64,000 bases of DNA, taken from Synechococcus sp. BIOS-E4-1. Its GTDB lineage: Bacteria > Cyanobacteriota > Cyanobacteriia > PCC-6307 > Cyanobiaceae. Both the position numbers and the translations under genes were made by a program. The notes beneath the pieces were generated by a model. It was given only the letters and a program-made list of their open reading frames with translations. It did not search any database and was not told the DNA's origin. Where the stretch lies: NCBI RefSeq assembly GCF_014279995.1, contig NZ_CP047935.1, positions 779,243-843,242 of the forward strand. The letters run 5' to 3'. Shown here in pieces: positions 1 to 64,000 of the stretch (the first letter of the stretch is position 1; each line of letters starts with the position of its first letter).

Positions 1-45
1 ACGTGGAGCTTGGTAACGACAGAGCTTACGCAAGTGCCGGACCGA

Positions 46-648
46 TCAAGCCTCGTTCGGATGAGCGATCACTCGGTCAATCAGCCCATAGTCCTTGGCC
101 TCCTCGCTGCTGAGGAAGTAATCGCGATCGGTGTCCTTCTCAATTTTCTCGAAGCTCTGGCCGCTCATATCAGCCATGGAGCGATTGAGCATCTCCTTCA
201 TGCGCAGGATTTCGCGCGCTTCAATTTCGATGTCGCTGGCCTGTCTCTGTGCAGTTCCACCCAGTGGCTGGTGAATCATGATCCTGCTGTGGGGCAGGGC
301 CAATCGCTTGCCCTTGGTGCCCGCTGCCAGAAGGAAAGCGCCCATCGATGCCGCCAGACCCACGCAGATGGTGACCACGTCGCTCTTGACGTATTGCATG
401 GTGTCGTAAATCGCCAGCCCTGCTGTCACAGATCCACCAGGGGAGTTGATGTAAAGATAAATCGGCTTGCTGCTGTCTTCGGAGTCGAGATAGAGCATCT
501 GGGCAACAAGACTGTTGGCCACGGCATCGTTGACCTCAGAGCCGAGGAACAGGATTCGCTCCACTCCCAGTCGGGTGTAGATGTCCACCCAGCGCTCCAT
601 CTGGCTGCCAGGGAGGCGGTAAGGGACGCTTGGGGTACCGATCGGCAT
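46..648 (-). CDS. clpP: ATP-dependent Clp protease proteolytic subunit (active ClpP)
   Basis: This encodes the serine-protease subunit of the cytosolic Clp protease, which degrades unfolded proteins fed in by a Clp ATPase. The 200 residues carry the catalytic serine (Ser101 in GLAASMGAF), the catalytic histidine (His126 in RIMIHQP) and an Asp in the KDTDRDYF segment, so the triad looks intact. It lies 54 bases downstream of clpR on the same strand. That arrangement matches the cyanobacterial clpR-clpP3 pair, whose products form a mixed ClpP3/ClpR core. Assignment to clpP3 rather than another paralogue is inferred from this pairing. Confidence 0.95.
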
Positions 649-702
649 GAGTCCTGGTGGGTTGAAGGAAAAAGGGGTGAAATGTGGGAGAAGAGGCCTT
701 AA

Positions 703-1374
703 TCAGCCGGCCGGTACTGGAGCTGGAAGCTCCTTGCGACTGGAGAGCACCCGGTCAATCAGCCCATAGTCCTTGGCTTGGTCCGGGGTCAGATAACTCA
801 TGCGATCGGAGTCCTTGGAGAGTTCCTCCACGCTGCGGCCCGTGTTCGTCGAAAGAATTTCGAGCATGGCCCGCTTGTTGTGCAGCACTTCCTTGGCACG
901 GATCTGGATGTCCGTGGCCTGACCCTGTGCTCCGCTGCGGGGCTGATGCAGCACGATCGAGGCGTGGGGGAGGGCTGCGCGGTGACCTTTGGTTCCGGCA
1001 GACAGAATCACAGCTGCCGTACCCATCGCCTGGCCGATGCAGATGGTGTGGACGGGGGGCTTCACGTAGCGGAGGGTGTCGCAGATGGCGAAAGCTTCCG
1101 TTTCAAATCCAATGGCATCGCCTGTGTACCAGCTGGTGCCAGTTGAGTTGATGTAAAAGTAAATCGGCTTGTCGGGATTATCGAATTCCAGGAAAAGCAG
1201 TTGGGCGATGATCAGTTCAGTGACGTCCAGACCCACCTGACGTTTGGTGTCGTCATCGGAGAAGAGGGGTAGCCCCAGATAGACAATGCGCTCCTTGAGC
1301 AGCAGCGAAGGCAGATCAGGAGGGGGCGTCCGCATCACCGACGAATCGCCGTAATAGGGAGCTGATGTGGTCAT
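703..1374 (-). CDS. clpR: ClpR, catalytically inactive ClpP-like subunit
   Basis: This is a ClpP-fold subunit of 223 residues. In the segment ICIGQAMGTAAVIL, glycine 118 replaces the catalytic serine seen in the neighbouring ClpP, while the histidine region (VLHQP, His143) is kept. This is the hallmark of cyanobacterial and plastid ClpR, a structural partner that builds mixed rings with an active ClpP. An extra loop around residues 78-92 is also typical of ClpR. It is the first gene of a two-gene minus-strand operon with clpP. Its divergent or upstream neighbour is the PIN/TRAM membrane protein gene. Confidence 0.93.
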   Translation of the reverse strand: MTTSAPYYGDSSVMRTPPPDLPSLLLKERIVYLGLPLFSDDDTKRQVGLDVTELIIAQLLFLEFDNPDKPIYFYINSTGTSWYTGDAIGFETEAFAICDTLRYVKPPVHTICIGQAMGTAAVILSAGTKGHRAALPHASIVLHQPRSGAQGQATDIQIRAKEVLHNKRAMLEILSTNTGRSVEELSKDSDRMSYLTPDQAKDYGLIDRVLSSRKELPAPVPAG

Positions 1375-1403
1375 CCGCGTCAGGCCGCCGTGGTCTGTGG
1401 ACC

Positions 1404-2558
1404 CTAGCGGGACTCAGGGGTTGGACGCTCGTTGCGACGGTTCTTGCGGTGCGTTTTTGCGTCTGGGCTGTTCTTTCCGGTGGCGGTTGTTTCGCCTTTC
1501 TTGTCGAGCCGGCCGAACACCATTCGACCGCTTGGGTTTTGTAAGGCTCCGGTGATCACCACGGCCCGCCGTTCACCGATGGCGGCCCGGGCGTTCTCAA
1601 TCACCACCATCGTTCCGTCATCCAGGTAAGCCACCCCCTGGTGTTCTTCCTTGCCTTCGCGGACGATCTTCAGGTTGAGTTCATCCCCGGGCTGCACTTC
1701 AGGGCGCAGGGCGATCACCAGTTCGCTCAGGTTCATCACCTTGAGCTCTTTGACCCGGGCCACCTGAGCCAGGTTGAAGTCCGCTGTCACCAGGGTGCCG
1801 CCGGTGTCTTCCGTGAGCTGCAACAGACGATCATCCGTGCCGGCCCCGTCGTAGCGGGTCGTGTTGATCACCAGACGTTTGTCGTAGGTCTCACGCAAGG
1901 CATTGAGAAGCTTCAGGCCGCGTCGTCCCTTGCCGCGTTTCTCGAGGTTGTTGGAATCAGCGAGTTGCTGCATCTCGTTGATCACCGTCTGGGCCACGAT
2001 CACCTTCCCCTCCAGCAGCCCGCAGCCGATCATTCCCTGGATGCGCCCGTCGATGATCACGCTGGTGTCGAGGATTTTGGCTGTGGCGGGTGTGAGCACT
2101 CCATCCGCCACCAGCAGAGCTTCGGTGGAGGTTGGGTTGAACAGCCTCAGCAGCGTCCGTCCATGCACCTCGGCCAGGTTGTAACCCAGCACTCCGAAGA
2201 ACACATTGCTCAGAATCGCTGCCAGGGGCTTCACCAGAGAGCTGGCGCCGGCCAGAGGCAGCAACAGAATCGGAGCCAGCAACAGGTTGGCCACCAGCAG
2301 ACCGAGGATCAGTCCAACCGCCCGGCTGACCAGAAGATCGGTGGGCATGGTGCGCACCTGATTCATCAGTCGCTGCCGCAACTGCCTGAAGACAAGTCCT
2401 GCCACAAGGCCGATCACTGCCCCCCCGGCACTCAGCCCCAGACGCACCTGCTGGGCGTTGGTGTCATCCAACAGTTCCTGTGGGAGCAGATGCACGCCCA
2501 TCCAGCCGGTCGCCGTTCCGGAGATCAGGAACAGGATGATGATGAGCGCTTCGACCAT
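1404..2558 (-). CDS. PIN/TRAM-domain integral membrane protein (YacL/Ycf81-like)
   Basis: The 384-residue protein begins with about four hydrophobic membrane segments (residues 1-130). A PIN-type nuclease domain follows, starting at the KILDTSVIIDGRI motif near residue 162, with later acidic residues (TDDRLLQL, TADFNLAQV). A TRAM-like RNA-binding domain lies near residues 290-350. The C-terminus is a basic, low-complexity tail. This architecture is conserved in cyanobacteria and in Gram-positive YacL, where a membrane-tethered RNase role is proposed but substrates are not established. The gene is divergent from hemW, and the two start codons are about 70 bases apart. Confidence 0.85.
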   Translation of the reverse strand: MVEALIIILFLISGTATGWMGVHLLPQELLDDTNAQQVRLGLSAGGAVIGLVAGLVFRQLRQRLMNQVRTMPTDLLVSRAVGLILGLLVANLLLAPILLLPLAGASSLVKPLAAILSNVFFGVLGYNLAEVHGRTLLRLFNPTSTEALLVADGVLTPATAKILDTSVIIDGRIQGMIGCGLLEGKVIVAQTVINEMQQLADSNNLEKRGKGRRGLKLLNALRETYDKRLVINTTRYDGAGTDDRLLQLTEDTGGTLVTADFNLAQVARVKELKVMNLSELVIALRPEVQPGDELNLKIVREGKEEHQGVAYLDDGTMVVIENARAAIGERRAVVITGALQNPSGRMVFGRLDKKGETTATGKNSPDAKTHRKNRRNERPTPESR

Positions 2559-2628
2559 GAGGTTGGGTTCTCACTGCCCAGTCCATTGCAGGCAGCATGC
2601 ACCATTCTCACTCTCCTGGCTCGGGCTG

Positions 2629-3891
2629 ATGGCCGCACCCGCGCCCCGTAGCGCCTACGTCCACATTCCTTTCTGCCATCGGCGCTGCTTCTACTGCGAT
2701 TTCGCGGTGGTGCCACTGGGAGACAAGGCGGATGCCAAGGGCGGGCCAGGGAGTCGCTCGATCGAGGCCTATCTAGGGCAGCTGCTCCATGAAATCGAGC
2801 TTTCTCCAGCGGGGCCGCCCCTGGCCACCGTGTATGTCGGAGGAGGTACCCCCTCGCTGCTGACTCCTGAACAGATCGGGCGAGTGCTCAACGCACTGCG
2901 AACGCGTTTCGGTTTGCAGTGCGGATCTGAAATCACTCTGGAAATGGATCCTGCCAGCTTTGAGCAGATGGATCTCGAAGCGTTGCTGCGCTCCGGAGTG
3001 AACAGGGTCAGTCTCGGCGGTCAGAGTTTCGACGACCAGGTTCTGGAATCCCTCGGTCGTCGTCATCGCCGTTCGGATCTGCTGGAAGCCTGCGAATGGC
3101 TTCATGGAGCCGTTGAGAACGGCGCTCTGCGCAGCTGGAGCCTTGACCTGATCCGCAACCTGCCCGACCAGAGCGATGACGGCTGGGGCGTGCAGCTGGA
3201 GCGTGCCGTTGCGATGGCTGCTCCCCATCTGTCCATTTATGACCTCAGCGTTGAACCCGGCACTGTGTTCTCGAAGCTGGAGCAACGCGGTGATCTGCAG
3301 TTGCCCGATGAGGACGGCGCTGCCGATCGGATCGCTGCGACCAGTGATCGGCTCGCCAGGGCTGGCTACTGCCGCTACGAAATCTCCAACTTCGCCAGGC
3401 CAGGTCATGCGTCGCGCCATAACCGGGTGTATTGGAGCGGAGCCGGCTGGTGGGCGTTCGGTCTGGGTGCAACCAGTGCTCCATGGGGTGAGCGCTTCGC
3501 CAGGCCCCGCACCCGTGAGGCCTATGGGGATTGGCTGGAGCAACAACACAGGGATGGGCCACATTCCTCGCTGCTGAGAGAGCTGGCCGCGCCGATGAGC
3601 CTGGAGGATCGTCTGCTGGTGGGATTGAGGCGACGGGAAGGCGTTGACCTGCTGGAGCAGGCTCAGAGCTGTGGCTGGTCATTGGACGTTTGCAGCCGCT
3701 GGTTGCCTCAGCTGGAGGCGCGCTGGGCAGAATTTCTGCCAACTGATCTGATGCGGCACTGCGGCTCCCGTTGGCAGCTCACCGATCCTGGGGGAATGGC
3801 TGTCAGCAATGCGGTTCTGGTGGAGCTGGTGGAGTGGTGGGAGGAGCTGACGGCTGCCGCTGATCATCCAGCCAGCTGCTCAAGGCCCTGA
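2629..3891 (+). CDS. hemW: Radical SAM HemW-like protein (coproporphyrinogen III oxidase-like)
   Basis: This is a radical SAM protein of about 420 residues in the HemN/HemW family. The iron-sulfur motif [10 protein letters not shown] (Cys16, Cys20, Cys23 from the chosen ATG) has Phe where true HemN has a fourth Cys, which favours HemW, a heme-binding chaperone, over a coproporphyrinogen dehydrogenase. The GGGTPS, GGQSFDD and [11 protein letters not shown] motifs support the family. The start is placed at the ATG just before [11 protein letters not shown] because upstream in-frame sequence lacks family similarity and would overlap the divergent PIN/TRAM gene. The 3' end overlaps the convergent panB by 89 bases. 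Confidence 0.9.
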
Positions 3892-4621
3892 CCGCCAGCC
3901 CCCGACCCTCCATCCGGGCCTGGCTGAACGGGGGTTGTGATCGGGTGAGTCCAAGCAGATCTGCGGTCACGCTCACCTGCCCATCACAGTCATCCCCAGC
4001 ACCGATGCCGATCACCGGGATGGCCAGACGCCGCCTCACCTGACCTGCGAGTTCGGCGGGAACGTGCTCGAGCACCATGGCAAAGCATCCCGCTGATTCC
4101 AGTTCCGAAGCTTGCTGCAGCAGGCGTTCCTGACTGCGGGGATCCCTGGCCTGACGTCGGTAGCCAAGGCTGTGGACCGCCTGAGGCAACAGTCCCAGGT
4201 GCCCCATGACAGGGATCCCAGTGCGAACCAGGCGTTCAATCACGGCCAACACCTCGGGTTCGGCGCCTTCAAGCTTCACCCCAGCCGCATCGGATTGTTT
4301 AATCAGGGTTCCTGCTGCAGCCACAGCGCGATCCAATCCGCACTGGTAGCTGAGGAAGGGAAGATCCGTGATCACCAACGGTTGTTGAGCCAGTGGTTGA
4401 CTCAAGCCTCGGCAGACCGCCTGGGTGTGCAACAGCATCTGCTCCAGCGTGACGGGAAGGGTTGTGCTGTGGCCGAGGCTGACCATGGCCAGTGAATCCC
4501 CCACCAGCACCACATCAGCGCCGGCATCCTCCACGAGGGAGGCACTCAGGGCATCCCAGGCGGTGAGCATGGTGATCGGTTGGCCGGTCTGCTTGAACCG
4601 GATCAGGTCAGAAGCGCGCAA
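3803..4621 (-). CDS. panB: 3-methyl-2-oxobutanoate hydroxymethyltransferase
   Basis: PanB makes ketopantoate from 2-oxoisovalerate and 5,10-methylene-THF, the first committed step of pantothenate and CoA synthesis. The 272-residue protein has the family motifs [35 protein letters not shown] and [12 protein letters not shown]. The start codon appears to be TTG ([11 protein letters not shown]), since no ATG is correctly placed. The last 20 or so residues are a proline-rich low-complexity tail, and this tail is exactly the part that overlaps the 3' end of hemW on the other strand. The tail is probably non-essential. Confidence 0.93.
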
Positions 4622-4665
4622 CCGCGTTGTCGGATCAGCGGACTTCCATTGCTAACATTGCAAGC

Positions 4666-4759
4666 GACTCGGACCTATGCGGTTCAGACGCCCAAACTTG
4701 GTCAGAACCGGAAGGCAGCAGCCACACGGGATGCTCTGAACAGGCGTGGACTCCGGGTC
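4666..4759 (+). ncRNA. ffs: Small bacterial signal recognition particle RNA (4.5S type)
   Basis: The stretch contains the universal SRP RNA apical signature GTCAGAACCGGAAGGCAGCA: the GGAA tetraloop followed by the asymmetric AGCAGCC bulge. The 5' end (GACTCGGA) pairs with the 3' end (TCCGGGTC) with one G-U pair, closing a single long hairpin of about 94 nt. It sits between panB and ftsZ, on the opposite strand to both. This RNA binds Ffh, which is also encoded in this window, for co-translational membrane targeting. Ends are inferred from pairing. Confidence 0.9.
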
Positions 4760-4827
4760 ACCACATTGATTAAGTTCGCTTGAACGCGTCGGATTCAGGC
4801 GATTGATCTGAAGTGCTGATGGTTCAA

Positions 4828-5955
4828 TCAGCTGTCCTTCCCGCCATCCTGGTGCTGTTGACGCTGTCTTAGGAATTCGGGGATGCGCGCACCGGCATCC
4901 TGAGATTCGGCAGAGCTGAAGGCCGATGTTGCTGCGCGCGGAACGCTTCTCTCGGTGCGATAGGGCTGGCCGTTCTCAAAGCCTGTGGCAATCACCGTCA
5001 CGTGAATCTCCCCTTCGAGACGTTCATCCACCACGGCGCCAACAATGATGTTGGCCTCGGGATCCACAACGTCGTAAATCACTTCTGAGGCGCTGGTCAT
5101 GTCCTCAAGGGTCATGTCGCGGCCGCCGCTGATATTGATCACACAACCCTTGGCACCATCGATCCGGGCAGCCTCAAGAAGAGGACTGTTGATCGCCGTC
5201 TGGGCGGCTTCGATCGCGCGGGAACGGCCGGATCCGACGCCGATGCCAAGCAGGGCGGTGCCTGCTTCAGTCATCACCGAGCGCACATCAGCGAAGTCAA
5301 CATTCACCAGTCCTGGACAGGTGATGATGTCGGTGATGCCCTTCACGCCCATGCGCAGAACATCGTCAGCACTGCGGAAGGCTTCCTGAAGAGGGGCACT
5401 GCCGATGGCATCGCGCAGACGGTCGTTGGGAATCACGATCAGCGTGTCCACATGCTCAGCCAGCCGGGCGATGCCTTCATCGGCCTGGCGCATGCGACGA
5501 CGTCCTTCAAAGCTGAAGGGCTTGGTCACGATGCCAACGGTGAGGGCGCCGCTTTCCTTGGCGACTTCAGCCACCACGGGTGCTGCACCGGTTCCAGTGC
5601 CCCCCCCCATGCCAGCGGCAATGAAGACCAGATCAGCACCCTGAAGTGCCTGCTGCAGGTCAGCGCGGGATTCTTCAGCTGCTTTCTGGCCGATGCTGGG
5701 ATTACCGCCGGCCCCGAGGCCACGGGTCAGGGTCTGGCCAAGCTGAACGCGATGTTCTGATGAAGATTGCAGCAACGCCTGCGCATCAGTGTTAAGAACT
5801 CTGTAAGCAACTCCTTCGAGGTCGCTTTGAATCATGCGGTTCACAGCATTGCTGCCACCGCCACCAACGCCGATGACTTCAATTCGCGCGGATTGAGAGG
5901 GAAGAATTCCTGCTGAATCAGGAGAAGGGGACATCTGACCGCTCACCATCTCCAT
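4828..5955 (-). CDS. ftsZ: Cell division protein FtsZ
   Basis: This is the tubulin-like GTPase that polymerises into the division ring. The 375-residue protein has the N-terminal [13 protein letters not shown], the GTP-binding signature [13 protein letters not shown], the T7 loop region ([11 protein letters not shown]) and the C-terminal peptide [10 protein letters not shown] used to bind division partners. The N-terminal 20-25 residues are a disordered Ser/Pro-rich extension. Two or three in-frame ATGs exist within the first eight codons, so the exact start is uncertain. It lies downstream of ftsQ with a gap of about 100 bases, the usual cyanobacterial ddl-ftsQ-ftsZ order. Confidence 0.97.
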
Positions 5956-6058
5956 CGTCGACGTCGAACCATTGAGGTGCGTGCATTATGTCCCTGCGAG
6001 CGACGATCGCCGAATTCAAATAACACTCGTTGTGGTTTCAGCACTGAGTAACCACTGG

Positions 6059-6901
6059 TCAGGGTTTGCTCGTTGTCTGTTTCTGATCAGCTTTTAACTG
6101 CAACTCCGGTTTGGAGGGGTCGGAAAGATCAATACCGCTGCTGTCTTTGCCTCGCAGGGTTTCAGGAAGACTGCTGGACAGCAGGGCGATCGTGCTGAGC
6201 TGCTGATCCAACAGACGTTCATTGGAGCCCAGCCTCACGAGCCCGAGAGTTTTTAAGCGCAGGCTGAGATCGCCATCCGGGGCGATATGGATCACATTTA
6301 ACGGACTGCCTAACTGATCCCGTCGCGCCAGCACTGAGGCAATCATTGAGCGCCGGCTGGGAATCCATCCCTCCACACGCACCGCACTGGCTGGGGCTTC
6401 GCCCTGGCGCGCAACGGTGAGCGGCATCCAATGGCCTTCAAGGTCAACCATGCCCTGTTCCTTGCCTCGGGCTCCCATCCGGCTTGCAGCGGCGATAGGC
6501 CGGCGATCCTTCAGCTCGATCTCCAGACCGGGAGGCACAAGGCGGCGCTGAACCGACACCGACTGCACCGGCAGTTCGGCCAGCAATCGGCGTTCGAGAC
6601 GAGCCGGTTCGAGGGTGATCAGGGGGCGTGGGAAACGCAGGCCGGCGGCCTTAACCACCGCCTCACTGCCAAGTCGGTCACTGCCTCGCACCGTGAGCTG
6701 CTGCTGAGAGCGCAGGCTCCAGCCGGCACTGAGCAGCACCCAGATCAGTCCGCCTGAGACTCCGCCGAACAGCAGGATGCGCCAGCTCTGAATCAACTGC
6801 TCTCGCCGTCGCTCCTTGCGCAGCCTGCGCCGGCGTTCGACGCCTGGCGGCAGGGGGGCGCTGCTCTTGCTGGCCTTTTGATTGACTTTCGAGCGTGCCA
6901 T
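6059..6901 (-). CDS. ftsQ: Cell division protein FtsQ (POTRA domain)
   Basis: A bitopic inner-membrane division protein of about 280 residues. A basic, Arg-rich cytoplasmic N-terminus is followed by one membrane segment (ILLFGGVSGGLIWVLLSAGW) and a POTRA/FtsQ domain with typical features (QQLTVRGSDRLGSEAVVKA, VQRRLVPPGLEIELKDRRPIA). The ATG start at 6901 overlaps the stop codon of the upstream gene as TGATG, implying translational coupling. A TTG four codons earlier is the only alternative. It precedes ftsZ and follows ddl and a small membrane protein gene, so it belongs to a cell-wall and division cluster. Confidence 0.9.
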   Translation of the reverse strand: MARSKVNQKASKSSAPLPPGVERRRRLRKERRREQLIQSWRILLFGGVSGGLIWVLLSAGWSLRSQQQLTVRGSDRLGSEAVVKAAGLRFPRPLITLEPARLERRLLAELPVQSVSVQRRLVPPGLEIELKDRRPIAAASRMGARGKEQGMVDLEGHWMPLTVARQGEAPASAVRVEGWIPSRRSMIASVLARRDQLGSPLNVIHIAPDGDLSLRLKTLGLVRLGSNERLLDQQLSTIALLSSSLPETLRGKDSSGIDLSDPSKPELQLKADQKQTTSKP

Positions 6902-7311
6902 CACAGGTCGCAACGAGCCTTCGCCATCAATTGATTCATCCAGCGGCGAGCCCGTTCCGCATCTGAGAAGGGCACATCCATCTGGCGGCCTTCACCGATC
7001 AACCTCAGGCGGCAGCGACCCTGCGATTCGTGGGCCAGTGGCGCATCACCCGAGGAGAGCGACATCAACTCCACCAGTTCCAGTGTCTTGATCACAAAGC
7101 GCCCTTCATCTTTGAAGCTGCCGGCATGGAAACTGCTCCAGCACAGTTCACCGTTTTTCAGTCGTGCGGCGCCGCAGCCATCGAGTTTGGCCAGCTCGGA
7201 TGATTCGCTCCAGACCCTGAACAGATTCTGGCGTCGTCGCTCCAGCCAGCCCAGGGCCGCCAACAGCACAAACACCAGCAGCAGAGGGAACCAGAGCAAA
7301 CCGTGCATCAT
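6901..7311 (-). CDS. Conserved cyanobacterial single-span membrane protein, function unknown
   Basis: A protein of about 136 residues with an N-terminal membrane anchor (GLLWFPLLLVFVLLAALGWLE) and a soluble domain rich in beta-type sequence (WSSFHAGSFKDEGRFVIKTL). I do not recognise a named domain. The start is placed at the first of two consecutive ATGs, 25 bases after the ddl stop; the open frame continues upstream but would overlap ddl and has no membrane-protein features there. Its stop overlaps the ftsQ start. Its position between ddl and ftsQ suggests a role tied to the envelope or division, but this is only context. Confidence 0.75.
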   Translation of the reverse strand: MMHGLLWFPLLLVFVLLAALGWLERRRQNLFRVWSESSELAKLDGCGAARLKNGELCWSSFHAGSFKDEGRFVIKTLELVELMSLSSGDAPLAHESQGRCRLRLIGEGRQMDVPFSDAERARRWMNQLMAKARCDL

Positions 7312-7336
7312 TGCGGCAGCAGCAGAGGCAGAAGGC

Positions 7337-8398
7337 TCATTCTTGCGCTGTGGCCACCAGCTCCGCCACCAGCTGTGGCAAAGGAATACCGGAGGCTTCC
7401 CACAGGGTGGGATACATGCTCTGGGAGGTGAAGCCCGGCAGCGTGTTGATTTCATTCATCCAGATCTGGCCATCCGCTTCGTCGTAGAAGACATCCACGC
7501 GTGCCTGGCCATAGGCGTGAACGGCGCGGCAGGCAGCAACGGCCATGGCCTGAATCCTCTGGCTGACTGCATCGGGTAAGGGTGCGGGGATCAGCGTTTG
7601 ACTGCGCCCTTCCGTGTATTTGGTCTCGTAGTCATACCAGTCGGCATCGAACCGCACTTCGCCAACCACGGACGCCTTCAGATGATCACGCCCGAGCACT
7701 GCACATTCCAGTTCTCTTGCTTTGACGCCCTGTTCCACCACAAGGCGCGGATCGAGTTCCGCTGCCAGCTGCAGGCCTGCCAGCAACTCATCGCGATTGT
7801 GTGCCTTGCTGATGCCCACGGATGAGCCGAGGTTGGCGGGCTTCACGAAGCAGGGGTAGCCGAGCTCCTCCTCCAACTTGACAAGCAGACGCTCCAGTTG
7901 CTGCGGGTTGTTGAGGTCAGCCGCGTTGACTCCGATGTGGGGCACCTGATTGATGCCCGCGACGGCGAAGGCTGCTTTCATGGCCAGCTTGTCCATGCCC
8001 ACGGCCGATCCGAGCACGCCGGAGCCCACAAAGGGTTGTTGCATCAGCGTGAACAGCCCCTGAACGGTGCCGTCCTCTCCGTTGGGTCCATGCAGAACTG
8101 GGTACCAGACATCGATTTGATCGGGGTCCACCGGCAACTGGCGCAGACCTCGCGCGGGCAGTGGTTGAGGCAGTTGCTCATCACTCAGTGCGATTCCGCT
8201 CTTCAACACATTTCTGGCGATGGTCTCCGGCCACCAGCGGCCCTCACGGTCGATATAGAGGACCGTCACCTCGAACTTCTCCCGATTGCTGGCGTCGGCC
8301 AGGGCCTTGATCACCGTTGTGGCCGACCGGATTGAGACGTCGTGTTCACCGGACGCACCTCCGAACACCACGCCAACGCGGATCAGGGGAGTCGGCAT
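7337..8398 (-). CDS. ddl: D-alanine--D-alanine ligase
   Basis: This ATP-grasp ligase makes the D-Ala-D-Ala dipeptide for peptidoglycan precursors. The 353-residue protein shows the N-terminal [15 protein letters not shown] motif, the central [14 protein letters not shown] and [17 protein letters not shown] motifs, and the C-terminal metal and ATP site [17 protein letters not shown]. Length matches the family. It is the first gene of the minus-strand ddl, membrane protein, ftsQ, ftsZ set. Confidence 0.96.
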
Positions 8399-8437
8399 GG
8401 GAGGACAAGCTGTACAACGGTCTGCGCCGCAAACGTA

Positions 8438-9889
8438 TCAGCCGTGCACAGGAGTGCCACTGAGAGAGAAGGAACGCACCGCGCTGATGCGAACTTGAAC
8501 TAAGTCGCCGGGTTGATAGTGGCGTCCATCAGAGCCCTGCGCACTGAAGAACGTCAGGCGGTTGGTGCGCGTTCGTCCCATCAGCTGCGTGGGGTCCTTG
8601 GGGTTGATGCCCTCAGCCAGCACCTCTTCGACCCGGCCGGCATAGCGGTCGTTCCGCTGCTTGGCGCAGCGCTCGACCAGGGCGTTGATCTCCTGTAGGC
8701 GTGCCACCTTCACGTCCTCTGGAAGCTGATTTTCCCAGTTTGCAGCTGGGGTGTTGGGCCGTGGTGAATAGGCGGCCGTGTTCACCAGATCGAAGCAGAT
8801 CTCCTCGATCAATTGCAGGGTGCGTCTGAACTGGGTGTCGGTTTCGCCGGGGAAAGCAACGATCACATCGGCGCTGAGTGAGGCCTCAGGCATGCGCTCT
8901 CGGATGTAGTCGATGATCTTGCGGTAGCGCTCGATGGTGTATCCGCGGGCCATGGCCTGCAGTACGTCGTTGTCTCCGCTCTGGAAGGGGATGTGGAAGT
9001 GCTCGCAGAGTTTGGGCAGATCGGCGCAGGCATCAATCAGACGCCGAGTGAAATAGCGCGGATGGCTCGTGGCGAATCGGATTCGCTCAATTCCCTCCAC
9101 GTCATGGACGTGATGGAGCAGGTCGGTCAGCGTGTTTTTGCGCCGTCCTTCGGCAGTGATGCCAGGCAGATCGCGTCCATAAGCGTCGATGTTCTGGCCC
9201 AGCAGGGTGATCTCGCGGTAACCCTGTGCCGCCAGTCCTTCCATTTCCAGCTTGATCGCATCCGGCAGGCGCGACTGCTCCTTGCCGCGAACGGATGGAA
9301 CAACGCAATAGGTGCAGCGTTCGTTGCAGCCATAGATCACGTTGACCCAGCCACAGATGCTGCTGTCGCGGCGCGCTGTGGTGATGTCTTCAAGAATGTG
9401 GTGCTCCTCAGTCGCGACCACCTGCTGACCGCTGTCAACCTGCTGCAAGAGGGTTTCCAGCCGATTGGCGTGTTGCGGGCCCATCACCAGATCCAGTTCG
9501 GGCACGCGCCTTAGCAGTGATTCACCTTCCTGCTGGGCAACACAGCCCGCGACGACAAGCTTGAGATGGGGGTTGATGCGTTTCCGGCGTGCCTGTCGTC
9601 CGAGGTAGCTGTAAACCTTCTGCTCAGCGTTGTCGCGGATTGTGCAGGTGTTGTAGAGAACGAGATCGGCGTCCAGCTCAGCCGTGGCTTCTCGATAACC
9701 CATCGACTCCAGGATGCCGGCCATTCTCTCGGAATCAGCCTTGTTCATCTGGCAGCCGAAGGTGGTGATCCAGTAGCTGCCCCGCTCCAGGCCTGGCACT
9801 TGAGCGGTTGAGGGAGAGGCGGTGACGGTCAAGACGGAGGGCCGTCCGATGGACCGCCGACGATGGAACCTTCCTTCAGTGTGGTTCAC
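8438..9889 (-). CDS. miaB: tRNA-2-methylthio-N6-dimethylallyladenosine synthase MiaB
   Basis: This radical SAM methylthiotransferase modifies A37 of tRNAs reading UNN codons. The protein shows the UPF0004 domain with [13 protein letters not shown] and [16 protein letters not shown], the radical SAM cluster motif [16 protein letters not shown], and a C-terminal TRAM-like segment. At 483 residues it is slightly long. The first 20-35 residues before [14 protein letters not shown] are poorly conserved, and a TTG about 20 codons in could be the true start. It is divergent from the epimerase-like gene to its right. Confidence 0.95.
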
Positions 9890-9929
9890 AAAGGTCCTGT
9901 GTCACCTTGAGGTTCGGTGCGCATGTTGC

Positions 9930-11018
9930 ATGGGCTGGTCTCTGCGTCGGTTTCCGCTCACCAAGGCGGTTCCACTGGCCATCAGCCGAGGCACCACATC
10001 GGCTGTCGAGCGGCTTGAACTGCGCCTTGACCATGAAGGAATCACCGCTCGGGGTGAAACCGGTGGTCTGGATACCGGTCACCGGTCCTATGGATTGGAG
10101 GACATCGAGGCTGAACTCCAGGGTGTGCTGCCTGCCCTGAACAGGCTTGATCCTGCCGATCGAAGCGTTTTTGACACGCTGTTGAGCAACCTTTCCCCAC
10201 CGGCGCGATGTGCTGTGGATCTGGCGCTTTGGGACTGGTGGGGTCAGTTCTTGCAGCAACCGTTCTGGCGGTTGTGCTCCCTTGATGGATGTTGCGCTGT
10301 TGCCACCAGCGTCACCCTGGGCCTGGCTTCGGTCGAGGGCGTGCAGCAGCGGCTCCATCGCTGGTGGCAGCAACTGCCTGCCACCCGCATCAAACTCAAG
10401 CTGGGCAGCCCCGATGGCCTTGACCATGACAGGTCACTGTTGCGAGCGGTGGCGACGATGCTGAAAGCCCGAAAGCAGCAGACCGGAGTGGTCCATGAGC
10501 TTCAGGTGGATGCCAATGGTGGCTGGACTGTGCAGCAGGCCAGGGAGATGCAATCAGACCTTGTGGCTGCTGAGGTTGTGCTGCTGGAGCAGCCGATCGC
10601 TGCAAACAATGATCCCCAGCAGGATCTGCTGGGATTTGTCGCTTTGCAAGAGCACTGCAGCCTGCCGATTGTGGCCGATGAAAGCTGCTGGGATCTTGGG
10701 GATCTGCTGCGTTTGGCCCCCCATGTGGATGGGGTCAATCTCAAACTGCTTAAAACCGGTGGCTTAACGGAAGCCCTGCTGATGGCAAAAGTCGCGAGGC
10801 GATTGAACCTTGATCTGATGGTGGGCTGTTATTCAGACAGCTCTCTGCTCAATGGGGCTGCAGCTCAACTGATGTCGTTGATCCGATGGCCTGATCTGGA
10901 CAGCCATCTCAATCTTGTTGATGACCCTTATCTGGGGCTTGCGCTGGATCAGGACAGACTGTCACCGCCGTTTGCAGCTGGTTTGGGCATCAGCAGCAAG
11001 GCAATGTGTTCAAACTGA
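9930..11018 (+). CDS. Enolase-superfamily dipeptide epimerase / DgcA-like racemase
   Basis: A member of the mandelate racemase/muconate-lactonizing enzyme group of the enolase superfamily, about 362 residues. From the chosen ATG I see the catalytic KxK (Lys155, Lys157 in RIKLKLG), metal ligands Asp194 (VDANGGW), Glu220 (LEQPI) and Asp250 (ADES), and the second-face Lys272 (NLKLLKTGG). This set is typical of L-Ala-D/L-Glu epimerases. A DUF1611 protein lies just downstream. In other marine bacteria that pairing marks the DgcA/DgcN route, in which N-acetyl-D-glutamate is racemised to the L form. Either dipeptide epimerase or N-acetyl-D-Glu racemase is possible here. Confidence 0.8.
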   Translation: MGWSLRRFPLTKAVPLAISRGTTSAVERLELRLDHEGITARGETGGLDTGHRSYGLEDIEAELQGVLPALNRLDPADRSVFDTLLSNLSPPARCAVDLALWDWWGQFLQQPFWRLCSLDGCCAVATSVTLGLASVEGVQQRLHRWWQQLPATRIKLKLGSPDGLDHDRSLLRAVATMLKARKQQTGVVHELQVDANGGWTVQQAREMQSDLVAAEVVLLEQPIAANNDPQQDLLGFVALQEHCSLPIVADESCWDLGDLLRLAPHVDGVNLKLLKTGGLTEALLMAKVARRLNLDLMVGCYSDSSLLNGAAAQLMSLIRWPDLDSHLNLVDDPYLGLALDQDRLSPPFAAGLGISSKAMCSN

Positions 11019-12122
11019 TTGGCTGGCCTCTTGTTCTGCAAGTTCTCGCAGATAACGGCGTCTCTGTGGTGACTCGTATCCTGTGATTTGGTAGGCCTTG
11101 GCAGGTTTGCCAGACCTTCTCCACTCCCGATGGGGAGAAGTTTCTCTTCGATTCATTTGGGTTCGACTTATCGGATCTCGCGCAGTGGACCCTTCAGGGC
11201 TCTTCGGCGTTAGGTAATTATTACACGGCTTTCAAGTTTCTGCATGAAAGACTGACCTGCACAATCGGACGAACAGTCGATTGGGTCTGAGGTTGTTTGA
11301 CCTTCTGCGGCTTAAGTCTTGGCTCAAAACAAGCTGTTCTGCTCCATTGCTCTGCATGCGCATCGCCATGCATGGTTGCTTTTAAAGGGTTGAGCAATGT
11401 TCCTGAGTGGTGGATGACCAATTGCAACTGATGGTCTACATCATCCTCGCCGCTTGTTTCGACCTTTTTTGTCGAGGTTTGGATTGCTGGAATCTCAGGT
11501 TGATCACCAGAATGTTTTCGTCTGCCTTGTAGGGCACTTCGCAACCTGCTCAAGCAGTGTGATTCTGGCTTCAGAAAGACTGTTCAAAAGCCAGCCAAAT
11601 GAAGCAGGGCCTCCAGTGTGGCAAGGCCCAGTAGGAATGTGGCGCCGAGAAAACTTGCTTCTTTTAATCCTTTGGACATGAGCAGTGCCCCCAGAAAAAC
11701 GCAGCCTTCTGAACAGAAGATTAATCAGTAGTGCTGCTCGAGTTTGCTCAAAACACAAAAATATTTTTTGCTTGTCGATGACAATCAAGTTTCTACAGTG
11801 TTCTGTGTCATTGGTCCCCAAAAGCCTGCTTATGAGGCTCTTGGCGACACAAAAAATCGTGACTTTTCATTGAGTTGATGGTTTTTTGTTGCGGGGTTGC
11901 GTTGTGTCTTCGATGAGCTGTGCGTCGCAGCGGTCATCGAAGCCCTTGCGGTTGATTCACGCTTCAGGCTCAGTCTTCTTCTCCTGGATGTGCATCGAGA
12001 GCTGCCCATCCAGGTCGGGGCGCATGCAGGTTGGTGGGCGTTGCTAGATCCATGGTCACTGGTGTGGGCCCCATCGCTTGAGTCTTGAATCCATTACTCA
12101 GTGCCCTTCAGGCTTTGCTGCC
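11019..12122. other. 1.1-kb gene-poor interval between the DgcA-like and DgcN-like genes
   Basis: This interval has no convincing long coding region. Open frames on both strands show no recognisable domain and lean on alternative starts. There is an imperfect hairpin soon after the epimerase stop (CTTCTCC about 11116 with GGAGAAG about 11134). AT-rich stretches appear near 11755-11880, and one short hydrophobic reading frame on the minus strand is listed separately. It could hold a decayed gene or an RNA; the sequence alone does not tell. Confidence 0.5.
11584..11679 (-). CDS. Possible 31-residue hydrophobic small protein
   Basis: The frame starts with ATG and encodes MSKGLKEASFLGATF followed by a hydrophobic stretch (LLGLATLEALLHLAGF), resembling a single membrane helix. 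It is alone in a 1.1-kb stretch lacking other genes. A G-rich run (TGGGGGC) lies upstream but is not an ideal ribosome-binding site. I do not recognise the protein. Short hydrophobic frames arise by chance, so this is a candidate only. Confidence 0.25.
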   Translation of the reverse strand: MSKGLKEASFLGATFLLGLATLEALLHLAGF

Positions 12123-13169
12123 ATGCCGGTGGTGCTGATGCAGCACGGTGGGCTGTCGTCTCTCACCGGTAAGACCGGATTGGCGATGTTGCGCCATCGG
12201 CCTGGCCCGATCGTGGCCGTGATTGATCCTGACCATGCAGGACAGCGGCTGGAGCTCGTCACAGGGATTGCCAGGCCAGTGCCTGTAGTGCGCAATCTGG
12301 CCGAGGCGCTGGCGTTTGGACCAACTGTTGCTGTCGTCGGTCTGGCTCCCTCTGGCGGTGGATTGCCCGATGCCATGAGGACCGATGTATTGGCGGCACT
12401 CAAGGCCGGCCTGTCCATCGCCAGTGGTTTGCACACCTATCTGAACGATGACCAGGAGCTGCAAGCAGCGTTGCAACCCGGTCGCTGGATCTGGGACCTG
12501 CGCCGAGAGCCCACTGGACTTGGCGTCGGCAAAGCTCGCGCTGCTGCGCTCCCCTGTCAGCGGATCCTGGCTGTGGGCACGGATATGGCTGTTGGCAAGA
12601 TGAGCGCCTGTCTGGCTGTTCATGAAGCCGCCGCTCGTGCTGGAGTGCCCTCTGCATTCGTTGGAACAGGCCAGGCAGGGATCCTGATCAGTGGCCAGGG
12701 GGTCCCTTTGGATGCCGTCCGGGTGGATTTCGCCGCTGGTGCTGTGGAGGCCGCCGTGCTTGCGGCAGCAAAGACTCTGCCGCCAAGGGGTCTGGTGCTT
12801 GTGGAGGGGCAGGGGTCGCTCTGCCATCCCGGTTCATCAGCCACCCTGCCATTGCTGAGAGGCAGTCAGCCAACAGCCCTGATGATGGTGCATCGTGCTC
12901 AGCAGTCGACGATTGATCGACTGCCGGACATCCCTCTGCCGTCTCTGGAGGATCTGGTGGCGCTCTGTGAGTCGCTGGCAGCCATCGGTCGACCTGCCGG
13001 TAGCCCTCCAGCTCCCAGGGTGCGAGCACTGGCATTGAACACCGCCCGACTGGACGATCAGCAGGCGTCGGAAGTCGTCGAGCAGTGCGGCGAACGTCTT
13101 GGAATTCTGTGCAGAGATCCCATCCGCCATGGCGCGGATGATCTGCTTCAGGCGTTGATGACCTCTTGA
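12123..13169 (+). CDS. DUF1611 protein, DgcN-like (possible D-glutamate N-acetyltransferase)
   Basis: A protein of about 348 residues. The N-terminal half is Rossmann-like (MPVVLMQHGGLSS, GIARPVPVVRNLAEAL, AVVGLAPSGGGLP). The C-terminal half resembles a P-loop domain (ILAVGTDMAVGKMSACLAV, VLVEGQGSLCHPG), which is the DUF1611 architecture. The ATG at 12123 is preferred because the family begins near there. DUF1611 members linked to enolase-superfamily epimerases were described as DgcN, which N-acetylates D-glutamate before racemisation by DgcA. Here the two genes are co-directional but separated by 1.1 kb. The reaction is inferred from family and context. Confidence 0.75.
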   Translation: MPVVLMQHGGLSSLTGKTGLAMLRHRPGPIVAVIDPDHAGQRLELVTGIARPVPVVRNLAEALAFGPTVAVVGLAPSGGGLPDAMRTDVLAALKAGLSIASGLHTYLNDDQELQAALQPGRWIWDLRREPTGLGVGKARAAALPCQRILAVGTDMAVGKMSACLAVHEAAARAGVPSAFVGTGQAGILISGQGVPLDAVRVDFAAGAVEAAVLAAAKTLPPRGLVLVEGQGSLCHPGSSATLPLLRGSQPTALMMVHRAQQSTIDRLPDIPLPSLEDLVALCESLAAIGRPAGSPPAPRVRALALNTARLDDQQASEVVEQCGERLGILCRDPIRHGADDLLQALMTS

Positions 13170-13196
13170 AGAGACTGCCTGCCTCAAAGGTGAAAG

Positions 13197-13270
13197 GGCG
13201 AGCGAGGGGATTCGAACCCCCGAATAGCGGCGCCACAAGCCGCTGCCTTAACCACTTGGCGACGCCCGCC
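13197..13270 (-). tRNA. tRNA-His (GTG anticodon)
   Basis: Read on the minus strand, the cloverleaf begins with an extra G (the G-1 typical of tRNA-His) opposite C73. It has a 7-bp acceptor stem (GCGGGCG with CGCTCGC), an anticodon arm GCGGC-TTGTGGC-GCCGC giving anticodon GTG, and the T-arm GGGGGTTCGAATCCCC. CCA is not encoded. It lies antisense between the DUF1611 and DUF4359 genes. Confidence 0.95.
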
Positions 13271-13313
13271 GCGTCGGTAAGAATCTATCAATTCGCCCTG
13301 CAGTCACACCCGC

Positions 13314-13742
13314 ATGTCTTCGCCTCGTTGGCGCTGGCCTTCAGCAACGGCGACTTCAGCTGTGCTGGTGCTGGTAGGGAGTAGCGCTGCATTGTTCGTG
13401 ACCAATCCCACCAGGGAGGACTACCGGGTCTTTGCCGGCGAAACATTGGCGAAGCTGGCCACCAAGGAGATCTGCGAGCGTCAGACCTTGCCGATGGTGC
13501 TGCAGCTTTGGATCAGTGACTGTCCTCGCTTGATCGCTGATCAAGAGCAGGCTCTGGCGTTGCTTGCTGATCAGTTCACCCGTCGCTGGAACCTTGGTCT
13601 GGCCAGCGTATATACAACAACCGTCGGTGGTCAGAACCTGTTGCCCGCTCTGCGGTTGCCGCGCTACTCAGTGACCAGCCTGGGACTTGCAGGCCAGTTT
13701 TTGGTGCTCAATGCCCATTCGGATGCCGGCAAGCTCGAATGA
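13314..13742 (+). CDS. DUF4359-family protein
   Basis: A 142-residue protein with an N-terminal hydrophobic segment (TSAVLVLVGSSAALFVTNPT) that looks like a membrane anchor or signal, followed by the TNPTREDYRVFAGE motif typical of DUF4359 proteins. It contains three cysteines, in KEICERQ and SDCPRL and nearby positions. The function of the family is not known. Its stop overlaps the start of the downstream amidohydrolase by four bases (ATGA), so the two are probably co-translated. Confidence 0.75.
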   Translation: MSSPRWRWPSATATSAVLVLVGSSAALFVTNPTREDYRVFAGETLAKLATKEICERQTLPMVLQLWISDCPRLIADQEQALALLADQFTRRWNLGLASVYTTTVGGQNLLPALRLPRYSVTSLGLAGQFLVLNAHSDAGKLE

Positions 13743-14986
13743 GCACAGCAGCTGTTTCGTTGTCATCCGGTGAGCTCAAAGCACGCTGTCCTCGCTCTCT
13801 GCTCGATCTGGGTTCCGATCCGATGCCAACCGCTGGTGTTGATGGATTGATTCCCGTGCTGCTCACCTGGTCAGGCAGCAGGATCCAGTCGGTGAGGGCC
13901 ACGTCTGAGGCCACCGGTCTGGTGTTGCCCCGACTTGTGGAACCCCATGCCCATCTGGACAAGGCGTTTTCCTGGACTGAGCACCCCAACCTTCAGGGCA
14001 CCTATGAGCAGGCCCTGGCGGCCAACTTCAGGGAGCATGAGACCCGCACGGCAGCGAAGGTTGAGCAGCGTGGAGAGCGCTGTTTGCAACTGGCCTGGCA
14101 ACACGGTCTGCGAGCCGTGCGAAGTCACATTGACAGCCTTGGACCTGGCGCGAACTTCAGCTGGGAGGTGCTCGCTGACCTAAGCAACAACTGGCGTGAA
14201 CGCATTGAGCTGCAGCTCGTGGCTTTAGTGCCGATTGAGCACTGGTCCACGGCCGAGGGGGAGCACCTGGCTGCTGCGGTGGCCAAGGTGGATGGACTGA
14301 TCGGCGGTGTTCTGGCACCTCCCTGCAGGGGTCGGGCCACGCGCCGTGCTCTGCGACGTCTGCTGGAGCTTGCGGATCGACATGGCTGCCCAGTGGATCT
14401 GCATATCGATGAAGCAGCCTCCCAACCTGCAGAGGGCGTGCGCCAGCTGTTGCGTGTGCTTGAGAGCATGACTGTTTCGGTGCCTGTCACCTGCAGCCAT
14501 GCCAGCAGCCTGTCGCTGCTGTCAGCCGGTGCATTGCAGCGGTTGGGAACCCGCATGGCGCGCCAGAACCTGCGTGTGGTGGCACTGCCGCTCACCAATG
14601 GCTGGTTGCTCGGCCATCGTGACAACGAAACTCCGCTGCGCAGGCCGCTGGCTCCGATCCGTCAGCTGCAACGCGCGGGGATTGCTGTGGCTGTCGGTGG
14701 TGACAACGTTCAGGATCCCTGGTATCCAGGCGGACAGCTTGATCCCCTGGCACTGATGGCCATGAGTCTGCCGCTGGCTCAGCTCGCCCCCTGGGATGAC
14801 GATGGCCTGAAGCCCTTCGGAACCGATGCGACGGGTCTGATGGGTTTGGATTGGGACGGACGGTTGCGTGCCGGAGCACCAGCGGACCTGATTCATCTGC
14901 CCGGTGGGAGCTGGCCTGAGTTGCTGTCGATGGCATCCCGACGTCGGGTTCTTGCCGGTGGACATTGGGTGCAGGATTGGGCGTAA
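13739..14986 (+). CDS. Cytosine deaminase-like amidohydrolase
   Basis: A metal-dependent amidohydrolase of 415 residues. Key motifs in order are EPHAHLDKAFSW (His70, His72), VDLHIDEAAS (third metal His with a Glu), TCSHASSLS and VGGDNVQDPWYPGG (catalytic Asp region). The last motif and the order match cytosine deaminase and isopropylammelide-type hydrolases rather than dihydroorotases. The substrate cannot be read from sequence; pyrimidine or another cyclic amide is likely. It overlaps the DUF4359 gene by four bases and precedes an FAD oxidase by 18 bases, suggesting one transcript. Confidence 0.8.
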   Translation: MSTAAVSLSSGELKARCPRSLLDLGSDPMPTAGVDGLIPVLLTWSGSRIQSVRATSEATGLVLPRLVEPHAHLDKAFSWTEHPNLQGTYEQALAANFREHETRTAAKVEQRGERCLQLAWQHGLRAVRSHIDSLGPGANFSWEVLADLSNNWRERIELQLVALVPIEHWSTAEGEHLAAAVAKVDGLIGGVLAPPCRGRATRRALRRLLELADRHGCPVDLHIDEAASQPAEGVRQLLRVLESMTVSVPVTCSHASSLSLLSAGALQRLGTRMARQNLRVVALPLTNGWLLGHRDNETPLRRPLAPIRQLQRAGIAVAVGGDNVQDPWYPGGQLDPLALMAMSLPLAQLAPWDDDGLKPFGTDATGLMGLDWDGRLRAGAPADLIHLPGGSWPELLSMASRRRVLAGGHWVQDWA

Positions 14987-15004
14987 CGCCCTCAAGACCG
15001 ACCG

Positions 15005-16336
15005 ATGCTTCCTGATGCCCTGCGAACTGAGTTGGCGGTAGTCCCCGGCCTGAGGTTATTGACGCAGCCGGAGGAGCTGGATCGGTTCTCCCGTGATGCT
15101 TACGAATACTCGCCTGTGCTTCAGCAGAGGTTGGCCGATTGCAGAGCGGAGCTGGTGGTCAGGCCGGACACGGTTGAGGCGGTTGTTCATGTGGCGGCAG
15201 CGTGCCGGCGCCATGCGGTGCCCTTGACCCTGCGTGGATCAGGCACTGGCAATTACGGCCAGTCCGTGCCTCTGGAATCTGGGGTGGTGATGGTGATGAC
15301 CCAGCTGCGGGCGGTGCGTTCCATCGATCAGGCCAGCGGCGTAGCCGTGGTTGAGTGCGGATGCCTCCTAAAGGATCTCAACAGAGAGCTGGCTGGTTTT
15401 GGCCGGCAGTTGCGTCTGATGCCGAGCACCTGGCGCAGCGCCACCATCGGTGGGTTCATCGCCGGTGGTTCCGGTGGCATCGGCTCCGTGCGCTGGGGAT
15501 TTCTTCGGGATCCTGGGCACCTGCTGGGACTGGAAGTGGTGACCATGGAGCAGGAGCCACAGGTCCTGCAGCTCGAAGCCTGTGATGCCGAGGCGTTGAA
15601 TCATGCCTACGGGACCAATGGGATCATTACGGCATTGCGGCTGGCCACGGCGCTGCGTGTTGATTGGCAGGAAGTGGTCGTGGATTGTCCGGACTGGGCC
15701 ACGGCAGTGGAGTTGGCAAGGCGTTGCAGTTCAGCGGCCATCGATCTGCATCTCTGCACCGTTCTGGAGGCCGCTGTGGTCGAGTTGCTGCCGAAGTGGG
15801 ACCTGCCTCAGCGCCGCTCTGATCGGCTGTTGCTGCTCGTGGCGCCCGATGCGGTGAGCACGGTTCAGCGGCTGGCGGCAGCTGTGGGTGCTGATCTGAC
15901 CCATCTCGGAGCGGAGGCCGACCGTCAAGGCAACGGACTCCGAGAGCTGAGCTGGAATCACACCACCCTGCATCTGCGCCAGCGGGACCCTGACTGGACC
16001 TACCTGCAGATGCTGCTGCCTCAGCCGGAGATCAACTGCCTGGAGACCCTCAAGCAGGCTTGGGGCGATGACCTGCTTTGGCATCTGGAGGGTGTCCGAC
16101 AGCAGGGAGCTCAGCGCATCGCAGCGCTTCCGCTGGTGCGCTGGCGCGGTGTTGAAGCGCTGGAGCAGTTGATGCAGCAATGCCGGGATCTCGGCGCCCT
16201 GATCTTCAACCCGCATGTGCTCACCGTGGAGGGTGGTGGCCTCGGTGTGGTGGATGGTGATCAGGTGGCCACCAAGCATCGTTACGACCCTGCCGGTCTG
16301 CTCAACCCCGGAAAACTGGGAGGCTTCAGCAGCTGA
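15005..16336 (+). CDS. FAD-binding oxidoreductase, GlcD-like (VAO/PCMH family)
   Basis: A 443-residue flavoprotein with a PCMH-type FAD domain in the N-terminal half: ELVVRPDTVEAVVHVAAAC, LTLRGSGTGNYGQ and GGFIAGGSGGIGSVRWG are the pyrophosphate-binding segments. The end, HRYDPAGLLNPGKLG, is typical of glycolate/lactate oxidase-type proteins. It is likely cytosolic. Substrates of this family are alpha-hydroxy acids or related compounds, and the specific one here is unknown. It ends a run with the amidohydrolase and overlaps the convergent pentapeptide gene by 11 bases. Confidence 0.85.
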   Translation: MLPDALRTELAVVPGLRLLTQPEELDRFSRDAYEYSPVLQQRLADCRAELVVRPDTVEAVVHVAAACRRHAVPLTLRGSGTGNYGQSVPLESGVVMVMTQLRAVRSIDQASGVAVVECGCLLKDLNRELAGFGRQLRLMPSTWRSATIGGFIAGGSGGIGSVRWGFLRDPGHLLGLEVVTMEQEPQVLQLEACDAEALNHAYGTNGIITALRLATALRVDWQEVVVDCPDWATAVELARRCSSAAIDLHLCTVLEAAVVELLPKWDLPQRRSDRLLLLVAPDAVSTVQRLAAAVGADLTHLGAEADRQGNGLRELSWNHTTLHLRQRDPDWTYLQMLLPQPEINCLETLKQAWGDDLLWHLEGVRQQGAQRIAALPLVRWRGVEALEQLMQQCRDLGALIFNPHVLTVEGGGLGVVDGDQVATKHRYDPAGLLNPGKLGGFSS

Positions 16337-16880
16337 GGCTGTCGCGCGTTGAGACGCCCGTGGTGGGGTTCACCCCCTCAGCCTCTTGGCAGAGCCGGCG
16401 CTGATCATCTCGGTCCAGCAGAGCATCACTGAAGTCAGCACCCTCGATCTGGGCTCCGGCAAAGCTGCTGCCGGCAGCGATGACGCCGAGCAGCAGAGCA
16501 TCGCGCAAATCCGTACGCGTGAAATCCGCCCGGTCCATCAGCGCATCGCTGAGATCGGCTCCATGAAAATCAGCCTCGGCAAAAGCCCCCTGCGTGAAGA
16601 TTGCCCCATGCAGATTGGCTCCGCTGAAATCAGCGCCACGCCCCACTGCGCCAGCGAATGAGGTGTTGGTGAGTTGCTGGTCGTGAAAGTCACCGTCGCT
16701 CTGATTCGTGAGCGTGTAATCCACCCGATCCTGGAACAGCGCTCGGTCTTGCAGGCCCACCCCAGCAGAGGTGTCGAGAGCCAGCACCGTGACCGGCGTC
16801 AGCCAGGTCATCACCAGGGTGAGTGCGGCGAGCAGCTTCAGCAGCGATCCCATGGTTCCAGTGAGTGGCTTGACGTTCAC
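16326..16880 (-). CDS. Secreted pentapeptide-repeat protein (probably thylakoid lumen or periplasm)
   Basis: The 184-residue protein has an N-terminal signal peptide (LLKLLAALTLVMTWLTPVTVLA). A run of pentapeptide repeats of the A(D/N)LxX type follows (ADFSGANLHGAIF, ADFHGADLSDAL, ADFTRTDLRDALL, ADFSDALLD), and it ends in a Cys-containing tail. Such small exported repeat proteins are common in the cyanobacterial thylakoid lumen, though their function is unclear. A second ATG nine codons in could be the start. Its first ATG overlaps the folC stop by four bases, which argues for translational coupling and for the longer form. Confidence 0.8.
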   Translation of the reverse strand: MNVKPLTGTMGSLLKLLAALTLVMTWLTPVTVLALDTSAGVGLQDRALFQDRVDYTLTNQSDGDFHDQQLTNTSFAGAVGRGADFSGANLHGAIFTQGAFAEADFHGADLSDALMDRADFTRTDLRDALLLGVIAAGSSFAGAQIEGADFSDALLDRDDQRRLCQEAEGVNPTTGVSTRDSLSC

Positions 16881-18112
16881 TCTGCCTCCAATGAGCCGTT
16901 TTCCATCAGGTGGCCGATCAGATAAAGCGATCCTGCAATCACCGGTGCCGATTCAGGCCAGCCCTGCTCAAGCAGTTGATCGAGCGCATGGGAGGCAGTC
17001 TGCGCCGATGTCAGCTGATGGGCCTGCAGCGGCAGCGCTTGCTGCAGTTGTTCCAGGCTCCAGCTGCGATGTCCGGGCACCGGCACAATCCAGGCCTCAT
17101 CTTGAGAGCTGAGCAGTTGTTGCAGCATCTCCGGTGCCTGCTTCTGTGCCTGGATCGCCAGGATCCAGACCTGCCGCGTGCCATGGGATGACCAGATGCA
17201 GCGTTCTCGTGCCAGCTCGATGGCGGCAGGAGGATTGTGGGCTCCGTCCACCCGCAGCCTTAAGCCCCTCCAGCGCATCCACTGCAAGCGACCGGGCCAG
17301 CGTGCCGTGGCAAAACCTGCACGGATGGCTTGGTTTGAGATCGCTTCACTGCGTGTACTCATCCATTGCAGAGCGGCGGCAGCCACGGCTCCATTGCGTT
17401 TCTGCCAAGCCCCTGACAGGCCCAGGCTCCAGCTTTCATCCAGAGCGTCGACCCACTGCAGGCTGCCTTTCATCTCACCCACTCGTTGCTCCAGCACCGC
17501 AGACACCTCAGGCTCCTGTGTTGCACTGATCACGTGGGCACCCTCACCGATGGCCGCGGCTTTCTCTGCAGCGATGGCCTCAAGGTTGGGGCCCAGATGC
17601 TCGCGATGGTCCATGCCGATCGACGCCACAGCAATCAAAGGGCGCCAGCTGTGGGCTGTGGTGGCATCCAGCCGGCCCCCCAGCCCTGCTTCGAGCACCA
17701 GCCAGTCGGCTTTCTGGGCTTCGAAGTGAATCAGCGCAGTGCAGATCAGCTGCTCGAATGGCGTCAGGCGGCATTGTTCTGTCAGTGGTTGCAACTGCTG
17801 GAGCGTGTGTCGCAAGGCCCTGATGGAGATCAGCTGGTCGTTGATGCGGATGCGTTCACACCAGCTCGCCAGATGGGGCGACGTGGTCAGGCCTGAGCGC
17901 AGACCGGCCGCCATCAATCCATGGTGGATCAGGCAGGCGATGGACCCTTTGCCGTTGGTGCCCACGACCTGAACCGCAGGAATCGACTGAGCTGGTTGAT
18001 GCAGTTGTTCCAGAGCGATCGTCATCCTGTCCAATGACAAGTCGATCCCACGGACGTCAAAGCGCGGCAGTAGATCACTCAGATCATGGGGAGTAAGGCC
18101 CTGCTGATTCAC
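16877..18112 (-). CDS. folC: Folylpolyglutamate synthase / dihydrofolate synthase
   Basis: A Mur-ligase-family enzyme that adds glutamate to dihydropteroate and folates. The 411-residue protein contains the P-loop VVGTNGKGSIACLIHHGL, SPHLASWCERIRIN, the VLEAGLGGRLDATT motif and RVDGAHNPPA. The start is GTG directly abutting the argD stop (TGAGTG). The downstream pentapeptide gene overlaps its stop. The three genes therefore form a compact argD-folC-pentapeptide operon. Confidence 0.93.
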   Translation of the reverse strand: MNQQGLTPHDLSDLLPRFDVRGIDLSLDRMTIALEQLHQPAQSIPAVQVVGTNGKGSIACLIHHGLMAAGLRSGLTTSPHLASWCERIRINDQLISIRALRHTLQQLQPLTEQCRLTPFEQLICTALIHFEAQKADWLVLEAGLGGRLDATTAHSWRPLIAVASIGMDHREHLGPNLEAIAAEKAAAIGEGAHVISATQEPEVSAVLEQRVGEMKGSLQWVDALDESWSLGLSGAWQKRNGAVAAAALQWMSTRSEAISNQAIRAGFATARWPGRLQWMRWRGLRLRVDGAHNPPAAIELARERCIWSSHGTRQVWILAIQAQKQAPEMLQQLLSSQDEAWIVPVPGHRSWSLEQLQQALPLQAHQLTSAQTASHALDQLLEQGWPESAPVIAGSLYLIGHLMENGSLEAE

Positions 18113-19333
18113 TCAGCTCACGCGGTTCAGGGCTCGTTCCAGCCGCGTGAGCAGAGCCTGGATTTCTCGCGCATTAATCACCAGAGCGGGCACCATGCGC
18201 ACCACCTGAGCACCAGCGGGCACCACCAGCAGCTGTTCCTCCAGAGCGGCTTTCACCACGTCCATCGCCGTGATCCCGCAGTCCTGCTTGAGGACCAGGC
18301 CCTGAAGGAGCCCCCATCCACGTGACCCCTCTAAAAAATCAGGGAAATGTTGCACAAGCCTGTTGAGTCCTGCACGCAGCTGGGCGCCCCGCTCGCGCAC
18401 ATTGCGCAGCAGATTGCGCTTCTCAATTTCGCTCGCCACTGTCAGACAGGCCTGACAAGCGAAAGGGTTGCCGCCGAAGGTGCTTGCGTGGTCGCCAGGT
18501 TCGAACACATCAGCGTTGTGTCGCACCATCAGTGCACCGACGGCGTGTCCGCCGCCTAGGCCTTTGGCAAGGGTGAGAGCATCGGGTTGAACCCCGAGCT
18601 GCTCGTAACCCCAGAGCGTGCCGGTGCGGCCCATCCCCACTTGCACTTCATCGAAGATCAGCAGGATGTTGCGTTGATCGCAGTGCTCGCGGATCGCCTG
18701 CATCACGCTGGGATCACTGGGATTCACGCCTCCTTCGCCCTGAAGAGGCTCGATCAGCACTGCGGCCACCCGTGGACCGTTTTGCTCCAGTCGCTCGAGC
18801 AGCTGTTCGAAATCCGCGAGATCGTTGTATCGGAAGAATTCGAAGCCTTCCACCATGGGTTCAAATCCCTGGTGGTATCTGGGTTGTCCAGTGGCGCTTA
18901 CCGCTGCCAGCGTGCGTCCATGGAAGCTGGCCGAGGCAGTGATGATCACGGGGCGTTCAATGCCACGCCGCAGATGACCATGTTTCCGGGCCAGTTTGAT
19001 CGCAGCTTCGTTGGCTTCAGCTCCGGAATTGCAGAAGAACACACTGTCTGCGCAGCTGTTGTTGACCAGCCACTTCGCCAGCGCTTCTTGTTCCGGAATT
19101 CGATAGAGATTGGACACATGCTGAAGCTTGCGCAGCTGCCCGGTGAGAGCCTTGCGCATCGCTCTGTTGCTGTGCCCCAGCGTGCAGGTGGCGATGCCGG
19201 CAACGGCATCCAGATGGCGACGGCTTCTCTCATCCCAGACCCAACAACCTTTGCCGCGTTGGAGGGAGAGCGCGAAGCGGTTGTAGGTGCCCATCACCGC
19301 GTCGGACGAGGGCACTGGCTCTGGCTCCACCAT
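18113..19333 (-). CDS. argD: Acetylornithine aminotransferase
   Basis: A class III PLP aminotransferase of arginine biosynthesis, 406 residues. Motifs include HLDAVAGIATCTLGH, FFCNSGAEANEAAIKLAR, ASFHGRTLAAVSATGQP, LLIFDEVQVGMGRTG and the PLP lysine in LTLAKGLGGGHAVGA. Length is typical. It is the first gene of the argD-folC operon and lies downstream of tRNA-Leu on the same strand. Related aminotransferases such as 4-aminobutyrate or succinylornithine transaminase are less likely given the motifs. Confidence 0.93.
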   Translation of the reverse strand: MVEPEPVPSSDAVMGTYNRFALSLQRGKGCWVWDERSRRHLDAVAGIATCTLGHSNRAMRKALTGQLRKLQHVSNLYRIPEQEALAKWLVNNSCADSVFFCNSGAEANEAAIKLARKHGHLRRGIERPVIITASASFHGRTLAAVSATGQPRYHQGFEPMVEGFEFFRYNDLADFEQLLERLEQNGPRVAAVLIEPLQGEGGVNPSDPSVMQAIREHCDQRNILLIFDEVQVGMGRTGTLWGYEQLGVQPDALTLAKGLGGGHAVGALMVRHNADVFEPGDHASTFGGNPFACQACLTVASEIEKRNLLRNVRERGAQLRAGLNRLVQHFPDFLEGSRGWGLLQGLVLKQDCGITAMDVVKAALEEQLLVVPAGAQVVRMVPALVINAREIQALLTRLERALNRVS

Positions 19334-19445
19334 GGGTCGTTCAGGGCTGTTTCCCGGAGGAAATCAAAGACAAGCTCATTGTCTCGCAGTGTCCCGCAGC
19401 TTTTGCAGAGATCAGCTCAATCCTGTTGGAGACCTTGAAGATGAA

Positions 19446-19527
19446 TAGGAGCGGTCGGACTTGAACCGACAAACCCGAAGGCGGCGCATTTTGAGTGCGC
19501 TGCGTCTACCAATTCCGCCACGCTCCC
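19446..19527 (-). tRNA. tRNA-Leu (CAA anticodon)
   Basis: The minus-strand cloverleaf has acceptor GGGAGCG pairing with CGCTCCT (one G-U), the D-arm TGGCGGAATTGGTAGACGC, the anticodon loop CTCAAAA giving CAA, a long class II variable arm and the T-arm GTCGGTTCAAGTCCGAC. It decodes TTG. It lies between argD and murA, both on the same strand. Confidence 0.95.
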
Positions 19528-19565
19528 ACGCTTCGACTTTAGGTGATGCAATTCGCAGGAGTGTC

Positions 19566-20864
19566 TCAGGGACAGTGACGTTCCAGCTTCGCACCGCTGG
19601 CCGTGAGTTTCGCTTCAATTCCGGCGTAGCCACGATCGAGGTGGTTCAGGCCGCTCACTTGCGTTCTGCCCTGTGCCACCAGGCCTGCAAGCACCATGGC
19701 GGCTGAGGCGCGCAGATCAGTTCCGTTGACAGGCGCTGCGCTGAGGGAGGAAACACCTTCGACGACAGCCGCATTGCCCTGAACTCGAATGGCTGCACCC
19801 ATGCGCTGCAGCTCCGCAACGTGCTGCATACGGTTTTCGTAGATTTTTTCAGTGATCACGCTGGTGCCTTGGGCTGTCGCCAGCAAGGCCATGAACGGTG
19901 CCTGCAGATCGGTTGGGAACCCGGGGAAAGGCTGTGTGGTGATGTCGATACCTTTGATGGAGCCCGGTGTGATCACGATGCCATCACCATCAATCTCGAG
20001 AGCGCAGCCACAGTCGCGCAGTTTCTGGAGCACGGAACTGAGGTGATCGGGAACCACCGGGGCCACACGCAGGGTTGAGCGGGTGATTGCGGCAGCGAGC
20101 AGGAACGTGCCTGCTTCGATCCTGTCGGGGATCACCGTGTAGTCACAACCATGCAGCCGTTCCACCCCTTCAACCGTGATCGATGGTCCGCCGGCTCCGC
20201 TGATGCGAGCTCCCATGGCATTCAGGAGGTTGGCCAGGTCTTGAACCTCAGGCTCCTGTGCTGCGTTTTCGATCACGCTGGTGCCTTCCGCCAGGCTTGC
20301 CGCCATCAAAATGGTTTCGGTGGCGCCGACGCTCGGGCAGTCGAGAACAATTGAGGCGCCCTTCAGACGTTTTCGTTCGCCTGGGACCGTGGCAGAGACC
20401 ACGCCATGCTCAACGGTCACCACAGCGCCGAGCGCTTTCAGTCCGCGGATGTGCTCGACCACAGGTCGGGCGCCGATGCGACATCCGCCTGGCAGGGGAA
20501 CTTTGGCGTGGCCCATGCGAGCGAGGATTGAACCAATCGCGAAAAAGCTGGCTCGCAGCCCGTTGACAAGTTCATAGGGAGGTTCGGCGCTGGTGAGATC
20601 GGAAGCCTGAAGGTGGATGGTTTCGCTGCTGCGCCGTACCTTCACTCCCATTGAGACCAGGATGCTCTCCATTCCGTCGATGTCGGTTAGCGGAGGCACG
20701 TTGCTGAGGGAGAGCGTGTCTTCCGTCAGCAGGGCAGCTGTCATCAACACCAGAGCGGAATTCTTGGCACCGCTTACACGCAGCTCGCCGTGAAGTTTGT
20801 TCCCGCCTTGGATCTCAAGATGTGGCTTGAGAATGTCTTGAGACGCGGGCGCCGCGGCTGTCAT
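19566..20864 (-). CDS. murA: UDP-N-acetylglucosamine 1-carboxyvinyltransferase
   Basis: MurA transfers enolpyruvate from PEP to UDP-GlcNAc, the first committed step of peptidoglycan synthesis. The 432-residue protein has [19 protein letters not shown] at the N-terminus, the catalytic loop [14 protein letters not shown] carrying the fosfomycin-target Cys, and [13 protein letters not shown] plus [13 protein letters not shown] further on. Length matches the family. No operon partner is evident; it is flanked by two tRNA-Leu genes. Confidence 0.96.
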
Positions 20865-21008
20865 CCCTGTTATTTCCTGCCGAATGCTTATTTTGACGGC
20901 TATGACTGAGACCGTCTAGACGGCCGGCCCCCAAACTGTCTTGGCGGTCGACTGAAGGGCCGGTTGCCGGTGTCGTATGTTTCTCGGGTCGCTTTGCGAC
21001 ATACGCCA

Positions 21009-21092
21009 GCGGATGTGGCGGAATTGGTAGACGCGCTAGTTTCAGGTACTAGTGGCAGCAATGTCGTGGGAGTTCAAGTCTCCCCATCCGCA
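21009..21092 (+). tRNA. tRNA-Leu (CAG anticodon)
   Basis: The plus-strand cloverleaf has acceptor GCGGATG with CATCCGC, the D-arm TGGCGGAATTGGTAGACGC, the anticodon arm CTAGT-TTCAGGT-ACTAG giving CAG, a long variable arm and the T-arm GGGAGTTCAAGTCTCCC. It decodes CTG. It marks the left edge of the AT-rich island, and tRNA-Leu genes are frequent integration sites in picocyanobacteria. Confidence 0.95.
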
Positions 21093-21390
21093 TCAAATAC
21101 ACTGATGTCACTGGGTTCTTCAATAGGCTGAGCTTGTCGACACACAGTGTGTAGCTGTTGACAATTGAAGGATAATGTGCATTGCTATTTATAACCCTTA
21201 ATCAGACTTCGTATCGTTAGTGATATTGACTGCTAGTCGTATCAGTGAGGAGAACTAGTGAGCAGTCTTGTGACAGTGGTGAAGAGTTGAAAGTTCATCA
21301 ATCTTTGCCGTTGCTTGAGTCTTGATAAGTCATGTATCAGTCGCCACTGGTGGTGAGAATTGCCTGAGCGGGATCAGGTGTGTCGACTTT

Positions 21391-21642
21391 TTACTGACGG
21401 CAATACTCTTCCTGCAACTGTTGTTGTGCTGGAGTTTTCGTGCTCTCGTCAGCGTTCTGCCAGGTGAGGCATTCCTGACGACGAACTTCTTGGAGTTCTC
21501 CTTGCTCACCTTTGTTATTCCGCGCTAAACCTGCTAGAGGCAACGCGATAAAAGCAATCACTGAAAGGATGAGCGCAACGCTTGCTTGCACTGCTGTCTG
21601 AAGCGGCTCATTACAGCTTGACCTTTGTGGCGTCATTGTCAC
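21391..21642 (-). CDS. Small hypothetical membrane or exported protein
   Basis: An 83-residue protein with a hydrophobic segment (ALILSVIAFIALPLAGLA) after a polar N-terminus, then a charged Gln/Glu-rich tail with cysteines (RRQECLTWQ, EEYCRQ). A good Shine-Dalgarno-like GGGAGAG lies six bases before the ATG, which supports translation. I recognise no family. The cysteine-containing soluble part could form one disulfide if exported. It is the first gene-like object inside the AT-rich island. Confidence 0.5.
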   Translation of the reverse strand: MTMTPQRSSCNEPLQTAVQASVALILSVIAFIALPLAGLARNNKGEQGELQEVRRQECLTWQNADESTKTPAQQQLQEEYCRQ

Positions 21643-22122
21643 TCTCCCAAGGCAACAGATACACGTGAAAAATAGGGGTGAGTATAAATACTTAGTGCAT
21701 AAATTATTCTGAGCCAGGCTGCAGCTGGTAAGTATTTATTCCTGCTGTCTAGCCCTCAGCCCTCAGCCCAGTCAGAGCAACTAGTTGTCATGACTAGTGA
21801 GCTAACACTGAGATCCACTGGTATGACTAGGCTTGCACCCCATACTCCCCCATGCCTTAAATGTGGGAGGTTGTTTATATTTTCCAGGTTGGAATCCCCA
21901 ACGAAAATAACTTTTTTATATTCCCGACCTGCTGCCGCATAATGCTTCAAGGAAAAAATAAATAAATATCCCTCTCCCCCGCGTCTTGCTTAGCCACCCT
22001 GCTACGCGCTACACCGCCATGGGGGTCGCGCCAGGTGGTGCGTTATTGAGACATGGCCTGAGACATTTTTGTCATTTTTTATCGGGTTAAACGATGACAA
22101 CGGACAAATAATTAGTGCCAGG

Positions 22123-22198
22123 TATTGAAGGCTGATTGATGGTCTTTTTGGGGTGATTGAAGCAATAAAAAAACCCCTGCCGTTGCAGGGGCTTTGAT
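22123..22198. repeat. Duplicated 3' region, copy 1
   Basis: This segment is nearly identical to 22698-22773. Both begin TATTGAAGGCTGATTG and run through GGTCTTTTTGG and GTGATTGAAGCAATAAAA into a GC-rich hairpin. Each copy lies downstream of a Nif11-leader gene on the minus strand, so the repeat looks like part of a gene-plus-terminator duplication. Confidence 0.85.
22167..22191 (-). terminator. Rho-independent terminator after first Nif11 precursor
   Basis: On the minus strand the sequence reads CCCCTGC-AACG-GCAGGGG followed by seven T residues, a textbook intrinsic terminator. It lies about 140 bases downstream of the stop codon of the precursor at 22329-22592. Confidence 0.85.
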
Positions 22199-22328
22199 GA
22201 GTAGACTCAGAAATGAGTAGGCTGCATCAGGAGCGATCAGCAGTTTCAGGAGCGATAATCGTCGTAGGCTGCATTGAGCGTTCAATCAGTTGGGGTTAAG
22301 GCTCCACTACTTCGCCTCAGGCAAATCA

Positions 22329-22592
22329 TCAAAGGCAGTTGCCTTGGGTTGATCCCACCAGCCACGGGGGTTGTAAAGGCTCCACTTCGACCTCTCCACC
22401 AGCCACGCCTTCCAGTTCCTCATCTGAAAGTTCTGATTGAGCGTTCTTCAAGTCATCAGCAGAAATACTAAACCCTGCTTCTTTTGCAATCGCAGATACA
22501 GCATCAGCATCAGCAGCTGCTTTGAGCCTCTCCTGAAGGCTGGTGTCGACTTGGACCTTTTCTAGGAAGGCTTTGAGTTGCTCTTCTGACAT
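22329..22592 (-). CDS. Nif11-leader (prochlorosin-like) peptide precursor
   Basis: An 87-residue precursor. Residues 1-66 form a Nif11-type leader (MSEEQLKAFLEKV, ending EELEGVAGG) of the kind cleaved after the double glycine in prochlorosins. The 21-residue core, EVEVEPLQPPWLVGSTQGNC plus Leu, has one Ser, one Thr and one Cys, so a single lanthionine or methyllanthionine ring near the C-terminus is possible. No LanM synthetase is in this window, so modification would have to be in trans, as with ProcM. Its leader closely resembles that of the next gene, a tandem paralogue. The core's actual fate is inference. Confidence 0.85.
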   Translation of the reverse strand: MSEEQLKAFLEKVQVDTSLQERLKAAADADAVSAIAKEAGFSISADDLKNAQSELSDEELEGVAGGEVEVEPLQPPWLVGSTQGNCL

Positions 22593-22697
22593 GAGTGGCA
22601 GGTCTGTTCAGCAGTCATAGCAACGGTCTGCTGCAGTGTCTTTAGCTGATGCTTAAAGCGCTCAATCGTGTCAGCTATGGCGACGATAGTCGTCACC

Positions 22698-22773
22698 TAT
22701 TGAAGGCTGATTGTTGGTCTTTTTGGAGTGATTGAAGCAATAAAAAGCCCCTGCGTTTGCAGGGGCTTTGATT
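22698..22773. repeat. Duplicated 3' region, copy 2
   Basis: Second copy of the segment at 22123-22198, with a few substitutions (GATTGTTGG for GATTGATGG, GGAGTG for GGGGTG) and a slightly different hairpin loop. It directly follows the stop codon of the second Nif11 precursor. Confidence 0.85.
22744..22769 (-). terminator. Rho-independent terminator after second Nif11 precursor
   Basis: On the minus strand AAAGCCCCTGC-AAAC-GCAGGGGCTTT is followed by further T residues. It starts 11 bases after the precursor's stop. The A-rich flank makes it possibly bidirectional. Confidence 0.85.
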
Positions 22774-22779
22774 CATCCT

Positions 22780-23028
22780 TCAATACGACAGTGGCGACCA
22801 GTTCTTCTCTCTTCCAAATTCCTGCCCACAATTGGCGAGGCCGCCGCCAGCCACGCCTTCGAGTTCCTCTTCACTGAGTTCAGCGAACTTATCAGGAGTG
22901 AATTCGTGGCCGTGTTCTTTAGCGATGCTCACAACATCTTCAGGAGTCTTTGCTGCCTTTAGTTTGTCCTGAATGGACTGGTCAGCATTGGCCTTAGCGA
23001 TGAAGGCCTTGAGTTGCTCTTCTGACAA
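22780..23028 (-). CDS. Nif11-leader peptide precursor, TTG start
   Basis: An 82-residue precursor. The leader (residues 1-62, SEEQLKAFIAKAN to EELEGVAGG) is a clear Nif11 domain with a double-glycine cleavage site. The core GLANCGQEFGREKNWSPLSY has one Cys and two Ser, allowing at most one thioether ring with Cys on the N-terminal side. The codon at the conserved start is TTG where the paralogue has ATG, and no in-frame ATG lies upstream, so translation may be weaker. Leader similarity and a shared downstream repeat show recent duplication with its neighbour. Confidence 0.8.
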   Translation of the reverse strand: MSEEQLKAFIAKANADQSIQDKLKAAKTPEDVVSIAKEHGHEFTPDKFAELSEEELEGVAGGGLANCGQEFGREKNWSPLSY

Positions 23029-23302
23029 TAGGAATGATTCAGATGTCCCATTCTAGACAAGCTTCAGAGACTTGTCGTATTCAAGATCCACGTACAGTTC
23101 AGCATATAAATATAGACCTTATATGAGTCACCTATTGATGAGTCAACAATCAGCATTGGATCCTTTGATAATTGGAGTGTTAACGACAATTAGAGAAGGA
23201 TCCTGGAGCGTTAGGTATATCAGTATGGTAGGCCTTGAGATCCCAGTAAAAATAACCTCAGAGAGGGGTCTGAGGCGATTTAAACGGCCTATTTGAGAGT
23301 TT

Positions 23303-23503
23303 TCAGCGTAGGTTCAAGCACTCTGTACATCCTTTAAAATGGGATGATTTATTACTCCGATCAGCCAGTAGCTTCAGTGCTTCAAATTCAGGGATTCTCT
23401 CACCGATCAGGACCTTCTCTCGATCACGAATAGGGAAGCGAGGGGTGTTGTCGGCATATGTATTAAGACCACCTTTTCGTGGTCCACAAATATGGGAATA
23501 CAT
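23303..23503 (-). CDS. Possible small protein, unknown
   Basis: A 66-codon open frame with an ATG start. The middle section (RDREKVLIGERIPEFEALKLL) has protein-like amphipathic character, and two cysteines lie near the end (FKGCTECLN). No ribosome-binding site is evident and no family is recognised. It lies between the second Nif11 precursor and the small-gene cassette, on the same strand. It may be a gene remnant. Confidence 0.3.
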   Translation of the reverse strand: MYSHICGPRKGGLNTYADNTPRFPIRDREKVLIGERIPEFEALKLLADRSNKSSHFKGCTECLNLR

Positions 23504-23570
23504 TTAAATTAGACATTAGAATTATTTGCTTTTCAAGTGGTCCGTATTTATCAATCAGACTTGTCTGGAT

Positions 23571-24002
23571 CTAGATAATCCCAGCTTCCTCAAGAGCCTT
23601 GAGCTTCCTAAGTTTCTTCAGTAGTTCCAGATCGCCAGGATCTAATCCATTCATTTGGTCCTGAATTGTTTGATCTACTTGGTGAGGATTTTGGTCTGTC
23701 CACTGGCGAACTGCTTCATCCTTACCGTCTTCACTGAGTTGAGAAAAGGCTTTTTCCTTGGCCTGTTCAAGGCGTTCAGCATCCCAGCGTCTTTCCATTT
23801 CGGTTTTGTCTTGAAGTGTCCCGATAGGGTGCTTCTCACGTATGCCTTTGTGCTCCAGGTAACCCCTAGCTCTAAGTCCGTCATGGACAAGCATTGAGCT
23901 GACACGGGAGTAGGAGAGTCCTGTTTCTTCTGAGATCTGTTTCACCAGCTCCAGGACATCACCAGCAAGCAGTACTTGAACACGTTGCTTGGAGCTTGGC
24001 AC
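23571..24002 (-). CDS. Hypothetical protein with ribbon-helix-helix-like N-terminus
   Basis: About 143 residues from a GTG start, or up to 178 from an upstream ATG pair at 24107 that would overlap the preceding gene. The region QRVQVLLAGDVLELVKQ followed by SEETGLSYSRVSSMLVHDGL looks like an Arc/MetJ-type ribbon-helix-helix segment, as in plasmid or phage regulators. The rest is charged and helical (ELLKKLRKLKALEEAGII). DNA binding is inferred from pattern only. It is the last gene of the minus-strand small-gene cassette. Confidence 0.55.
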   Translation of the reverse strand: MPSSKQRVQVLLAGDVLELVKQISEETGLSYSRVSSMLVHDGLRARGYLEHKGIREKHPIGTLQDKTEMERRWDAERLEQAKEKAFSQLSEDGKDEAVRQWTDQNPHQVDQTIQDQMNGLDPGDLELLKKLRKLKALEEAGII

Positions 24003-24057
24003 TAGGAGTGACACAGAACTGCAACAAGTGTACCGGAGGCGCAGCCTTCGGCAACGC

Positions 24058-24204
24058 TTATTCAGGGTCAGGGGAAGGGCCTGGGAATAGGTTCCCGTCT
24101 TCATCAACTACTTCGACAATGTCAACACGCTTTAGGTATTGGGTTTGGTAGTTCTCTTCATCAACCTCATAAAGCTCTAATCGCTTGAGATACTGAGCAG
24201 CCAT
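24058..24204 (-). CDS. 48-residue acidic hypothetical protein
   Basis: The frame begins MAAQYLKRLELYEVDEEN and ends FPGPSPDPE. It is strongly acidic, with a short repeat of QYLKR (QYLKRLELYEV then QYLKRVDIVEV). Its ATG overlaps the stop of the upstream gene as TAATG, the same coupling seen at the previous junction, which supports it being real despite its size. The two QYLKR(L/V)-type units suggest internal duplication. Function is unknown. Confidence 0.55.
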   Translation of the reverse strand: MAAQYLKRLELYEVDEENYQTQYLKRVDIVEVVDEDGNLFPGPSPDPE

Positions 24205-24455
24205 TAGTTCACAGCAGTTGAATGGCTACGAATGGCAGAACCGTTGACACTCAAATTGATATTCAAATCAACTGCATTAGAAGCAAGGGAATGAGTATTG
24301 GCCTTGAGTGCTTCGAGGTCAGCAATTTGACCAGGGATCTCATCTAGTGCTGCTTGGATTGCAGCCATCTGTAGTTCGTATTGAGCCTTAGTAGTTTTCA
24401 GATCATTAATTTGATCTTCGATACCATCAAGGATTTGATCGTAGTTGTGAGACAT
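24204..24455 (-). CDS. Small coiled-coil hypothetical protein
   Basis: An 83-residue protein. Residues 1-52 form a heptad-like coiled coil (ILDGIEDQINDLKTTKAQYE) and the end is a Ser/Asn-rich beta-like tail (LNINLSVNGSAIRSHS). Its ATG overlaps the upstream stop (TAATG) and its own stop overlaps the next start in the same way. This resembles compact phage or conjugative-element modules, but no homologue is recognised. Confidence 0.55.
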   Translation of the reverse strand: MSHNYDQILDGIEDQINDLKTTKAQYELQMAAIQAALDEIPGQIADLEALKANTHSLASNAVDLNINLSVNGSAIRSHSTAVN

Positions 24456-24742
24456 TAGTAAGCTTTAATGAGGTTGTTTTTAGAGTTATCGATCTTGAGG
24501 AAAGCCATCCACTGTTGAATTGATCTGGCAGTGATATGTTTGACTTTGACTTCAGCTTGTCCAGTTAGATACTCAGGATAATTATCCTTGAGCAGATTGG
24601 CCATTTTGATTGATTCAGAGAGGTCTTGAAATAGAAACTCTCTAGCAATACCAGTTTCGCTTCTTAGTCCCTGAAGTGCATTGACAAATTTATCGTGGTA
24701 GGCATCGGCTTGAGACGTAATAAAGGATCGGTGTACGTTCAT
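24455..24742 (-). CDS. Hypothetical protein of the small-gene cassette
   Basis: About 95 residues from the ATG at 24742 (MNVHRSFITSQADAYHDKF); the frame remains open to a TTG at 24787. The sequence is mostly helical, with a possible DNA- or protein-binding C-terminus (ARSIQQWMAFLKIDNSKNN). No known domain is recognised. It is the first of three genes linked by TAATG overlaps. Confidence 0.5.
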   Translation of the reverse strand: MNVHRSFITSQADAYHDKFVNALQGLRSETGIAREFLFQDLSESIKMANLLKDNYPEYLTGQAEVKVKHITARSIQQWMAFLKIDNSKNNLIKAY

Positions 24743-25005
24743 TGATTTCGATATAAAAAATAGGCTGAGAAGGTATCGCACCTTCAAATAATAAGCTTGA
24801 GTCCACCCTTCTCTCGCTTGTTATTCCCAACTTCTGGTCAGCCTTTGAGTGAGACAGCATCGTTAGGTACTGCCTCTATTTGTTTTTACGTGCTGTTTTT
24901 CGACAGAATCAGCTCGACTGTTCACTATAAACAAATGATTCCCTTGATCAGTTCAAGCATTCCCACCAAAGGATGCTAAGAGGGAGGGTCCCCAAAAGGT
25001 TTTAA

Positions 25006-25197
25006 TTAATCAGAAGCGGGTGCAGGACTATCAGTGGCTTCTGCATCTGCTTCGGAAGTCTCATCTTTCAACAGTTGTTCCAGAGCGTGAATTGCCCCCT
25101 GTTGAACGAGTAGTTGTTTGCCAAGTTGTTCGTAGACCTCAGCATTCTTTTGAAATGAGGTCATAGCTTGGTCAAGTTTTTCTTGGATGTTATTCAT
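25006..25197 (-). CDS. Small helical hypothetical protein
   Basis: A 63-residue protein (MNNIQEKLDQAMTSFQKNAE) with a helical, Gln/Leu-rich body and an acidic Ala/Pro-rich tail. It starts 14 bases after the stop of the 58-residue gene upstream, so both are likely on one transcript. No family is recognised. A gap of about 260 bases separates it from the TAATG-linked genes downstream. Confidence 0.5.
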   Translation of the reverse strand: MNNIQEKLDQAMTSFQKNAEVYEQLGKQLLVQQGAIHALEQLLKDETSEADAEATDSPAPASD

Positions 25198-25211
25198 GGG
25201 TAGATAAGGTT

Positions 25212-25388
25212 TTAAAAGAAATTGGACTCTTCGCTGTCATCTCCATAGCCATTGTCATAGAGGAGTTGAGCGAAGTGACGCTCCTGACCATCAAGGCCAA
25301 ACTCATCAGGAGATTCCATGTGCTCTTCCCACATGACATCGTTGATTGAGTCTGCCTCTACACCTTCAACAAAGTGCTTGTACTTCAT
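25212..25388 (-). CDS. 58-residue acidic hypothetical protein
   Basis: The frame runs from ATG (MKYKHFVEGVEADSINDVMW) to TAA with an acidic C-terminus (YGDDSEESNFF). Codon composition and the close spacing to the next gene support expression. Its ATG lies two bases after a TAG that ends a further short open stretch upstream, hinting that another small gene, perhaps damaged, precedes it. No family is recognised. Confidence 0.5.
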   Translation of the reverse strand: MKYKHFVEGVEADSINDVMWEEHMESPDEFGLDGQERHFAQLLYDNGYGDDSEESNFF

Positions 25389-25577
25389 TGACTAGCGCTT
25401 TTGTTTGACAGACTGTTGAATCTTTATAGCCATATTATCTAAGCGGGTAGTTATACCTGTTGGAGTTGCTTGATGTTTTGCTTTAAGGTCGGGATTAACT
25501 TTGTTTCTGACGAGAAAAGTGTTGATTGGCTAAATGACATTGTAATGCTTTCAACGCTGTAGCCTGATCCTTTAAGG

Positions 25578-26948
25578 CTAACCAGAGGATCTGTTGCTAT
25601 ACGTGTGGCGGACTTTATTTAAACCTTGTTCAAGGTCTTCAATGAGATCTCTTTCTCCTTCAATCCCAATGGACAGACGAATCATTGAGGGAGTCACACC
25701 GGAATCCAATTGCTCTTTTTCACTTAATTGTGAATGTGTTGTCGAGGCTGGATGCAGAACCAGTGATTTCGAATCACCAATGTTTGCTGCATGCTTAAAG
25801 ATCAGTAAGCTATTCACAAGCATCGCTGCAGCGTCATAGCCATCCTTTAATTCAAATGTGATGATTGTTCCATATCCATTTGTCATTATCTGATTTGCTA
25901 TGGAATGATACTTATCATTTTCAAGCCCTGGATAACGAGTGTTTTGAGTAGATTCGTGATTGCATAGTACTTTTGCAATCGCTAGTGCATTATGGCAAGC
26001 TCGTTCCACGCGTAATCCGAGTGTCTCGATACCTTGAAGAATCAAGTAGCTATTGAAAGGTGAAATACATGGACCCCAGTCTCTTAGATGCTCAAGTCTT
26101 AGCCGCGTTGAAAAGGCAATATTTTTATAGAATGGTATTCGATTGCGTTGGCATCCAGGTCCGCCAAAACCGTATTCATCCCAGAAGCTGAGCCCCTTAT
26201 ACGCGCTATTCGCCTCCTTGAATTGGGGGAATGTTCCATTGCCCCATTCAAAATTACCGGAGTCCGTGATTATTCCTCCAACTGCATTGCCATGTCCACC
26301 AGCCCATTTTGTGAGACTCGAAATTACAATGTCAGCACCCATACGAATTGGCTTGATTAGATAGCCGCAGCATCCAAGCGTATTATCGATAACAAGAGGA
26401 AGTTTATTTGCATGAGCTACAGTTGCCAAGGCTTCAATATTCACCGGATTCAACTCAGGGTTGCCAAGTGATTCAGCATAGATCAACTTTGTTTTATTGT
26501 TTATCTTGGAGGCAACTTGGCTGGGATTATTTGGATCAGCAAAATCTACCTTGATCCCGAGTCTGGGAAGTTGTTCTTTAAACTGGTGGTAAGTGCCTCC
26601 ATACAAATAAGGCGAGCTGATGATGTGATCTCCAGCCTGCAGAAGCGTACTGATCACCAAAAATTGTGCTGCGTGGCCTGAAGCGCAGGCAATTGAAGAT
26701 ATTCCGCCCTCCAGGGCCGAGACCCTGCTTTCAAGAATTTCATTAGTAGGATTACTGATTCGTGTGTATATGTGCCCAAATAATTTACCTGTGTTTAGTG
26801 CCTCAGCTTCTTCGATGCTTGAGAATTCAAAGGCTGTATTTTGGTAGATAGGAGGCGAAAGACATTTTTGGTGCTGCCCTGGGATGTAACCCCAATGCAA
26901 GGCCTTAGTATTGAAATCAACCACAAAATTCATACTTTTTTTTAACAT
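25578..26948 (-). CDS. PLP-dependent O-acetylhomoserine sulfhydrylase-family enzyme
   Basis: A 456-residue Cys/Met-metabolism PLP enzyme. Motifs: SPPIYQNTAFEFSS, TRISNPTNEILESRVSALEG, Asp188 in VIDNTLGCC, the PLP lysine Lys214 in ISSLTKWAGGHG, and the C-terminal HPASTTHSQL and RLSIGIEGERDLIEDL. It is closest to the MetY/O-acetylhomoserine aminocarboxypropyltransferase group. It is AT-rich like the island around it and faces the oxygenase/ThDP operon divergently. That suggests a specialised role (gamma-substitution building a side chain) rather than housekeeping methionine synthesis; the specialised role is inference. Confidence 0.85.
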   Translation of the reverse strand: MLKKSMNFVVDFNTKALHWGYIPGQHQKCLSPPIYQNTAFEFSSIEEAEALNTGKLFGHIYTRISNPTNEILESRVSALEGGISSIACASGHAAQFLVISTLLQAGDHIISSPYLYGGTYHQFKEQLPRLGIKVDFADPNNPSQVASKINNKTKLIYAESLGNPELNPVNIEALATVAHANKLPLVIDNTLGCCGYLIKPIRMGADIVISSLTKWAGGHGNAVGGIITDSGNFEWGNGTFPQFKEANSAYKGLSFWDEYGFGGPGCQRNRIPFYKNIAFSTRLRLEHLRDWGPCISPFNSYLILQGIETLGLRVERACHNALAIAKVLCNHESTQNTRYPGLENDKYHSIANQIMTNGYGTIITFELKDGYDAAAMLVNSLLIFKHAANIGDSKSLVLHPASTTHSQLSEKEQLDSGVTPSMIRLSIGIEGERDLIEDLEQGLNKVRHTYSNRSSG

Positions 26949-27093
26949 AGCAATATCAATATGAATAACTCTTGTATGCCGTTAATCTTTATAATGTTTT
27001 AACTGCGCTCTGATATGCAAGCGAAATAATCGTGGTTTTATTGTAGAGGGCTAATTAAAGTAGAGATCTACGGCTTTTCTGATGACTGGCTAG

Positions 27094-27648
27094 ATGAGAC
27101 TGTTGTTTCCTAGTGCGTGTTATAGCTCAATTGGCACCTATGATGGTAACATTCAGGATTTGGTGCCTGAACAACAAATTAACGATGCCAGCCAATGGTT
27201 TAATCACTTTGATTTCAAGGTTATGTTGCTTAATAACTCGTTGATCGACCGCGTTCCTGTTTTTAAAAAGGTCAATAGAGTCATAAAAATCGATCGAATT
27301 GCTGTTGTTTCTATGCCACCAATGACAACATACAATTGGCATGTTGATGAGCACCGTCTTGCAACGGTTAATATGTTATTAAATAACCACGCTGACAGCA
27401 CATGTTTATTTGGAAGACAAATTGATGGTTCTAAGCATTCAATTGTTGAATTATTTTATAAGCCAAACACGTTTTATCTCTTTAACACGTCAGTTGACCA
27501 CATGGTCATCAATAGAGGGGCTGAGCGTTATATGCTTAGTTTGCAATTTAAGAAACAGGAAAAATACGAAGATCTGTATAAGGCATTGATGATGAATGCT
27601 GATCAAGTTGATTCCACTCCTCAACTTAAAACTGAAAAACGATTATGA
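27094..27648 (+). CDS. 2OG-Fe(II) oxygenase-like protein
   Basis: A 184-residue protein with the facial-triad pattern of non-heme Fe(II)/2-oxoglutarate oxygenases: His83-x-Asp85 in NWHVDEHRLATVNMLL, distal His136 in SVDHMVINRG, and Arg145 placed to bind 2-oxoglutarate. The surrounding strands fit a cupin-type double-stranded helix. The substrate is unknown. It opens a four-gene operon in which every junction overlaps (ATGA, ATGA, TAATG) and is divergent from the PLP enzyme. I infer a tailoring hydroxylase for the product of this locus. Confidence 0.7.
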   Translation: MRLLFPSACYSSIGTYDGNIQDLVPEQQINDASQWFNHFDFKVMLLNNSLIDRVPVFKKVNRVIKIDRIAVVSMPPMTTYNWHVDEHRLATVNMLLNNHADSTCLFGRQIDGSKHSIVELFYKPNTFYLFNTSVDHMVINRGAERYMLSLQFKKQEKYEDLYKALMMNADQVDSTPQLKTEKRL

Positions 27649-28295
27649 TTCGGTCTAACAATACTGTTTCATTAGGCAGTGGGTGGGTTGATCCCTCTTC
27701 ATGGGATTTTGTTGATGAAGTTCAAAGCCAGTTGTCTATAGTTCGAAACGAATTATGGGCAATGACACAGTCTCATCAAATGACAGCACAAACACTTGGT
27801 TTCGGTCCTAGAAACTGGATTTCAAAAGAACTTAATTTACCTGAAATTTCTAATTGCGTTGAGAATTGGATTCGTGATGGTGGTTTCCATAGTGAACAAA
27901 TAGGATACGATTCTCGAAAATCTGGAGAGTGGCAGACTCTTCCGCTGTTTAAGTCAGATTTACCTCAAACAGAAGCTCTCGCTTCTCGCTATTTACCAAA
28001 CACTCTACAAATGCTTAACCATATTCCTAACCTTCAATTTTCAGCAATTTTTAAACAGCCGCCTGACGCAGAGATTGCAGTTCATAAGCATTCACAAAAT
28101 CGTAGGATATTTCATTTCCTTTTGAATTCTCTGGATGGAGGCCAAGCCTGGATTGAGGTTGGCAATGAGCGGCGTCAACTGAGTCAGCAAGGTGATTGCC
28201 TCGCGTTCGATGTTCGTACTCCTCATGGTTCAGGAAATAATAGTACGACCGATAGAATTAATCTGGTGCTTGATATCGCGATGTCAATGGAGTGA
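27645..28295 (+). CDS. Aspartyl/asparaginyl beta-hydroxylase-like protein
   Basis: A 216-residue protein. The C-terminal half (from about residue 130) fits the Asp/Asn hydroxylase family. It has His147 in EIAVHKHSQNRRIFHFLL, a WIEVG strand, GDCLAFDVRTPHGSGN with distal His194, and Arg204 before the final strand INLVLDIAM. This family uses two His ligands and 2-oxoglutarate. The N-terminal part is not recognised. Start overlaps the previous stop by four bases (ATGA), as does its stop with the next gene. Substrate is unknown; hydroxylation of a peptide or amino acid is plausible. Confidence 0.7.
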   Translation: MIRSNNTVSLGSGWVDPSSWDFVDEVQSQLSIVRNELWAMTQSHQMTAQTLGFGPRNWISKELNLPEISNCVENWIRDGGFHSEQIGYDSRKSGEWQTLPLFKSDLPQTEALASRYLPNTLQMLNHIPNLQFSAIFKQPPDAEIAVHKHSQNRRIFHFLLNSLDGGQAWIEVGNERRQLSQQGDCLAFDVRTPHGSGNNSTTDRINLVLDIAMSME

Positions 28296-29947
28296 TGAGT
28301 TCGCTAAGTACAAGTGAGTTGCTCGCACGATGTATGTCGACGATCGGCTGTCGTCGCGTGTATACACTTCCCGCTGATTTGTCATTACCTCTACTTGGTG
28401 CCATTGAAGAATTAGGCATTGAAATTGTGAGCGTAGCTAATGAGGAGGGAATGGTCGTTGCTGCAGATATCGAAGCACACCTTACCGGGTTTTCTCTTTT
28501 AATTGCCACCGATGGATATTCAGTTTCAAAATTGATCAACGGTCTGATCGCAGCTCGTTTGCGTTATAGCCCGCTTCTTGTTGTTGTCATAAGCCAGGAT
28601 CTGGCTCTAGAAAACAGATCATTGTTGAATTGTCACCCACAACCTTCACGTTTGGGTGTCATGATGCATAGCATCGGCTTGGACTGTATCTCAGCACATC
28701 ATCTTTCAAGCGATCAATCATTTTTTCAAGCTTTTACGTCTCCTCAACGCTCTCAACAACCCGTTGTCCTTAACTTTACAAGAAGTGACCTGCTCAATTT
28801 CCGCTGGGATGCAGAAACAGCGCTTGGAGAAATTGTTCCGTTATCTGCTTCTTCAGCTGCTGAATCTGCTAATCAGAAACTTGATGAACTTTTAATTAAT
28901 TGCTCAGATTTGATCCTGATCTTCGGAAATGGGATTAATCGGCATCGATCACGTTTAAGAGGCCATACTCTGAAAGACTCGATTGAACAAAATTATCTTT
29001 TACTTCCTAGCGCTAAAGGTTGTCTTGATGAGGACGACCCTCGATGTATTGGCGTTTTTCAAGGTGATTATAGTAATAATGATATTTTGTCAGTATTTTA
29101 TAGTACTTCAACCTTTTTGTTGGTTGAGGTTGAAGACCATGAGTTTCCGGCCTCATTTTGGCAACCATATGCCAAATCGATCTATCGTGGACTCCGAGAT
29201 GAGTTAATCCAAAAGCAAAAAAAAGTTGTTCTAATAAGTGAATCCGGGGGGCTTGTATTGGAGAAAGAGACTTTGCGTCCAGTAGATTGGCTATCCAAAC
29301 TATTTCAACGTTCTACGATCGATAAGCTTGAAAAAATACCTGTATTATCTTTAAATAGTAATTGTCCCAATGATTCTAACCGATATGACCAGCTTGTTAA
29401 TCTTTTGAATCGCCAAAAAAAACCAATGGTGTTGGTCGCTGATGTTGGTATTGGTTGCCTCCCTTTGTTTAATTGGATCGCAAGAGGCGAAGATATTTTT
29501 CTCTCCAATCATGTATGGGCCAATATGGGATTTTCCTTCTCAGCGGGACTTGCAGCAGCAAAAATATTTCCAAAGCAGGATCTTTGGATCGTCTGCGGTG
29601 ATGGTTCAGCGGTTATGGCTATGCAAGATATGCTTATGTTTGTTCGCGAATCAATACCAGTTAAGATTATTATTCTAGATAATCACGGATATTTAACAGA
29701 GAACTTAAAGACTACTGGTAGCTTCAATCGCGGCTTTGATATCGATTGGTGCTTGTATGCAAAGTCGATTGGTTTTGGCTACACAGCGACAGTCAAAATC
29801 GCAGAATCATTGAACAATGTGTTTCAACATTTTGCTGAGACGGACACCTCTCAGGCTCTTCTATCGATTGAAATTTCCCCTCAATCTGTCCCACAACAAC
29901 TCAAAAATTTGATGACTTGGGACACATTGCGACGGGCTTCCTTGTAA
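28292..29947 (+). CDS. Thiamine diphosphate-dependent enzyme (acetolactate synthase/decarboxylase-like)
   Basis: A 551-residue ThDP enzyme of the IlvB-like superfamily. The N-terminal PYR domain carries the activating Glu (VANEEGMVVAADIEA, about residue 51). A degenerate middle domain follows. The C-terminal PP domain has the ThDP/Mg motif CGDGSAVMAMQDM near residue 435, ending about 30 residues later in ILDNHGY. This fits 2-oxo acid decarboxylases, carboligases or sulfopyruvate-type enzymes; which one is not readable. It overlaps both neighbouring genes, which implies fixed stoichiometry with the two oxygenases and the amine oxidase. Confidence 0.8.
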   Translation: MMSSLSTSELLARCMSTIGCRRVYTLPADLSLPLLGAIEELGIEIVSVANEEGMVVAADIEAHLTGFSLLIATDGYSVSKLINGLIAARLRYSPLLVVVISQDLALENRSLLNCHPQPSRLGVMMHSIGLDCISAHHLSSDQSFFQAFTSPQRSQQPVVLNFTRSDLLNFRWDAETALGEIVPLSASSAAESANQKLDELLINCSDLILIFGNGINRHRSRLRGHTLKDSIEQNYLLLPSAKGCLDEDDPRCIGVFQGDYSNNDILSVFYSTSTFLLVEVEDHEFPASFWQPYAKSIYRGLRDELIQKQKKVVLISESGGLVLEKETLRPVDWLSKLFQRSTIDKLEKIPVLSLNSNCPNDSNRYDQLVNLLNRQKKPMVLVADVGIGCLPLFNWIARGEDIFLSNHVWANMGFSFSAGLAAAKIFPKQDLWIVCGDGSAVMAMQDMLMFVRESIPVKIIILDNHGYLTENLKTTGSFNRGFDIDWCLYAKSIGFGYTATVKIAESLNNVFQHFAETDTSQALLSIEISPQSVPQQLKNLMTWDTLRRASL

Positions 29948-31302
29948 TGGAACATGTCTTTGATATTTTAATTGTCGGAGGTGGTATATCCGGAACCTTA
30001 ATAGCAGAACAACTTATAACTAAATATCCTTGTAAATCACTCGCTTTATTAAATCGTGAACGTCAGTTAGGAGGTCGAATTCTTACCTATGAGAGCAAAT
30101 ATGGCTATCAATTAGAACTTGGTGCCATGCGTATTCCCGAAGCTAATCGTCTGACGCTGGCTTTATGTCATCGACTAGGACTTGAACTTGACCCTTTTAT
30201 CGGTGGTATCTCCCCCTGCAACACTTACTTGTTCAATCAATCTGCTCTGATTCATACAAACAAATTATATACAGATATTATTTCCCAATCGTTAACAAGG
30301 TTTTGCAGTACGGGAAATGACAATCTGACCTCGATTCAGGCTCTTTATCAAAAAATGTTCTCTAAGCTTTCGTCTTTGGGAGTCATTTTTTCAAAGCTTA
30401 GTTTTAAAGAATGGGTTGAAATCGTTATTGATTCACAAGATCAAGCTCTTTTTTGGGATTTGCTGGGATATGACTATCTCAAAATTCCTGATGTTAGTGC
30501 ATTGTCTTGTCTTCTCCATTCGTCGAATCATGATGAATACCACTCATCTTTTTATCATATTAAAGGTGGTATGCAGAGATTGGTCTCAACTCTGTTGACT
30601 AACTTTTTGGCGCGAGCAGGCAATCTGCTCAATTCTGATACAATTGAAAAGATTGAGTACTCTGATTCGACTTATGTGTTATCGACTAATCTTGGCCAGA
30701 CATATAAATCTAAAACCTTAATTCTCGCGATCCCCCCTGTTGCACTATTAGAAATTCATAAACGGAAGCCATTTCTTAACAGTAAACAATTAGTATGCAT
30801 TGAAGCTATTGGTCATTATAGTTCAGTCAAAACATATGCACTGCTTCCGTTTCTAGAAGGCCTTAATACCCAACAGACTTCCTCTGGTTTCTTTCGCACT
30901 AACCTCTCGATCAGGCAGGGTCATTGGCAGCCTTGTCAAAAGCCAGAAATTGATCGTTCATTGATGATTCTTGCTGAGTATCGTAATCAATCACTGAATC
31001 ATTCAAAGAACGCTGAATTGTCATCCGAGGTTGAATGGGCTCGAATATCTTCTGATCTCAACATGATGACCAAAAGTGTAATTCCTCAACCTCGGGAATT
31101 GGTTCGATATGACTGGGCCCAGCATCAATCTGGGATTGCAGCACATTACTGGCGTAAAGCGTACAATCCTAATAGTGTGCTTCAATCACTTAATCCGCCC
31201 AACACATCATGTTGGTTGGTTGGTGAAGCGTTTTCCTGCCAGCATGGATGGATAGAGGGGGCCATAGCTTCGGTTAATAATGTTGTTGAGTTGATCAACT
31301 AG
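29947..31302 (+). CDS. FAD-dependent amine oxidase-like flavoprotein
   Basis: A flavoprotein of about 451 residues. It has an N-terminal dinucleotide-binding motif (DILIVGGGISGTLIAEQL, then RERQLGGRILTYE), a substrate-domain middle part, and a C-terminal FAD segment (SCWLVGEAFSCQHGWIEGAI). This is the monoamine oxidase / phytoene desaturase-like fold. The start is the ATG overlapping the previous stop as TAATG; upstream in-frame sequence lacks family features. It closes the four-gene operon. It could oxidise an amine or amino acid produced upstream; that is inference. Confidence 0.8.
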   Translation: MEHVFDILIVGGGISGTLIAEQLITKYPCKSLALLNRERQLGGRILTYESKYGYQLELGAMRIPEANRLTLALCHRLGLELDPFIGGISPCNTYLFNQSALIHTNKLYTDIISQSLTRFCSTGNDNLTSIQALYQKMFSKLSSLGVIFSKLSFKEWVEIVIDSQDQALFWDLLGYDYLKIPDVSALSCLLHSSNHDEYHSSFYHIKGGMQRLVSTLLTNFLARAGNLLNSDTIEKIEYSDSTYVLSTNLGQTYKSKTLILAIPPVALLEIHKRKPFLNSKQLVCIEAIGHYSSVKTYALLPFLEGLNTQQTSSGFFRTNLSIRQGHWQPCQKPEIDRSLMILAEYRNQSLNHSKNAELSSEVEWARISSDLNMMTKSVIPQPRELVRYDWAQHQSGIAAHYWRKAYNPNSVLQSLNPPNTSCWLVGEAFSCQHGWIEGAIASVNNVVELIN

Positions 31303-31322
31303 AAGAATCTTTTTGGATATAA

Positions 31323-32066
31323 TTACCCTTGAAACTCCCTCCAATTGCTGGGATCTGAAGCAATATTCTCGTGAAGATTGTTTTTCAATCTTTTCGAGGC
31401 GGTTATGAAAATGTCATACGAGATTGAATATCGTGGATCCTTTGACTCGTATCTTGTTACCGCGTGAGTGAATGATGATGGGAAGATAAGAAGCAATTTT
31501 GTCTTCGGACGAATCCCAACTGTGAATAATTTTTTGGACTGTATTCCAGGGCTCATTGAAGGGAACCAATTACACTCGTTTGAAAATAATATATCTCCGC
31601 CTTTACATTCGTTTGGGCAGTGCACATAAAAAACTGCTGATAGATGGGCATTATTGTGTTTATGCGCCATAATCGAATGTCCATTTTCCATGACGACTGG
31701 CCAAGCCTTTTGGTACAATAATTTCAGGTCTGATCCACACAAAAAATAATCTTCAACATATTTTTTGATGTATTTTTCAACTGATCGATTCAGCCAGCTT
31801 AATTTTTTATTCTGAAACCAGTCTGAATTGTAATTTACATCACCTGTATATGCGCCAGACTGGTTTTGATTCTTCTGCTTACATTGATCATATAGCTCTA
31901 AAAAGCAATCCTGCAACTCTGTTAGTTGCTGCTGTTCAGGTGCCAACTGAATTTTCAAAATGGGTGGAGTTTTGAAGCACGTTTCAGCACAGATCTCTTG
32001 ATCTTCAAAACACTTAAGTTCTAGTCGCATCCGTTGAAGACTATTGCTGATTCGTATTCTAGGCAT
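31323..32066 (-). CDS. Putative 2OG-Fe(II) oxygenase (PF13759-like)
   Basis: A 247-residue protein. The N-terminal third is variable. The C-terminal part (about 120-222) matches the phage- and cyanobacteria-type putative 2OG oxygenases: AWPVVMENGHSIMAHKH with His135 and His137, LSAVFYVHCP, GGDILFSN, LLLIFPSSFTHAVT with distal His201, and RYSISYDIF with Arg212. It converges with the amine oxidase gene, with 20 bases between stops. A proline-rich Nif11 precursor lies 277 bases upstream on the same strand. It may hydroxylate that peptide, which is a testable inference only. Confidence 0.65.
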   Translation of the reverse strand: MPRIRISNSLQRMRLELKCFEDQEICAETCFKTPPILKIQLAPEQQQLTELQDCFLELYDQCKQKNQNQSGAYTGDVNYNSDWFQNKKLSWLNRSVEKYIKKYVEDYFLCGSDLKLLYQKAWPVVMENGHSIMAHKHNNAHLSAVFYVHCPNECKGGDILFSNECNWFPSMSPGIQSKKLFTVGIRPKTKLLLIFPSSFTHAVTRYESKDPRYSISYDIFITASKRLKNNLHENIASDPSNWREFQG

Positions 32067-32343
32067 GAACGCTTATCTTTTAAAATTATCTGTTGAACCG
32101 CGAGGTCTATTTTTTCACCTCTGCATGAGATCACCAGCACAGTCTTTTCTGTGGGCAAATATAGCGCCTTCAGAAAATTGTATCAAAAAAAAGCTCAATG
32201 CATGATTATACAATGGGCTCAATTCAATCAGATCTGGTTTTCCCAACTATCATAAATATGTGCACATTCTTAAAAACATGGATTGATTCACCATCAATTT
32301 CTGATCAAAGATGATTCTTTAATTTTCTTGATCTGACTATTAT

Positions 32344-32637
32344 TCATTCGGGTATAAAGGGTGGTTCCTGAACCGGTGATGTTGGCTGTGTCGGTGTTGA
32401 GTGGGGCGCTACAGGTGTATTCAAATTGAGTTTGCCTCCTGTGCAAGCCTGTAATTCTTCTTCTGTTAGCTCACTTAGATTGGCTTGGTAGGCGTCGAGG
32501 ATTTCCTGAGCACTCACTTGAAACCCTGCATCATTAGCGATTTTCTCAGCTACCGAAGGATCAGTGGCGTTCATTAAAGCCTGCTGCAGCTTTGTATCAT
32601 TCTGAAGTGAAGCAATAAGATCATTAATTGCAGGCAT
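32344..32637 (-). CDS. Nif11-leader precursor with proline-rich, Cys-free core
   Basis: A 97-residue protein. The leader (MPAINDLIASLQNDTKLQQA to LTEEELQACTGG) is a Nif11-type domain ending in a double glycine. The core of about 29 residues is rich in Pro, Ser and Thr (NTPVAPHSTPTQPTSPVQ) and has no cysteine, so lanthionine formation is excluded. The ATG start is well placed. The downstream gene on the same strand is a 2OG-oxygenase-like protein, making hydroxylation of Pro or another residue a plausible modification. It is unlike the MSEEQLKAF leaders at 22-23 kb and so is probably a different subfamily. Confidence 0.75.
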   Translation of the reverse strand: MPAINDLIASLQNDTKLQQALMNATDPSVAEKIANDAGFQVSAQEILDAYQANLSELTEEELQACTGGKLNLNTPVAPHSTPTQPTSPVQEPPFIPE

Positions 32638-32865
32638 GATTGAAAATTTATTATGTATTCTACATGTTCAAGTGTAAGAGTTGGGAAAATCTTGCATTTT
32701 TTTTATTTTCTTCGTCAACGGATCTTTTGCAACGGCCTTTCAGCAAATCATCTGCTTTTTAAGTCAATAACAATCTATTAGACAATTCAGTGATTTGATC
32801 TAAAATAAATTTATACATGTGTTCACCAGCAATAACGATTCGCTTCTGCCCTCACAAGATAGTCA

Positions 32866-33798
32866 ATGTTAGTTCTAAAGCCCGTTCATTCACTGCCTGA
32901 TACTGACTATTGTCAGATGATACCAGCTCCATTCCAGCATTCTTTGGCTGATGTTAAAGCTTTTGCCTGTCCGAAATCCTCAGATTATTTCTTTTTTATT
33001 ATCTTTTCCGGATTTCTGCCTTGTGGCTATATCGGTCATCGTGTTCTTTGCAATGGTGAAAATCATAAGATTGAAATTCAGCATCTTGCGACACTTCATC
33101 GCAGTCCCGATCAATCAATGATTCAAGATATTGCGAATATGCTTACGAACTTGCCATCCTTTTTTTCAGATTTACACTTCGACGCTATCAATTTGAATAT
33201 GTTCGAGCGTAATAATCTTTTTCCGGGAATTATTTTCCATTTAGAAGCAAACGGATGGGTCCCTGATTCGTCTTCGGTTTATTGTAGCTTTGATCCATTT
33301 TCATCCGTCCAGTATTGGTATTCACAGCTCTTGAGGATCGGACGTGTCTATCGTTATATGGTCGATCGTGAAGGTCTGAAATTTATCAACTTTGATCAAC
33401 TCACATCTCAACAGATTTTTTCTCTTCAGGAGACTACTTCACCATCCTGGGCAGCCCCTTTTCACCCATCCTTGTTATCCAGTCATCATTCAAGATATAG
33501 TGTTGCAGTTTTCAGAGGAGACACTGCAATCTCTTGGTTTGTTGCCGATACATTGAATTCCAAATCTTTGGCTATCGAAACTGTTTGGTTTGATCCTTCT
33601 GCTGTTTCTGTTGCTGTATCGTATGCAATGTTTTACAGGAGTTTTATACGTTTTTTTCCTTTTTTAGCCCCACCCGAGCAGTATGAATTTAAATTTTCTT
33701 ATCTTAATACCAATAAAACCATGCCCAAGTTGCATCAATGGCTTCGGCCAATGCTTCGCTTGGAAACGAGCTATCTGAGCTATTCACTTTCGTTATAA
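32866..33798 (+). CDS. Hypothetical protein, possible GNAT-type acyltransferase
   Basis: A 310-residue protein without a definite family. It has an N-terminal mixed region and a C-terminal half that alternates strands and helices in a way reminiscent of GNAT folds (RYSVAVFRGDTAISWFVADT, SVAVSYAMFYRSF, FKFSYLNTNKTMPKLHQW). The final segment resembles acceptor-strand and C-terminal GNAT elements. It is strongly AT-rich. It is divergent from the Nif11 gene and sits among oxygenases. I would call it unknown; acyltransferase is a weak suggestion. Confidence 0.55.
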   Translation: MLVLKPVHSLPDTDYCQMIPAPFQHSLADVKAFACPKSSDYFFFIIFSGFLPCGYIGHRVLCNGENHKIEIQHLATLHRSPDQSMIQDIANMLTNLPSFFSDLHFDAINLNMFERNNLFPGIIFHLEANGWVPDSSSVYCSFDPFSSVQYWYSQLLRIGRVYRYMVDREGLKFINFDQLTSQQIFSLQETTSPSWAAPFHPSLLSSHHSRYSVAVFRGDTAISWFVADTLNSKSLAIETVWFDPSAVSVAVSYAMFYRSFIRFFPFLAPPEQYEFKFSYLNTNKTMPKLHQWLRPMLRLETSYLSYSLSL

Positions 33799-33961
33799 GC
33801 GAATCGCATTAGCAATTTTTCGTTGATAGCGACTCACTTGCGCAGGAGCTCATTTCACGGCCTTTCTTTTTCTTTGACATCTTCTTCTTTGATCAGTATT
33901 TACATTGTCAGCTGATTCAACGCTACTTCAGTCTTTAGTGCAATCTCAGGCATTAGTTGCT

Positions 33962-34633
33962 TCAATCATAGCAATTCACAATATATCGAATAAATACACC
34001 TCTTTTATCTCCTTTGACTGGTATCCTTGCCTTGTGTGCACTGTAAGATGTGTGCCAAATTGCATGAATTGCGGAGTCTTCTAATTCATGCATGCGTTTG
34101 TGTTGTGCATTAAGAGAGAATAGCTTCCACTCCCATTTGCTTGCATCAAATATATGTCTGAGCTTAGTCCCTTGTTTTACACTATGGTAGCTCATGTGCC
34201 CTTCTCGATAGTTTATAGGGTTTAATTTAATATTGAGTGATAGCGTTCGATGGTTTTTGTGTTTTCTTTCATAGATATAATCTTGATGCGGTATGATTGA
34301 ACTTCCGCCTGGATTCCTGACAAAAATTTCTTGGTCTTTGCTTATACTTTTTGGTCTAAAGAGCTCCATTGCAATCTTTTCCATAGGTTCAGTCTCGACG
34401 AGTTGTTCTAATTCTGGGAACAGGCCTTGTATTTGCGTGCCATGATTGATTTTTTTTCCCGCTGGTGTGGACTCGAGATAAATATTTGGATATTTTTCAC
34501 GGAGAGCTAGCTGTTCGAAATCTTCAAATCTTCTCAGTGTTATTCGTCTAATGTCTTCAGGTACATGCAAAGTGGCTTCAGATGCTGAGTGTTGATGTAA
34601 TTTCTGAATGATTTTCGTCTCAAGCTCTTTCAT
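33962..34633 (-). CDS. Phytanoyl-CoA dioxygenase-like oxygenase
   Basis: A 223-residue protein with a PhyH-type pattern: His116-x-Asp118 in SSIIPHQDYIYE, the strand TLSLNIKLNPIN followed by EGHMSYHSVKQGT, and distal His194 or His200 with Arg in HTSYSAHKARIP and RGVFIRYIVN. Fe(II) and 2-oxoglutarate dependence is expected for the family. The substrate is unknown. Its start codon is the last of three ATGs created by a heptanucleotide repeat. It is divergent from the Nif11 precursor at 35 kb. Confidence 0.65.
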   Translation of the reverse strand: MKELETKIIQKLHQHSASEATLHVPEDIRRITLRRFEDFEQLALREKYPNIYLESTPAGKKINHGTQIQGLFPELEQLVETEPMEKIAMELFRPKSISKDQEIFVRNPGGSSIIPHQDYIYERKHKNHRTLSLNIKLNPINYREGHMSYHSVKQGTKLRHIFDASKWEWKLFSLNAQHKRMHELEDSAIHAIWHTSYSAHKARIPVKGDKRGVFIRYIVNCYD

Positions 34634-34651
34634 GGGTCATGGGTCATGGGT
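34631..34651. repeat. Heptanucleotide tandem repeat (CATGGGT x3) at a start codon
   Basis: Three perfect copies of CATGGGT abut the start of the PhyH-like gene. On the coding strand this gives ATGACCC twice and then the ATG of the gene. The two upstream ATGs open short overlapping frames that stop within a few codons past the true start. Confidence 0.9.
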
Positions 34652-35002
34652 TTCTGATGCTTGAGACGTTCTATTTGTTTTCAACATCATTGGCATAGCC
34701 TGCAATTGGAAGGCGCAGTGCGTATGGCCCCTTCAGAATAATCGAGATTGAATGTTTTAACCATTTAATTTAAGAGTAAATTTTCAAGACCCGCTGTTAC
34801 TCGCTCTGAGATGTAATCTGAATTTGTCATAGTATTGAGATTCAATCATGAGTATCGGCCATGACAATTGCTTTCTCGATCGCTAATTTTACTACTTGAC
34901 TTTTAGGGGAAATGCTACATAGTACAGGCGTAATACTTATAGCTTCCTATGATTTTTGGTTTATTGCGTTGAATCGTTTAATCTCAAGTTTTTTTGAATA
35001 CT
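34652..35002. other. Divergent intergenic region between PhyH-like and Nif11 genes
   Basis: An AT-rich interval of about 350 bases with no gene. It must carry promoters for both flanking genes, but I cannot assign clear -35/-10 pairs. No terminator hairpin or riboswitch-like structure is evident. Confidence 0.5.
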
Positions 35003-35278
35003 ATGTCCAAGGCTGAAGATCTCTTGAATGCTATTGCGACTAATCCTGAACTAAGGGCTGCCATTACAACAACCACTACCGCCGAGGAGGCCGTAAAAAT
35101 CGCTGCAGACGCAGGCATAGAAAACAGTCAAGAAGATCTTGTAACAGCATTCAAATCAAGGATGACTGAGCTGTCTGAGGAAGAACTTCAAGCAGTAGCA
35201 GGAGGAAAGGGTGGTTCATGTGTGGTTAAGGCAGGCGGCAAAGATCTCACTGTAAATGTAACAGCTTTCTTGTTCTGA
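35003..35278 (+). CDS. Nif11-leader peptide precursor
   Basis: A 91-residue precursor from the ATG at 35003 (an in-frame TTG lies three codons earlier). The leader (MSKAEDLLNAIATNPELRAA to LSEEELQAVAGG) is a Nif11 domain with a double-glycine site. The core of about 23 residues begins KGGSCVVKAGGKDLTVNVTA and contains one Cys, one Ser and two Thr, plus an internal GG. A single thioether ring is possible. It is the only plus-strand Nif11 gene here. No dedicated modifying enzyme adjoins it except the divergent PhyH-like oxygenase. Confidence 0.8.
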   Translation: MSKAEDLLNAIATNPELRAAITTTTTAEEAVKIAADAGIENSQEDLVTAFKSRMTELSEEELQAVAGGKGGSCVVKAGGKDLTVNVTAFLF

Positions 35279-35500
35279 TCGAAATGATTTTCATTTAAAG
35301 TAGTTTTAAATCTTGACAGCTTGCTCGTATAGTTTGGCGTTGTACTCCAATATCTATTGTTCTGACTTTATTTTTAAACACTATAAGTATTGATCTTTTA
35401 AAGTAAGTTATGTCGTCTGTTTGAAGATTCGATTGCTGGGATTGGGTGGGAATGATTTAATTTGTGCTCTGAGGCAACGATGTCTAAGCATTGCCTACGC

Positions 35501-35740
35501 CTATGAATCAAGCCACGCCTGTGGATGGAATGTGTTTCTCTGCTTGTCACCCCCGGAAATGTGCTCAAGCTCCCCGCTATTGAGTTTATTGAGCTTGTAA
35601 GCAGTGCGCTTGTGGCCACTGTCTTTGGTGATCGATACCACTTCCTCAGGTGATTGGGCTGAATTGGGCTTCTCCTGAAGGGTTGTATTGCCCTTCGCCT
35701 TGGCGAGGAAAGCAGTCAGTTGTTCAATGAATATCAGATG
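35501..35740 (-). pseudogene. Decayed Nif11-leader precursor
   Basis: The translation (EQLTAFLAKAKGNTTLQEKP, then PEEVVSITKDSGHKRTAYKL, ending LEHISGG) aligns along its length with the intact leader at 22780-23028 (EQLKAFIAKAN, PEDVVSIAKEHGHE, LEGVAGG). The conserved MSE start has become IFI, so the start codon is lost, and a Leu-to-Pro change and other substitutions hit conserved positions. The frame remains open upstream to 35881, but that part is unrelated. The remaining core (DKQRNTFHPQAWLDS) has no Cys. Confidence 0.7.
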
Positions 35741-36701
35741 CTTGTCACTATGGAAACTCTGGTCATTGTCAGCGGTATTCTTATTCCAGGGCAGGGTGCT
35801 AAATATGGTCGCATGTCGACTGGAAAATCTTTGTTCAATTCCACTGCTGAAATCGTATTGCTTCGAATGTGAAGTGAACACAGATGCTAATCCTATGCCT
35901 TTTGAACTAATTGAATTGAACGGAGCGATGAATCATCGATTGCACGAATCCCTGGCCGATTTGCAGTTTCTGGTTCCCGCTGGAACAAGCTTTGATTCTT
36001 AAGGTTTCAATGTTCTTTGTCATGGCACACCCTCTACGGTCGTGTGTTGCTTGCCAGCTGTGAGCTTCGACATGTGTCGGCCCCTTTGTTATTGCACTGG
36101 CCACCACCGAACACGAGTGCTTTTGTGATGGGCTCTGCTTTGAGCTTTGCTTACTCCTGTAGTCAGAGAGTCATTCTTTCAAGTTTGATTCGCCGGTTTT
36201 TGCTTGATCCAGTTCTGAATCGCTGCAGCATGATTTTTTTTGCTTGAAATTCCCAAACAGCTGTCTGAAGTTCTTCAGATGTCTGCAGCGTCAGCGTTTT
36301 GAGCTGAAGTCTCCTTGACGAGATGGATTGCAACAAGCTCCTGATTTCTTCCGTTTGATCACCAAAGGTTGCCTTTGGTTTGGATGATGAAGGGCCCTCG
36401 CTTGTCGCTCCTTGCGGCAAGGTTCGATAAGGGTGGTTGATTCACTGTTTCCTTGGCCTTCACAGAGGCAATGTGGAATCAGTGGGCTTCAACGCTGCGT
36501 GTTTCAGCTTCCGTGTTGGAGTCTTTGCATCCACGGGTTTATTTGGTTGTCCTTCCATGTCGCGACCACGTCTTGTCCGGCTCAAGTTGGCTCTTTATTG
36601 CGTTGACGCCTCTGTTCAGCGAGCTTTGCCCTCCAGCATGGCCGCCGTTCAACCTTCTCCATCCGAACTATCTTGAGCTCAGAAGGCCTCACCCACTGCC
36701 C
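35741..36701. other. Gene-poor interval at the right end of the island
   Basis: About 950 bases with no convincing long gene. It holds only weak candidates: a 35-codon plus-strand frame (35895-36002) and an 85-codon minus-strand frame listed separately. Composition shifts from AT-rich towards that of the flanking chromosome across this stretch. No integrase gene, tRNA or direct repeat of the tRNA-Leu 3' end is apparent. Confidence 0.45.
36163..36420 (-). CDS. Possible small protein, unknown
   Basis: An 85-codon frame with a polar N-terminus and an amphipathic helical middle (TEEIRSLLQSISSRRLQLKT), ending in a basic tail. The helix pattern looks protein-like but no family or ribosome-binding site is evident. 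It lies in an otherwise empty interval on the minus strand. It may be chance or a remnant. Confidence 0.3.
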   Translation of the reverse strand: MPQGATSEGPSSSKPKATFGDQTEEIRSLLQSISSRRLQLKTLTLQTSEELQTAVWEFQAKKIMLQRFRTGSSKNRRIKLERMTL

Positions 36702-36950
36702 ATGATTGTTCTGAAGATCTCCAACTCATCAGAGGTTGTGGCGTCCAAGGTTGGAAAGTTTTTGGAAGCTCTGACTCCCGATAAGGTCGATCAGGCAGCT
36801 GTTGAAGACCAGGTCATCAAGAAGCTGGTGGAAAATCTCGCAGCTGAGGGAATCAAGGGAGAGATTGCGTCCGTCAATGGTGTCGATCTCGATGGAAGTG
36901 AACTCAGCCTTCACGATGGGCTGAAGGTCAGAAAGCACACCAGCTTCTGA
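36702..36950 (+). CDS. Conserved small cyanobacterial protein, unknown function
   Basis: An 82-residue protein starting MIVLKISNSSEVVASKVGKF and ending LKVRKHTSF, with an internal alpha/beta pattern (VIKKLVENLAAEGIKGEIAS). I believe it belongs to a small protein widespread in marine Synechococcus, but I know no function. The frame extends upstream without family-like sequence, so the ATG at 36702 is preferred. The stop is one base before the GTG start of the SpoU methyltransferase gene, so they are likely co-expressed. Confidence 0.7.
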   Translation: MIVLKISNSSEVVASKVGKFLEALTPDKVDQAAVEDQVIKKLVENLAAEGIKGEIASVNGVDLDGSELSLHDGLKVRKHTSF

Positions 36951-36951
36951 G

Positions 36952-37827
36952 GTGAATCAGGTTTCGGGATCCGGTGTTGATCCGATCACCAGTCGCCGCA
37001 ATCCTCTTGTTCGGCGTCTCCGCTCTCTGGCGACGTCCTCAGGGCGCCAGCAGGATGGTCATCTTCTGCTTGAGGGCACCCATCAGCTGCAGGAGCTGTT
37101 GTCTCTCTCGAGAAGGCTTACAAAGCCCGTCAAGGTGATCGCAACGCCGGCATGGCTGGACTCACATACAGATCTGATGGATCGGCTGGCGGATCACATC
37201 GAGCTGCAGCCGATGGCCGATGAAGCACTCCGGGCAGCCCTCTCCACCGTTAACCCCGATGGGGTGGCCTGCCTCTGGCCGATCGACCAGTTGCCGCTGT
37301 CTGCTGAAGCTCCATCGTTTGTTTTGGCGCTTGATCGCGTGCAGGATCCAGGCAATGTGGGCACCTTGCTGCGCACGGCACTGGCAGCCGACGTGGAGGA
37401 GGTCTGGCTTGCTGCGGGAGCTGACCCCTTGGCTCCGAAGGTGGTGCGTTCCGCCGTTGGAGCAGTGCTGCGACTGCCGCTCAGACGGTTGGGACCAACC
37501 GATGGAGCTGGAGTGGAACAGTTGGCCGAGCAGCTCCTTGCAGCCCGGGATCGTGGCCTTCAGGTGGTGGCGGCTCTGGTTCCGGATTCCGTGGTGGGGA
37601 TGCCGGTGATTCCTTACTGGGAGCTGGACTGGTGCCATCCCACCGTGTTGGTGCTCGGCAATGAGGCCGCAGGTCTTCATCCAGCGCTGCAGGCCTGCTG
37701 CAGCCATGGGGTCACGCTTCCCCACAGCAGTCAGGTTGAGTCTCTCAATGTCGCCTCAGCAGCTGTTCCTCTCCTTTTGGAACGCCGACGGGCGACAATG
37801 ACGGCCTCCATGCAGCTGTCCGGGTGA
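36952..37827 (+). CDS. SpoU/TrmH-family RNA 2'-O-methyltransferase
   Basis: A SPOUT-class methyltransferase of 291 residues. An N-terminal substrate-binding domain (ITSRRNPLVRRLRSL, LLEGTHQLQELL) precedes the catalytic knot with motif 1 LALDRVQDPGNVGTLLRTA, motif 2 TVLVLGNEAAGL and motif 3 SLNVASAAVPLLLERR. It probably methylates rRNA (RlmB-type) or tRNA; the target is not defined by sequence. The start is GTG. Its stop overlaps the GTG start of lpdA (GTGA), so the pair is translationally coupled. Confidence 0.88.
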   Translation: MNQVSGSGVDPITSRRNPLVRRLRSLATSSGRQQDGHLLLEGTHQLQELLSLSRRLTKPVKVIATPAWLDSHTDLMDRLADHIELQPMADEALRAALSTVNPDGVACLWPIDQLPLSAEAPSFVLALDRVQDPGNVGTLLRTALAADVEEVWLAAGADPLAPKVVRSAVGAVLRLPLRRLGPTDGAGVEQLAEQLLAARDRGLQVVAALVPDSVVGMPVIPYWELDWCHPTVLVLGNEAAGLHPALQACCSHGVTLPHSSQVESLNVASAAVPLLLERRRATMTASMQLSG

Positions 37828-39272
37828 GCGACGCCAGTTTCGACTTCGATGTAATCGTGATCGGTGCCGGTTATGGCGGTTTCGATGCTGCCAAACATGC
37901 CGCCGATCACGGACTGAAGGTGGCGATCATCGAATCCCGTGATATGGGCGGCACCTGCGTCAATCGCGGTTGTGTGCCCTCTAAAGCGCTCCTGGCCGCC
38001 TCAGGTCGGGTACGAGAGCTGGCTGACGCGCAGCACCTTTCCAGCTTTGGCATCCACGCGGCACCCGTGCGTTTCGAGCGGCAGAAGATCGCAGACCATG
38101 CCAATGAACTGGTGGCCACGATCCGCAGCAACCTCACCAAGACGCTGGAGAGAGCTGGTGTCACGATCATTCGAGGACAGGGGCGTCTGGAGGCTCCACA
38201 GCGGGTCGGAGTCCGTGAGATCAGTGGTGTCGACAGGACTCTCTCGGCTCGTGATGTCATCCTGGCAACAGGTTCCGATCCCTTCGTCCCGCCAGGTATC
38301 GAGACGGATGGACGCAGTGTGTTCACCAGTGATGAGGCCGTGAACCTGGAATGGCTTCCTCGCTGGATCGCCATCATTGGCAGTGGTTACATCGGCCTGG
38401 AGTTCGCCGACGTCTACACCGCGCTCGGATGCGAGGTGACCATGATCGAGGCCCTGGACCGGGTGATGCCCACCTTCGATCCAGACATCGCCAAGCTTGC
38501 TGCGCGCAAGCTGATTGATGGCCGCGACATCGACGCCCGTTCAGGCGTGCTGGCCAAGTCGATCAAGCCCGGTTCCCCCGCTCTGATCGAGCTGGTCGAT
38601 ATGCAGACCCGTGAACCCGTTGAGACTCTGGAGGTCGATGCTGTGCTGGTGGCGACCGGCAGGGTGCCCAGCAGCAAAGGACTCAATCTGGAGGCACTGG
38701 GTATTGAAACCAACCGGGGATTTGTGCCCATCGACGATGGCATGCGTGTTCTGGCCGGTGGTCAGCCCGTACCTCATCTCTGGGCCGTGGGGGATGTGAC
38801 CGGCAAGCTGATGCTGGCCCATACCGCCGCTGCTCAGGGCACGGTTGCTGTGGACAACATCCTCGGCCACACCCGTGAGATCGACTACCGCAGTATCCCT
38901 GCAGCCACCTTCACGCACCCCGAAATTAGCTCTGTGGGGCTGAGCGAAGCCGATGCCAAGCAGCAGTCAGCTGATCAGGGCTTCGAGCTCGGGGTGGTGC
39001 GCAGCTACTTCAAGGCCAATTCCAAGGCTCTGGCCGAACTGGAAAGTGACGGCCTGATGAAATTGCTCTTCAACAAGGTCACGGGTGAGGTTCTTGGTGC
39101 CCACATCTATGGATTGCACGCCGCCGACCTCATTCAGGAGGTCTCCAATGCGGTGGCCCGTCGTCAGAGCGTGCGCCAGCTGGCCACCGAAGTGCATACC
39201 CATCCCACCCTCAGCGAAGTGGTTGAAGTGGCCTACAAGCAGGCTGCAGCTTCCCTTGCCGCCGCTGCCTGA
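37824..39272 (+). CDS. lpdA: Dihydrolipoamide dehydrogenase (E3)
   Basis: The flavoprotein disulfide reductase that reoxidises lipoamide in pyruvate dehydrogenase and glycine cleavage complexes. The 482-residue protein contains VIGAGYGGFDAAKHAADHG for FAD, the redox disulfide GGTCVNRGCVPSKALL, the NAD-binding IIGSGYIGLEFADVYTALG, and the C-terminal His-Glu segment (HTHPTLSEVVEVA). The start is GTG overlapping the previous stop. The E1 alpha gene pdhA also lies in this window. Confidence 0.95.
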   Translation: MSDASFDFDVIVIGAGYGGFDAAKHAADHGLKVAIIESRDMGGTCVNRGCVPSKALLAASGRVRELADAQHLSSFGIHAAPVRFERQKIADHANELVATIRSNLTKTLERAGVTIIRGQGRLEAPQRVGVREISGVDRTLSARDVILATGSDPFVPPGIETDGRSVFTSDEAVNLEWLPRWIAIIGSGYIGLEFADVYTALGCEVTMIEALDRVMPTFDPDIAKLAARKLIDGRDIDARSGVLAKSIKPGSPALIELVDMQTREPVETLEVDAVLVATGRVPSSKGLNLEALGIETNRGFVPIDDGMRVLAGGQPVPHLWAVGDVTGKLMLAHTAAAQGTVAVDNILGHTREIDYRSIPAATFTHPEISSVGLSEADAKQQSADQGFELGVVRSYFKANSKALAELESDGLMKLLFNKVTGEVLGAHIYGLHAADLIQEVSNAVARRQSVRQLATEVHTHPTLSEVVEVAYKQAAASLAAAA

Positions 39273-39293
39273 TCACCTCCCACGATTGCCGCT

Positions 39294-40178
39294 ATGGAGT
39301 TTCGTCGCCGTCCACCCAACCCCAAGGTTCAGGTGGCTCATCTCGAATATGCGATCCCTCACGAGGAAAGTGAGCCACGCAACATCCTGGAGAAGATTGT
39401 TTGGGAGAAAGACCGGGAAATTGAAACAGCGCGTCAACGCATGCCGCTGGCCAAGCTGAAAGCCCGGGTTGCTGAGCTTCCGAAGTCAAGGGATTTTCTG
39501 GCGACGTTGCGATCGGCTCCGGTCTTGCCGGCTGTCATCGCTGAGGTCAAAAAGGCCAGTCCCAGCAAAGGTGTGATTCGTGAGGATTTCGATCCCGTTG
39601 CGATCGCACGTTCCTATGTGGCTGGTGGTGCCAGCTGCCTGTCCGTGCTAACGGACAAGACTTTTTTTCAGGGCGGTTTTGATGTGCTTGTCGCCGTCCG
39701 CGAAGCAGTGGATGTGCCGCTGCTCTGTAAAGACTTCATTCTCAGCCCGCATCAGCTCTATCAGGCGCGTGCCGCTGGCGCTGATGCCGCGTTGTTGATC
39801 GCCGGCATCCTCTCGGATCAGGATCTGTCCTATTTGCAGAAAGTGGCCGCGACGATTGGACTCACGGTGCTGGTGGAAGTGCACGACTCGCAAGAATTGC
39901 AGCGTGTTCTTACTCTTGGTGGTTTCCCGTTGATTGGAGTCAACAACAGGGATCTCACCAGTTTTGAGACCGATCTCTCCACCACAGAGCAACTGGCCGA
40001 TCAGTTTGAAGCCGACTTGAAGGCCCAGGGAGCGTTGCTGGTGAGTGAGTCGGGTCTGTTTCTGCGTGCAGATCTCGATCGTGTGCAGGCCGCAGGTGCT
40101 GCCGCGGTGTTGGTGGGAGAAGCCCTGATGCGTCAGCAGAACGTTGAACAGGGGCTTCGCAGCTTGATCTCAGGCTGA
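39294..40178 (+). CDS. trpC: Indole-3-glycerol phosphate synthase
   Basis: A TIM-barrel enzyme of tryptophan synthesis, 294 residues. Key motifs are [21 protein letters not shown] with the substrate and catalytic Lys, [46 protein letters not shown] and [12 protein letters not shown]. An N-terminal extension of about 30 residues ([20 protein letters not shown]) is typical of cyanobacterial TrpC. It lies 21 bases after lpdA. It converges with sodX, with one base between their stop codons. Confidence 0.95.
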
Positions 40179-40179
40179 T

Positions 40180-40557
40180 TCAGCGGTTGTCGATCTGCCG
40201 ACTTGTTGAAGGAATAACCGCGGTCACCACTCCGATCACGCGGTCCAATGGAACCGGTCCGAAGTGACGGCTGTCTGTGCTCTCATCCTGGTTGTCGCCC
40301 CTGAGCTCAAGCCAGGTTTCTGTTGAGTGCCAGACGCGCTTCGTGATCACCAGATTGAAATCGCTTGGGTGATGACACACCACAACAGTGCCCGGTGAGG
40401 GTGGCTGGTCGGGTTTAGCCAGACTCTTCACCAGCAGCCGTTGCTTGGGCTGAAGAGCGGGGAGCATCGAGTCACCTTCCACCTGGAACAGTCTTCGCCT
40501 GCCCAAAAAAAACAGCAGCAGGTCCTTGAGACCTGCTGCTGGAATCGGATTGTTCAC
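40180..40557 (-). CDS. sodX: Nickel-type superoxide dismutase maturation protease
   Basis: An S24/S26-type peptidase of 125 residues that removes the N-terminal propeptide of Ni-SOD. The catalytic Ser is in FQVEGDSMLPALQPKQRLLV, and the Lys-containing box follows (VITKRVWHSTETWLELRGDN). It has little or no membrane anchor. It lies 26 bases downstream of sodN on the same strand. The first 17 or so codons (PAAGLKDLLLFFLG) also form a strong terminator hairpin, so either the real start lies later (for example a TTG at FLG) or the gene is read through a terminator. Confidence 0.88.
   Translation of the reverse strand: MNNPIPAAGLKDLLLFFLGRRRLFQVEGDSMLPALQPKQRLLVKSLAKPDQPPSPGTVVVCHHPSDFNLVITKRVWHSTETWLELRGDNQDESTDSRHFGPVPLDRVIGVVTAVIPSTSRQIDNR
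40505..40541 (-). terminator. Strong intrinsic terminator inside the 5' end of sodX
   Basis: On the minus strand a perfect 12-bp stem (CAGCAGCAGGTC with GACCTGCTGCTG, loop TCAAG) is followed immediately by eight T residues. It lies about 40-80 bases after the sodN stop and within the annotated sodX frame. It would terminate most sodN transcripts and limit sodX expression. Confidence 0.85.
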
Positions 40558-40583
40558 AGTGACTCACCCAGACGGTGGGGCAC

Positions 40584-41057
40584 TCAGGATGCGGTGACCC
40601 AGGCGTCGTTGCGACCCTTGGACGTCCAGAACATGCCATGGATTTTTTCAACGGCAGCCATCAGCTCTTCCGCCTTGCCCTGATCGATGTTGACCTTGCA
40701 GGCACTGCAGAGTTTGGCTGCTTTCCAGAAGGTGTCGTGCAGATCGGGGAAGGTGGCGAGGTGATCGGGCTTGTAGTAATCCGTCCAGAGGATCATCAGC
40801 TCCTTTTTGGCCTTGGTGGCCTCCTCTTCCTTGATCGCGACGTAGCGAGAAAACGTGTTGTTGTAGGTCGCCAGAGCTGCAGCGTCGCCTGCTGCAGGTG
40901 CCTCAATGGCCTTGAGCTTCTTGGTCATTGAGAGAACAGCTTCCGCAGCTACGCGAGCTGAAGCCGGGTCATAGACCCCACAAGGACCGTCGCAGTGGGC
41001 TTGTGTTGCTTCAGCAGGTAGTGCGCGAACAATGGCTGTGAGTGCCGAGCGGAGCAT
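40584..41057 (-). CDS. sodN: Nickel superoxide dismutase
   Basis: The Ni-dependent SOD of marine cyanobacteria, 157 residues. A 20-residue propeptide precedes the nickel hook HCDGPCGVY, with His21, Cys22 and Cys26; after SodX cleavage the His becomes the N-terminus and ligates Ni. The remaining residues form a four-helix bundle. It is cytosolic and forms a hexamer in the family. It is followed by sodX and preceded by an FKBP gene with 43 bases between. This enzyme lowers the need for iron in the open ocean. Confidence 0.97.
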   Translation of the reverse strand: MLRSALTAIVRALPAEATQAHCDGPCGVYDPASARVAAEAVLSMTKKLKAIEAPAAGDAAALATYNNTFSRYVAIKEEEATKAKKELMILWTDYYKPDHLATFPDLHDTFWKAAKLCSACKVNIDQGKAEELMAAVEKIHGMFWTSKGRNDAWVTAS

Positions 41058-41100
41058 GTGGGTTGATAGTCAACTGCCGTCCACTCAGACTAACTGTCGC

Positions 41101-41703
41101 TCAGGACTTGATGTCGAGCAGCTCCACTTCGAAAATCAGCGTTGCGTTCGGTGGAATGACACCGCCGGCTCCGCGGGTGCCGTAGCCGAGCTCAGGAGGG
41201 ATCACCAGCTTGCGCTTGCCGCCCACCTTCATGCCCTGGACGCCTTCATCCCATCCTTTGATCACTTGCCCACGTCCGAGCGGGAAGGTGAAGGGCTTGC
41301 CGCGGTCATAGCTGGCGTCAAACTGTTTGCCGTTCTCCAGCGTTCCTCGGTAATGGACCACCACGGTCTGCCCTGCGACGGCTTCAGGGCCGGTGCCGAC
41401 TTCCAGGTCGGTGATGCGCAAGCCGTTGGCAAGGATCTGTGATTTGTCGGCGCTCATGGCGCCTCCCAGTGCCGAGGCGTCGGCTTGGTTGGTCTCAGGA
41501 GCCATGGCGAAAAGGGTTGGATTGGTCTCATCGGGATCCAGTTCCATCGGACTGGATGCGCTGCTCAGACCAGCGGTCTGAACGATGGCGGGTTGCGCTG
41601 CCGGAGCTGCGGCGATCACGGTGGATGGAGCCACGATCTGACTGATGAGAGCCACGATCAGGCATCCCACGCAGACGGCAGAACTGATCAGAATGTCGCG
41701 CAC
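41101..41703 (-). CDS. FKBP-type peptidyl-prolyl isomerase, membrane-anchored
   Basis: A 200-residue protein with an N-terminal hydrophobic anchor or signal ([20 protein letters not shown]), an Ala-rich linker and a C-terminal FKBP domain (about 92-200). The FKBP motifs are [48 protein letters not shown] and [10 protein letters not shown]. It probably acts in the periplasm or lumen. It is upstream of sodN with a short gap, so partial co-transcription is possible. Confidence 0.9.
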
Positions 41704-41738
41704 TGGAGTTCCGTTTGTTCCCGCCGATTCTGGCAGGC

Positions 41739-42068
41739 TTACTCCTGACGATCGCGTTGGCGCAGCTGTTGCTCGAGTCGATCGATCCGACCGCGCAGTT
41801 CATCCAGCTCCTTCTGGCTGGCGAGCCCCAGATCCTGAAGCAAGTTGTCGCGATTGCGTTCGAGGTTGCGCCCCATTTGCTGCTCAAGCTCCGGTGTTTC
41901 TCCGCGCAGAGCCTTCAGCACGTCATCCACGAGTGCGGAGGCATGAGTCGCATCCAGGCGTCCACTGCTGACCCATTCCTGGGTTACATAGCGAAGACGG
42001 TCAGCCACCAGGGTGGTGGTTCCGAGACCACGGAGCAGCAGCTGCTGAAGGGGGTTGGCGGTCTCCAT
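41739..42068 (-). CDS. Conserved hypothetical coiled-coil protein (phasin-like)
   Basis: A 109-residue helical protein. An N-terminal amphipathic region (MLLRG-type [19 protein letters not shown]) is followed by a charged helix and a C-terminal coiled coil ([20 protein letters not shown]). It resembles small phasin- or PhaF-like proteins found in cyanobacteria, but no granule role is shown. It is 35 bases upstream of the FKBP gene on the same strand and divergent from lnt. Confidence 0.7.
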
Positions 42069-42110
42069 CGAGAATCGCAGTTCAGTCTGAATTCAGGATG
42101 ACGGCATCCA

Positions 42111-43640
42111 ATGGTGCTGACCATGGGCAATGACCGATCCCTGCCATTGCTCAGGGGACTGAGCGGTGGCGCTCTGGCAGGAATCGGCCTCTGCCTTTCA
42201 GGCCCCTGGTGGATGGTTCCCGCCCTGGCGCTGTTGTGGTCTGTGCTCCGATCTCCTGTGGCTGCGGCGCTGTGGGCTGCTGTGGCGATAGCCATCAGCC
42301 ATCGCTGGTTGATTGCCCTTCACCCCCTGACCTGGCTGGGGGTACCAGCACCGCTGAGTCTCCCCCTTGCCCTGATGGTCTGGTTGGCCTGCGTCCTGTC
42401 CGCAGCGCTGCTTGTGGTGGCATGGAGTCTGTTGGCGCGCTGGCTGCCGGGTCGCGGCGGCTTGCTGCAGGCCGTGGTTCTGTCTCTGGTCTGGGGCCTG
42501 AGCGAGACGCTTCTCGCCAGAGGACCGCTCTTCTGGATAGGCGTTGGCGGCAGCTCTCTCCCCGCTGACCGCTGGCTTGCAGGTCTGGCCGGTTGGTTCG
42601 GTGCCGGAGGTCTGGCAACCGTTCAGCTTCTGCTGGGCTGGTGGCTCTGGCAAATCTGGAGCGCAGTCCGCCTTGAGGGAGAGCAGCGCTGGCGGCTGCT
42701 TCGCTGGGGTGTTCTTGCCCTGCTGGTTGCCCATGGTCTGGGTGCCGTGGCCTTGCAGGGAGTCGCTCAGGGCTCGCGGAACGACGCAGCTGCATTGCCG
42801 CTGGCCCTTTGGCAAACGGCGATCCCCACCCGTGAGAAGTTCAGCGTTCGTCGGCAGACCGAGCTGCCTCGCAGATTGCGTCAGGCCATGGACAGCGCCG
42901 AACGAGGCGGGGCCCAACTGCTGATTGCTCCTGAGGGCACGCTCCCTGCGAAGTTTGGCGTTGAACACGCTGGGGAGATTCCCCTGATCAGTGGTGGCTT
43001 TCGTTTCGTGGCGGGCCAGCAGCGCAGCTCCCTGCTGTTGATGGCTTCAGAGATGCCAGAAACGTCCAACAGCATCGACAAGCACCGTTTGGTGCCGCTG
43101 GGGGAATGGGCGCCCTCCTGGCCTGGCCTGGCAGGATTGTCGGCGGTCGGAGGCCTGCAGCCAGGTGAGTCCTCCAGGCTCTGGCGCTGGGGCGGTCCTC
43201 CTGCGGCGGTGGCCATCTGTTACGAGATCAGCAATGGAACAGCCCTGGCCGAGGCCGTTGCGGATGGCGCGCAATGGATCCTGGCAGCAGCCAATCTCGA
43301 TCCCTATCCACGGCTGCTGCAGAGGCAGTTCCTGGCCTTGGCACAACTGCGCAGCCTGGAGACTGCCAGGCCACTCGTCTCGGTTGCCAACACCGGCCCC
43401 ACGGCTCTGATAGCCGACAGGGGACTGGTTCAGGCAGAGCTGCCCGCCATGCTCCCGGGGCTGCTGCCGGTGCAACTGGAACCAGTGCAGGGCATGACGC
43501 TCTATGCGGTTTGGCGTGAGTGGCCGCTCTGGCTGATGCTTTTGCTGGCTGTCGGTGTTCTGATTAGAACGAGTTCTGGATCAGGCCCCCTCCCAGCACG
43601 GACTCGCCTTCGTAGAACACCGCCGCCTGGCCGGGGGTGA
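42111..43640 (+). CDS. lnt: Apolipoprotein N-acyltransferase
   Basis: A membrane enzyme that N-acylates lipoproteins. The 509-residue protein has multiple N-terminal membrane helices (1-200) and a C-terminal nitrilase-like domain, with the catalytic Glu in [13 protein letters not shown] and the catalytic Cys in [11 protein letters not shown], plus [17 protein letters not shown]. The last about 25 codons, after the final helix, overlap the convergent mnmA by 77 bases and form a basic tail ([13 protein letters not shown]). The family normally ends near the membrane helix. Confidence 0.92.
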
Positions 43641-44733
43641 TTGAGAACTGAGGCTCGTCGAACCTCAATTGGCAGCGATGGGGACGCTGCCCAGCGATGT
43701 CGGCATCACTGGCCTCGATGCAGGTGAGATCAGCCATGACCGGGCCGCTGCGGTAACGAACCTGCACCTCCACTCTGCGGCTGAAACCTGCAGCCGGAGG
43801 TGGGATCGAGACCCAGTTGATGGCTCCCACCTCACAGCAAGCGCGACCTGCCTCGGCCCTAGGTGCCACCACCACGCGATTCATCGCCGCATCAAGGCGC
43901 ACGACATGCAGAGGTTCGCTCCATGCCACTCCCAGTCCCTTGCGCTGGCCAATGGTGAAGTGCTCGATTCCATCGTGATGCCCCACAACCGTGCTGTCCT
44001 GAAGCACGATCTCTCCCTGTCGCGGCGGCAGATAGGCGTCGAGGAACGCTCGCATGGAGCCGTGATGATCGGCCAGGCAGAGGTCCTGACTCTCTGGTTT
44101 CTCCGCGGTGCGCAGTCCATGCCGGCTCGCTTCCCGACGGGTATCGGGTTTCGTGAGTTCGCCCAGTGGAAAAACCACGCGGGAAAGCACGTCCTGGTTG
44201 AGGTCGTAAAGGAAATAGCTCTGGTCCTTGCGGGTGTCCAGACCCCTTAAAAGCTTCCAGCGTCCTGTGGTCTCATCCAGGCGTATCCGGGCGTAATGAC
44301 CTGTGGCAACGCGTTCGAGACCCCGTTCCTGCCGTGCCCACTCGAGCATCGGTCCGAATTTCACCGACCTGTTGCAGCGTGAACAGGGGAGGGGCGTGAT
44401 GCCAGCTTGATAGCCCTCGATCAAGCCCTCCACAATCTCGCGCGCGAAGTTGTCGCGCGAATCGACGATGTGGTGGGGGACGCCCAGCTGCTCGCAGATT
44501 CCCGCTGCATCCACCAGTCCTTCGGCGCAGCAGGCGCCCTTGCCGCTCATCAGCCAGAGGGTGAGCCCTTCAATTTCCCAGCCTGCCTCCACCAGCAGTG
44601 CAGCGGTGAGAGAGCTGTCAACGCCCCCTGACAGCCCCACCGCCACGCGGTGCTCGCCAGGCCAGGCCTGCAGGCGCTCCAGGGCCTGGGCGCCGGCTGA
44701 CGTGGCGGCAATGCTGGGCGTCGTTGCCGACAT
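43564..44733 (-). CDS. mnmA: tRNA-specific 2-thiouridylase MnmA
   Basis: MnmA thiolates U34 of Lys, Glu and Gln tRNAs. The 389-residue protein has the PP-loop [30 protein letters not shown] with an active-site Cys, [14 protein letters not shown] with the second active-site Cys, and [13 protein letters not shown]. Its C-terminus ends in [22 protein letters not shown]. It overlaps lnt at the 3' end and is divergent from the NAD(P)HX repair gene. Confidence 0.95.
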
Positions 44734-44773
44734 GGCTGGGCGGGCATGAACGGGATTCTCTTTCCATAGTGAG

Positions 44774-46345
44774 GTGCCATGGGTCTCGGCAGTGATCTGG
44801 CCACCCGTTGATGCCGACCATCTTCTGGTCTCCGCTGATCAGATGCTCGCTCTTGAGAGGCAGTGGCTGGCCAGTGGCCTTCCGGTGGCGGCTCTGATGG
44901 AAACGGTGGGCCAGCGCATGGCCGACTGGTTTCTGGCACGTCCGGAGTTATTGGCTTCCGGCGCCTTGGTGCTGGTGGGACCAGGCCACAACGGTGGCGA
45001 TGGACTGGTGGTTGGTCGCAAGCTGCTGGAAGCGAATGTGGATGTCAGGGTCTGGGCGCCTCTTGCTTTGCGTCAGCCCCTCACACAGGAGCATTGGCGT
45101 CATTTGCAATGGCTTGGCGCCGCTTCCTTGCAGTCTTCGCCTGATCCAGCCGAACAGGGTCTGTGGATCGAAGCGCTGTTTGGTCTGGGTCAGAAGCGTC
45201 CCTTGCCTGCAGATCTTGCTGATCTGCTGCAGCGCAGACAGCAGCTTTGCCCGGGGCGTCTGGTGAGCCTGGATCTTCCCGCTGGCCTGGATTCCGACAC
45301 CGGCTGCCCCATCAACGGTGGTGCCGCGATTGCTGCGGACACTCTCTGCGTGGGATTGTTCAAGCGCGGGCTGGTGCAGGACGCTGCGTTAGCGCATGTG
45401 GGCCGCCTGCACCGCATTGACCCAGATGTGCCCGTGCGGCTCACGCAGTCGCTCCCACCACCGCTGAAGCTGCTCCTGGGGAGGGATGATCTTGCTGGTC
45501 TGCCGCGTCCTCCGGCGTTGCCGGTGGCCATGAAATATCAGCGGGGGCGTCTGTTGCTGATCGCTGGCAGTGAGCGCTACCGGGGTGCAGCCCACCTCGT
45601 GTTGCGTGGGGCCCTCGCCAGCGGTGCCGGCAGTGTCGAGGCCTGTCTTCCTGATTGTGTGGCGGACCATCTCTGGCAGCAGGTTCCTGAGGTGGTCCTG
45701 AGGGCGCGTCTCTCGTCGGACCAACACGGGTCACTGGAGTGGGGAGTGGCCTGGGAGCAGTGTGATCTGGCTCGTTTGGATGCCGTCCTGCTCGGGCCTG
45801 GTCTGGGAATGGTGCAGGGATGCTGGCGGCAGTGGGCGGATCCCCTGCTGGATTTCACCGGACTGCTTGTGCTCGATGCCGATGGACTCAATCAACTGGC
45901 CGCCGCTGATGGAGGCTGGCGCTGGTTGTTGAAACGATCCGGACCAACGTGGATCACGCCCCATGGCAGTGAATTTGATCGCCTTTTCCCCGACTGCCTG
46001 CAGGACTCTCCGCCCGATAAGGCTGCGGCAGCTGCGGATTGCTCAGGTGCCGTGGTGTTGCTGAAGGGTGCTCACAGCGTGATCGCTTCCCCTGGCGGGG
46101 ACGTGAGGCAGCTGACAGGCACTGATCCTGAGGTGGCGCGCACCGGGCTGGGTGATCTTCTTGCTGGTCACGCCGCCGGTTGGGGATCACGCTGCCTAGC
46201 GGCCAAGGGTGATCTCAGTTTCGAAGACCTTGCCGCATCTGCCTTGTTGCATGCTGTTGCGGCTCGACAATGCGATCAAAGCAGTGGCGCAATGGCAATT
46301 TCAGATCAATTAGCGAGTCTCACGCGTTTCACGTTGCGATCTTGA
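44774..46345 (+). CDS. nnr: Bifunctional NAD(P)HX epimerase / ADP-dependent dehydratase
   Basis: A 523-residue fusion that repairs hydrated NAD(P)H. The N-terminal NnrE half (1-215) has [21 protein letters not shown] and the [16 protein letters not shown] site. The C-terminal NnrD half has [47 protein letters not shown] and [16 protein letters not shown]. The start codon is GTG near 44774, or possibly a GTG six codons later. It is divergent from mnmA and upstream of a sigma factor gene. Confidence 0.93.
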
Positions 46346-46499
46346 CTTGATGTGCGATTGGGCTTGACTTTTCTACATTTTTTACACGATTCGCCGGGTT
46401 TTGTGTCGTTTTCCACGCATGAATCTGAAGGGTTGCTGAAAACACATCGCTGATCGAGAAATTCATAGGAAAGTCGCATCACGACACAGATTCATCCCC

Positions 46500-47441
46500 A
46501 TGGTCTCAGCGGCAGCAGGGGTTTCAGAAACCCAAAAACGACGAAGTAGTGATCCGATCAGTTGGTACCTCGCCACGATCGGCAGGATTCCACTGCTCAC
46601 TCCAGCTGAGGAGATTGAGTTAGGGAACCAGGTGCAGCAACTGATGCAACTCACAGAGGATGGAACGATCCCTTCTGACAGTGAGTCGTTCTCAAGCAAG
46701 CAGAAGCGGATGATTCGCGTTGGCCTTCGTGCCAAGCAGCGAATGATGAAAGCCAATTTGCGCTTGGTTGTCAGTGTTGCCAAGAAATATCAGGGAAAAG
46801 GTCTTGAACTTCTTGATCTGATCCAGGAAGGTTCTCTCGGGCTGGAGCGTGCTGTTGAGAAGTTTGACCCCACGCGTGGCTACAAATTCTCGACCTACGC
46901 CTTCTGGTGGATTCGCCAGAGCATGACGCGCGCCATTGCTTGTCAATCGCGCACAATCCGTTTGCCGGTGCATCTGAGTGAGCGCCTCACCACGATCCGC
47001 AAAGTGAGCCTGGATCTCGCCCACAAGCTCGGTGCGATGCCCAGTCGTCTCGAGATTGCTGAGGCGATGGACATGCCTGTGCAGGAGCTTGATTCGCTGC
47101 TGAGGCAGGCCCTGACCACCAGCAGCCTGGATGCACCTGTGAATGGGGAGGAAGGTCGCAGCTTCCTTGGCGACCTGATTGCTGACTCTTCACTGGGAGA
47201 GCCGCTCGACAAGGTGGAGCAACGGATTCATCACGAACAGCTCGGGCGCTGGATGAGCCATCTCAGTGATCAGGAACAGCACGTTCTCACCCTGCGTTTC
47301 GGTCTGAACGGCCATGAGCGTCACACACTGGCCGAAATTGGTCGTCTGCTTGAGGTCTCGCGTGAGCGCGTCCGTCAGGTTGAGCTCAAGGCATTGCGCA
47401 AACTGCGTAACCTGACTCGTCGCGTTGCACCCAGCTTCTGA
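46500..47441 (+). CDS. RNA polymerase group 2 sigma factor (SigA-related)
   Basis: A sigma-70 family protein of 313 residues without the long N-terminal region of the primary sigma factor. Region 1.2 (PISWYLATIGRIPLLTPAEE), region 2 (LRLVVSVAKKYQGKGLELLD to YAFWWIRQSMTRAI), region 3 and region 4.2 (TLAEIGRLLEVSRERVRQVE) are all present and intact. It should bind standard -10/-35 promoters under stress or stationary conditions. About 150 AT-rich bases precede the ATG. Which cyanobacterial group 2 sigma it matches is not defined from sequence alone. Confidence 0.9.
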   Translation: MVSAAAGVSETQKRRSSDPISWYLATIGRIPLLTPAEEIELGNQVQQLMQLTEDGTIPSDSESFSSKQKRMIRVGLRAKQRMMKANLRLVVSVAKKYQGKGLELLDLIQEGSLGLERAVEKFDPTRGYKFSTYAFWWIRQSMTRAIACQSRTIRLPVHLSERLTTIRKVSLDLAHKLGAMPSRLEIAEAMDMPVQELDSLLRQALTTSSLDAPVNGEEGRSFLGDLIADSSLGEPLDKVEQRIHHEQLGRWMSHLSDQEQHVLTLRFGLNGHERHTLAEIGRLLEVSRERVRQVELKALRKLRNLTRRVAPSF

Positions 47442-48386
47442 TTGTTCAGAGGTCAGTGGTCCTTTGAATCGTTGAAACCACCACTCGTTTATCACGAGGT
47501 TTACAGCGCTCCGCTTCCCAGTAGTCATCGTTTTCCGATGGCGAAGTTTCGCCATCTCCACAGTTGTCTCAGGGAAACGGGGTTGGCCAGTGATGGTCAG
47601 ATACATCGCCCGATGCCAGTGCCTCTTCGGCTACTGGAATTGGTCCATGACCGCGCTTATCACGAAGCGTTTGCCAGGGACAGGCTCGATCGCCAGGCAC
47701 AGCGGCGGATTGGACTTCCTGTCACCACTCCTTTGGTGCAGCGCACCTTTCTTGCCGTTGGCGGTTCGCTGCTGACAGCTCGATTGGCTTTGAAGCATGG
47801 TCTGGCCTGTCACCTTGCTGGTGGGACGCACCATGCCTTTCCTGGTTACGGCAGTGGGTTCTGCATCTTCAATGATCTGGCGATCTGTGCTCGCGTGCTG
47901 CTGGAGCAGGAGGGCCTCACCCAGATCATGGTGGTGGATCTTGATGTTCATCAGGGCGATGCCACTGCGCTGATCTTTCAGGACGAACCCCGTGTGTTCA
48001 CCTTTTCAGCGCATGCAGCGTCCAACTTCCCAGCCCGCAAGCAGATCAGTGATCTGGATCTTCCCCTCCGCGATGGGGTGGAGGATCAGGATTACCTCGC
48101 CTTGATTGGCGATCATCTGCCCGATTTGCTGGACCGTTTGAATCCGCAGATCGTGCTTTACAACGCGGGGGTTGATCCTCATCGCGATGATCGTCTGGGA
48201 CGACTGGCCTTGACGGATGTTGGCCTTCTGCAAAGGGATCATCTGGTGCTGGATGCCTGTCTACGCCGCAATATCCCTGTGGCAACCGTCATCGGTGGCG
48301 GTTACGACGCCATGACACCGCTTGTGAAGCGTCATGCCCTGGTGTTCAGGGCCGCAGCTGATCAGGCCCGTTTGCATGGTCTCTGA
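47442..48386 (+). CDS. Histone deacetylase-family (acetoin utilization-like) protein
   Basis: A zinc-dependent deacylase of about 314 residues in the arginase/deacetylase fold. The active-site sequence is LAGGTHHAFPGYGSGFCIFN, followed by DLDVHQGDAT with metal-binding Asp and His, and NAGVDPHRDDRLG. Bacterial members deacetylate small molecules or proteins. The start codon is likely TTG, either right after the sigma factor stop or at a TTG ten codons later; no suitable ATG is present before the VYHEVYSAPLPSSHRFPM segment. Confidence 0.88.
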   Translation: MFRGQWSFESLKPPLVYHEVYSAPLPSSHRFPMAKFRHLHSCLRETGLASDGQIHRPMPVPLRLLELVHDRAYHEAFARDRLDRQAQRRIGLPVTTPLVQRTFLAVGGSLLTARLALKHGLACHLAGGTHHAFPGYGSGFCIFNDLAICARVLLEQEGLTQIMVVDLDVHQGDATALIFQDEPRVFTFSAHAASNFPARKQISDLDLPLRDGVEDQDYLALIGDHLPDLLDRLNPQIVLYNAGVDPHRDDRLGRLALTDVGLLQRDHLVLDACLRRNIPVATVIGGGYDAMTPLVKRHALVFRAAADQARLHGL

Positions 48387-48430
48387 TCAGCCTCGATCGG
48401 TGGATCAAGCTCTCGTGCTGAGGCAGGACG

Positions 48431-49534
48431 TCAGTCTTCGGCCCAGATGTAGCGAGTGAGTTCAGAACCATCCGGTTCGGGTGCGCTGAGGGCGAAGTCG
48501 ACACAGTCCTGCACGATGCCATCGATGTCCTTTTCAATTGCCCGCAGGTCCTCGCTGCTGGTCAAACCGGAGCCAACCAGGTCGCGTTCAAGCGCTTTGA
48601 GAGGGTCGCGTTTGGCCCAAAACTGTTTTTCCTCTTCGGCGCGCAGTTCGTCGGGGTCAGCCAGAGAATGGCCTCGGAAGCGGTAGGTCAGGCACTCCAG
48701 CACCGTGGGACCTTCTCCAGCCCTGGCACGTTCAACGGCTCGCTGTGCTGCAGCCCGAACGGCCAGAACATCCATGCCGTCGACCTCTTCACCGGCCATG
48801 CCGAAAGCACCGGCCTTGCGCCAGATCTCGGGATCACTGGTGGCTCGGTCGTGGGCCATGCCGATGGCCCACTTGTTGTTTTCCACCACAAAAATGATCG
48901 GCAGCTTCCAGAGCTGCGCCATGTTCAGGCACTCAAAGAACTGGCCGTTGTTGCAGGTACCGTCTCCGAAAAATGCTGCTGTGACGGAATTGCTGCTGGG
49001 GTCACCCAGGGCATCGCGCTTGTAGCGGCTCGTGAAGGCTGCACCGAGGGCCACAGGGATGCCTTCCCCGATGAAGGCAAAACCGCCAAGCAGGTGGTGT
49101 TCTTTGGAGAACAGGTGCATCGAGCCTCCCCGCCCTTTGCTGCAACCTGTTTCCTTGCCGAACAGTTCGCTCATCACCTCACGGGCTGGAACCCCGGCAC
49201 TGAGGGCATGAACGTGATCGCGGTAGGTGCTGCAGAACCAGTCGTGTTGTCGCTTCATCGCGCCGATCACACCGGTGCTCACAGCCTCCTGACCGTTGTA
49301 GAGGTGCACGAAGCCGAACATTTTGCCGCGGTAGTACATCTCCGCGCATTTGTCCTCGAAGCGGCGTCCGAGGGTCATGTCGCGGAACAGTGCCAGGCCG
49401 GTCTCCCTGTCAACGGTGGCCCTTTGGGCTGTCACCAGGGTTGAAAGCCGTTCCGCATGGGCACCCAGCAGAGACTGTCCGTCGGAGGCGGCGGCGCTGC
49501 GTGACTCTGTGCCGATTGCGATGTCCTGACCCAT
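48431..49534 (-). CDS. pdhA: Pyruvate dehydrogenase E1 component alpha subunit
   Basis: The ThDP-binding subunit of pyruvate dehydrogenase, 367 residues from the chosen ATG. Motifs include [48 protein letters not shown] and the ThDP motif [19 protein letters not shown] ending in VENN. The start is set at [11 protein letters not shown] because 22 upstream codons lack family likeness. It converges with the HDAC-family gene and is divergent from ftn2. The E3 subunit gene lpdA is about 10 kb away. Confidence 0.94.
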
Positions 49535-49628
49535 GGCACCACCTGTTTGACCACCGACTTTAAGGGTCCGTGGCGGATCGATGGGCAAAATCCCAGACAC
49601 TGCCTACAGTCTGCTGCCAATGGCTGCA

Positions 49629-51722
49629 ATGCTGGTGGACCTTCCCATCGACCATTTCCGTCTGCTGGGGGTTAGTCCAACGGCTGAACCTGAGGCAGTG
49701 TTGCGCACCCTTCAGTTGCGCCTGGATCGGTGTCCCGATCAGGGGTTCACCCATGAGGCGCTCAATCAAAGGGCTGAGCTGCTCCGCTTATCAGCCGATC
49801 TGCTCACGGATCCTGAACGCCGTGGACAGTACGAAGCAACACTTCTGGAACTCGGTCAGGTTCATCCTGGCGACACCACAGGTCTGGAACTGTCCTCCAA
49901 TCTGGAGGTCGCTGGCCTGATGTTGCTCTGGGAAGCCCATGCACCCCATGAGGCCTTTCAGTTAGCCCGTCAGGCCTTGCAGCCGCCTCAGGCGCCTGCT
50001 TTAGGCAGTGGCAGGGAGTCGGATCTGGCATTGCTGGCGGCTCTGGCAGCCCGCGACGCTGCTGAGCAGGACCAGGAGAAGCGGCGCTATGAGTCAGCTG
50101 CCAATCTGCTGCAGGAAGGGATGCAGCTGCTTCAGCGGATGGGCAAGCTTCCCGAGCAGAGGCAGGTGCTCGAAACCGATCTCTCCAGGCTTCGTCCATT
50201 TCGAATCCTTGATCTGCTCAGTCGTGATCTTGCTGAGCAATCGGCGCGACATGAAGGCTTGATGATGCTGGAAACCTTCATCAGCGATCGGGGCGGACTG
50301 GAAGGGAGTGCTCTTGAGGGGCTGGAGACTGCTGAACTGCCAGCAGGCATGGATCAGGGTTCCTTTGAGTTGTTTTTTCAGCAGATTCGTCGCTTCCTGA
50401 CCGTGCAGGAGCAAGTGGATCTGTTCAGACGCCTGAAGGAGGCTGGCTCAGCTGATGCATCCTTCCTCGTTGTGATGGCTCTGGCAGCTGCAGGTTTTTC
50501 CCAGCGCAAGCCTGAACGGGTCCAGGACGCCCGCACCCGTCTGCAAGAACTCACGCTGGACGGTCTTGATACCCAACCTCTTCTGGGATGTCTTGACCTG
50601 CTCCTTGGCGATGTGGATCGGGCCGAGCGTCATTTCGCAAGCAGTGCTGATCCAGCCCTCAAAACTTGGTTGTCAGAGCACCCTGGCGACACCTTGGCAG
50701 CGCTCTGCGACTACTGCCGCACTTGGCTGGGACGCGATGTGCTGCCCGGATATCGGGATGTCGATGCCGAAGCCATCGATCTGGAGGCCTGGTTTGCTGA
50801 TCGGGATGTGCAGGCTTACGTCGAGCGGTTGGAGCGTCAGGAGCAGCCAGGCGATTGGTCTCTTGAGAACTTGTCTCCTCTGACGGTGGATCCCGACGGA
50901 ACGCTGCCGCTGCCTCTGCTGGATCCCGATGCTCCAGCAGATGACAAGCAGGACAAAGATGATGCGCCTGGAGGAGGTTTCGTCTGGCCGGCAATGCCTC
51001 GTCCATCTCTGCCGTCGGTACCGCAGCTGCAATGGCCGCAGCTGCCTCAACCGAGTCGTTCGACCTGGATCGGAACCGGGGTGTTTCTTGCTGTGGTTCT
51101 GGTGATCGGTGTCTTCAGCGTCGTCGGTCTACGCCGTGAAGCAGAGCAGCCTCAGCTGGCTGGTGAGACATCGATGGATGCACCTGTTGATCAGTCGGCT
51201 CCAGATGCGCAGCAGCAGGGCTCTGTGGAGGATGCCGCTGATGAGTCCACTGCGAATGCTGTGCCTGCTCTCACGGAACAGCCTCAGCCGGCGCCTGTCT
51301 CAACTGCTGACTCCGCAGCCGATTCCGTGCTTCGTTCCGAGCGCCCCTCCGATGCCCAGCTGGAGGCCCTGCTTCAGGCCTGGCTGGATCGCAAAGCCTC
51401 TGTTCTTGGCGGAGAGGGCACCGCAGATGAACAACTTCAGCCCATCGCCCGGGCCGGGCTGATCAATCAGGTGCGCCAGCAGCGATCTGCTGATCAGTCA
51501 GCAGGACTGACGCAGAAGGTTGAGGCCTCAATCGACTTCATGAGGGTCATCAGCCGCACTCCCCAACGCATCGAGCTGCGTGCCGATGTGGACTACAGCG
51601 ATCAAACGCTGAACGCAGCTGGAACAGTGGTGAACAGCACAGCCCCGAAATCGCTCAAGGTGACCTACATCCTTGGCCGAGATGAGGATGGCTGGCGCCT
51701 GCAGGCCTATGCGCCGGTCTGA
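49629..51722 (+). CDS. Cell division protein Ftn2 (ARC6/ZipN homologue)
   Basis: The cyanobacterial FtsZ-tethering protein, about 697 residues. An N-terminal J-like domain (LPIDHFRLLGVSPTAEPEAV) lacks a clear HPD motif. A long helical region with TPR-like character follows, then one membrane helix (IGTGVFLAVVLVIGVFSVVG, near residue 480) and a C-terminal periplasmic domain of the IMS/DUF4101 type (AQLEALLQAWLDRKASVLGG, ending GWRLQAYAPV). This is the ARC6 layout. An ATG at 49629 is preferred over two slightly earlier ones. It stands divergent from pdhA. Confidence 0.9.
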   Translation: MLVDLPIDHFRLLGVSPTAEPEAVLRTLQLRLDRCPDQGFTHEALNQRAELLRLSADLLTDPERRGQYEATLLELGQVHPGDTTGLELSSNLEVAGLMLLWEAHAPHEAFQLARQALQPPQAPALGSGRESDLALLAALAARDAAEQDQEKRRYESAANLLQEGMQLLQRMGKLPEQRQVLETDLSRLRPFRILDLLSRDLAEQSARHEGLMMLETFISDRGGLEGSALEGLETAELPAGMDQGSFELFFQQIRRFLTVQEQVDLFRRLKEAGSADASFLVVMALAAAGFSQRKPERVQDARTRLQELTLDGLDTQPLLGCLDLLLGDVDRAERHFASSADPALKTWLSEHPGDTLAALCDYCRTWLGRDVLPGYRDVDAEAIDLEAWFADRDVQAYVERLERQEQPGDWSLENLSPLTVDPDGTLPLPLLDPDAPADDKQDKDDAPGGGFVWPAMPRPSLPSVPQLQWPQLPQPSRSTWIGTGVFLAVVLVIGVFSVVGLRREAEQPQLAGETSMDAPVDQSAPDAQQQGSVEDAADESTANAVPALTEQPQPAPVSTADSAADSVLRSERPSDAQLEALLQAWLDRKASVLGGEGTADEQLQPIARAGLINQVRQQRSADQSAGLTQKVEASIDFMRVISRTPQRIELRADVDYSDQTLNAAGTVVNSTAPKSLKVTYILGRDEDGWRLQAYAPV

Positions 51723-51809
51723 TCGACCGATCAGCCTTGCGGAGATGGAGATTGCACCTCCACCCCCTGCCACTTTTACGATCAGAGAACTGAAACCGAT
51801 GTCCGGCCG

Positions 51810-53285
51810 ATGTTCGATGAGCTGTCAGCCCGCTTTGAAGACGCGGTCAAAGGGCTGAGAGGCCAGGGCCAGATCAGCGAAACCAATGTGGAGGGCGCGC
51901 TCAAGGATGTGCGCCGCGCTTTGCTGGAGGCGGATGTAAGCCTCCCGGTTGTCAAAGATTTTGTCGCGGAGGTGCGTGACAAGGCCGTGGGTGCGGAGGT
52001 GGTGCGCGGGGTCTCTCCAGACCAGAAGTTCATCCAGGTGGTCCACGACCAGTTGGTGGAGGTCATGGGCGGTGACAACGCCCCTCTGGCCAAGGCCGAG
52101 GAGGCTCCGACGGTGGTGCTGATGGCCGGCCTGCAGGGTGCTGGTAAGACCACGGCAACAGCCAAGCTCGGACTCCACCTCAAAGATCAGGGCAGGAGGG
52201 CGCTGATGGTGGGTGCGGACGTCTACCGTCCTGCCGCCATCGAGCAGCTGAAGACGCTCGGTGCACAGATCGGTGTCGAAGTGTTCAGTCTCGGTGCTGA
52301 CGCCAAACCGGAAGACATCGCAGCGGCAGGACTCGATAAGGCCAGGCAGGAAGGCTTCGACACTCTGCTGGTCGACACCGCCGGTCGTCTTCAGATCGAC
52401 ACCGACATGATGGAGGAGATGGTGCGGATCCGAACCGCCGTGCAGCCGGATGAAGTGCTGCTGGTGGTGGATTCGATGATCGGTCAGGAAGCGGCCGATC
52501 TCACCAGGGCCTTCCACGACCAGGTGGGGATCACCGGAGCCGTACTGACCAAGCTCGATGGCGATTCCCGGGGTGGTGCCGCTCTTTCGATCCGCAAGGT
52601 GAGCGGTCAACCGATCAAATTCATCGGTACGGGGGAGAAGGTGGAGGCACTGCAGCCTTTTCACCCCGAGCGGATGGCGAGCCGCATCCTCGGGATGGGA
52701 GATGTGCTCACCCTTGTCGAGAAAGCCCAGAAGGAGGTGGAGCTCGCCGATGTCGAGCAGATGCAGAAGAAGCTTCAGGAAGCCACCTTTGACTTCTCGG
52801 ATTTTGTGAAGCAAATGCGCCTGATCAAGCGCATGGGATCGCTGGGTGGATTGATGAAGATGATCCCGGGCATGAACAAGATCGACGACGGCATGCTCAA
52901 GCAGGGGGAGCAGCAGCTGAAGAAGATCGAAGCGATGATCGGCTCCATGACGCAGCAGGAGCGGGAGAACCCCGACCTGCTGGCCAGCGAGCCCTCACGT
53001 CGTCGGCGCATCGCCCGTGGCAGCGGCCACCAACCCGCCGATGTCGACAAGGTGCTGGCTGACTTTCAGAAGATGCGCGGTTTCATGCAGCAGATGTCTC
53101 AGGGCCAGATGCCTGGCATGGGAGGCATGCCCGGTATGGGGGGCATGCCGGGGATGGGCGGATTCCCTGGAATGGGTGGCGGCGGAATGCCGGGGATGCC
53201 TGGTGGCATGCCGGCCGGTCGAGGCGGTGGCCCCCCACGGCGTCAGCGACCCTTCAAGAAGAAGAAAGGTTTCGGCGACCTCTGA
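51810..53285 (+). CDS. ffh: Signal recognition particle protein Ffh (SRP54)
   Basis: The GTPase that binds SRP RNA and signal peptides; 491 residues. N and G domains carry [36 protein letters not shown] and [14 protein letters not shown]. The M domain follows ([32 protein letters not shown]). The C-terminus is a Met/Gly-rich repeat tail (repeated [10 protein letters not shown] units) before a basic end. The tail is common in cyanobacterial Ffh. Its stop codon sits inside an 18-bp inverted repeat. The SRP RNA gene is also in this window. Confidence 0.96.
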
Positions 53286-53336
53286 CAGGCGGCAGGTTAA
53301 GTTGGTTGTTTGGCGCTTCTGTCAGAGGTCGCCGAA
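53271..53336. promoter_or_regulatory. 18-bp perfect inverted repeat spanning the ffh stop codon
   Basis: The arm TTCGGCGACCTCTGACAG (53271-53288, including the last codons and stop of ffh) is perfectly complementary to 53319-53336, with a 30-base spacer. It precedes the rpsP start by 26 bases. There is no T-run after the second arm, so it is not a standard terminator. It may be an RNA-processing, stability or leader structure. Confidence 0.8.
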
Positions 53337-53362
53337 CTGTCCCAACCCACACCAGCGCCACG

Positions 53363-53755
53363 ATGATCAAGCTCCGCCTGAAGCGGTTCGGTAAGAAGCG
53401 GGAAGCAAGCTTCCGCCTAGTGGCCTGCAACAGCACTTCACGCCGTGATGGTCGTCCTCTTCAGGAGCTGGGTTATTACAACCCCCGCACCAAAGAGACC
53501 CGTCTGGATGCAGAGGCACTGCGTGAGCGACTGAGCCAGGGCGCTCAGCCCACCGATGTCGTCCGCACCCTGCTTGAAAAGGGTGGTTTGATCGAGAAGA
53601 AAGTCCGCCCGGCAGAAGTGGTCGGCAAGGCCAAGCAGGCTCTCAAGCGTGAAGCTGATGCCAAACAGGCTGCCAAGGATGCGGCTGAGGCCAAGGCCGC
53701 TGCAGCTCAAGCTGAGCAACCAGCTGGAGATGACGCAGCCAGCGCTGAAGGCTGA
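53363..53755 (+). CDS. rpsP: 30S ribosomal protein S16 with long C-terminal extension
   Basis: S16 is a small-subunit assembly protein. The first about 85 residues ([52 protein letters not shown]) are canonical. The protein continues to 130 residues with an Ala/Lys/Glu-rich tail ([16 protein letters not shown]), which is often found in marine picocyanobacteria. The ATG at 53363 matches the conserved N-terminus. It follows ffh by 77 bases and precedes the phoH gene by eight bases. Confidence 0.95.
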
Positions 53756-53763
53756 TCAACACG

Positions 53764-54795
53764 ATGTCCGAGGCAACCTCACCCGGTCGCTTCGTTTTTG
53801 ATCTGCCGCATACAGAGGCTGCGCTCGCTCTGGCGGGTGGTCCTACTTCACAGACGCTGCGTCAACTCGAGGCTCTGACGGGAACCACTCTGGTTTTGCG
53901 AGGACTGCAACTGGAGATCAGCGGTCGCCCCAACCAGCTGGAACGCACTGCTGCTGTTGTTGAGCTGCTGCGCAAGTTCTGGGAAGAGGGTGAATCCATT
54001 TCGCCGGTAGATCTTCAGTCGGCGCTGCAGGCGCTTGACACTGGCCGCAATCATGAACATGAAGCCATGGGCCAGCAGGTTCTGGCACGCAACCAGCGTG
54101 GCAGTCTGTTGCGCCCGCGAACGCTGCGTCAGAAGGCGTACGTGGAGTCGATGGAGCGTCACGATCTCACTTTCGCGCTCGGTCCTGCAGGCACAGGTAA
54201 AACGTTTTTGGCAACAGTTTTGGCTGTCCGCATGCTCACCGAGCGCAAGGTGGAGCGGTTGGTGCTGACCAGGCCTGCAGTGGAAGCAGGCGAACGACTG
54301 GGATTTTTGCCCGGTGATCTTCAGCAGAAAGTGGATCCCTATCTGCGTCCGCTCTACGACGCCCTGCACATGCTGCTTGGACAGGAGAAAACAGCAGCAC
54401 TGCTGGAAAAGGGGGTGATTGAGGTGGCCCCTCTGGCCTACATGCGCGGCCGAACCCTGGCCGAATCGTTTGTGATCCTCGATGAGGCGCAGAACACCAC
54501 TCCGGCTCAGATGCGCATGGTGCTGACTCGTCTCGGAGAGCGTTCCCGCATGGTTGTCACTGGAGACATCACCCAGGTGGATCTTCCGCCCGGCCAGCTC
54601 AGCGGTTTGGTGGAAGCTTCAGAGGTTCTTGATGGGGTCGAGGGGGTGGCTGTCTGCCGTTTGACGTCGGCTGATGTGGTGCGGCATCCGCTCGTGCAGC
54701 GCGTCGTAGATGCCTACGCACGGCGTGACAAGAGCAACCCCCGTCGGGATGCCAGGCCGGTGCGGCGTTCAATGGGGAGATCCGCACCGGTTTGA
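53764..54795 (+). CDS. PhoH-family ATPase
   Basis: A 343-residue PhoH-like protein. An N-terminal KH-like region (TLRQLEALTGTTLVLRGLQL) precedes the ATPase core with FALGPAGTGKTFLATVLAVR, LTRPAVEAGERLGFLPGD, FVILDEAQNTTPAQMRMVL and VVTGDITQVDLP. It is thought to act in RNA metabolism, but the substrate is not established. It is likely co-transcribed with rpsP and precedes the BI-1 family gene. Confidence 0.92.
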   Translation: MSEATSPGRFVFDLPHTEAALALAGGPTSQTLRQLEALTGTTLVLRGLQLEISGRPNQLERTAAVVELLRKFWEEGESISPVDLQSALQALDTGRNHEHEAMGQQVLARNQRGSLLRPRTLRQKAYVESMERHDLTFALGPAGTGKTFLATVLAVRMLTERKVERLVLTRPAVEAGERLGFLPGDLQQKVDPYLRPLYDALHMLLGQEKTAALLEKGVIEVAPLAYMRGRTLAESFVILDEAQNTTPAQMRMVLTRLGERSRMVVTGDITQVDLPPGQLSGLVEASEVLDGVEGVAVCRLTSADVVRHPLVQRVVDAYARRDKSNPRRDARPVRRSMGRSAPV

Positions 54796-54847
54796 AAACC
54801 ACAACCTGGTTGTAGCTGGCAGGATATGTCCAGTGATCTGGGGCACC

Positions 54848-55582
54848 ATGCCAGCCAGCAGCAACTTCCAAAACGCCATCCGCGATGCGCAATCCAGCGC
54901 ACTGGTGGGACCCAATGTGGTCAACAAAGCCCTTCCATACGTAGGCGGTGGCATGGCCCTGACGGCTGCAGGAGTGGTTGGTGGAATGGCCACGATGGGG
55001 TCCATCGGATTCTCTGCCTTCAACACCTTGTCGTTGGTGGCAATCATTCCCTGGTTCATTCTTTTCTTTGTGGCTCAGAATGCCGCCAACAAGGGCAACA
55101 ACGGTACGGCGCTGCCGCTGATGGCCACCTTCAGTCTGCTCACCGGCTTCACGCTCACTGGTCTTGTGGTGCAGGCGATTGCCGTTGCAGGTGTTGCCTC
55201 GATCGGGATTGCTGCGCTTGCCACGGGTCTCACTTTTGTCATCGCCTCGGTGGTTGGTCGCCGCATGAGCGACAGCGTCGGTCAGGCTTTATCGGCTGCT
55301 GTCGGCCTCGGCCTGATGGGGCTGATCATTGCGATGCTCGGCATCTTCGTTGCCGGATTCTTTATCCCTGGCATCTATGCAGCCACCAACCTGGCCATTG
55401 CTGGATTTGGCACGGTGCTGTTCGTCGGTATGGCCTTTGTTGATTTCTATACGATGCCCCGCACCTATCGGGATGATCAATATCTTGCTGGCGCTCTGGG
55501 GATGTACCTCACATATATCAACCTGTTCATCTTCATCCTGCGTCTTGTCATTGCGCTGCAGGGTGGCGGCCGCCGCGACTGA
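54848..55582 (+). CDS. Bax inhibitor-1 (BI-1/TMBIM) family membrane protein
   Basis: A multi-span membrane protein of about 244 residues with around seven hydrophobic helices. It begins MPASSNFQNAIRDAQ and has the family's core segments (TFSLLTGFTLTGLVVQAIAV, TFVIASVVGRRMSDSVGQAL) and the C-terminal MAFVDFYTMPRTYRDDQYLA region. Family members form pH-sensitive calcium leaks in other organisms; the role in cyanobacteria is unknown. The upstream in-frame extension overlaps phoH and is not used. A terminator follows. Confidence 0.88.
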   Translation: MPASSNFQNAIRDAQSSALVGPNVVNKALPYVGGGMALTAAGVVGGMATMGSIGFSAFNTLSLVAIIPWFILFFVAQNAANKGNNGTALPLMATFSLLTGFTLTGLVVQAIAVAGVASIGIAALATGLTFVIASVVGRRMSDSVGQALSAAVGLGLMGLIIAMLGIFVAGFFIPGIYAATNLAIAGFGTVLFVGMAFVDFYTMPRTYRDDQYLAGALGMYLTYINLFIFILRLVIALQGGGRRD

Positions 55583-55612
55583 GTCCGAACTGATTGATTC
55601 AGTGCAGATAAG

Positions 55613-55637
55613 CCCTGGCAGCAGCTGGGGTTTTTTT
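55613..55637 (+). terminator. Rho-independent terminator after BI-1 gene
   Basis: The sequence CCCTGGC-AGCA-GCTGGGG forms a seven-pair stem including two G-U pairs and is followed by seven T residues. It lies about 30 bases after the BI-1 stop and ends the rpsP-phoH-BI-1 run. Confidence 0.75.
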
Positions 55638-55723
55638 GATCGCCGAGATCTCAGGGTGTGACATTGATCGGACAATTCCAGAATCTTTCGCTGAATTGAG
55701 GTCACTGCTGCTGTCCTTTAGGC

Positions 55724-57127
55724 ATGCAACATCGCACTGCAGAAGAACAAAAGCGGGTTTTCGCGATCCTGAGCATTGCCATCACCGCTGCACTGGGTGG
55801 TTTCCTGTTCGGATATGACACTGCTGTGATCAATGGTGCGGTGAGCGCCATTGAGGCCACATTCCAGACCTCGGCATCCTTGCTGGGACTCACCGTGTCT
55901 TCGGCGCTTTTGGGTTCCGCCGCTGGAGCCTTGGGGGCCGGCTGGCTGGCTGACCGTTTCGGACGTCGACCCAGCATGGTGCTCGCAGCCGTGCTGTTCA
56001 TCCTCAGTGCCGTCGGTTCGGCTCTGGCGCCAGGGCTGGTGGACCTGGTGGTCTGGCGAGTGGTTGGTGGAGTTGCCGTGGGATTCGCCAGTGTGCTCGC
56101 TCCGGCCTACATCGCTGAGGTCTCCCCAGCGGCGATGCGCGGACGCACCGGCTCTCTCCAGCAGCTGGCCATTGTGCTCGGCATCTTTATTTCGCTGCTG
56201 TTCAACTATCTGATCGTGCTGGTCACATCTGACCAGGAGCCCACATCGCTTGTGGGCCCGATGGCGGCCTGGCGCTGGATGTTGATGGCGGAGGTGGTTC
56301 CGGCTCTGTTGTATGGCTTTTTGGTTTTGCGGATTCCTGAAAGTCCCCGCTACCTGGTTCAGATCGGACATCTGGATCAGGCCAGAGCGGTGATCCGTCG
56401 CACGATTGGCGAACCCACCCAGGAGGTGATTGATCGCATTCAGTCCAGCCAAGGCAAGGGCGGTGGCGGTTCGATCAAAGATCTTTTCAGTCGTCGATCC
56501 GGACTGCTCCCGATCGTGTGGACGGGGGTCCTGCTGGCGATCTTCCAGCAGTTGGTCGGTATCAATGTGATCTTCTACTACTCCAGCGAGCTGTGGCAGT
56601 CGGTGGGTTTTAGCACCACCGAAAGTCTCAGCGTCACCGTGATCACAGCTGTGACCAATGTGGTGACCACGTTTCTGGCCATCGCCACCATCGACCGCCT
56701 AGGTCGACGTCCGCTGCTGCTGCTGGGGTCAGTGGTGATCACGGTCAGCCTGGGGCTGATGAGCTGGACGTTCTCCGGAGCGCCCGTTGTGGATGGAATG
56801 CCTCAGCTAACGGGAGTCCCATCGCTGGTTGCGCTGATTTCAGCGAATGTGTTCGTGTTTGCGTTTGGATTCTCCTGGGGACCTGTGATGTGGGTCCTGC
56901 TCGGTGAGATGTTCAACAACCGCATCAGAGCAATCGCGCTGGGGTTGTCGGCCACTGTGAACTGGCTTGCGAACTTCCTGATCTCCACGACTTTCCCGAT
57001 GCTGTTGAAGTCCTCAGGTCCAGCGCTCGCCTATGGGCTCTACGCCACAGCCGGTGCGATCTCATTCTTCTTCGTGCTGTTTCTGGTTCAGGAGACCCGT
57101 GGTAAGGAACTGGAGGAAATGGCCTGA
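55724..57127 (+). CDS. Sugar porter MFS transporter, GlcP-like
   Basis: A 12-helix major facilitator of 467 residues with the sugar-porter signatures GGFLFGYDTAVINGA, DRFGRRPSMV, RVVGGVAVGFASVLAPAYIA, PESPRYLV, QQLVGINVIFYYSSELW and GEMFNNRIRAIAL. It closely resembles, in length and motifs, the Synechocystis glucose transporter GlcP. It likely imports glucose or a related hexose by proton symport. A porin gene begins four bases after its stop, which suggests one uptake operon across both membranes. Confidence 0.9.
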   Translation: MQHRTAEEQKRVFAILSIAITAALGGFLFGYDTAVINGAVSAIEATFQTSASLLGLTVSSALLGSAAGALGAGWLADRFGRRPSMVLAAVLFILSAVGSALAPGLVDLVVWRVVGGVAVGFASVLAPAYIAEVSPAAMRGRTGSLQQLAIVLGIFISLLFNYLIVLVTSDQEPTSLVGPMAAWRWMLMAEVVPALLYGFLVLRIPESPRYLVQIGHLDQARAVIRRTIGEPTQEVIDRIQSSQGKGGGGSIKDLFSRRSGLLPIVWTGVLLAIFQQLVGINVIFYYSSELWQSVGFSTTESLSVTVITAVTNVVTTFLAIATIDRLGRRPLLLLGSVVITVSLGLMSWTFSGAPVVDGMPQLTGVPSLVALISANVFVFAFGFSWGPVMWVLLGEMFNNRIRAIALGLSATVNWLANFLISTTFPMLLKSSGPALAYGLYATAGAISFFFVLFLVQETRGKELEEMA

Positions 57128-57131
57128 ATTG

Positions 57132-58484
57132 ATGAAGCTCCGTAATCCTCTGCAGCGTTTGCTCGGGTTGGCATTGTTGATCAGTTGTTTCAGTGCGACA
57201 GATTGCGCCCGTGCCGATGAGCTTCCCTCTGTTGAGGATTCTGTTCCGCTACTGCAGCTGAGGCCTGAGCCCATTCTTCAAAACTGGCTGGATGTTCCCG
57301 ACTGGTTGTCGCTCTCCTTTGGCTATGTGAATGAAATCAATGGCAATCCTTGGGGTGGTCTTGAGCAGACTGCGACCTATACCCATAATCTTTCGCTGAA
57401 CATGACTGCTTCCAGCGGTCTTGCTCGTTCCGCCGAAGACTGGCAGGAGTGGGACCGCTGGAGTTTGACGGCCAATCTGTCTCAGCGATCAGGAACCAGT
57501 CTTTCTCAATCCATTCCCAATGCTCAGGCGGTGCAGCAGATCTTTGGCTATGGCCAGACCTTCCGGCTCGCTGGACTCTGGGTGGAGCGTCAACAGGCCG
57601 AAACAGGCCTGCTGAAGATCAAAGCTGGGAAAGTGGCAACGTTTGATGACTTTGCGTCATCGTCTCTGTTCTGCTTTTATTCCAACAATGGTTTCTGTGG
57701 GCAGATCTGGGGAATACCCAATTCGCTTCCCGTCGCCGCCTACCCGGCGAATCAATACGGTGCAGTGGCGCATCTGGGTACGACCGATTCAACAACTCTC
57801 CGCTATGGGATTTATCAGATCAATCCCGATGGATTTGAGCCTGGATTTCACGGTGCTGACTTTCAGCTGAATGCATCCCGAGATGGCGTAGCTCAGTTTC
57901 TGCAGATCGATTGGCCCTTTTCGAGGACTCACGCCCTTCCTGTGAAGCAACTCGATGATGGACGTATTGTTCGAGTGCCTGAAGATGAGAAAGACCTGGA
58001 CTTCATTTCGGGTCTTCCAGCACCTGGATTGAAGTTGGGCGGCTGGCTTGGCCGTTGGGATTTTCCGCAACTGGAGGATCCAGAGCAATGGTCTGCTCGA
58101 AATGATGGTGTCTATGGACTCGTTTCGCTTCCGGTAACCCTGGGGGATCTGGCCCTGGATGGTCGCCTGTGGGCAACGGCCTCTTACGGTTTTGATCCCG
58201 ATGTCCAGACCATTCCCGTTTTTGCTGCAGCTGGTTGGGTGGGTAAGGGCGTGCTGCGACGGCGTCCCCATGACGCTTTGGTGTTGGGGGTCACCCATGC
58301 GACCTGGAGTTCGCAGGCCCCAAGCGGACAGGATTGGGAATCGATCCTTGAACTGGGTTATCAGATCGCCCTTGGTGACAATGCAAGTATCCAACCCAAT
58401 CTTCAGTACATTCTCAATCCGGATGGAACTGGTGAAGTTCCTGATTCCATCGCTATCGGTGTGCAGATGACCGTGTTGTTCTGA
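57132..58484 (+). CDS. OprB-family carbohydrate-type porin
   Basis: An outer-membrane beta-barrel protein of about 450 residues. A signal peptide (LLGLALLISCFSATDCARA) is followed by alternating hydrophobic strands (WLSLSFGYVNEINGNPWGGL, LKIKAGKVATFDDFASSSLF, NLQYILNPDGTGEVPDSIAI) and a terminal MTVLF aromatic end. This fits OprB-type porins; the N-terminal SLH domain of the usual cyanobacterial porins is absent. It directly follows the GlcP-like transporter, and the inferred role is sugar passage across the outer membrane. Confidence 0.85.
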   Translation: MKLRNPLQRLLGLALLISCFSATDCARADELPSVEDSVPLLQLRPEPILQNWLDVPDWLSLSFGYVNEINGNPWGGLEQTATYTHNLSLNMTASSGLARSAEDWQEWDRWSLTANLSQRSGTSLSQSIPNAQAVQQIFGYGQTFRLAGLWVERQQAETGLLKIKAGKVATFDDFASSSLFCFYSNNGFCGQIWGIPNSLPVAAYPANQYGAVAHLGTTDSTTLRYGIYQINPDGFEPGFHGADFQLNASRDGVAQFLQIDWPFSRTHALPVKQLDDGRIVRVPEDEKDLDFISGLPAPGLKLGGWLGRWDFPQLEDPEQWSARNDGVYGLVSLPVTLGDLALDGRLWATASYGFDPDVQTIPVFAAAGWVGKGVLRRRPHDALVLGVTHATWSSQAPSGQDWESILELGYQIALGDNASIQPNLQYILNPDGTGEVPDSIAIGVQMTVLF

Positions 58485-58496
58485 TCGATTTTCAAT

Positions 58497-58521
58497 AAAA
58501 AACCCCGGATCCAATCCGAGG
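58497..58521 (-). terminator. Hairpin with T-run, minus strand
   Basis: On the minus strand CCTCGGAT-TGG-ATCCGGGG (one G-U pair) is followed by six T residues. It lies just after the porin gene and about 230 bases downstream of the minus-strand gene at 58748. On the plus strand it has a mismatch and no T-run. Confidence 0.65.
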
Positions 58522-58570
58522 TGTCGACATCGGTTGATCCCCATCACCCGGCCGATGGTGTTAACAGTAA

Positions 58571-58636
58571 TCAGTGTGCGACGAAAGTTGTCTCAACTTC
58601 AGAATGCCCTAATAGTGTTGCAAGCAGATGCTTCAT
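58571..58636 (-). pseudogene. Remnant resembling the C-terminus of a tyrosine recombinase
   Basis: A 21-codon frame reads MKHLLATLLGHSEVETTFVA then His and a stop. LLATLLGHSEVETT closely matches the conserved HLLxxLLGHSxxxTT region of tyrosine recombinases just before the catalytic Tyr. Upstream in-frame sequence is interrupted by a stop and no catalytic Tyr remains. It is a fragment at best, and chance cannot be excluded for so short a match. Confidence 0.35.
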
Positions 58637-58747
58637 GCTTCGTTACGCTAGATCTGGTGCATGCTGCCCGTTGATGATCCGGCTGAGGTTTTCGATTCTC
58701 GTGAACGGGCCTGAAGCTTTTGCCTTAGGGCTTCTGAGTGATTGAGG

Positions 58748-59275
58748 TCACTCTGCAACGGTTTGCACGGCATCGCCGATGGCCCGTCTCTGGCGATCGT
58801 CATAACCCCAGCGTTCGAGAAAGGCCAGATCTTCGCCACGACTGTGGTTTGCGGCTTCCAGAAGGACCTCCAGTCGGTCTTTGACACGCTGGGAATCGAG
58901 CTGGCGCAGCAGTTCGCAGCAGCGTTGATTCACGCGCTCTGAGCCGGCGGCTTGCTCGTCCTCGTTGTTGTTGCGGTGATGCACAGCCATGGCTGCGCTC
59001 ATGGCCAGATTGCGTGCCGTGAGATCCACCACTCCGTCGCCCGCTTCGCGCAGTTTGATCACCAGGGCATCCGGAAGCCTGTCCATCAGGGCGCTGTCGC
59101 CCGCAAGACTCACAACGAAGAACCCTCTGGCACCATCTCGGCTGGCCACGAGTGCTCCGACGCGGTCTGCCATCACTTCATCGCTGATTTCCTCCAGGTC
59201 CCATTGCTTCATCCAGCCGGCGGCGATCTCCATGGCTTCCTGGAAGCTCGGTTCTCGCTGGGTCATGAACAGCAA
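58748..59275 (-). CDS. Conserved hypothetical protein
   Basis: A 175-residue soluble protein, mostly helical, with an acidic and polar character (DEVMADRVGALVASRDGARG, CCELLRQLDSQRVKDRLEVL). I recognise no domain. An alternative ATG lies at codon 4. It is divergent from era with 20 bases between starts, an arrangement I would expect to be conserved in marine Synechococcus but cannot confirm. Low-complexity NNNEDE lies in the middle. Confidence 0.7.
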   Translation of the reverse strand: MLFMTQREPSFQEAMEIAAGWMKQWDLEEISDEVMADRVGALVASRDGARGFFVVSLAGDSALMDRLPDALVIKLREAGDGVVDLTARNLAMSAAMAVHHRNNNEDEQAAGSERVNQRCCELLRQLDSQRVKDRLEVLLEAANHSRGEDLAFLERWGYDDRQRRAIGDAVQTVAE

Positions 59276-59295
59276 ATGATTGGCCTCACAAGCCT

Positions 59296-60276
59296 ATGGG
59301 CAGGGTGCGGCCTTCAGGCGATGCTGAAGGGATGGATGCAGCCTCATCGTCGCTCTCTGACGGCTACCGCTCGGGTTTTGTCGCCTTGATCGGACGTCCC
59401 AATGTGGGCAAATCAACGCTCGTCAATCAATTGGTGGGCGACAAGGTGGCAATCACCTCACCGGTGGCTCAGACCACACGCAACCGCCTCAGAGCGATTC
59501 TCACCACGCCTGATGCCCAGCTGATTCTTGTCGATACGCCAGGTATTCATAAGCCGCATCACCTGCTGGGGGAGCGTCTGGTTCAGAGCGCACGCTCTGC
59601 GATCGGGGAAGTGGATCAGGTGTTGCTGCTGCTTGAGGGCTGCGAACCGCCTGGTCGTGGGGACGCCTTCATCGTCAACCTTCTGCGTCAGCAGCGCTTA
59701 CCGGTACAGGTGGTACTCAATAAGTGGGACCTGGTCCCGCTCGATCGCAAGCCCGAGGCTGATGCGGCCTATCGCGAACTGTTGGGGGAGACGGACTGGC
59801 CGGTGCACCATTGCTCAGCCCTGAACGGTGCCGGCTGCCTTGAGCTCGTGGCTGCTGTCAGTGCTCTGATGCCTGATGGCCCTCAGCTTTATCCGCCCGA
59901 CATGGTGAGTGATCAGCCCGAGAAGCTGCTCATGGCCGAGTTGATCCGCGAGCAGGTGCTGATGCATACCCGTGAAGAAGTCCCCCACAGCGTGGCGGTG
60001 AGTATTGATCGGGTGGAAGACATGCCGGCAAAGGGAAACAGCAAGGCGCGCACCGCCGTTTTGGCCACCGTGCTTGTTGAGCGCAAGAGCCAGAAGGGCA
60101 TCCTGATCGGCAAAGGCGGCGCCATGTTGAAGACCATCGGCCAGGGCGCTCGCCTGCAGATGCAGAACCTGATCGATGGCCCCGTCTATCTGGAGTTGTT
60201 TGTGAAGGTGGTACCGGACTGGCGCAGCAAGCCACAACGCCTCAACGAGCTTGGCTACAGCGGTGATGCTTTCTGA
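59296..60276 (+). CDS. era: GTPase Era
   Basis: A ribosome-assembly GTPase that binds 16S rRNA; up to 326 residues. The G domain has FVALIGRPNVGKSTLVNQLV, ITSPVAQTTRNRLRAI, LILVDTPGIHKP and VVLNKWDLVPL. The KH domain has ILIGKGGAMLKTIGQGARLQ and FVKVVPDWRSKPQRL. The first about 20 residues are not conserved, and an ATG at 59332 (MDAASSSLSDGYRSGF) could be the start. It is divergent from the hypothetical gene on its left. Confidence 0.95.
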   Translation: MGRVRPSGDAEGMDAASSSLSDGYRSGFVALIGRPNVGKSTLVNQLVGDKVAITSPVAQTTRNRLRAILTTPDAQLILVDTPGIHKPHHLLGERLVQSARSAIGEVDQVLLLLEGCEPPGRGDAFIVNLLRQQRLPVQVVLNKWDLVPLDRKPEADAAYRELLGETDWPVHHCSALNGAGCLELVAAVSALMPDGPQLYPPDMVSDQPEKLLMAELIREQVLMHTREEVPHSVAVSIDRVEDMPAKGNSKARTAVLATVLVERKSQKGILIGKGGAMLKTIGQGARLQMQNLIDGPVYLELFVKVVPDWRSKPQRLNELGYSGDAF

Positions 60277-60502
60277 TGCTTGTCAGGGGAAACGGAAATG
60301 TGTAGAACTTGTCGAAGTTTTCTTGACAGACAAATATCTCAGGTCTTTCCAGGCCATGGTGTTGATCGAAGATCGGTGAAACTCTGCCGATGTTGTTCAC
60401 TGCACCCTGAGCATGACAAACTCTGATGTGATTGACGGTCAGAGATTGAATGGTTTGTTGGTTATTCAGTTCGGCAGGAATGAATTGGATATGCTCAAAG
60501 GG

Positions 60503-60991
60503 CTAGGTAATCTCTCTGCAGCTTTTAATGCATGCTAAGCATGATAGATAACACTCTTGACATGCTGGGTGGTGATCAACGTGTGGCTTGCAAGCAGCGG
60601 CACATTCCGTGCAGCTTTTGATGGAGAGCTTCGCGATCCCTGTGGTTAAAGGCGACTCTTGTGCGGAAAGGCTCAGCAGGGCCTCGCAGATCGGCAGCAT
60701 TTGTCTTGTGGCGACAGCGCATTCAAAAAATGTCTCCTCGCCTTTCGCCAGTAGCTCCACCATTTTGGTTAAACAGATTTCGGCCGAGGCCACGCAGTTT
60801 TTGGCGGTTATGATGCAATTGGCATAGGGGTTTGGTGCAGAAATGTTGCCAGAAGAGGCAGTCAAAGCGGCGTCCTTTTCGGTGGAAGCTGCCCCATTTG
60901 TTATTTGGTGAGTAAGTGCACTTGCTGCAGAAGGTGCGGCGGCGCCTACAGCAGTTAACCCGAGCGCGCTGATCATCTCTCTTCGATTCAT
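60503..60991 (-). CDS. Tat-exported four-helix-bundle copper storage-like protein
   Basis: A protein of about 162 residues starting MNRREMISALGLTAVGAAAP, a twin-arginine-type signal. The mature part has 13 cysteines, mostly in CxxxC or CxxC-like spacing on helices (ICLTKM, CTECAAAC, CQECYLSCLACIKSC). This matches the four-helix-bundle copper-binding proteins (DUF326/Csp), which store Cu(I) inside a cysteine-lined bundle; Csp1 also has 13 Cys. Upstream in-frame codons lack signal features, so this ATG is preferred. Confidence 0.88.
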   Translation of the reverse strand: MNRREMISALGLTAVGAAAPSAASALTHQITNGAASTEKDAALTASSGNISAPNPYANCIITAKNCVASAEICLTKMVELLAKGEETFFECAVATRQMLPICEALLSLSAQESPLTTGIAKLSIKSCTECAAACKPHVDHHPACQECYLSCLACIKSCREIT

Positions 60992-61310
60992 TGTTAAATT
61001 GATGTTGGTCTGTGCGAAGTATTGTAGGTCCTGATTCAGATTTTGCAATTGAAAATTAATTGATTTAATGATTGCAAGAAGGCGTTGCAATGTGCCATGG
61101 CGGAGTTGCTTGCCATGCGGGTGTTGTGTAGGGCTTCTTTTTTGTTTGCAGCCAATCCTTGGACAGGTTGGGTGCTGGCTGGCTGTCAATCTGAGTTATT
61201 TTTTGGCTTGCTGAATCTTCGTTGAGTTGGCTTTGCCAAAGCGTGAAGGAGTGGATGGGCTGTTTCTCATCCTTCACGCGCGATCGTTAGTTTGAACTCG
61301 TTGCTCTCTA
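60992..61310. other. Intergenic region upstream of the copper-storage-like gene
   Basis: About 320 bases. A 70-codon minus-strand frame (61065-61277, beginning MKDEKQPIHSFTLWQSQLNE) is open, but no family, signal or ribosome-binding site supports it. No structured RNA or recognisable copper-operator palindrome is obvious. Confidence 0.4.
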
Positions 61311-61862
61311 TCAGCGAAGCCCTAAAAGTTGCACTGAGTTTGCAGAGCCAATGTTTTTGGCAAGGTGTCCGTAGTCCTGGTATGAGGAATAACTTGAAAT
61401 CATCCCTTTGTCGTCGAAGGAAACCTTGAATAGGCTAGTTAGATCAAGCGTATTATTGGATGCGGAAGCGCCTCTGAAGTCGCCAGAATTGAGAATATTT
61501 TGATCGTAAACAATCAGGATTGACCCGTCTTCAAGTTCCGTGGCAACAACTGGTTTGACTGCATTTCGGCGGAAGCCTTCGTTCCACTGCTTGATCCGTT
61601 CGATCAACTGAGGCTTGTTGAATTCCTGTCCAGATGTTGATGCATAACTCAAATTAGGCGAGCTGTATGTCTCCACGGCCTTGGCTGGATCTTGGAAAGC
61701 CATCTCCCGATAAGCGGTGAAACGTTTCACCCGTTGGTCTTCGAGGGAGAGGCACTGACCTTTGCCAGATGAGGAAAAAGCTTTGCGTGGAGTGGATGCA
61801 ACAACGCCAATGCCCAGGGAGCCGGCAAGAACCATGAAGGTGCGCCGTCCGAAGAAACTCAT
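61311..61862 (-). CDS. Exported SnoaL/NTF2-like domain protein
   Basis: A protein of about 183 residues starting MSFFGRRTFMVLAGSLGIGV, a Tat- or Sec-type signal with a twin arginine. The mature part resembles an NTF2-like fold (KRFTAYREMAFQDPAKAVET, QLIERIKQWNEGFRRNAVKP, DLTSLFKVSFDDKGMISSYS). Members often bind small ligands or act as cyclases; no catalytic set can be assigned. The frame extends 58 codons upstream but without signal-like sequence. It sits on the same strand as the copper-storage-like gene, and both appear exported. Confidence 0.65.
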   Translation of the reverse strand: MSFFGRRTFMVLAGSLGIGVVASTPRKAFSSSGKGQCLSLEDQRVKRFTAYREMAFQDPAKAVETYSSPNLSYASTSGQEFNKPQLIERIKQWNEGFRRNAVKPVVATELEDGSILIVYDQNILNSGDFRGASASNNTLDLTSLFKVSFDDKGMISSYSSYQDYGHLAKNIGSANSVQLLGLR

Positions 61863-62393
61863 TGAATCAGTTCCGTAAATACCTGAATGCTCATACTGGC
61901 CAGGGCCTGGCAGGCAATGTGGTTGCGCAATTTTTCTTGACTTGTTAAGACCTCTGTTTATTTCATCTGTACTGGGCAAAAACGAAAATTTGATACTCGG
62001 TGATCGTCTGCTGTTCAGTTCCTGATGTCGATGCAAAGTTGGAGGAAACGGACCATATTCCTTCGCTCAGTGCTCTCTTAGCCAAGCGCAATCAGCTTTG
62101 ACTTCGGCAGCTTGTTGGACTGATCAATGACGCCAACCCGAGGATCAGATCGTGAGTTTGTTCGCGAGGGCAAGGATCACGCCATTCGTGATGGCTCTAT
62201 GAGAATGCGTGAGCTGCTCTTTCTGACAGCTTCTGGGCATCTTTGCCAAGGCAGGAAGCAATGCTGAGAGACGATCGCTATCTGGCTCTGAAGCCAGTCG
62301 TGTCTCACTCTCAGGCCACAGCCTGGCCAACATGCAGGTTTGGGGCATGAGCGATTCCCCTGGATCAGATCGCTGCCCTGCGAAGATGGCCCG
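61863..62393. other. Intergenic region before the CpcS-like gene
   Basis: About 530 bases with no supported gene. A 122-codon frame on the minus strand runs through part of it but overlaps the CpcS-like gene and has no family likeness. Promoters for the two divergent flanking genes must lie here. Confidence 0.45.
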
Positions 62394-62864
62394 ATGGATG
62401 AGACCGCTTTCCCTCCAGCTGATCTGAAGGCGTTCCTCACACTGTGTGAGGGGTGCTGGATGAGCCTGCGCAGCCGCTTTGACCTGAGTGGCTCCGAGGA
62501 GGATGACTGGCATACCAGTGACCGTGGCGAGGTGACTGTGACCCTGAGTACTCAGGCCGCTGATTCGGTCTTGTCGGTGCAGTCTGCCGATGGAGCCTCT
62601 AGCGAACTTCGTTTTGCCAGCGATGGGAATCTTGTGGTCTTGGCTGGGGGGGCAGAGCGCAGTGGCGTCTGGCAGCTGCGAGCAGATGCCAGCCTCGAGC
62701 TTGAACTCAAAGATGTTGTCTCGGCTGCCACCGTGTTGGAGCGCATCTGGTTCATCAAGCCCAATCTGCGTCTGCGCAGCACGACGGCCATCGCGACAGA
62801 TGGGACCCCTCTTCAGGCGCGCTTCTGCTCCGAGATCCGGCGCGTGTCATCCCCTCAGGCCTGA
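62394..62864 (+). CDS. CpcS/CpeS-like phycobiliprotein lyase
   Basis: A protein of about 156 residues with the end motif VLERIWFIKPNLRLRSTTAI followed by ARFCSEIRRV, matching the (E)RIWFxxPNLRLRxS and SFCSEIRR signature of the CpcS/CpeS/CpeU chromophore-lyase lipocalin fold. The N-terminal FLTLCEGCWMSLRSRF corresponds to the family's first strand region. Such lyases attach phycocyanobilin or phycoerythrobilin to a Cys of phycobiliproteins. It is shorter than most CpcS proteins, so the target is open. The ATG at 62394 is preferred over 62340. It lies three bases from trmD. Confidence 0.78.
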   Translation: MDETAFPPADLKAFLTLCEGCWMSLRSRFDLSGSEEDDWHTSDRGEVTVTLSTQAADSVLSVQSADGASSELRFASDGNLVVLAGGAERSGVWQLRADASLELELKDVVSAATVLERIWFIKPNLRLRSTTAIATDGTPLQARFCSEIRRVSSPQA

Positions 62865-62867
62865 GCC

Positions 62868-63596
62868 ATGGCGGCCTATCGCCTGGATGTGATCAGCCTG
62901 GCGCCTCAGGCATTTGCGCCGCTCGCGGAACTTGGGGTGATCGGCAGAGCCTTTGCTGCGGGAGGGGCAGAGCTGCATCTGCATAACCCCCGCGATTACG
63001 CCACCGATCGCTACCGCAAGGTTGATGATGAGCCCTATGGCGGCGGTGCGGGCATGGTGCTCAAGCCTGAGCCGGTGTTCGCTGCCTTCGAGTCGATTCC
63101 TGTTTGCTCTCGGCGCCGGGTGCTGCTGATGACGCCTCAAGGCCAACCTTTGACCCAGGCCGATCTGCAGCGCTGGGCAGAGAGCCATGACCAGCTGGTA
63201 CTGCTCTGCGGTCATTACGAGGGCTTTGATGAACGCATTCGCTCACTGGCCGATGAGGAAGTGTCGCTTGGAGATTTCGTGCTTACCGGCGGGGAGCTGC
63301 CGGCTATGACGATCATCAACGGCGTGGTGCGTCTGTTGCCTGGAACCGTGGGAACGCCGGCCTCACTGGTGGAGGAAAGCCACAGCGACCTATTGCTGGA
63401 ACACCCGCATTACACGCGTCCCGCCGAGTTTCGGGGGATGACCGTGCCAGACGTGCTGCGCAGTGGCGACCATGGAGCCATTGCCAAATGGCGTCAGCAG
63501 CAACGTGAACAGCGCACCGCTGATCGACGCCCCGACCTGCTGGATCGCTGGAATCGGCGCTCCAACGCCGAGAATGACAACGTCGGCACGAACTGA
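62868..63596 (+). CDS. trmD: tRNA (guanine-N1)-methyltransferase TrmD
   Basis: A SPOUT enzyme that makes m1G37 in tRNAs. The 242-residue protein has GGGAGMVLKPEPVFAAFES, LLCGHYEGFDERIRSLADE, LGDFVLTGGELPAMTIINGV and the C-terminal RPAEFRGMTVPDVLRSGDH region. The start ATG lies three bases after the stop of the lyase-like gene. It is followed 12 bases later by ispF. Confidence 0.95.
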   Translation: MAAYRLDVISLAPQAFAPLAELGVIGRAFAAGGAELHLHNPRDYATDRYRKVDDEPYGGGAGMVLKPEPVFAAFESIPVCSRRRVLLMTPQGQPLTQADLQRWAESHDQLVLLCGHYEGFDERIRSLADEEVSLGDFVLTGGELPAMTIINGVVRLLPGTVGTPASLVEESHSDLLLEHPHYTRPAEFRGMTVPDVLRSGDHGAIAKWRQQQREQRTADRRPDLLDRWNRRSNAENDNVGTN

Positions 63597-63608
63597 CCGC
63601 CAGTAAGC

Positions 63609-64000
63609 ATGAACCTCCGCATCGGCAATGGTTACGACACGCACCGGTTGGTGGAGGGGCGCCCTTTGATCCTGGGTGGTCAGCTTCTGGAGCATCCGGA
63701 AGGCCTGGGGTTAGATGGTCACAGCGATGCCGATGTGCTGGTCCATGCGGTGATGGATGCACTGCTTGGAGCGCTCTCGCTCGGTGATATCGGCAAGTAT
63801 TTCCCCCCCACTGATCCCCGTTGGAAGGGTGCGGATAGCTTGGTTCTGCTGGAGCAGGTCGTGGCGCTGGTGAAAGAACGCGGTTGGCAGGTTGTCAATG
63901 TGGATTCTGTCGTGATTGCTGAACGTCCCAAGCTCAAGCCACACATCGAGGCCATGCGTGGGGCGATTGCGCTGCGCATGGGGCTGGATCCTGATCAGGT
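63609..64000 (+). CDS. ispF: 2-C-methyl-D-erythritol 2,4-cyclodiphosphate synthase (partial)
   Basis: An enzyme of the MEP isoprenoid pathway, cut by the end of the window. The visible 130 residues begin [20 protein letters not shown] with the zinc-binding Asp-x-His, followed by [20 protein letters not shown] with the second metal His, [11 protein letters not shown] and the conserved [20 protein letters not shown] segment. The last 25 or so codons are missing. It follows trmD closely, probably as one transcript. Confidence 0.93.

Follow-up and report, generated by a model that had tools for sequence, protein, structure and literature searches.

A low-GC insertion beside a tRNA-Leu gene of Synechococcus sp. 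BIOS-E4-1 carries a candidate locus for a small amino-acid-derived metabolite

Gene content and arrangement

The locus described here lies within a 64,000-nucleotide stretch of the Synechococcus sp. BIOS-E4-1 genome (below, the window). It consists of ten ORFs, A to J, all present at the coordinates given in an original prediction (25578–35278; Table 1). A divergent PLP enzyme gene (A) and a four-gene operon with overlapping starts (B–E, 27094–31302) had been described there, and both agree with the coordinates and junctions found. A and B are divergently transcribed, and the three junctions within the operon are coupled: ATGA overlaps between B and C (27645–27648), GTGA between C and D (28292–28295), and TAATG between D and E, where the start is the ATG at 29947, in place of the TTG further upstream that the ORF list gives. 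The family calls for A (PLP), D (ThDP), and E (FAD) were upheld by their Pfam matches. A promoter scan found no promoter-like site in the intergenic region between A and B, and promoter and terminator scans gave no excess over shuffles.

Table 1. Features of the locus and its surroundings, in window coordinates
Feature	Position	Strand	Basis or remark
tRNA-Leu(CAG) at insertion-site edge	21009..21092	+	
Low-GC insertion containing the locus	21093..36665	.	tRNA-Leu(CAG) to conserved small ORF-spoU-lpd block
A: PLP enzyme of the O-acetylhomoserine sulfhydrylase family, diverged from its paralogue, core metY	25578..26948	-	PF01053, TIGR01326
A-B divergent intergenic region, presumed promoters	26949..27093	.	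145 bp
B: putative 2OG-Fe(II) oxygenase, 184 aa	27094..27648	+	weak PHROG 274, PADLOC 2OG matches
C: aspartyl/asparaginyl beta-hydroxylase-like oxygenase, 216 aa	27645..28295	+	PF05118 1.1e-13
D: ThDP enzyme, 2-oxo-acid decarboxylase-like	28292..29947	+	PF02775, PF02776
E: FAD enzyme, L-amino-acid-oxidase-like	29947..31302	+	PF01593 1.7e-21
F: TIGR02466-type 2OG-Fe(II) oxygenase	31323..32066	-	PF13759, TIGR02466; link to A-E doubtful
G: Nif11-leader peptide, core after GG without Cys	32344..32637	-	PF07862 25.7 bits, TIGR03798 42.2 bits; association doubtful
H: 310-aa protein, no recognised family	32866..33798	+	no match in four libraries
I: possible 2OG-Fe(II) oxygenase, 223 aa	33962..34633	-	PF13640 16.4 bits, under cut-off
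J: Nif11-leader peptide, one Cys in core	34994..35278	+	PF07862 30.7 bits, TIGR03798 52.5 bits; association doubtful

Insertion site

GC content is 38–44% over A–J, against 57–64% in the flanks. The insertion that holds the ten genes begins at tRNA-Leu(CAG), which adjoins murA in all 20 same-genus regions compared. In these same 20 regions the site is almost empty or holds other genes (gaps of 0.2–8.5 kb), and none has a match to A–J there. In one relative the site is occupied by genes that, judged by eye, seem related to glycans, and another relative (L035) has two Nif11 genes there. A search of 20850–37000 for a direct repeat of the tRNA end was negative. A phage origin was set aside on a PHROG scan of A–J, which gave weak or generic matches, and a defence system on PADLOC matches limited to generic oxygenase and desaturase models.

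Enzymes of the divergent gene and operon

A matches PF01053 at 8.6e-115 and scores 531.9 bits against TIGR01326, over the curated cut-off of 495.1. Residues Y116, N163, D188, and K214 are the same in 112 of 112 relatives and R424 in 111 of 112; K214 is the lysine that binds PLP, and the others are catalytic residues around it. Identity to cyanobacterial relatives is 41–51%, and the highest value in an alignment-based scan of genome contigs was 52% (best 80 of at least 592 relatives). In a quick tree A stands apart from the 112 relatives on a long branch of 2.92. It is changed in 26 of 138 near-invariant columns, including 10 of the 17 in residues 24–60, a window picked after the changes had been seen; L107, a fragment at the edge of a contig, is changed in 24, almost as many as A. 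The genome's own core metY lies elsewhere, is 50% identical to A, and overlaps a homoserine O-acyltransferase gene (230 bits to MetA_acetyl, below the 460-bit cut-off), a possible source of O-acetylhomoserine. Although A passes the MetY model and keeps the PLP residues, it differs from MetY in its island location, its distance from the genome's own copy, its very long branch, and its changed columns, and was rejected as the housekeeping enzyme. Judged by sequence, it is a divergent paralogue in the O-acetylhomoserine sulfhydrylase family.

The best solved relatives of A are an OAH/OAS sulfhydrylase (4e-119) and FUB7 of fusaric acid biosynthesis, a member of the same family (PDB 8eqw, 4e-114). 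Two motifs of A are MetY-like, SPFN and LGNP, where FUB7 has SPFS and MSNP, so the sequence does not favour C-C over C-S bond formation. FUB7 is placed among enzymes that attach a range of nucleophiles to a vinylglycine ketimine (PMC10367076). CndF, AnkD, Mur24, and putatively LolC are functionally related to FUB7; the sequence comparison with A covers FUB7 only.

The best solved relatives of D are yeast pyruvate decarboxylase (1.5e-18, over residues 3–472 of 551) and branched-chain 2-oxo-acid decarboxylase. Four of the five catalytic residues of the yeast enzyme (D28, E51, H115, E477) are kept in D as D29, E51, H115, and E470, with GDGS at 436–439. D differs from the pyruvate, indolepyruvate, and branched-chain 2-oxo-acid decarboxylases at the fifth: C114 stands where yeast has H114, and the His-His motif is reduced to its second His. 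In NCBIfam, D scores highest against acetolactate synthase and pyruvate dehydrogenase, at 73 bits for either, followed by indolepyruvate decarboxylase (53), all far below cut-off. D is 18–22% identical to six aligned ThDP relatives, and at most 34% identical to the matches listed in 149 relatives.

E shares with L-amino acid oxidases and VioA the blocks GGGISG, GAMRIP (residues 59–64), and HGWIEGA (433–439); the forms in common with solved L-amino acid oxidases are ELGAMRIP and HGWIE. The FAD-binding GxGxxG, the Arg of GAMRxP, and the C-terminal HGW block are all present in alignment with these enzymes. Identity is about 23–24% over full-length matches, rising to about 40% at most in short stretches near the N-terminus. 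VioA is the best NCBIfam match, but at 54 bits against a cut-off of 600, and this identity was rejected.

Oxygenase-like proteins

Four oxygenase-like proteins had been proposed, B, C, F, and I, in all of which H-x-D/H...H...R patterns can be read by eye. Two of these are firm: C (PF05118) and F (PF13759 and TIGR02466) score over the cut-offs. The label is weak for the other two, since B has only low matches to PHROG 274 (7e-5) and a PADLOC 2OG model (1e-3), with none in Pfam or NCBIfam, and I falls short of the 27-bit cut-off of PF13640. Candidate ligands are H83-x-D85, H136, and R145 in B and an HQD...H...R series in I, assigned by eye. The F family is common in cyanobacteria and occurs scattered, a pattern that the original prediction had set against a shared pathway; F is therefore probably outside the core set.

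Nif11 peptides and protein H

G and J are Nif11-leader precursors with a GG site, as predicted, both over the PF07862 and TIGR03798 cut-offs, and are transcribed apart from A–E. Such genes are abundant in this genome: at least 150 matches were scored among 281 candidates, and a random 9.7-kb stretch contains one of the 150 listed matches in at least 12% of cases. In 24 F-like loci (3.1–3.8 kb), a home-made profile that recovered the Nif11 genes of the window and of L035 picked up none. Three LanM-type genes were found in the genome, all elsewhere, and none in the window.

The host is of the same kind as those of the prochlorosin/Nif11 RiPP loci of marine Synechococcus, which likewise contain Nif11-leader genes (PMC10783134, accessible part). 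These loci differ from the present one, which has no LanM in the window and a G core without Cys. The neighbours named in the accessible part of that paper (LanM, YcaO, dehydrogenase, methyltransferase, oxidoreductase, and transport genes) also differ from the A–J set.

H had been put forward as a possible acyltransferase. It has no match in Pfam, NCBIfam, PHROG, or PADLOC, and its single-sequence structural model is uninformative (mean pLDDT 37); the identification was dropped.

Relatives sought in other genomes

In the samples searched, neither orthologues of B, C, D, E, H, or I nor a second genome with the A–E set were found. Single-protein scans gave no relative of A, C, D, E, or H in viral contigs and none of A in genome contigs; they require exact 8-residue matches and so exclude close copies only, and the scan with A missed ordinary sulfhydrylases later found by alignment. 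Among plasmids there was no match for D at 1e-10, C at 1e-3, or B at 0.01; E matched 25 records (full-length ones at about 23% identity) and A 203 records at 1e-60, all below 60% identity. Phages had no match for C or B at 1e-3. These contig, plasmid, and phage collections may lack the genome's own records and those of very close genomes. The flanks of 80 A-like loci (best 80 of at least 592) held no match to B, C, or E at 0.01 and two weak matches to D, and a search with E in 12 of the genomes concerned returned one weak match (36% over residues 5–87). As predicted, no described pathway with this gene set emerged: no paper on it was found in the open-licence literature.

Interpretation of the locus

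Taken together, A–E may represent a horizontally acquired pathway to a small amino-acid-derived metabolite, a reading preferred here tentatively and with considerable doubt. The small amino-acid-derived product of the original prediction fits these five genes, given the L-amino acid oxidase motifs of E, the decarboxylase residues of D, the divergent A, and the coupled operon; F–J probably fall outside it. Against it count the lack of a second genome with the set in the samples searched, and the absence from A–J of any recognised transporter, regulator, or carrier protein. In such a pathway, E would oxidise an L-amino acid to the imino or 2-oxo acid, releasing H2O2, and D would either form an aldehyde by decarboxylating this 2-oxo acid or transfer the acyl-anion equivalent. 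A might then join the aldehyde, the kind of nucleophile used by FUB7, to the four-carbon unit of O-acetylhomoserine, and B and C might hydroxylate an intermediate or the product. A more specific and rather speculative version is a bacterial route to substituted cyclic amino acids that dispenses with a polyketide synthase, in which E and D would supply a side-chain aldehyde, a FUB7-like A would couple it to O-acetylhomoserine, and the two 2OG oxygenases would act as hydroxylases on the ring or side chain. Such a route would differ from the FUB7 system in that A–J include no polyketide synthase and the aldehyde would come from the oxidase and ThDP decarboxylase.

Whether A belongs with the operon at all can be questioned. 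B–E alone could form a pathway (oxidase, ThDP decarboxylase or carboligase, and two hydroxylases) to hydroxylated 2-oxo acids, acyloins, or aldehyde-derived acids, with A an accessory sulfur or amino-acid enzyme that is divergent by chance. The coupling of B–E, the opposite strand of A, and its MetY-type residues at SPFN and LGNP are all consistent with this; however, A is equally AT-rich, faces the operon across 145 bp, and is unusually divergent in a genome that already has a housekeeping MetY, and this version is more doubtful still than the preferred one. A different role for D, as a carboligase of the acyloin or acetohydroxy-acid type linking a pair of 2-oxo acids, or an acyl anion to an acceptor, with A, B, and C acting on the ligated product, would suit its best NCBIfam scores and the Cys in place of the first His, but its best solved relatives are decarboxylases and D29, E51, H115, and E470 are kept; it is considered unlikely.

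Two further explanations concern the locus as a whole. The genes could be unrelated passengers accumulated by chance in an integration hotspot, with no common pathway, as the variability of the site in 20 relatives, its glycan-like genes in one and two Nif11 genes in another, and the scattered F family would allow. The overlapping start and stop codons of B–E, the single chemical logic that fits them, the intact ORFs, and the conservation of catalytic residues in A, D, and E argue against it, making this quite improbable. Slightly less probable again is the suggestion, also part of the original prediction, that the oxygenases and oxidase modify G and J, giving hydroxylated or oxidised RiPPs and not lanthipeptides. 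Both Nif11 genes are in the low-GC part, with F, H, and I interleaved; a lanthionine ring is impossible within G, whose core has no Cys, and J has just one; the LanM-type genes are elsewhere; and in a different Synechococcus strain an NAD(P)/FAD oxidoreductase has been noted in the vicinity of a LanM gene (PMC10783134). Weighing more heavily are the abundance of Nif11 genes, the separate transcription of G and J, the lack of Nif11 genes at the 24 F-like loci, and the small-molecule families of A, D, and E; in the literature, the one listed match for Nif11 with 2-oxoglutarate hydroxylases is a preprint on HEXXH enzymes. F–J, the two Nif11 peptides included, are best read as separate neighbours, with nothing linking them to A–E.

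The interval after tRNA-Leu(CAG) is a site with different cargo from strain to strain. If A–E do form one pathway, they would offer a compact, testable case in which a marine picocyanobacterium carries out new amino-acid chemistry, beyond the commonly mined PKS/NRPS and lanthipeptide routes, and a new gene combination for genome miners. A would then be a further methionine-biosynthesis enzyme recruited to specialised metabolism. If the polyketide-synthase-free route in particular is correct, the locus would encode a modular assembly line joining amino acid and homoserine units, so far in one marine cyanobacterium.

Gene layout and insertion site

The genes of the original prediction are real. 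All ten ORFs of the locus (A–J) are intact at their predicted coordinates, with the PLP enzyme A divergent from a coupled operon, B-C-D-E. Neighboring ORFs of the operon overlap (ATGA for B/C, GTGA for C/D, TAATG for D/E), as is typical of translationally coupled genes; F–J lie outside this operon, and the strand switches repeatedly among them. A exceeds the cut-offs for PF01053 and TIGR01326, and G and J those for Nif11 families. C matches PF05118, the FAD enzyme E matches PF01593, the oxygenase-like F matches TIGR02466/PF13759, and D carries the N- and C-terminal ThDP domains. B and I are 2OG-like only by weak profile matches and H-x-D...H...R patterns assigned by eye. H, of 310 aa, has no match in Pfam, NCBIfam, PHROGs or PADLOC, and its single-sequence structure model is uninformative (mean pLDDT 37).

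Features of the locus, its surroundings and the rest of the genome (window positions unless marked C1, the genome contig)
Feature	Position	Strand	Remark
murA-to-small-ORF interval	20864-36666		15.8 kb
Hairpin-like repeat	22168-22198, 22742-22772		one after each gene of the Nif11 pair
Host-type Nif11 leader pair	22329-22592, 22780-23028		
Small ORFs	23571-25197	-	178, 83, 110, 63 aa
A	25578-26948	-	145 bp from the operon
B-C-D-E	27094-31302	+	four-gene operon
F, G, I		-	
H, J		+	
Nif11-like ORF	35501-35881		short Cys-less core, long N-terminal extension
Core metY	C1:1517177-1518475		
LanM-type genes (PF13575)	C1:497960, C1:1540837, C1:2204518		one with a shorter frame, 835 aa

The genome is a single contig of 3.31 Mb. 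GC content falls from 57–64% in the flanks to 38–51% at 21–37 kb of the window (38–44% across the locus), and the low-GC stretch begins directly after tRNA-Leu(CAG). The block murA, tRNA-Leu(CAG), small ORF, spoU, lpd is common to 20 of 20 same-genus regions, where the gap between murA and the small ORF is 0.2–8.5 kb, far shorter than here, and where A–J have no match at 1e-5. In six same-genus relatives murA is 96–98% and lpd 97–99% identical to the window's. Together with the tree group of core metY described below, this suggests a marine Synechococcus-type organism. The interval after murA/tRNA-Leu(CAG) is a variable insertion site, a hotspot; a repeat of the tRNA end was looked for and none was seen.

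Other contents of this site were also noted. One relative (L033) has apparent polysaccharide/glycan genes there, judged by eye, and another (L035) has a Nif11 pair similar to that in the window. The small ORFs between the window's pair and A have no NCBIfam match at 1e-5. The Nif11-like ORF beyond the locus may be degenerate.

Distribution of relatives

E was found only in its own genome among 386 of the phylum (1e-12), and in none of 398 genomes (1e-10) from the phylum to which a contig titled Gammaproteobacteria belongs, searched without a positive control. B was likewise confined to its own genome among 99 (1e-3), while D matched in 135 of 149 relatives at that threshold, those listed, bar itself, being generic ThDP enzymes 20–34% identical; the B and D samples took in 30 same-genus genomes, several incomplete. 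With B, C and E joined into one query, 3 of 365 genomes from the phylum of a Neolewinella contig matched (again without a positive control), weakly and only in the E part (24–39%). With C+F+H+I joined, 91 of 246 relatives matched at 1e-6, and the matches listed outside the own genome all lie within F or at its margins, which shows F-like genes to be scattered. That search scored at most three candidates per genome and its own C match was absent, so C is the least well tested. None of the locus proteins searched for among phages, plasmids and viral contigs had an orthologue there. Samples had one genome per species, with near-identical records possibly absent, so these counts do not show spread among close strains.

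Enzymes of the operon and its divergent neighbor

A is 50% identical to the genome's normal sulfhydrylase, core metY, which overlaps a homoserine O-acyltransferase gene (best family MetA_acetyl, 230 bits, below the 460-bit cut-off) and whose tree group includes contigs titled Synechococcus, Synechococcaceae and Prochlorococcus. At 1e-100, A has matches in 77 of 292 phylum-wide genomes, 41–51% identical except A itself, one per genome but two (A and metY) in its own; a scan of genome contigs with an alignment of A gave at most 52% identity among the best 80 relatives. In a quick tree built with 112 relatives (of 116 loci, four having failed a filter on length and motif), A stands by itself on a branch of 2.92 where the median is 0.22, the placement of long-branch rows being unsure. 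It keeps K214, Y116, D188, N163 and R424; 26 of 138 near-invariant columns are changed, the next highest counts being 24 in a contig-edge fragment (L107) and then 16. Residues 24–60 hold changes in 10 of 17 such columns (hypergeometric P 9e-5, for a stretch chosen afterwards). Second among the solved structures matching A is FUB7, the fusaric-acid enzyme, which accepts aldehydes. At two motifs A resembles MetY and not FUB7, so that its nucleophile may or may not be an aldehyde. FUB7, CndF, AnkD, Mur24 and putatively LolC are described in PMC10367076 as gamma-substitution enzymes acting via a vinylglycine ketimine, and according to PMC8086630 FUB7 formally makes O-acyl-homoserines and, given sulfide, homocysteine.

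The top solved relatives of D are yeast pyruvate decarboxylase (1.5e-18) and branched-chain 2-oxo-acid decarboxylase, aligned over residues 3–472 of 551. The catalytic residues D28, E51, H115 and E477 of the yeast enzyme have their counterparts in D29, E51, H115 and E470 of D, and a Cys stands in place of yeast H114. The NCBIfam ranking counts against a decarboxylase: pyruvate dehydrogenase and acetolactate synthase score highest (73 bits each), followed by pyruvate oxidase (60) and indolepyruvate decarboxylase (53), every score being far below cut-off. D is probably an active enzyme whose pocket is altered, and decarboxylation seems the likelier, though not the sole possible, reaction. For E, the closest solved relatives are L-amino acid oxidases, with monoamine oxidases at weaker scores. 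It has the motifs GGGISG, ELGAMRIP and HGWIEGA, the Arg of GAMR presumably holding the substrate carboxylate; oxidation of some L-amino acid is its most likely function.

Peptide modification or a small molecule

The original prediction also allowed that the locus enzymes modify Nif11-leader peptides. This possible RiPP reading concerns mainly F–J, and its one positive point is proximity. Of 281 Nif11 candidates in the genome, 150 were scored; all matched, which makes 150 a lower bound, and they form 32 clusters. At least 12% of random 9.7-kb stretches contain one or more of the 150 listed. G and J score 25.7 and 30.7 bits, against at least 54 for those 150; the core of G has no Cys and that of J one. 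Three LanM-type genes lie elsewhere. Searched with a profile of 14 leaders, G and J among them, the window yielded five Nif11 genes, L035 two and 24 F-like loci (3.1–3.8 kb each) none. Modification of Nif11 peptides by these enzymes is not supported.

For a small amino-acid-derived molecule, E would convert an L-amino acid to a 2-oxo acid, D would turn this into an aldehyde or acyl anion, A would join D's product to the C4 unit of O-acetylhomoserine, and B and C would hydroxylate. The scheme draws on residues and an operon present in the sequence; every arrow comes from enzyme family, and we offer the order E, D, A, B/C tentatively, as somewhat doubtful. That A–E or B–E make some such molecule may be held more firmly.

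Judged by titles and abstract openings, neither a gene set like A–E nor one of Nif11 with oxygenases or hydroxylases is evident in the open-licence PMC literature, and A–E is not among the sets described in the abstract and opening results of a survey of Nif11/prochlorosin loci (PMC10783134). The proposed biosynthetic locus is partly supported, without its Nif11 link: it contains a real and coherent, probably small-molecule operon in an island, solitary so far, and its novelty lies in the combination of enzymes and the divergent A, not in a new enzyme class.
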